DNA from: a virus
IMG/VR virus record: IMGVR_UViG_3300048924_000203
Span: 86,232 to 108,881 of that record
Length of the DNA stretch: 22,650 bases
Reading direction: 5' to 3' (one strand)
Shown here in pieces: positions 1 to 22,650 of the stretch. The notes under the pieces are model-generated. The model made no database searches, was not told where the DNA came from, and saw nothing but the letters and a program-made list of their open reading frames with translations. Numbering within the stretch: the first letter of the stretch is position 1; each line of letters starts with the position of its first letter. A program made the translations under genes and the position numbers.

Positions 1-3
1 GTC

Positions 4-453
4 ATGCACGTGAAAGCCATCGGCGCCGCGACCCTGGCAACCATCGCTATCGGTTCAGGGTGTGTCGGCTGTGGCACCTCGACACCACAATCGGTGACCA
101 CGACTACGACGACGTCACCGGCGGCCAACGAGTCCGCAGCCATACTGTCCGCCGTTGTCGATTGCGGCCAGGACGGTGCCGCTCAGGTACGCGTCGCCTA
201 CGGAAAATTCACCAAGACAACGCTGGTCAGCAGGGCACTCGCCGGGCACCGGCCTGATGCGTCCGCAGTGTTCTCCGAGAACTTCGGCGGCATCAATCCA
301 GCCACCAAGCCTTTCGATTTCATCATCACGACGATGCCGACCAGTGGCGTCTGCAAGACCACGCTGACGAACTACGTGAGTGGCAACGTCATTGGGCAAC
401 GGGAAACGGCAGGCGCCGCGACGCTTCGTGCCACTGTGATCGGGCAGGCATGA
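4..453 (+). CDS. Putative lipoprotein, possible prophage cargo gene
   Basis: Encodes 149 residues. The N-terminus has His2 and Lys4 followed by a hydrophobic stretch that ends in the lipobox-like IGSGC, so Cys20 is the probable lipidated residue after signal peptidase II cleavage. A Thr/Ser-rich linker (about residues 26-40) follows, then a domain of about 105 residues with two cysteines (in VDCGQ and GVCKT). The layout of the C-terminal half weakly recalls small MmpS-like or other mycobacterial beta-sandwich exported proteins, but I do not recognise a family. It would be anchored on the outer face of the cytoplasmic membrane. It lies just upstream of tail assembly genes, where an export protein is out of place, so it may be a cargo gene acting on the host surface or on superinfection; this is inference. 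The ATG is only 3 bases into the window, so an upstream start or promoter cannot be judged. Confidence 0.7.
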   Translation: MHVKAIGAATLATIAIGSGCVGCGTSTPQSVTTTTTTSPAANESAAILSAVVDCGQDGAAQVRVAYGKFTKTTLVSRALAGHRPDASAVFSENFGGINPATKPFDFIITTMPTSGVCKTTLTNYVSGNVIGQRETAGAATLRATVIGQA

Positions 454-470
454 CTGTTTGACAGGTTGAT

Positions 471-490
471 GCAGGCCAGAAGCGGTCTGC
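471..490 (+). terminator. Hairpin between lipoprotein and chaperone genes
   Basis: A 7-bp stem (one G-T pair) with a 6-base loop lies 18 bases after the lipoprotein stop codon. The stem arms are GCAGGCC and GGTCTGC. No proper T-run follows, only GTGGTTT, so termination would be weak or partial. It may separate the lipoprotein transcript from the tail genes, or may simply be RNA structure near the next start. Confidence 0.35.
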
Positions 491-515
491 ACGTGTGGTT
501 TGCATGATGCCCGGT

Positions 516-992
516 ATGACTGACAGCGCCTTGGACACCACTGCACCCTCCGCCGCCGATCCTGTAGCGGCCCCGGCCCCGGTAGACGCCGCTACCACCC
601 TTCCCAGCGATGCCCCGACTGCAGAACAGCCGGCCGAGGATCCCGTGGAGGCTGCTAAGCGGAAGACCACCGAAAAGTGGCTGGCGGCCGAGACGGCATG
701 GAAGACCGCGTTCGACAAGGACTGGAAGTACGAACGCTACGAGTTCCACGGCGACCTCCTTGCCGTCCGCATCCCCAAGCAGGGCGCCCTGCTGGCCGTC
801 TCGATGGGCGGCGCCAAGTACGGGTCCACGGACGGCGGGCTCGGTGCCATGAACCAGTTCTGCAATCTGCACCTCGGCCCGGAATCCCGGCAGCGAGTGC
901 TGGACCGGATGATGAACCCCGACGAGACCGCCTACGGCGACTCGCCGATGGGTGATCTGTTCACGGCTCTGGGCAAGCTCTCCCCGGAGTAG
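516..992 (+). CDS. Tail assembly chaperone-like protein (first copy)
   Basis: Encodes 158 residues from ATG 516; in-frame starts also exist at 495 (GTG), 504 and 507, and none has a clear ribosome binding site. I chose 516 because it gives the common phage-like N-terminus MTDS. Residues 1-50 are Ala/Pro/Thr-rich. The rest, from about WKYERYEFHGDLL to LDRMM, resembles the N-terminal domain of actinophage tail assembly chaperones (functionally like lambda gpG), which coat the tape measure while the tail tube polymerises. Its place directly before the tape measure gene is the classical chaperone position. Oddly, no frameshifted extension can be found: the -1 frame closes at 1016-1018 and the +1 frame gives only an Arg-rich shadow of the next gene. 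A related domain recurs at 16021. Family assignment rests on position and motif likeness only. Confidence 0.72.
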   Translation: MTDSALDTTAPSAADPVAAPAPVDAATTLPSDAPTAEQPAEDPVEAAKRKTTEKWLAAETAWKTAFDKDWKYERYEFHGDLLAVRIPKQGALLAVSMGGAKYGSTDGGLGAMNQFCNLHLGPESRQRVLDRMMNPDETAYGDSPMGDLFTALGKLSPE

Positions 993-1027
993 CCGGAGCC
1001 TGCACGGGCGGTTCATAGCCTCACGGA

Positions 1028-4000
1028 GTGACGACCGCCGGGGCCATCAGAGTCGGCGTCGATATCGACGCAACCGGTCTCGGCGCCCGGCTCCACAGCG
1101 CCATCAGCTCCCAGCTCGCGCCCGTCATGGCGCAGCTGCGGTCACAGACCCAGGCCACCGGCAACGACTTCGGCAACCTCGCGCGCCGCACTGAGCTGTC
1201 CGCAACGCGCCAGGTCGTCGCGCTCCGCCGAGTCGAGCAGCAACTGCACAGTGTGCGCGACGCCGCGCTGCAGGCCCATGCCGCGCTGAACAGCCTGCAC
1301 GGCCCCGGGAACAACAGCGTCGGGCCGCTTGGCAACGGCGGCAACCTCACCATCAACCGGAACACCTACAACTACGACTACCGGAACTACTCGGTAACGA
1401 ACAACACCGTCAACAACTCGACCACCACGATCCACAACAACAGCGGCGGCGGTGGGGGCGGCGGCGGTGGTGGTGGAGGTGGCGGCGGGAACAACGGCAA
1501 CAACCGCCGCGGACTCTTCGGCGGCGGAGGCGTTGGCGGATTCCTCACTTCGCCAGGCGGCCTCGGTGTCCTCGGCCTCGGCGCCAATGCGCTCCCGGCC
1601 GCCACCCTCGCCGTCACCAACCTGCTCGGCGCCGTCCAGCAGCTCGTGCAAACCGGCTTCCTGCTGCCCGCAGCGTTCGGCGCTGCCGCCTCCTCGATAG
1701 GCACCGCGGTCATCGGCTTCAAGGGCATGGGCGAGGCCATCACGGCCATCAACAAGGGCATGGAGGAAGGCGCCAGCAAGGCCGACCTCAAGAAGATGGC
1801 CGCCGCGCTCAAGGACATGAACGGCAACGCGAAAGAGGTTGCCCTCACCGTCGCCACCGACGTGCTGCCCGCGTTCAAGAAGATCCAGCAGGACGTCGTC
1901 CAGCAGAACATGTTCGACGGCATCGCCGCCAGCATCACCACGCTGAAGGACAAGGCGATGCCGACGTTCGAGCGTGGGCTCGGCGGCATCGCCACGGCGT
2001 GGAACGACACCCTCAAGAAGGGCATGTCGGCCCTCGGCGATGACCAGAACCTGAGCCTGCTGGACCGGCTCTTCGGGAACACCGCGGAAGGCCAGAAGCG
2101 GGCCAACGCCGCCATCGCCCCGATCACGCACGCCATGGCTCAGCTAGCAGCCACCGGCAGCGAGTTCCTGCCACGGCTCGGCGACGCCATCGCGAAGGTG
2201 ATGACGCGGTTCGACAACTTCATCTCGAAGAACGCCGCGAACGGCAACCTCTGGCGCTGGATCGACGAGGGCCTCAACGGGATGCGTGCCCTCGGCAACA
2301 GCATCCTGAACATCGGGAAGATCTTCGCCGGCATCACGAAGGCCGCTGGCGGACTCACTGGCAGCCTGTCCGGGGACGGCGGATTCCTCGGCGGTATGGA
2401 GAAGCTCACCGGGCAGTGGGCTGACTTCATCAACAGCGCCGAAGGCCAGGAGAAGCTCGGCAACTTCTTCAAGGATGCGAAAGAGCGTCTCGGAGAATGG
2501 ATTCCGATTCTCGGCAACGTCGCCAAGGTGATCGGCGATGTCTTCGTAGGCCTGCAGCAGTGGGGCGATGTGCTGCTGCCGATCCTGTCGAAGGTGACGA
2601 GCGCGCTGTCGTCGATGCCGGGTCTGATCACGGCCGCGGTCACGGCGTTCGCCGGGTTCAAGACGCTGGGATGGCTCGCAGGATTACTCGGTGTGGGCGG
2701 CGGCGCGGGCGCTGGCGCTGGTGCTGGCGCTGCAGGTGGGCTGCTCGGCCTCCTCAGAGGACCACTGGGTGTAGGACTGGCCGGTGCTGGTCTCTTCACT
2801 GGCGGTGTCATGTCGTCGGCAGGTCCGGATGGTCCGGGCTGGGGATCGAGCCTGTCGACGATCGGCGGCGGCGCGCTGTTGGGCGGAGCGATCGGATCCG
2901 TAATCCCGGTGGTCGGTACCGCACTGGGCGCCGCGATCGGCGCCGGCGCCGGCGCCATCACTGTCGGCGTCCAGGCGCTCGTCGCGTCGATGGGCAATGT
3001 CGACAAGCCGCTGAACGACCTCACCGACAGCATCAGGGCCGCTGCCGCTGAGAACTGGAAGAACATCAAGAACCAGACCGGTCTGCAGGATGACCCGACT
3101 CCTGGCGTGAATCCTGGCCAGTCGTTCACCGGGCCGCGTCCGGTCGATGCGTTCGTGGTGACCGATCCCAACACGGGTCTTCCGGTTCCGATTGACCCCA
3201 ACAAGCCGAACGACCTCGGACGGTTGGGCCTGGGAGTCATCGACAACCCGCTGTCACGAACGGGTATCCCTGGGTGGGATTCGGGTTTCCCTGTCGACAA
3301 GGACGGGCGGCCCCTTGTCCGCACCGACAACACGGGACGGCCCCAGCCGAACGGCGGCCAAGACTTCACTGGCGGATTCGCGCCTGTCCCGACACCGTCG
3401 AACCCGTGGCCCGTGGCGGTCGTCAACGACCCGATGTCCGGCATCAACACTCCCGGATTGCCCGGGAACACGCTGGCGCCGAAGGACCTGGGCTCGCTGC
3501 TCGGCGGCGAAGCTCCGCCGACGCTGACCCCGAATCCAGCTGGCCCGGGACCGGCGTATCAGGCGACCCCGGCGACACCACCGCTGGCGCAGGGTCCGGG
3601 GTTGCCGAACAACTGGCCAGGTGGGGGAGGACCGCAGGCGCCGCTGCCTCCGGTCAAGGCCGACACCACGGCCGCGCAGGGCGATATCGACAAGCTCGCC
3701 ACGTCGATTCAGGGGCTCCCCAAGGGCGAGGTGGCGATCAAGTCTGACGACATCCCCAGGGTTAAGACGGACCTCGACAAGCTGAACACGCAGATCACGG
3801 ACGTCTCGAAGAACCAGATCATCGTCAAGGCCAACGATGACCAGGCCAAGACGGTGCTCGACAACCTGATCCAGTCGTATCAGGGCCGGTCGATCACGCT
3901 GAACGTCAACGCCGGTGGTGCCCCGGGCGTCCCCGCGGCACCAGGGCACGCCAACGGCGGAATCGTTCGTCGTGGATTCGACCAGGGTGGCTGGTACAGC

Positions 4001-7000
4001 GACGAGTGGCGGCGACGTCACGGGCTCGCCGGCGGAAACTTCAACCCCGGCGTGGCCATCGACACGTCTGGCACGATCGCTACAAATCAGCTGGTCGGCG
4101 GACTGATCGGCGATATGGGCGCCCCAGCGATCGACTACAACGACTACCTGGGCCTGGTCCAGGACAGCTACGGGCCGAACCCGTCGCAGTGGCGGATCAA
4201 CCAACCACACGGGGTACTACCCGGCTACTCGCCTGGCGTGGACAACCTGATGGTGCCGATGAGCGGCGGCGAAGGCGTCATCATCCCCGAGGCCATGAGG
4301 GCTCTGGGGCCGGACTGGTTGTACCGGCTGAACAGCCGCTTCCGCCCGGGTATCAGCCGATCTGGCTACGCGACCGGTGGCGTGGTCGGCGCCGACGGTG
4401 TACTCGGCGCACCCGACGACAGTGTGATCGGGCTGCTGACCCAGATCCGTGACTCCATCCAGGGCAAGGGCGGCGGCGCTTTGGCGACGACCGCGGACAA
4501 CACCACGACAATGGCGCAGGCGTTGGGCCCGAAGGCGAAGCCGTTCGGCGGGGACATCGGGAAGGGCGCGCTGGCCGGCGCCATCAAGGCACTCGGCGGG
4601 GACCCGAACCAGATGGACTGGGGAGGCTTCAACGGCGACGGCCAGCTCCTTGTCCCGAAGGGCATGACCGCTGGTGCTGGCGGCCAGCTGCTCGGCGGAG
4701 GCGGCAACCTGCCCATGCTGGCGCAGGTGCTGTCAGCGTTCGCCCGCTCCGGCAACGTCGGCGACCTCACCGGCTCCGGTCTGAACGTCAACAGCCCGGT
4801 CGTCACGGCGATCACGTCGGCCCGCAACAAGAAGACGGGCTTGGGCGACGACGCAATCGCCGGACTGGTACAGCAGGTGCTCACCGGTGGCGGCTACACC
4901 GGCGTGCTGGACTCGACGAACACCCCGCTGGTGAAGTCGTTGACACGGTTCCAACAGCAGCAGCTCACCGGCAAGGGTGGCGCGGTCGCCATGCCCGCAG
5001 GCGGGTTCGACGCTGCGCTGCTGTCTCAGGTACGGCCCGGCCAGTACTCCCAGACCGGCGCCGCCGACCTCACGAAGGGCCTCGCCGACTGCTCGTCCTC
5101 GGTTGAGGACCTCGTCAACCTCATGGACGGGATGCCCACCGGCGGCCGGGAGATGTCGACGGGCAACGCCTCCCAGTGGCTCACCAGCCGCGGCTTCGTG
5201 CCAACTGACGGTGTCGTTCCCGGCGCGATGAACGTCGCCTTCAACAGCGGCCATATGCAGGCCACCCTGCCCGACGGGACGCCGTTCAACTGGGGATCGG
5301 ACGCCGCGGCGGCACGGGGCGGCGTCGGCGGCAGCGGCGCCTTCGACCCAGCCTTGAACCAGCGGTTCTACCGGCCTGTCACCGGGATGCCGCTCGGTGC
5401 CGGACTCAGCGCTGGCATGGGAGCCAGCCCGCTGGGCTACTCCGGTGGTGGCCCGGTCCCGGTGTATATCGTCGACGGCCCGGGCGCCGGCGGGTTCGGG
5501 CAGCAGCTCGGCGGCCAACTGCTCGGCGACGCGCTCTCCGCGGCCGCACCGGCGGTCTCGGATGCTGCGGGCTCGATCATCACCGGCATCGACCAGGGCA
5601 CCCAGCTCGCACGCGACAGCACGAAGGACCGCCCTGCCGTGCGGACCGGCACGCTGATGAAGGAAGGCAACCCGCTCTCCGTCGCGGCGCTTGCCGGGTA
5701 CACGGTGCCGGACTTCACCCGCCAAGGCTGGAACGGGCAGGTGATGACCAACAGCGGTCCGGGCTTCAACGCCGGCGGGCAGATGATGTCCGACACCGCG
5801 TCGCTGATCATGCGAACCTTCACCGACACTCAGGCCGCGGCCGACGCCCGCCAGCAGCAGATGCTGTCCGTCCTGGACCAGATCAAGACGCAGCTGTCGG
5901 AGTCGGTGCTGAAGCCGATCATCCAATCGGCGGTCCAGTCGGCGATGGCGGCAGCCGGGCAGGCCGCACAGCAGGGCACCTCCGGCGGTGGGGGAGCGAT
6001 CCCCGGCCTCGCTGACGGCGGCGCGATCTGGGGCGGCACCCCGGGCGTCGACTCGGTGCCTCTGATGGGCATGCCCGGCGAGCACATGCTGACCACGAGG
6101 GATGTGTCGGCGATGGGCGGCCAGCGCGGCGTGTACGCCTTCCGGCAGGCGCTGCACCGCAACGGCGGGCTGCGGGGCTTCGCCGGTGGCGGCGGCATCG
6201 GCAACGACACTGTCGGCGCCGACTTCTTCGGTGTCTCTCAGGTGCCGGTCATCGGCGACATCATCAACCTGATCATGAAGATCCTGCTCAAGGTCATCGG
6301 CGTCGAGATCCAGGTGCGGGACACGATGAACCGGATGTCGGATGACTTCCGCCAGTTCCGCGGCGACTTCAAGGCATTCGACGCCAGCGGCCGGTTGATG
6401 AACGACACCAGCGGCCTGGTCGACCGGTCCGGGTCCAGCGAGGAAACCGTTGTGGCGGAGCGGGTCCGCATCTTCAAGCAGGTGCTCGAAGGTTTGGTCA
6501 AGTTCATCATTCAGAAGATCGTCATCCCCATCACGCAGGCGATCGCGTCGTCGCTGCTGCAGGCCGGCGCATCGGCGGCGGGCGGCGCGGCCGCCGGCGG
6601 CATCAACACGGTCGCCCCGGGAGCCGGTGGCATCGCGGGAAGCCTGATCACCAGCCTGATTTCGTCGGGCGGGCAGGCAGGCATCAACATCGGCGGCGAG
6701 ATCGCACAGATGATCGCCGGCGCCGCGACGGGACCGATCGTCGGCCTGCTGACAGACGGGTTCATGGGCATCTTCGGCAAGCTGCTGAACCCGATCCTGA
6801 CCGGCGGCATCGGCGGCCTGCTCAGCGCGTTCTTCCCGTTCCTTGCGTTCGATGACGGCGGCATGGCCAACGGCGTGGGCCTGTTGCCGAAGGCCACCGT
6901 CGAGCCGGAGCGGGTGCTGTCACCCCGGCAGACGAGCCTGTTCGAGGAGATGGTGCGCGCGAACTTCGGCGCCAGCGCCGCCAGCAGCAAGTCGGTCAGC

Positions 7001-7078
7001 GTCGGCAAGATCGTCATGCAGGGGACACAGGCCACTCCGGAGGCTGTGCGCCAAAGCATTCTGGACCTTCTGGAATGA
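1028..7078 (+). CDS. Tape measure protein with embedded Cys/His peptidase-like segment
   Basis: At 2016 residues this is by far the largest gene. Tape measure proteins fill the tail tube, set its length and exit at infection. Order: N-terminal helical part (1-90); an Asn/Thr/Tyr-rich stretch leading to a run of 15 glycines (140-154); hydrophobic segments (about 190-235, 530-595 and 625-655); a Pro/Gly-rich middle; a segment with Cys1355 in ADCSSS and His1409 in SGHMQ, the spacing expected of an NlpC/P60-like cysteine peptidase that could open host peptidoglycan; and helical, partly hydrophobic C-terminal parts. Three Gly/Pro segments recur near 1066-1090, 1668-1690 and 1947-1968. By the lambda rule of about 0.15 nm per residue the tail could approach 300 nm, less if the domains do not stretch. 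GTG 1028 is the first start after an in-frame stop at 1016. A TAGCCT box lies 6 bases before it, but no good Shine-Dalgarno is visible. Confidence 0.95.
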   Translation: MTTAGAIRVGVDIDATGLGARLHSAISSQLAPVMAQLRSQTQATGNDFGNLARRTELSATRQVVALRRVEQQLHSVRDAALQAHAALNSLHGPGNNSVGPLGNGGNLTINRNTYNYDYRNYSVTNNTVNNSTTTIHNNSGGGGGGGGGGGGGGGNNGNNRRGLFGGGGVGGFLTSPGGLGVLGLGANALPAATLAVTNLLGAVQQLVQTGFLLPAAFGAAASSIGTAVIGFKGMGEAITAINKGMEEGASKADLKKMAAALKDMNGNAKEVALTVATDVLPAFKKIQQDVVQQNMFDGIAASITTLKDKAMPTFERGLGGIATAWNDTLKKGMSALGDDQNLSLLDRLFGNTAEGQKRANAAIAPITHAMAQLAATGSEFLPRLGDAIAKVMTRFDNFISKNAANGNLWRWIDEGLNGMRALGNSILNIGKIFAGITKAAGGLTGSLSGDGGFLGGMEKLTGQWADFINSAEGQEKLGNFFKDAKERLGEWIPILGNVAKVIGDVFVGLQQWGDVLLPILSKVTSALSSMPGLITAAVTAFAGFKTLGWLAGLLGVGGGAGAGAGAGAAGGLLGLLRGPLGVGLAGAGLFTGGVMSSAGPDGPGWGSSLSTIGGGALLGGAIGSVIPVVGTALGAAIGAGAGAITVGVQALVASMGNVDKPLNDLTDSIRAAAAENWKNIKNQTGLQDDPTPGVNPGQSFTGPRPVDAFVVTDPNTGLPVPIDPNKPNDLGRLGLGVIDNPLSRTGIPGWDSGFPVDKDGRPLVRTDNTGRPQPNGGQDFTGGFAPVPTPSNPWPVAVVNDPMSGINTPGLPGNTLAPKDLGSLLGGEAPPTLTPNPAGPGPAYQATPATPPLAQGPGLPNNWPGGGGPQAPLPPVKADTTAAQGDIDKLATSIQGLPKGEVAIKSDDIPRVKTDLDKLNTQITDVSKNQIIVKANDDQAKTVLDNLIQSYQGRSITLNVNAGGAPGVPAAPGHANGGIVRRGFDQGGWYSDEWRRRHGLAGGNFNPGVAIDTSGTIATNQLVGGLIGDMGAPAIDYNDYLGLVQDSYGPNPSQWRINQPHGVLPGYSPGVDNLMVPMSGGEGVIIPEAMRALGPDWLYRLNSRFRPGISRSGYATGGVVGADGVLGAPDDSVIGLLTQIRDSIQGKGGGALATTADNTTTMAQALGPKAKPFGGDIGKGALAGAIKALGGDPNQMDWGGFNGDGQLLVPKGMTAGAGGQLLGGGGNLPMLAQVLSAFARSGNVGDLTGSGLNVNSPVVTAITSARNKKTGLGDDAIAGLVQQVLTGGGYTGVLDSTNTPLVKSLTRFQQQQLTGKGGAVAMPAGGFDAALLSQVRPGQYSQTGAADLTKGLADCSSSVEDLVNLMDGMPTGGREMSTGNASQWLTSRGFVPTDGVVPGAMNVAFNSGHMQATLPDGTPFNWGSDAAAARGGVGGSGAFDPALNQRFYRPVTGMPLGAGLSAGMGASPLGYSGGGPVPVYIVDGPGAGGFGQQLGGQLLGDALSAAAPAVSDAAGSIITGIDQGTQLARDSTKDRPAVRTGTLMKEGNPLSVAALAGYTVPDFTRQGWNGQVMTNSGPGFNAGGQMMSDTASLIMRTFTDTQAAADARQQQMLSVLDQIKTQLSESVLKPIIQSAVQSAMAAAGQAAQQGTSGGGGAIPGLADGGAIWGGTPGVDSVPLMGMPGEHMLTTRDVSAMGGQRGVYAFRQALHRNGGLRGFAGGGGIGNDTVGADFFGVSQVPVIGDIINLIMKILLKVIGVEIQVRDTMNRMSDDFRQFRGDFKAFDASGRLMNDTSGLVDRSGSSEETVVAERVRIFKQVLEGLVKFIIQKIVIPITQAIASSLLQAGASAAGGAAAGGINTVAPGAGGIAGSLITSLISSGGQAGINIGGEIAQMIAGAATGPIVGLLTDGFMGIFGKLLNPILTGGIGGLLSAFFPFLAFDDGGMANGVGLLPKATVEPERVLSPRQTSLFEEMVRANFGASAASSKSVSVGKIVMQGTQATPEAVRQSILDLLE

Positions 7079-7094
7079 AAGGGGGCTCGACACA

Positions 7095-8750
7095 ATGACT
7101 TTCAGAGGCTACTTCGCGCTGAACGGCACCGAACTCGTCAACAGCAGCCGCGTCGTCGGGCACCTCGGCCACGACATACCCACCAACGACCTCGGCATCA
7201 TCACCGGAATCCCGCCTGAGCCGCTGCTCATCGAGTCGCCCCCCGGCAGCGGCTTGTACCTGCCGGGCAACGGGCACCCCGAAGACCCGCCCGGCTCCGG
7301 CCTGTTCGACCCCGGAGTACTCGAGGAATGGATCAGCCCCGGCCTCTACCCGGGTGGCGACACATATCCCGGTTCGGGTACCTACCCGGGCGTCGGTGAC
7401 AGCGGTTTGTACCTCGTGGTGCCCTCGGGTGCATTCGAGTGTCAGCTTGTGCCGGCCGCCGGGCACGGCCCCGGCCTGTTCGAGATGCCGTCGACAGCGG
7501 AACCCATTGCGCCCGGTCTGTATTGGCCGCCCGACGGCTCCCGCCGCTGGGGCAACGCCATGCTCCTCGTCGGCGACATGTGCTGGCAGGAAGCCGAGCA
7601 ATGCAACGGCTGCTCTCGCGCCGTCGAGTACGACGACTCATGGACCGGGCTACACGACTTCCTCGGTGACACCATCTACCGCACCGAGCTGGCCCCCTGG
7701 TACTCGACGCGGCAGCCGGAATCCACTGAGTTCACGGGTATTTGGGTCACCAAGGTCGACGGGCTCGACACCGTGAAGGTGGACCGGCCCATCACACAGA
7801 TGATCGGGTCCGGCGGCTCCGCGGGTCCGCATCGTGACGCGACCCGCACCGTCAAGTTCGAGGCATACCTGCTGGCATGCTCCAACGCCGGCCTGGCGTA
7901 CGGACTGAAGTGGCTGACGTGCCGCCTGCGGGAGACGAACGACAACACCGACAGCGTGTTGCGGTTCCTCACCGCGCACCCCGACAACACGGCGCAGACC
8001 GCCGACACCATGGTCCGTGAAGCCCACGGAGTCGTGCTGACGAGCGGTCCGGACGTCACGAACCAGTGGGCGCCGTCGACCAAGTCGAACCAGCAGGCGA
8101 CCATCTACGAGGTCTCGTGGGAGATGGCGGTTACGAGCCCATACGTGTACCTGCCTCCGATCAATCTTCCGGTCGAATGGGATGTCATCGAGTCGAAGCC
8201 GATCAACTGGGTGCACGGCGCCGACTGTGCGGAGCCGGAGAACTGCGACCCGATGCCGGTCTTGTTCTCCGCCGACTGTGTCCCCGAAGTCATCGAGGTC
8301 ATCTCGTCGCCTCCGCCTGTGTGCGGTGGCTGTATGCCGGTGTGCGCCATCGAGAAGTACACATACCGGGTACCGACGATGGACTTCCCGCTGGCGTGCC
8401 ACGAGACCGCGGTGAACATGAAGATCACCAACCACGGCCTCGATCCGCTGACCGTGCAGGCGTACTGGCGTGTGTGCCAGACCGACATCCGGTGCGAGGA
8501 CAATCGGTGGCCGGTGCAGATCGCGGCGCTGCCGCATAACGCGACGATCGAGCTTGACGCCGTATCGGGCCGGTACTGGGGATGGTTCAAGGGCCGCAAG
8601 CACATTGCGCGCGGCATCGTCAGAACTCCGACCGGCGCGCCATGGCAGCCGACCATCCTCGACCGGGCGCAATGCTGGGAGTTCGTGGTCATCGCCCCGG
8701 GTGACGCCGATTTCTCAGTGGCGATGCAGCTGGTGGACCGCGAGCCATGA
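7095..8750 (+). CDS. Minor tail protein, distal-tail-like
   Basis: Encodes 551 residues. ATG 7095 is preceded by AAAGGGGG about 9 bases upstream, a good ribosome binding site. As the first gene after the tape measure and with an N-terminus MTFRGYFALNGTEL, it fits the distal tail (Dit-like) protein that links the tube to the tip in actinobacterial siphophages. Residues 49-147 hold a low-complexity Pro/Gly stretch with seven variants of an SGLY/PGLY motif (SGLYLPG, SGLFDPG, PGLYPGG and others), possibly an exposed loop. The protein is rich in cysteine, with clusters in MCWQEAEQCNGC and VCGGCMPVC, suggesting disulfides or a bound metal. The stop codon overlaps the next start (ATGA), so the two are probably translated together. 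The minor tail role is secure; the Dit assignment is inference. Confidence 0.88.
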   Translation: MTFRGYFALNGTELVNSSRVVGHLGHDIPTNDLGIITGIPPEPLLIESPPGSGLYLPGNGHPEDPPGSGLFDPGVLEEWISPGLYPGGDTYPGSGTYPGVGDSGLYLVVPSGAFECQLVPAAGHGPGLFEMPSTAEPIAPGLYWPPDGSRRWGNAMLLVGDMCWQEAEQCNGCSRAVEYDDSWTGLHDFLGDTIYRTELAPWYSTRQPESTEFTGIWVTKVDGLDTVKVDRPITQMIGSGGSAGPHRDATRTVKFEAYLLACSNAGLAYGLKWLTCRLRETNDNTDSVLRFLTAHPDNTAQTADTMVREAHGVVLTSGPDVTNQWAPSTKSNQQATIYEVSWEMAVTSPYVYLPPINLPVEWDVIESKPINWVHGADCAEPENCDPMPVLFSADCVPEVIEVISSPPPVCGGCMPVCAIEKYTYRVPTMDFPLACHETAVNMKITNHGLDPLTVQAYWRVCQTDIRCEDNRWPVQIAALPHNATIELDAVSGRYWGWFKGRKHIARGIVRTPTGAPWQPTILDRAQCWEFVVIAPGDADFSVAMQLVDREP

Positions 8751-9796
8751 CGATTGCTCCTGAGCGGCAAGCCATTTCGATTCACACCCAGAAGGGTGTG
8801 CAGCTGTATCAGTACCTGCCGGCGCGCACGATGGGCATCGAGTGGGGTCGCATCCTGCGGGACGTGTCCCGGGCGACCGTGACGCTGCCTCCGGACGATC
8901 ATCTCGCCGAGCTCGACATCGTGCCGTGGCTTCACTGGGTCAGCATCTGGGACGTCAACGACAGCAGGATGCCGCTGTGGACGGGCCCGCTCATGCGTCC
9001 GAGGATCAACCGCAACTCGCTCACATTGGAGGTTTGGGACTGCGCCGCGTTCATGATGAAAACGCGGGTTCCGTTCACCAAGGCGTGGGAAGCCACCGAC
9101 CCCGCCTATATCGCCGCCGAGCTGTGGGAGGCGATGACGGATAACCACGGGCTCAACGTCACGCCTATCGTGCGGCCGGACCCAGAAGGCCAGCCGTTCG
9201 ACTTCCAGGTGAAGGCCGACACCAACACGATGGACACCGTTATCCGCCAGCTCGTCGACCTGGGTCTGCGCTGGACGGTGGTGAAGGGAGTGCCGATCCT
9301 TGGGCCGGCCTCGAAGAAACACATCCAGGACCTTGGAGCGCAGGACTTCCTTGGCGACGGGTTGGAGCTGTCCCGTGACGGGTCGCAGTCGGCCAACGAC
9401 ATCCTGCTGCGTAACTCCGACGCCATCGCCCGCGCGCGGGTGCCGATGGCTGGTCTGAACTTGCAGTCGATCGTGACGATCGACAAGCAGGAGGGCGCGT
9501 CGAACGCCGAGCGCGCCGTGTACGAGCAGGCGAAGTACTTCTCGCAGATCCACGACTCAGTGACTGTCCCGCAAGGCAGCGAGCTACACCCCGAAGCACC
9601 CGTCGTGCTCGACGATCTGATCCCGTCGACCCGGTTCACAGTCACGGCCTACGGGCTGCGCACGCTGGTGGAGCTGGAGGACATGAAGGTCGCGGCGACG
9701 TCCGGTGCAGTGACAACGACCGTCAGCATGGAGTCCGTCGTGGAGCTGCCGGAACTCTCGACTGTCACAGGCAGCGGTCAGGCGGGTGCATCGTGA
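8747..9796 (+). CDS. Minor tail protein, hub-like (tail tip)
   Basis: Encodes 349 residues; ATG 8747 overlaps the preceding stop by four bases. It reads like the actinophage minor tail family often named Siphovirus ReqiPepy6 Gp37-like, with an early LYQYLPARTMGIEWGR segment, then WTGPLMRPRINRNSLTLEV and a middle domain that continues to about residue 300. Such proteins form the hub at the tail tip that closes the tube and carries receptor-binding parts. Position two after the tape measure agrees with this. The last 50 residues are Thr/Val-rich. No enzymatic motif is visible. The family name is from memory of the sequence pattern and should be held at moderate certainty. Confidence 0.85.
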   Translation: MTIAPERQAISIHTQKGVQLYQYLPARTMGIEWGRILRDVSRATVTLPPDDHLAELDIVPWLHWVSIWDVNDSRMPLWTGPLMRPRINRNSLTLEVWDCAAFMMKTRVPFTKAWEATDPAYIAAELWEAMTDNHGLNVTPIVRPDPEGQPFDFQVKADTNTMDTVIRQLVDLGLRWTVVKGVPILGPASKKHIQDLGAQDFLGDGLELSRDGSQSANDILLRNSDAIARARVPMAGLNLQSIVTIDKQEGASNAERAVYEQAKYFSQIHDSVTVPQGSELHPEAPVVLDDLIPSTRFTVTAYGLRTLVELEDMKVAATSGAVTTTVSMESVVELPELSTVTGSGQAGAS

Positions 9797-10284
9797 GCGG
9801 CAGCCACGTCGGCCGGCGACCCCGCACGGAGGCACAGTGGGCGCGGGACCAGCAGCAGCAGATCAAGGAACTCCAGAAACGGGACACGTTGCGTCTGGGG
9901 GAGTGGGTGCTGTCTGAGCGTGACGGCGAGATCGTCGCTACCAAGCCCGGCCGCAAACCGGTGGTGCTGACCAAGGCGCTGGACGAGGCAGACACCAGCG
10001 GTCTGCGGCGTGTTCAGCGGATCATCACCCTGTCGGGCGTAACGGGCGGCAACCTCGGACTGATCTACCGCGGCGACCCACTTACCGTGTCGTGGAACGC
10101 CTCGCAAGCAACGCTGCTGAGCGCGTTCCTCGTGCTCCGGACCTCCTACACGGCGTTGGATTTCAACGTCACCGGCCCCAATGGCGGACCCTGGATTGTC
10201 ACCCACCCGGGCGGCACACTCGATGCGGACCTGACTGGGCTGACCGGTCCTTCGCCGGCCGTCGACATCACCGTCCCGTCCTAG
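9793..10284 (+). CDS. Minor tail protein
   Basis: Encodes 163 residues, starting at GTG 9793, which overlaps the previous stop (GTGA). The N-terminus is highly charged and Gln-rich (QWARDQQQQIKELQKRD), probably a short helix or coiled coil, followed by LRLGEWVLSERDGEIVA, a pattern common in small structural proteins behind the hub gene of mycobacteriophages. The C-terminal half (about 75-163) appears to be a beta-rich domain with Gly/Thr/Asp turns. It most likely attaches fibres or decorates the tail tip. The role is inferred from position and composition. Confidence 0.78.
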   Translation: MSGSHVGRRPRTEAQWARDQQQQIKELQKRDTLRLGEWVLSERDGEIVATKPGRKPVVLTKALDEADTSGLRRVQRIITLSGVTGGNLGLIYRGDPLTVSWNASQATLLSAFLVLRTSYTALDFNVTGPNGGPWIVTHPGGTLDADLTGLTGPSPAVDITVPS

Positions 10285-10285
10285 T

Positions 10286-10933
10286 GTGACCGCCGTGGCG
10301 AGGGACTGGGTAGAGCCGAACGTCTGCACAGACGAGAACCTTGCCGTGTCGGTCGACGGCCTGCTGAAGCTCGCGCCGTGGTCGGTGCCGCGCAATGTCG
10401 TTGATGTGATGGCGAAGTCGACCGGCGACGGCAAGGTGACGCCGTACACCGCGCTGCCAGGGAAGTTGCTGATCGACCAGCAGGTGAACTGGATCAACGC
10501 CTCACCGCTCGACGCCATGGTGTTGATCCGGGTCACGCGATCGACCCGCTACTGGCAGACGTCGACGCCGAACGCGATCCAGCTGCGTGACCGGTGGACC
10601 CGTGACGTAGACCGTCAACCCGACGTGCCGACCGTGACTGGGCCCCACAACTCTGAGTGCGGTAGCGCGATCGACGTCGGCACGAACAGCGTTGCCGAGC
10701 CGAAACCTGGTCAGCACTGGCTGTGGCAGGGCGCCGGCACCAGCGACGAGTGGTACCCGTTTCCGATCAGGCCTGGTGAGAACCTGCGGCTTTGGTACCG
10801 CTGCTACCTGTGGACGCCGCCGCCGTGGTCGGACAACGCGAACAAGAACTCGCCGCGGCACCAGGCGTACGCCCGATGGACGCGTATTCAGATGATCGCG
10901 TTCCCGACGCAGGGAAAGCTGGTGTCTGGCTGA
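10286..10933 (+). CDS. Minor tail protein, first of three related copies
   Basis: Encodes 215 residues from GTG 10286, one base after the previous stop; GTG 10295 is an alternative start. No Shine-Dalgarno is evident, so translation probably depends on coupling. The C-terminal part, with RLWYRCYLWTPPPWS and then ARWTRIQMIAFP, aligns by eye with the next protein (HFRYLCAVQTPGVWT, then NWCRLQAFAVP), and the middle segment NASPLDAMVLIRVTRS matches NNNDADLQMWVMVHRA there and NDTPVPQWVYGLVTRG in the third gene. This suggests duplication and divergence, giving related subunits of a tail-tip assembly. The exact function is unknown. Confidence 0.82.
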   Translation: MTAVARDWVEPNVCTDENLAVSVDGLLKLAPWSVPRNVVDVMAKSTGDGKVTPYTALPGKLLIDQQVNWINASPLDAMVLIRVTRSTRYWQTSTPNAIQLRDRWTRDVDRQPDVPTVTGPHNSECGSAIDVGTNSVAEPKPGQHWLWQGAGTSDEWYPFPIRPGENLRLWYRCYLWTPPPWSDNANKNSPRHQAYARWTRIQMIAFPTQGKLVSG

Positions 10934-11532
10934 TGGCGATGAAAGTCTGCACATCCGAGCTGATGATCTCCGACGTCAACGGCGTCGGCATGGCCCGCGC
11001 CTACTTCCCTCAGATCGTGAAAGAGGCCTTCCTCACCTCAGGCAAGGACGGGGAGATCAAGCGATCGCCGGACCCGGTCACGATGATCGACGGTGACCTG
11101 ACGTTCTTCAACAACAACGACGCTGACCTGCAGATGTGGGTGATGGTGCATCGCGCACCGCGCAGCATCGTCAGTACGAGCCCGGTGACCGTGATCATCC
11201 ACGACGCCTGGTCCTTCGACGTCGGCACTAACCCACAGGCGGAGTACCCGTCGGTGTTTCAGGACTCGTTCGGCGGCAAGCTGCAGCTCGACAAAGCCAG
11301 CGTGTCGGGGGAGGACCTCAAGTTCGGGCGGTTCTTCCTCAACTTCGACGACTCCCAGGCGTGGGAGCCCATCGGCATCGTGAAGTCCCAGCAGGCCCTG
11401 CACTTCCGCTACCTCTGCGCTGTCCAGACTCCCGGCGTGTGGACCGAGCCGACCGAGAAAGCGCCCCGCTACGAAGCGAAGGCGAACTGGTGCCGGCTGC
11501 AAGCGTTCGCTGTCCCGGTCGGAGGTGCTTGA
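10933..11532 (+). CDS. Minor tail protein, second related copy
   Basis: Encodes 199 residues. ATG 10933 shares its A with the preceding stop (TGATG), and a second ATG follows two codons later. The sequence has an aromatic, beta-rich look throughout, with a central segment NNNDADLQMWVMVHRAPRS and a C-terminal strand pattern CRLQAFAVPVGG that recall both neighbouring proteins. Four cysteines are present. It probably assembles with the flanking genes into the same tail-tip structure. No catalytic motif is visible, so assignment rests on paralogy and position. Confidence 0.82.
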   Translation: MAMKVCTSELMISDVNGVGMARAYFPQIVKEAFLTSGKDGEIKRSPDPVTMIDGDLTFFNNNDADLQMWVMVHRAPRSIVSTSPVTVIIHDAWSFDVGTNPQAEYPSVFQDSFGGKLQLDKASVSGEDLKFGRFFLNFDDSQAWEPIGIVKSQQALHFRYLCAVQTPGVWTEPTEKAPRYEAKANWCRLQAFAVPVGGA

Positions 11533-11534
11533 GC

Positions 11535-12152
11535 GTGACCTGCGTTGACCCGAACCACTTCTACGTCCTTAACGGTGCGATCGTGCCGCAGCCATGGATG
11601 CAGATGCGGCAGGTCGACTCGAAGACCGTCGTGGCCAAGTCCGGCACGTACGGCCATTCCGGCGGCGCGACGAAGAACGACCTGCTGCAGACGGTGACCG
11701 CGAAGTTCGTGAACGACACTCCAGTGCCGCAGTGGGTGTACGGGCTCGTGACTCGCGGCGGCAGCAAGGTCACGCTGCAGGCCCGGTCCCGCGCCGGTAT
11801 CAGCCTGCTGACCGGCCAGCTGCTCGGCGAAGGCGCGATCCCGATGGTCGAGGCCAGCCTGCTGGGCTGCGGCCTCGACATCGGCCGGGGTGGCTTCCTG
11901 ACCGCCGGCACCGAGTACGCGATCACCGAGGTCCGGCAGAACACCAGCACCATCCCGCTGTGCCCCGAGCAGACCGGCTGGAAGCGCGTCGACCCCAACG
12001 CCACGCTGTACGCCCGGGCCGACACCCGGTTCGTGTCCACCTACTGGGAGGGCACTGACCCGAACAACGGCAACGGCTCCGCGGACTCCGAAACCACCTA
12101 CGTGGCCGGTGACCTGCGCATCGACCTGTACGCCATCCCGATATTCGAGTGA
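11535..12152 (+). CDS. Minor tail protein, third related copy
   Basis: Encodes 205 residues from GTG 11535, with a strong ribosome binding site (GGAGGT, 11521-11526) 8 bases upstream, unusual here because most neighbours rely on overlap. Shared features with the two upstream genes are the segment NDTPVPQWVYGLVTRGGS and a final strand DLRIDLYAIPIF. Gly-rich turns occur around residues 92-120 (GQLLGEG, LGCGLDIGRGG). It is the most diverged of the three copies. It is followed by the only sizeable gap in the tail operon (38 bases), so a transcript unit may end here. Confidence 0.8.
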   Translation: MTCVDPNHFYVLNGAIVPQPWMQMRQVDSKTVVAKSGTYGHSGGATKNDLLQTVTAKFVNDTPVPQWVYGLVTRGGSKVTLQARSRAGISLLTGQLLGEGAIPMVEASLLGCGLDIGRGGFLTAGTEYAITEVRQNTSTIPLCPEQTGWKRVDPNATLYARADTRFVSTYWEGTDPNNGNGSADSETTYVAGDLRIDLYAIPIFE

Positions 12153-12155
12153 CCT

Positions 12156-12188
12156 GGGGTTAGCACCCCCGACGTCTACTTTTCGGGG
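12156..12188 (+). promoter_or_regulatory. Overlapping hairpins and TACTTT box before fibre gene
   Basis: The gap after the third minor tail copy can form either GGGGT-TAGC-ACCCC (12156-12169) or CCCCGA...TCGGGG (12167-12172 with 12183-12188); both use the same C-run and so exclude each other. TACTTT (12177-12182) fits the actinobacterial -10 form TAnnnT and lies 8 bases before ATG 12191, the leaderless layout. It could be a weak terminator followed by an internal promoter, or an attenuator-like switch. All of this is inferred from sequence. Confidence 0.4.
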
Positions 12189-12190
12189 CT

Positions 12191-12604
12191 ATGGCGGACC
12201 TTGTCATTGGTTACAACCCCTCGCAGCCGATCGGCCAACGGCTGTCGGAGGAGGTACGCGCCGAGATCAACGTCATCGCGCCGTCCACGGTCAACAACGG
12301 CGACATCACCGACGCGAAGCTCGCCGACAACGCAGTGACGACCCGATCGATCAAGCCTGGCGCCGTGACCAGCGAGAAGATCGCTAACGGCGGCGTCCAG
12401 GCCATCAACATCGGCGACGGCCAAGTGACGGCCGGGAAGCTCGCCCCAGGAGCCGTCACACCCGACGTCGTGGCACCGGGTGTGGTCACCGCAGTCGACG
12501 CCGCTGGCAACGCGATCACCGTCAAGATCGCCCACGTCACCGCCGCCGAATACGCGGCCCTGACGAACCCTGACCCGAACACCGACTACTTCATCAGCTC
12601 CTAA
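12191..12604 (+). CDS. Small fibre-like tail protein with GAVT repeats
   Basis: Encodes 137 residues. Residues 38-100 consist of imperfect repeats of the kind DAKLADNAVTTRSIKPGAVT, SEKIANGG, AGKLAPGAVT and APGVVT. Such short hydrophobic/Gly/Asp repeats are typical of phage fibre or spike proteins that fold as trimeric beta structures or beta-helices. It may link the tail tip to the larger fibre proteins that follow. ATG 12191 lacks a Shine-Dalgarno but has a TACTTT box 8 bases upstream, so the start may be leaderless. The stop overlaps the next start (TAATG). Confidence 0.82.
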   Translation: MADLVIGYNPSQPIGQRLSEEVRAEINVIAPSTVNNGDITDAKLADNAVTTRSIKPGAVTSEKIANGGVQAINIGDGQVTAGKLAPGAVTPDVVAPGVVTAVDAAGNAITVKIAHVTAAEYAALTNPDPNTDYFISS

Positions 12605-13983
12605 TGCCGCAGATCATCCGTGGCGCGGGCAGCACGATCACCGCGATCAAGCACGGCAACACCGACATCAATGAGATCCGGCGTGGTTCGACGCTGATCT
12701 GGTCGAAGGCCGCGCTGCGCATCGACTTCCGGGTCCTGGACGATCAGGTCGGTCTCGGATCCAGCTGGACTGACTACGGCCCTGCGGTGTCCCCGTACTT
12801 GGCGTCGGTCGACGGCGGGGTATGTCGAATCAACCTGCCCGACAACGTCACCAACATCTCGGCGCAGCGATCGCAGATGCGGTACAACGCCACCACAACC
12901 ACCACGGCCGACGGCTACCTCGAAGTCGGTGTCGGTTCCTGGGGGCATTGGGATCCGGCGTTCCGGACCATCGTCTACGACCACATGTCGAACTCGTCGT
13001 TTGACGACGGCATCGGCATCGGCTTCTGGGGTCAGGCACTGCGCATTGTGCGCCGCGTCGCCGGTACTGAGACCACGATGGCCACCGGTGGCGGCTTCCA
13101 GACCGGCGACATCATTCGCATGGTCCACCTGAACAACGGCAAGCTGCACCAGCTCTACCGCAACGGGCGCCTGTCCTGCTGGTGGGATGACTCAGCCGGT
13201 ACAGCGAACGTCGACATTAACCACCGCTCGGTCGGCATCAGCACGTACGGCCGCAAAGACAACTTCCTTGTGCCGCGCTGCTACTCCACCGGCATCTCCT
13301 ACATCGAAGCCGGCGGCGGGGACCGCCGCATCCTGCCGATGGCGACGTCGGTCGCCGACACGTGGAACAACCGGCACATCGTCATGTCGTTCGACGACTA
13401 CGTTCCGGTGGCCGGGGACTTCATCCTGGTGTCGGCCTGCTACCGGGACGTCCCCAACTTCGCCACCACCAGCCCACCGGCAGGCTGGGTAGAGCTGACG
13501 AGCGTCAAATCCTCAGTGGGAGTGCAGTACTGCATTCATCACGTCGTTACGCAGGCAGAAGCTGACGCTGCACAGACGGCGTGGACGCTCCGGAACTACT
13601 GGAACAGCGCCCACTACACCGGCATCGTCGCGACCGTGTTCCGCGGCGTGAAGACGTCTGCGCCTATCGACGCCTTCGCCACCGGCTTCAACTCCGCCAA
13701 CAGCTCCCCGCACGTCCTGCCAGCTCTGCCGACCGTGTCGAACCGATCGCTCGTCGTCGGCATGCCGTGCGCCGCGTACGCGCAGCTCTATCCCGGCACC
13801 CCGCCAAACGGATGGCAGACGCTGGTCAACGCCCGAAAAGCGTCCGCACAGCCGCGAATGATGCTGCAGCGCACCGCCCTTACCCAGTCAGGTGTGCCGG
13901 TTCCGGCGGCGAACGTCACCCCCGGCGAACCCAGTCGCTACACCGCGATCACCGTCGCGCTGGCCGAAGCACCGTCGAGCTAG
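12604..13983 (+). CDS. Minor tail protein, probable receptor-binding
   Basis: Encodes 459 residues, coupled to the previous gene by a one-base overlap. The N-terminal 35 residues end in INEIRRGSTLIWSKA, a short motif seen repeatedly in actinophage tail-tip proteins just before their variable domains. Residues 40-225 are rich in Gly, Trp, Tyr and Asp, with a lectin-like beta-sandwich look (YLEVGVGSWGHWDPAF, DDGIGIGFWG). Residues 250-459 form a second domain (VAGDFILVSACYRD, then ATVFRGVKTSAPIDAF) whose pattern recurs in the protein at 15341. I infer a host-surface binding role from position and composition; no enzyme motif is seen. Confidence 0.82.
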   Translation: MPQIIRGAGSTITAIKHGNTDINEIRRGSTLIWSKAALRIDFRVLDDQVGLGSSWTDYGPAVSPYLASVDGGVCRINLPDNVTNISAQRSQMRYNATTTTTADGYLEVGVGSWGHWDPAFRTIVYDHMSNSSFDDGIGIGFWGQALRIVRRVAGTETTMATGGGFQTGDIIRMVHLNNGKLHQLYRNGRLSCWWDDSAGTANVDINHRSVGISTYGRKDNFLVPRCYSTGISYIEAGGGDRRILPMATSVADTWNNRHIVMSFDDYVPVAGDFILVSACYRDVPNFATTSPPAGWVELTSVKSSVGVQYCIHHVVTQAEADAAQTAWTLRNYWNSAHYTGIVATVFRGVKTSAPIDAFATGFNSANSSPHVLPALPTVSNRSLVVGMPCAAYAQLYPGTPPNGWQTLVNARKASAQPRMMLQRTALTQSGVPVPAANVTPGEPSRYTAITVALAEAPSS

Positions 13984-13994
13984 GAGCATCCGAG

Positions 13995-15341
13995 ATGACG
14001 AAGAAGCTGATCTCGATCAACGATGAGCAGCCACCCGGCGCGCAGCTGCCGATCGTCGTGCGTTCTGAGCTCGACGAGGTGTGGCGGCAAGCACGCGACG
14101 ACCTGCAGGTGCACAAGGCCGGCGCCGAAACCATCACCGGTGCGAAGACCCTGACGGCGAAGCTGACAGCCCGTGACATCGAGGTGTCGCCGCTGACCGT
14201 CGGCGGCAACGCGGTGCTGAAGATGACCAACGGGTCGCAGTCGTGGGCATTCACAGTCAGCGCCGACGGGAAACTGTCGGTGCTGGATGTGACTGCCGGT
14301 TCGGCGCCGGTGGTGCTGGCCCCGGGTGCCGCGGCCTTGGCCCTGCAGGTGCTGGCGACCAAGCTGCTTGCCGGCGCCGACCTCGACCTGGGTGGACACA
14401 ACCTGTCCGGTGTCGGTAACGCCAACCTGCCGAACGGGCCGGTGTTCACTACCGGTGCTGGCGTGCTGCCGGTGGCGCTGTTGCCGGCATCGGCGATGAC
14501 GTTCCTCGGCATGTGGGACGCGTCGACGAACACGCCGACCGTGGCGCCTGGCGCCGGTATCTCGGGCCAGACGTACCGAGTTTCAGTGGCGGGAAACCGT
14601 GACATCGGCGAAGGCGTCACGGAGTTCCAGCCGGGCGACTCGATCATCTACGACGGGGCGGTGTGGCGGAAGCAGGACAACACCGAGCACGTCGCGTCCG
14701 TCGCCGGTCTGATCGGCGCCATCACCCCGGCCGCCCTGCGCTCGGCACTCTCGCTGGTGGTGGGCACCGACGTCCAGGCGCAGAACGCCAACCTGCAGGC
14801 GCTCGCCGGCGTGACGTCGGCGAGCGACACCCTCGCCTACTTCACCGGCAGCGGAGCCGCCGCAGCCACGACGCTGACCAGCTTCATCCGCACCCTGTTG
14901 GACGACGTCGACGCGGTCGCTGCGCGGAACACGTTGGGGCTCGGTGCGGTGGCTACGAAGGCCGGCAACGTCGCGGTACCGGTGTGGATAGAGATTCACG
15001 CCGGGTACGGCGTCCGCTCGGTCGGCTACATGGACAACGCCATGGGTTTCACGGTGCCCGCCAACTTCATCCTCGGCCAGGTCATCTACCGCGGCACCAC
15101 CGCCGACGCCAGCGGGTCCACCACGGTCGAGCTGCGCCAGAACGGTGTCCAAATCGCCAGCAGCGTCAAGGCCATCACCGCGGCCAATCAGTGGGCGCAG
15201 AGCACCAACACCACAGCAACCATCGGCAACACCGTCAATGCGGGCGACATCCTGCGCCCCTACATCAGCAGTCTGGGCACCACACCCGGCAACGGGTTCG
15301 GGTGCACGCTCGTCGGTACCGTCAGCGTGGCGGTGACGTAA
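13995..15341 (+). CDS. Tail fibre protein
   Basis: Encodes 448 residues. ATG 13995 has AGGAG (13982-13986) 8 bases upstream. The middle contains typical fibre motifs: LALQVLATKLLAGADLDLGG, FLGMWDASTNTPT with a YDGAVWRKQ segment, LQALAGVTSASDTLAYFTGS and RNTLGLGAVATKAG, the last two common in tail fibres of many siphophages. About 110 C-terminal residues form a beta-rich, Thr/Gly/Asn-rich domain likely to contact the host. Its stop overlaps the next start by one base. Fibre function is well supported by motifs; the receptor is unknown. Confidence 0.87.
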   Translation: MTKKLISINDEQPPGAQLPIVVRSELDEVWRQARDDLQVHKAGAETITGAKTLTAKLTARDIEVSPLTVGGNAVLKMTNGSQSWAFTVSADGKLSVLDVTAGSAPVVLAPGAAALALQVLATKLLAGADLDLGGHNLSGVGNANLPNGPVFTTGAGVLPVALLPASAMTFLGMWDASTNTPTVAPGAGISGQTYRVSVAGNRDIGEGVTEFQPGDSIIYDGAVWRKQDNTEHVASVAGLIGAITPAALRSALSLVVGTDVQAQNANLQALAGVTSASDTLAYFTGSGAAAATTLTSFIRTLLDDVDAVAARNTLGLGAVATKAGNVAVPVWIEIHAGYGVRSVGYMDNAMGFTVPANFILGQVIYRGTTADASGSTTVELRQNGVQIASSVKAITAANQWAQSTNTTATIGNTVNAGDILRPYISSLGTTPGNGFGCTLVGTVSVAVT

Positions 15342-16009
15342 TGCCTACCTGCCTGATCGGTATTCCGAAGACCAGCGCGGCGCCGCTGTTCCTCGCATCG
15401 GGGTCTGGGTTCACCACCACGGGCGGCTCGAACATGAGCCCGCAGTGCACGGTGAACGTGGCCCAAGCCGGCGGCTGCATCGTCGCGCTAACCTGCCGAC
15501 ACACCAACTGGAACAACACGCTGACCGCCAAGACCGTGGTCAGCGACCAAGGGTCGGTATTCACCGAAATTCCGGGGTCCGACACGGTGCGCGGTGTCAG
15601 CGGTCAGCGTCTCGGTCACGTGGTGCTGTTCTACTGCCAGAATCCGGCGATAGGACTGCACACGCTCACCGGCAACGTACAAGCCGCCCAGTCGTTCACC
15701 CGCGCGAACATCCTGGGGGCGTTCTACGGCAACGTGATCGGGTACCAGAACTTGGCGACGCAGAGCACCACAGGCAGCCAGGCTGTGGCGCTGTCGGTGA
15801 CATCGACAGCGGGCAACATCCCGTTCATCGGCGTGACAACAGGAGCCGCCATGACCGGATGGAACTGGACCAACCGCGAGACCCAGGACGGCGATCTAAG
15901 CCTGATCGGTGACCGCGGCATCACCGCCGTCACGGGAGCGGTCAACTTCAGCACGAGCAGCACTGGACACAACGTCGCCGCAGCCGGTGTCGATCTCATC
16001 GCAGCATAG
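15341..16009 (+). CDS. Minor tail protein sharing a domain with the gene at 12604
   Basis: Encodes 222 residues, beginning with the A of the previous stop codon. It is beta-rich and Thr/Ser/Gly-heavy, with few charged residues. The pattern of GGCIVALTCRHTNW, RANILGAFYGNVIGY and a final VAAAGVDLIAA follows the order of strands in the C-terminal domain of the minor tail protein encoded at 12604 (DFILVSACYRD, YTGIVATVFRGV, YTAITVALAEA). The domain could be a small carbohydrate-binding or decoration module. Both the paralogy and the role are judged by eye. Confidence 0.75.
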   Translation: MPTCLIGIPKTSAAPLFLASGSGFTTTGGSNMSPQCTVNVAQAGGCIVALTCRHTNWNNTLTAKTVVSDQGSVFTEIPGSDTVRGVSGQRLGHVVLFYCQNPAIGLHTLTGNVQAAQSFTRANILGAFYGNVIGYQNLATQSTTGSQAVALSVTSTAGNIPFIGVTTGAAMTGWNWTNRETQDGDLSLIGDRGITAVTGAVNFSTSSTGHNVAAAGVDLIAA

Positions 16010-16020
16010 GAGGCCTCGGC

Positions 16021-16383
16021 ATGTATGACCCGCCCGCCGGCTATCAAGACTTCCTCGCCGACGCCGAAAACAACGACCGTGGCGACGGCCCGATGTACCC
16101 GCTCCACGTGGAGGGTGTGGGCACGATCCAGGCGCGCAAACCCATCCCCGGCAGTGCCGCGCCGTTGGGCGCGGCGGGCCGATCGAAGATCCCCGACCGG
16201 GAGAAGCTCGGCTATCTGAACCTGTTCGTGCGCAACCACATCGGCGCCGACCAGTACGAGCAGCTGCTGGAGCGGATGATGACCGATGACGCCCCGGCTG
16301 ACACGATGCCCCGGATCGTCGAGGCCATCACGACAAGGGGCACGGCCCGCCCTACCAAGCGGTCATCACACTCTGTGTGCTGA
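16021..16383 (+). CDS. Tail assembly chaperone, short form (second copy)
   Basis: Encodes 120 residues; the best ribosome binding site in the window, AGGAGG (16008-16013), is 7 bases upstream. The region LHVEGVGTIQARKPIPGS to NHIGADQYEQLLERMM resembles the N-terminal domain of siphophage chaperones and also the protein at 516. The 0-frame end after about residue 105 (ARPTKRSSHSVC) is low in hydrophobics and looks like a tail read out of the productive frame, as is usual for gpG-type proteins. The neighbouring -1 frame is open from 16290 to 16676 and carries the conserved extension. Its place after the minor tail genes, rather than before the tape measure, is unusual. Confidence 0.82.
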   Translation: MYDPPAGYQDFLADAENNDRGDGPMYPLHVEGVGTIQARKPIPGSAAPLGAAGRSKIPDREKLGYLNLFVRNHIGADQYEQLLERMMTDDAPADTMPRIVEAITTRGTARPTKRSSHSVC

Positions 16384-16679
16384 CCGCTCACCACTGGCGA
16401 CCGCTGCGGTCGAAGCTGCTGCTGGCCGGGATCGGTGACCCGATGGGCCTGCCGTCCATGCACTCTCTTTTGGACCTGACCGAGTCGGCGCTGACTGAGT
16501 CGATGTCCGCGGACCCTGAGGAAGGCAGCAAGAAGGTCTCGGAGTTCATCGACCAGCTGTACGCCCCGCCGGTTGAACCCGCCAAGGCCAAAGCCGGCTA
16601 CAAGGCTCCGCCGTCGTGGTGGACCGAAGGCAATTCGGACGACGAGTTTGACGCCGCGCAGCGCGCCGCTCCGCGCTGA
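16021..16679 (+). CDS. Tail assembly chaperone, long form by -1 frameshift
   Basis: The long product shares its N-terminus with the 120-residue form, then shifts back one base between 16290 and 16383. After the shift the reading is GHGPPYQAVITLCVLTAHHW, a typical start of the second chaperone domain (the lambda gpGT equivalent), then a helical stretch LLDLTESALTES and a charged end. The best slip candidate is AAGGGGC at 16335-16341 (codons AGG GGC in frame 0); it is not a perfect X XXY YYZ heptamer. Independent start at GTG 16377 is possible but would lose the conserved GHGPPYQAV part. The long form is expected at a low ratio and would recruit tape measure and tube subunits. Location of the slip is uncertain; the two-frame arrangement is clear. 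Confidence 0.75.
16335..16341 (+). promoter_or_regulatory. Candidate -1 ribosomal frameshift site
   Basis: AAGGGGC, read A AGG GGC in the frame of the short chaperone. A -1 slip here joins the frame-0 residues ITTRG to HGPPYQAV. It lies in the only overlap of the two open frames (the -1 frame has a TGA at 16287; frame 0 stops at 16381-16383). Pairing after the slip is imperfect, so the exact site is tentative. Confidence 0.45.
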
Positions 16680-16701
16680 TATCCGCTGCACCCAAGGCTC
16701 A

Positions 16702-16707
16702 TACCGT
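16702..16707 (+). promoter_or_regulatory. TACCGT -10-like box, leaderless layout
   Basis: TACCGT matches the actinobacterial -10 form TAnnnT and is followed by 8 bases and then ATG 16716. A transcript from here would begin at or next to the start codon. No convincing -35 is seen. The same layout occurs at 12177, 20652 and 21255. Confidence 0.4.
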
Positions 16708-16715
16708 CGCGAACT

Positions 16716-16841
16716 ATGCGCCAGACGATAACCGCCATAGCCGCCGGGACGGTCCTCGGCCTGGTGCTGTTCGCAGGCATGGGACTGGTGTTCATGAAGT
16801 GGGGCGCCGACCCCGCCAAAGACCCGCTGGTGCCGTGGTGA
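16716..16841 (+). CDS. 41-residue membrane protein
   Basis: A short ORF from ATG 16716 encodes one predicted membrane helix (about residues 5-26, TAIAAGTVLGLVLFAGMGLV) and a short polar tail ending in DPLVPW. The preceding residues include Arg2, so the N-terminus probably faces the cytoplasm. It fills the gap between chaperone and next gene and its stop overlaps that gene by four bases (GTGA), which supports it being real. There is no usable Shine-Dalgarno; the TACCGT box upstream could give a leaderless start. The function is unknown; a minor lysis or membrane role is possible because the lysis cassette follows. Confidence 0.6.
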   Translation: MRQTITAIAAGTVLGLVLFAGMGLVFMKWGADPAKDPLVPW

Positions 16842-17140
16842 GCCGCATGTACGTCCTGATGTCCGGCAACACGCCGCTGTCGGTGGCGGAGCGCCGCGAA
16901 CGGCTGTGTGAGCGGATGGCGGACTTCAAGGCAGAGGTCCAGTCGCACATGGAAATCGTGGAAGTCGAGGTACTTGGAATGTACGTGCCGAAGATCATGG
17001 ACCGGCTGATCGACCGAATCGCTGAGCGCGTCGCGCAGGAAGTCGCCAAGACGCTACCCGAGATCGGCGAGCACGTGGCCCAGGCCATCGTCGCGGAAGT
17101 ACTCGGCCGGCTGCCGTTCGGATCGGCGTTCAAGCGATGA
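16838..17140 (+). CDS. Hypothetical amphipathic helical protein
   Basis: Encodes 100 residues from GTG 16838 (overlapping the previous stop); ATG 16847 would give 97. It is almost wholly helical by composition: LSVAERRERLCERMADFKAE, then MDRLIDRIAERVAQEVAKTL and a further amphipathic stretch, with charges spaced to suggest an oligomer or coiled coil. No membrane helix or enzyme motif is visible. It overlaps lysin A by four bases (ATGA) and so is probably co-translated with it. I do not recognise the family. Confidence 0.75.
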   Translation: MSRMYVLMSGNTPLSVAERRERLCERMADFKAEVQSHMEIVEVEVLGMYVPKIMDRLIDRIAERVAQEVAKTLPEIGEHVAQAIVAEVLGRLPFGSAFKR

Positions 17141-18702
17141 CCGAGAAGCTGTTGCCCTACGACCGTGCCGTGGTTGCGCAGGAGACGGGGTACTGGTGCG
17201 GGCCCGCCGCGACGCAGGTGGTGCTGAACTCCCGCGGCATCGTTCTCAGTGAGGCCGAGTTGGCCCGTCAGATCGGCACGACTGTCAACGGCACTGACTA
17301 CGTCGGCTTGATCGAACGGGTGCTGGACAACATCACCCCAGACGCCCGGTACACCTCGGTGTATATCGAGAACGACCCGCCGAGCCAGGCACAGAAAGAT
17401 GTGCTCTGGCGCAACATTGTTCGTTCAATCGACGCTGGCTACGGCGTGGTGATGAACTGGGTGGCGCCTCCGTCGAACTACCCGCGCGGCGTGAAGGGGA
17501 GTACCAGCCCGGCGTACGGCGGCGGCACGGTCTTCCACTACGTCGCCTGCATGGGCTACGACGACGAGGCACGTGCGCTGTGGATCGCCGACAGTGGATT
17601 CCGGCCGTTCGGCTACTGGATCAGCTTCGACCAGGCAGCGTCGCTGATCCCACCGAAGGGCTACTGCTACGCCGACATGATCGGCGTCGAACCGCCCACC
17701 GCCGACCTGCAGGCGGTGCAGGTGTTCGCGCAGTTGATGTCGCCGACGGCGCTGACCACCGATCGGCTCGTCGAACTGCTACCGGCTTACAGCCAGTGCC
17801 TGGCCGAGTGCGACTGCACCACCGCACCGCGGATCGCGATGCACGGCGCGCAGATTGGCCACGAATCGGTCGGCCTGCGGTACATGTTCGAGTTGTGGGG
17901 CCCGACTGCTGATCAGGCCGGCTACGAAGGCCGGATCGACCTCGGGAACACCCAGCCGGGCGACGGGTACCGCTTCCGTGGCCGCGGCCCGATACAGGTG
18001 ACCGGCCGGAGCAACTACACCGACCTTTCCGGGTGGGCCTACAGCGAGGGCCTCGTGCCGTCGCCAACGTTCTTCGTTGACGACCCCGACCAGTTAGCCA
18101 GCGACACATACGGATTCATCGGCGTCACCTGGTACTGGACCACTCAGCGACCGATGAACGACGCCGCCGATGCCCGCGACATCGTCCGAGCAACCCAGTA
18201 CATCAACGGCGGCCAGAACGGCATCGACGACCGCCGAAACCGATACAACCACGCCCTCTCGTTGGGCGACCAACTGCTGCAACTACTCGATCAGGGAGAC
18301 GAACTCATGGGCGTGAACGTGGAGCGGCTCAACCAGGCCGTCGACAAGATTCTCGGCGGCGGCACGATGCCCGCGCAGTGGCCATCGCGCGGAATGTTCG
18401 GCCCCGCAGCCGAACCCGCCAGCGGAGTCGACGACACCATCGGGATGCTGCTCAACACCGACGGCAACACGTGGAACATCGTGATGATCGTCGGCGCGCT
18501 TCTCGGCGTGGAACGCGACGTGCAGGCCATCAAGGACAACGCCGCCGGAAAGTTCCCAGCGGGGAGCTACGTCGCCGGCAACGAGTGGCTGCGGAAGCGA
18601 GCACAGGAGTTCGCGCAGAAGCTGCTGCCGCTGTGCGGGCTGCTGACCGCCGACGCGCTGAAGCCGAGCCAGGACATCACCGTCCACAACACGGGCGCAT
18701 AA
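17137..18702 (+). CDS. lysA: Endolysin LysA: C39-like peptidase plus GH19 domain
   Basis: Encodes 521 residues. Residues 8-185 resemble a C39-type cysteine peptidase: Gln15 and Cys21 in GYWCGPAAT, His134 in GTVFHYVACMGYDD and Asp152 in IADSG give the expected order for oxyanion Gln, nucleophile and His/Asp. Residues about 195-385 resemble a GH19 (chitinase/lysozyme-like) muramidase, with Glu243 in GHES as the likely acid and the conserved YRFRGRGPIQVTGR segment. The remaining 135 residues (GVNVERLNQAVDKILGGG onward) form a C-terminal domain, probably for wall attachment. It cuts both the peptide and glycan parts of peptidoglycan at the end of the lytic cycle. No signal peptide is present, so export depends on the holin, as is usual for such lysins. 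Confidence 0.93.
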   Translation: MTEKLLPYDRAVVAQETGYWCGPAATQVVLNSRGIVLSEAELARQIGTTVNGTDYVGLIERVLDNITPDARYTSVYIENDPPSQAQKDVLWRNIVRSIDAGYGVVMNWVAPPSNYPRGVKGSTSPAYGGGTVFHYVACMGYDDEARALWIADSGFRPFGYWISFDQAASLIPPKGYCYADMIGVEPPTADLQAVQVFAQLMSPTALTTDRLVELLPAYSQCLAECDCTTAPRIAMHGAQIGHESVGLRYMFELWGPTADQAGYEGRIDLGNTQPGDGYRFRGRGPIQVTGRSNYTDLSGWAYSEGLVPSPTFFVDDPDQLASDTYGFIGVTWYWTTQRPMNDAADARDIVRATQYINGGQNGIDDRRNRYNHALSLGDQLLQLLDQGDELMGVNVERLNQAVDKILGGGTMPAQWPSRGMFGPAAEPASGVDDTIGMLLNTDGNTWNIVMIVGALLGVERDVQAIKDNAAGKFPAGSYVAGNEWLRKRAQEFAQKLLPLCGLLTADALKPSQDITVHNTGA

Positions 18703-18705
18703 CCG

Positions 18706-19512
18706 ATGTCGCGCCACCTCGCCGTGGTGTTCCGCGGCACCGGCGGCATCGTCGGCCAGGACTACGTCAGCCGCGTCTGCCAAGGCGCGGGCGATCTCGT
18801 CGAAGAGTTCAACCCGCGCTGGCCCGCGACGATGGGTGGACTCCCAGTCGGCGCGGCCGGGAGCATCAGCGACAAGTCGATGCAGCATTCTGTCGCAATC
18901 GCTTTCGCTGACGCGCAGCAGTTGATCGATGCGAAGCTCGCGCTCGAACCGGACCGCGGCATCGTCGTCGGCGGCTACTCCGCTGGCGCCGTCGTGGCCT
19001 CGAAGGTGCGCGAGTGGGTGCTTCAGAAGTACCCGCGGAACTACGTGTGTTCGTTCAGTCTGGGTGATCCGACCCGGCCCGCCGGCGGCGCGTTCTACGC
19101 CGGCACCCCAGCCCCGGGCCGCGGCATCAGCTCGTGGCGGTTCGGCAACGTCTACGACTGGCGGCACTGCTGGCTGGCCAACCCGGGCGACATGTACACC
19201 TCGGTGCCGGACAACCACACCGGCGACATCATGCAGGACGTCTACGACATGGTCACGCGGTTCGAGCTCACCGATCCGATCGGCACCGCGAAGGCGATCG
19301 CGCAGAAGGTTCCCGAGATGGTGACCGGTGCCCTCACCGACCCGATCGCGGCGTTCCAGGCGATCAGCATCGCGACCGGATTCGTCGCGACCAACCCGCC
19401 GACGCTGCCGCACATCACCTACGAGTTCGCCGAAGTGTGGCCCGGCCAGACGTACCTAGGCCTGGCGACCCAACATGTCCGTGATTGGTCCAGCCGCGCT
19501 ATGGCGGCCTAG
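18706..19512 (+). CDS. lysB: Lysin B, mycolyl-arabinogalactan esterase
   Basis: Encodes 268 residues and starts three bases after lysA. It has an alpha/beta-hydrolase core with the nucleophile Ser92 in GGYSAG; Asp162 in NPGDMYT and His236 in LPHITYEF complete the probable triad, at spacings close to those of the well-studied D29 enzyme (Ser82, Asp166, His240). LysB cleaves the ester between mycolic acids and arabinogalactan and so frees the outer membrane of mycolate-bearing hosts. Its presence is the best sign that the host makes mycolic acids. No signal peptide is visible. Function is well supported; details of specificity are not. Confidence 0.95.
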   Translation: MSRHLAVVFRGTGGIVGQDYVSRVCQGAGDLVEEFNPRWPATMGGLPVGAAGSISDKSMQHSVAIAFADAQQLIDAKLALEPDRGIVVGGYSAGAVVASKVREWVLQKYPRNYVCSFSLGDPTRPAGGAFYAGTPAPGRGISSWRFGNVYDWRHCWLANPGDMYTSVPDNHTGDIMQDVYDMVTRFELTDPIGTAKAIAQKVPEMVTGALTDPIAAFQAISIATGFVATNPPTLPHITYEFAEVWPGQTYLGLATQHVRDWSSRAMAA

Positions 19513-19525
19513 GGAAAGGCACCTG

Positions 19526-19759
19526 ATGTTCACTCGTAAATGGTTCAAGGATGCCGCCGACCGCGTCGGATCCACCGCGCTGTTCGCGTTCCTAGGATAT
19601 CTGCTGTCGCTCGACCACTTCGACTTGTGGGCCGTCAACTGGAAGGCTGCCATCAACGCGACCGTCATCGCTGCCGTCGGCTCGCTGCTCAAGGCACTCG
19701 TTGTCGGTAAGGCCCCGATCGGAACGCCTGACTCTGCGACACCGGTCGATCTTCGATGA
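19526..19759 (+). CDS. Holin, r1t-like
   Basis: Encodes 77 residues from ATG 19526, with AAAGG about 6 bases upstream. A charged N-terminus (MFTRKWFKDAADR) precedes a helix (about 16-29), then the segment LDHFDLWAVNW and a second helix (about 41-60), followed by a polar tail. This is the layout of the r1t-type holins found in many actinophages, small two-helix proteins that puncture the cytoplasmic membrane at a set time and release LysA and LysB. It lies straight after lysB and overlaps the next membrane gene by four bases (ATGA). Confidence 0.86.
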   Translation: MFTRKWFKDAADRVGSTALFAFLGYLLSLDHFDLWAVNWKAAINATVIAAVGSLLKALVVGKAPIGTPDSATPVDLR

Positions 19760-20166
19760 TCGCCCGCCGCCGCGACTGGACCCCACGACTCGGCCACCGG
19801 TACCGACGCATCATCTCAATCCTGCTGGCTGCAACGCCTTTCGTCGCCGGTGCTGACTTCCTGATGGGAGAGCACGCAGAAACGTTGACCATCGTCGAAC
19901 GCACCCTCCCGACGGAGGTCTGGGGCGGTCTGCTGGTCCTAGCCGGCACGCTGGCCGCGCTCGGGTATTGGCTGCGCCTGCCTTGGGTATGCATCTTGGG
20001 ACTGCACCTGTCCGGGACACTGTTCGCCGCCCTGTCCGCCGGCATCGCGTGGGCCAGCATCGACGTTGAGGGTGGTTTCCGTGGCCCGTGGCTGTATCTG
20101 ATTGTGTCGCTAATGTCGTGGTTCGCAGCGTTGGGGTACGCAGACCAAGTTCAGGGGAAGTCGTGA
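19756..20166 (+). CDS. Four-helix membrane protein of the lysis cassette
   Basis: Encodes 136 residues. Four hydrophobic segments (about 18-35, 54-72, 76-99 and 110-128) follow a strongly basic N-terminus (MIARRRDW, then RLGHRYRR). A short polar stretch with several Glu and Thr lies between the first two helices. Actinophage lysis cassettes often carry such a second membrane protein that modifies or aids the holin; that role is inferred here. It overlaps both neighbours, with the next gene starting in its stop (GTGA). No enzymatic motif is present. Confidence 0.82.
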   Translation: MIARRRDWTPRLGHRYRRIISILLAATPFVAGADFLMGEHAETLTIVERTLPTEVWGGLLVLAGTLAALGYWLRLPWVCILGLHLSGTLFAALSAGIAWASIDVEGGFRGPWLYLIVSLMSWFAALGYADQVQGKS

Positions 20167-20600
20167 ATCAGCAAGCGCCCGATGGTATTCCGCCGCTGCT
20201 GTGGCTGGTGCTATTCCTCCTCGTAGGCCCTCCGGCACTGATGTCGAAAGCTGGTGCGAAGCTGCCAGGCTTTCTCGGCTGGGTCGGCCGTAAGTGGCAG
20301 GCCCGCAAAGATCTCACGCCAGAGGAACGGAAATCGTCAGCGTCGTACCGCGTTAGCCAGGCTGAAATCGCCCGTATGGCAGCCGATTACGCGCGAATCA
20401 GCGAGGACTACGAGGAAATGGTCGCTGCGAACGAGAAACGCGACAAGAAGATCGCGGTGCTCGAAGGCGAGATGACGAAGGAGAAGCGGATCCGTTGGGC
20501 CGCGATCGGCTATCTGCGGCAGGTGATCGATTCGCATCGGAAGCACGCACCGGAGTCCGCGATCCCCGACCCGCCTGAGCTGCTTGCTGACATTCTCTGA
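20163..20600 (+). CDS. Membrane-anchored coiled-coil protein (possible spanin-like role)
   Basis: Encodes 145 residues from GTG 20163. One N-terminal membrane helix (about 10-27) is followed by a basic stretch and then a long charged helix (about 62-122) with heptad-like spacing (IARMAADYARISEDYEEM, KKIAVLEGEMTKEKR), probably a coiled coil, and a Pro-rich end. This layout, a single helix plus a long coiled coil behind the holin, is like that of Rz-type spanins, but no lipoprotein partner is present and orientation is not certain. It may instead regulate the holin. It ends the late plus-strand operon. Confidence 0.8.
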   Translation: MNQQAPDGIPPLLWLVLFLLVGPPALMSKAGAKLPGFLGWVGRKWQARKDLTPEERKSSASYRVSQAEIARMAADYARISEDYEEMVAANEKRDKKIAVLEGEMTKEKRIRWAAIGYLRQVIDSHRKHAPESAIPDPPELLADIL

Positions 20601-20651
20601 TCTGTCACCCCGTCGGCGCCCGGGTCGACTCTCCCGGCCGGGGCGATCGCC

Positions 20652-20657
20652 TACAGT
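20652..20657 (+). promoter_or_regulatory. TACAGT -10-like box, leaderless layout
   Basis: TACAGT (TAnnnT) lies 8 bases before GTG 20666, so RNA could start at the codon itself. A TCGACT at 20625-20630 is a poor and too-distant -35. Upstream, CCGGG (20620-20624) could pair with CCCGG (20633-20637), a weak hairpin that may end the lysis operon. Confidence 0.45.
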
Positions 20658-20665
20658 GGCACCCC

Positions 20666-20833
20666 GTGACGGAACCTCATCGGCAGCAACGGCCGCGGAC
20701 TCGACCGCTAGCGGAGACGACGATGATTGTCCGGCCACACTGGTCGCTGATCCGCACCTTCGGTGACGACCAGCTCGCCGAAGCTGAGGCCTACGCCTCC
20801 GAGCATGGCTGCACCGTCGAAAAGCTGGGCTAG
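20666..20833 (+). CDS. Small hypothetical protein
   Basis: Encodes 55 residues from GTG 20666; a shorter form of 36 would begin at ATG 20723. The first 20 residues are basic and Pro/Thr-rich (RQQRPRTRPLAETT), then comes a compact part, HWSLIRTFGDDQLAEAEAYA, ending in EHGCTVEKLG. It lacks a ribosome binding site but has a leaderless-type box upstream, which points to its own promoter and perhaps expression in the lysogen. It is not an obvious excisionase, although its place near the integrase makes that worth testing. I do not recognise the family. Confidence 0.55.
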   Translation: MTEPHRQQRPRTRPLAETTMIVRPHWSLIRTFGDDQLAEAEAYASEHGCTVEKLG

Positions 20834-20857
20834 CAGAGAGCCGCTTCTCCGCGAGAA

Positions 20858-21166
20858 CTATGGGTAGATGTGGTACTGGGGTTGTCCGATCGGAACAACA
20901 GGCCACGGTTCCGCCGGGTTGACTGGCCAGCACTTGCCATAGGCGGGGGTGACGCCCGCGATCTGCCCGTACTGACCGAAGTACGGCTGCTGGTTGACGC
21001 TCACGCACCGGTCCCACGTTCCATCAGGGCGGGGCTGGCTGTCGCAGTACATCGCGCCTAGGGCGTTCGTTTCGCACCCGGCCGATGCCGGCGCCGCAGT
21101 GACGCCACCGAGAAGTCCCAACGCCACCGCGATAGCCGCCCCCATTCGCATCATGGACGGGAGCAT
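20858..21166 (-). CDS. Secreted Cys-rich protein of mycobacterial CDGP type
   Basis: On the minus strand, ATG at 21166 gives 102 residues; starts at 21154, 21151 and 21145 are alternatives, and a longer frame to 21274 would put 36 unlikely residues before the signal. A signal peptide (hydrophobic AAIAVALGLLGGVTAAP) ends at ASA, with cleavage probably before Gly-Cys. The mature part has four cysteines and the motif YCDSQPRPDGTWDRC, like the YCDGP-RPDGTW-RC pattern of small secreted mycobacterial proteins. It ends Pro-rich, in QPQYHIYP. It is opposed to both neighbours and therefore an independent unit, probably a cargo gene carried by the prophage next to the integrase. No function is known to me. 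Confidence 0.85.
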   Translation of the reverse strand: MLPSMMRMGAAIAVALGLLGGVTAAPASAGCETNALGAMYCDSQPRPDGTWDRCVSVNQQPYFGQYGQIAGVTPAYGKCWPVNPAEPWPVVPIGQPQYHIYP

Positions 21167-21186
21167 ACGACCACGCTCAGGGACCC

Positions 21187-21201
21187 GGCAGGAGAACTGC
21201 C
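21187..21201. promoter_or_regulatory. Inverted repeat between secreted protein and integrase genes
   Basis: GGCAG-GAGAA-CTGCC is a perfect 5-bp inverted repeat in the divergent region upstream of both genes, 20 bases before the start of the secreted protein. It could be an operator or a 5' leader hairpin. Supported by symmetry only. Confidence 0.3.
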
Positions 21202-21254
21202 AGTAAGTGCCCAGGAATGACGGATTCGTCTGGCCGCAAGCAAGACGGTTCGGA

Positions 21255-21260
21255 TACGGT
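21255..21260 (+). promoter_or_regulatory. TACGGT -10-like box, leaderless layout for integrase
   Basis: TACGGT (TAnnnT) sits 7 bases before GTG 21268, so the integrase message could begin at this codon. It lies inside the longer reading from ATG 21217, so both cannot be used by the same RNA. No clear -35 is seen. Confidence 0.45.
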
Positions 21261-21267
21261 GCGATTC

Positions 21268-22437
21268 GTGCCACGACAGCGGATGAAGCCTGGCGAGTAC
21301 GGGAAGATCACCACGAAGACCCTCAGCCCGAATCTCGTCGAGGCCCGGACGTACGTCCGGGACGATGACGGGCGGCGCCGCCAGGTCCGTCGCACGGGTC
21401 GTTCAGCTGAGGCCGCCGAGCGGACCCTCAAGCAGCACTTGAAGGCCCGGACGACGCCCGTCGAAGGCCAGTTGGTCACCGAGGTGACGACGCTCTCGGA
21501 GCTGTTCGAGATCTGGATCAAGGTCAAGGTTGCCGAGGATGACCTGAAAGCGCAGTCCGTCGGCACCTACACGCAGGCTTGGACCGCGTACGGGGACCGT
21601 CAGCTCGGGCAGTTGCGGATCAACGAGCTGCAGACCGCGAAAGCCGACCGGTATCTGAAGTCCATGACTGCGCGGTCGGGCGCCCTGACGTTGCGCAAGG
21701 TGCTCAAGGGCATGTACGCGCTGGCTGTCCGGTACGGGGTCGTCCAGATCAACCCGATCGAGGGTGCGCGGCCGGCCTCGGCCAAGAAGAAGCCTCCGGT
21801 CCCGATGGTGACGCCTGAGATTTATACGGAGGTCGTGGCGCACATCAAGGCGTACACGGCCGCGACGAAATCGGGGCCGCCCCGCGGCCGTTACCTACTG
21901 CCGTTCGTCGAGCTGCTCGCCGCCACCGGTGGTCGAACCAACGAGGTGCTGGCCGCGTTGTGGGAAGAGGTCGATCTGCTCGCTGATGCCAAGTCCCTGA
22001 CGATCTCCGGCACGTTGCTGGACTACGGGGCGGTGAAGGGGGAGGCGCCGACCCGGCAGGAGGAGCGGAAGAGTGGCGGCGCGGATCTCACGGTGCTGCT
22101 TCCGCCGACGGCAGTGGAATCGTTGGCGACCCTGTTCGGCATCACCGGCCCGACAGGCTTGGTGTTCAAGAACCGGGCCGGCGGTCAGATGTCCGCACAC
22201 AACATGCGGCGGGCGTTGCGCGCCGCGCTACCGGAACACCTGAAGTGGGTGCAGCCGAAGTCTTTTCGGAAGGCCACGGGCACGGTGGTGCGCGACGAGT
22301 TGGGCATCGAGGCGGCGCAGCAGCAGCTCGGGCATGCCCGGTTGTCGACGACGGAGAACAACTACGTGAAGCCGAAGACGGTCGGTCCGGATGCGCGCGC
22401 GGCGTTGGAGCAGTTCATGGGTGCTAAGCGAAAGTGA
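21268..22437 (+). CDS. int: Phage integrase, tyrosine recombinase
   Basis: Encodes 389 residues from GTG 21268. ATG 21217 would add 17 residues, but its AGGA touches the ATG, whereas 21268 has a -10-like box and gives VPRQRMKPGEYGKIT, like the start of related actinophage integrases. An N-terminal arm-binding part (about 1-70) precedes a SAM-like core-binding domain (about 75-175) and the catalytic domain. Numbered from GTG 21268, catalytic residues are Arg223 (TGGRTNEV), Lys331 and Arg334 (PKSFRK, Lys in place of the usual His), His356 (LGHARLSTT) and Tyr366 (NNYV). It recombines phage attP with the bacterial attB, here the adjacent tRNA. All key residues are present, so the enzyme looks intact. 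An excisionase is not seen. Confidence 0.95.
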   Translation: MPRQRMKPGEYGKITTKTLSPNLVEARTYVRDDDGRRRQVRRTGRSAEAAERTLKQHLKARTTPVEGQLVTEVTTLSELFEIWIKVKVAEDDLKAQSVGTYTQAWTAYGDRQLGQLRINELQTAKADRYLKSMTARSGALTLRKVLKGMYALAVRYGVVQINPIEGARPASAKKKPPVPMVTPEIYTEVVAHIKAYTAATKSGPPRGRYLLPFVELLAATGGRTNEVLAALWEEVDLLADAKSLTISGTLLDYGAVKGEAPTRQEERKSGGADLTVLLPPTAVESLATLFGITGPTGLVFKNRAGGQMSAHNMRRALRAALPEHLKWVQPKSFRKATGTVVRDELGIEAAQQQLGHARLSTTENNYVKPKTVGPDARAALEQFMGAKRK

Positions 22438-22464
22438 CCGGCGAAAGTAACCGGAAAGTAGTCG
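22428..22464 (+). repeat. Short direct repeats at end of integrase gene
   Basis: GCGAAAGTGACCG (22428-22440) and GCGAAAGTAACCG (22441-22453) are adjacent and differ at one base; a third, shorter version GAAAGTAGTCG follows (22454-22464). An inverted copy, CACTTTCGC, lies at 22485-22493. Short repeats next to an att core are what integrase arm-binding sites look like; this is inference. Confidence 0.5.
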
Positions 22465-22492
22465 AAAATACCCTCGGCGGGTATCACTTTCG
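22463..22492. terminator. Bidirectional terminator between integrase and tRNA
   Basis: ATACCC-TCGGC-GGGTAT (22468-22484) is a perfect 6-bp stem, extended by CGAAA (22463-22467) pairing with TTTCG (22488-22492) across a 3-base bulge. On the minus strand the stem runs into TTTTC, giving a weak T-run after the tRNA. On the plus strand it would stop integrase transcripts. A second hairpin, GCCGA/TCGGC, lies at 22501-22516. Confidence 0.5.
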
Positions 22493-22523
22493 CGAGTTAC
22501 GCCGATGTGCTTCGGCTGGTAGA

Positions 22524-22566
22524 TGGTGCCCTCGGTGAGATTCGAACTCACACTGCACGGGTTTTG
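22524..22566. other. Probable attachment site (attR), 3' part of tRNA
   Basis: Tyrosine integrases often use the 3' half of a tRNA gene as the attachment core, and phage DNA supplies an identical copy so the tRNA stays whole. Here the integrase ends 87 bases from the tRNA 3' end and points at it, which fits. The other junction and the exact core lie outside the window, so the limits given (anticodon to CCA) are only the likely zone. Confidence 0.5.
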
Positions 22567-22600
22567 AATCCGTTTCCTCTGCCAGTTGGGATACGAGGGC
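22527..22600 (-). tRNA. tRNA-Leu (anticodon CAA)
   Basis: Read on the minus strand, the gene runs from 22600 to 22527 (74 bases), with CCA encoded at 22526-22524. Acceptor arms GCCCTCG and CGAGGGC pair perfectly; the T arm GTGAG-TTCGAAT-CTCAC is standard; the anticodon loop TTCAAAA gives CAA, which reads the Leu codon UUG. Two oddities: the variable region is only about 5 bases (GCAGT), while leucine tRNAs usually have a long arm, and the anticodon stem has an A-C mismatch next to the loop. It may be normal for this lineage or reflect a join with phage DNA. Confidence 0.88.
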
Positions 22601-22631
22601 GTCGCACCGGTTGTTTGGGTGGCGGTGTACC

Positions 22632-22637
22632 ACCATA
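22632..22637 (-). promoter_or_regulatory. Possible -10 box of the tRNA gene
   Basis: On the minus strand this reads TATGGT (TAnnnT), 31 bases before the tRNA 5' end. Its -35 would fall beyond the window edge, so it cannot be confirmed. Confidence 0.3.
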
Positions 22638-22650
22638 GTTGATGTGATTC

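Follow-up and report, generated by a model that had tools for sequence, protein, structure and literature searches.

A probable tail assembly chaperone pair with a candidate −1 frameshift signal far beyond the tape measure gene, and its T-less paralogue at the usual place

That the tail assembly chaperone genes of tailed phages are frameshifted is textbook knowledge, and the G–T frameshift was reportedly described as conserved among them by Xu, Hendrix and Duda in 2004. The DNA analysed here (the window, 22,650 nucleotides) is the right end of a 108,881-bp IMG/VR virus record and contains tail genes, lysins, an integrase and a tRNA-Leu. It raises the question of why two chaperone-like proteins should stand apart in one tail region, and which of them, if any, is produced by frameshifting. 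A preliminary description of the sequence had noticed that the first protein (TAC1) lies before the tape measure and has no extension, and that the second (G2) has a −1-frame extension (T) but lies about 9 kb past the tape measure; both points hold (Table 1), the G2 start being 8.9 kb past the tape measure end. The tape measure itself matches PHROG tape-measure families (best 3.6e-185, N-terminal 824 aa), and a long glycine run is present in its N-terminal part (window ~1455-1505). An ORF with a lipoprotein-like signal (IAIGSGCVGC) is located immediately 5' of TAC1 (4-453), which is unusual content for this spot of a tail operon; it matched no Pfam family and had no significant hit in PHROG. 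The record closes with an integrase that adjoins the tRNA-Leu (CAA) (21217-22600), likely marking a prophage attachment site.

Table 1. Positions of the chaperone genes, the tape measure gene and the proposed frameshift elements in the window.
Feature	Position	Strand	Description
TAC1	516..992	+	Phage_TAC_16 protein, 158 aa, directly 5' of the tape measure, without T extension
Tape measure protein	1028..7078	+	ORF, 2016 aa
G2	16021..16383	+	Second Phage_TAC_16 protein, 120 aa by normal decoding
Putative −1 slip site CGC CCT AC	16348..16355	+	C_CCU in the P site
Stem-loop, putative frameshift stimulator	16359..16387	+	Starts 5 nt after CCT, −17.8 kcal/mol
T extension (DUF7240)	16353..16679	+	−1 frame, first codon TAC at 16353
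Putative G2-T product	join(16021-16353,16353-16679)	+	219 aa

The domain that TAC1 and G2 had been suggested to share by eye corresponds to one protein family. TAC1 (1.7e-19, 70 bits) and G2 (1.9e-28, 99 bits) both match Pfam PF23781 Phage_TAC_16 above its curated cut-off of 27 bits, and for TAC1 this is the family found rather than a different one. In PHROG, TAC1 belongs to phrog_1118 “tail assembly chaperone” (1.2e-22) and G2 to phrog_915 (1e-38). BLASTP aligns the two proteins over 31 aa (6e-06), and when alignments of nine members each are compared as profiles, the probability is 98.5% (E 3e-15, 87 columns), the match pairing EFHGDLLAVRIPKQG with HVEGVGTIQARKPIPG and LGPESRQRVLDRMM with IGADQYEQLLERMM, the segments picked in the preliminary description. 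The predicted structures of TAC1 (medium confidence, pLDDT 66) and G2-T (pLDDT 87) have their elements in a common order, with a beta hairpin first and then four helices. T, translated in the −1 frame from 16320, matches Pfam PF23888 DUF7240 (8.5e-26, 91 bits, cut-off 27). Within the whole 108,881-bp record there are exactly two Phage_TAC_16 matches, TAC1 and G2, and one copy of T, adjoining G2. In a tree of 20 TAC1 and 17 G2 proteins, the two groups form clades parted by one branch with support of 100/100; because of this single branch, the split is placed before the divergence of these phages. The profile match and the tree support the duplication that had been suggested, and indicate that it is old.

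The second suggestion, that the module was relocated, was approached through gene order in relatives. Searching 36 records with both Pfam families revealed the same arrangement in all 32 that were long enough, the other four being fragments of contigs. Each of the 32 has two TAC_16 genes, no more and no fewer, and a single DUF7240, which always directly follows the distal TAC_16 gene; the extended copy shares the strand of TAC1 and lies 11-23 kb further downstream. The gene pair matches ~490 GenBank phages, mainly Cluster B mycobacteriophages. By tblastn, G2 is matched in 492 phage records and TAC1 in 481, nearly all from Mycobacterium and Gordonia, and the fused protein of phage Mask, described below, matches 497, of which 494 over at least 80% of its length. 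A search of IMG/VR with G2 alone returned no loci, and T was matched, among 397 sampled actinobacterial genomes, only in the genome used as the centre. Actinophage chaperones are usually located at or near the tape measure (PMC12859696). Since G2-T is downstream in all 32 records, relocation is supported, and the best reading is that a pair of the gpG/gpGT type has moved downstream, a direction that we infer, whereas an older T-less paralogue retains the usual place. In the window, the position that is usual, if not strictly required, for such a pair, immediately upstream of the tape measure or a few genes away on that side, is occupied by TAC1 only.

Where would the G2 and T frames be joined? 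The T frame is conserved from the TAC codon on, with the pattern YxA(V/A)xxL...W, and upstream of TAC it is without conservation. No start codon for T is conserved among relatives, and in Tsukamurella phage TPA2 the stretch from the slip site to the conserved HxW motif has none at all. The slip is placed at CCT because the T frame is conserved only from TAC and T has no conserved start. Every one of the 34 distinct two-frame junctions has the zero-frame sequence CGC CCT AC; this occurs once in the window, both strands considered, and CCT makes up 0-13% of proline codons in tape measures. Four Cluster B phages have a zero-frame stop at CGC CCT ACC TAG, and conservation of the −1 frame nonetheless continues past it. 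A slip at an upstream AAGGGGC run was considered and rejected, as relatives and fused genes place the junction at RP|Y.

The proline tRNA reading CCU can re-pair with CCC one base back. CGC CCT AC does not follow the canonical X_XXY_YYZ slippery heptamer, and a single-tRNA slip from C_CCU to CCC is the only kind possible at it. CCT alone is no proof of slipping, because its T follows if tyrosine is required in the −1 frame. The C_CCU motif is, by our reading, not one of the backward motifs in the list of the PRFect tool, and this could help to explain why the site was missed. Taken with the stem-loop described below, CGC CCT AC is a strong candidate for the chaperone frameshift signal; −1 slipping at the G2–T junction, and its rate, are predictions from sequence. 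All p-values given here are indicative, the counts coming from related phages.

A 12-bp stem with a 5-nt loop begins 5 nt after CCT in every two-frame relative, with at most two mismatches. Its positions are paired in 96.7% of cells (25 distinct rows), 8 of the 12 pairs have changed on both sides, none of 500 shuffles reaches the observed score, and versions of the stem slid along the alignment pair at most 59%. In 13 of 13 sequences, that of fused Mask included, the stem is stronger than those obtained by synonymous recoding of the T peptide, the fraction of recodings in this test being 0.0005-0.03. The stem partly follows from the A-V...A peptide, and Mask, in which no slip is needed, still retains much of it. 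Spacing (5-8 nt being expected) and covariation are those of a stimulatory structure, and the stem probably acts as a frameshift stimulator. An Rfam search of 16200-16700 yielded only a sub-threshold match on the minus strand, taken as chance.

A natural control is provided by relatives, including phages Dori and Mask, that encode G2 and T in one ORF. Their 8 distinct junctions all read ...ARPYxAV..., which is the product expected from a −1 slip at CCT (...ARP|YxAV...). None contains CGC CCT AC; the codons are CGC, AGG or CGG, then CCC or CCG, then TAC or TAT, and the slip site of Mask has an additional C compared with the two-frame consensus. The stem is weaker than in two-frame relatives, with, on average, 8.9 pairs formed out of 12 against 11.5 (p 7e-6, relatedness not corrected for) and a mean energy of −10.2 versus −18.2 kcal/mol (likewise uncorrected); the fused relative L134 has kept a strong stem that is nearly as stable (−18.3). 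On the G2-T protein tree, the one-ORF and two-ORF states have changed at least four times, and well supported branches force all four changes. The relatives and the window thus present, at the level of sequence, what characterizes a gpG/gpGT pair, namely a short protein and a cross-frame fusion with a common N-terminus.

A separate observation concerns the fused junction of Mask (L009:23644-23717), where CCC_UAC is of a type known for +1 slipping; the product of such a shift would be a short G2 ending in ...ARPTSR. Such a slip on CCC_U is possible in Mask, but it is not general because two other fused genes have CCG.

It is very probable, on the above data, that G2 and T are a gpG/gpGT-like pair of tail assembly chaperones, that a −1 slip at CCU, aided by the stem, makes G2-T, and that TAC1 is a T-less paralogue. 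In the proposed mechanism, most ribosomes would finish G2, and a minority, with tRNA-Pro on CCU (16351-16353), would slip back one base, helped by the stem-loop downstream, re-pair with CCC and read T to give the G2-T fusion. By analogy with phage λ, the G part would bind the tape measure and the T part would recruit the major tail protein. TAC1, anciently duplicated, would have kept its place at the tape measure without T; its position and family make it most likely a G-only chaperone that binds the tape measure as well. The homology, the conserved split, the slip site, the covarying stem and the natural fusions are direct properties of the sequences, from which we infer all binding partners of TAC1, G2 and G2-T. 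The λ analogy draws on fold comparison: the G2-T model resembles predicted actinophage chaperones over most of its length (SilentRX, TM 0.50/0.58; Lilbeanie, 0.45/0.49), and several chaperones were found in a viral model library with probability up to 1.00 and modest E values (0.004-0.04). Searches of solved structures with the models gave no match. Given this modest fold likeness, a λ-type mechanism, with G binding the tape measure and T the major tail protein, is the most likely one for G2 and G2-T.

Split roles of TAC1 and G2/G2-T, one of the readings suggested at the outset, are a plausible hypothesis. A more specific version is that the old duplication divided the work between TAC1 as a dedicated G-type coat and G2/G2-T as a distant module set by C_CCU, with the two genes alone setting the G:G-T ratio in the fused lineages, so that gene dosage would have replaced frameshifting several times. 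We put this forward tentatively, as an idea with somewhat less than an even chance of being right.

The rival that survives best accepts the frameshift and questions its target: G2-T would serve another structural protein, e.g., the adjoining fibres, and TAC1 alone would serve the tape measure. Its basis is that, throughout the relatives, G2-T follows the fibre and minor-tail genes and TAC1 stays at the tape measure. However, phage gene neighbourhood does not fix partners, and the predicted fold, similar to that of chaperones encoded at the tape measure, together with the two-product G/GT design, fits tape-measure binding better, which leaves this rival rather unlikely. It is improbable to a much greater degree that T is a separate protein, made without a frameshift, either by initiation at a start codon of its own or by coupling of its translation to the G2 stop. 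Annotators do call T as its own gene, and in many Cluster B phages an ATG overlaps the G2 stop (TGATG). Nevertheless, the −1 frame is conserved from TAC, 5' of that ATG (YxAVIxL), even in the four phages in which G2 stops two codons past CCT; the window has GTG as its first T start, and TPA2 has none; fused relatives join at TAC and not at ATG; and an own start would leave the invariance of the slip site and the stem without a reason. Improbable to about the same degree is that both elements are by-products of overlapping frames and conserved peptides: the T of CCT is indeed the first base of the conserved Tyr codon, and AVxxL...A peptides favour some pairing, as the residual stems of fused genes show, but the third base of CGC would be free if T starts at Tyr, and yet the codon is CGC in 34/34 junctions versus 5/8 fused ones (Fisher p 0.005, uncorrected for relatedness), the changes in the stem are compensatory, and all 13 recoded sequences fold better in their natural form.

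The preferred reading, a G2/G2-T pair set by a −1 slip, bears on the annotation of these phages. GenBank labels G2 and T mostly as “hypothetical protein”, and the Prann annotation calls G2 a tail assembly chaperone without a join. Announcements of Thunderbird, Gwilliam and Jiraiya (PMC12352053), Basato (PMC10793310) and Holeinone (PMC6544185) report no chaperone frameshift in Cluster B, and no paper placing such a frameshift at G2-T was found in the open-access literature. The annotated chaperone frameshift gp21/gp22 of Gordonia phage NHagos was rejected as a counterpart, as gp22 is not Phage_TAC_16; the similarity of its frame is to HK97-gp10-like tail proteins, at 0.0053 and short of the Pfam cut-off. 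Zemanar gp24, labelled “tail assembly chaperone”, aligns to TPA2 gp31 (2e-29), which is HK97-gp10-like. The joined NHagos gp22 and Zemanar gp24 (L008:8806-9569, L002:2771-3184) both resemble HK97-gp10-like tail proteins, neither is Phage_TAC_16, and their chaperone labels are likely misannotations.

Beyond the preliminary description, the analysis adds the conservation over hundreds of phages, the putative slip site with its stem-loop, and the relatives in which G2 and T are naturally fused. The “missing” Cluster B frameshift receives a candidate place defined base by base, in a gene pair matched in ~490 phage records, and the putative slip motif differs from the usual heptamer. For Cluster DJ phages of Gordonia, a 2026 paper has raised the question of whether chaperones that seem to be missing sit in an atypical place (PMC12859696), and G2-T would offer a worked example. 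As the two frames have been fused repeatedly, one can also ask whether frameshifting must set the G:G-T ratio.

In λ, G binds the tape measure and T binds the major tail protein (PMC5009743). Both products of a gpG/gpGT pair are also expected to be missing from virions. G2/G2-T resembles gpG/gpGT in having a short G, a predicted rarer −1 fusion G-T and a T in the −1 frame near the end of G. It differs in lying ~9 kb beyond the tape measure instead of before it, in the T-less paralogue at the usual place and in the slip site C_CCU_A, which is no canonical heptamer. Among actinophage chaperones whose annotated frameshift lies at the tape measure, Muddy gp17/gp18 being an example, several resemble the predicted G2-T fold; Muddy G has no sequence similarity to G2-T by profile, and the genome place of G2-T is another one. 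T4-like phages have a separate short gene and a fused long gene in place of frameshifting (PMC10885494), an arrangement for which PMC12859696 cites Vladimirov et al. 2022. Dori, Mask and other one-ORF relatives, with a short TAC1 and a fused G2-T gene, are similar to them. In contrast to T4-like phages, most relatives keep G2-T in two frames with the candidate slip signal, and TAC1, as a paralogue that has diverged, is no copy of G2.
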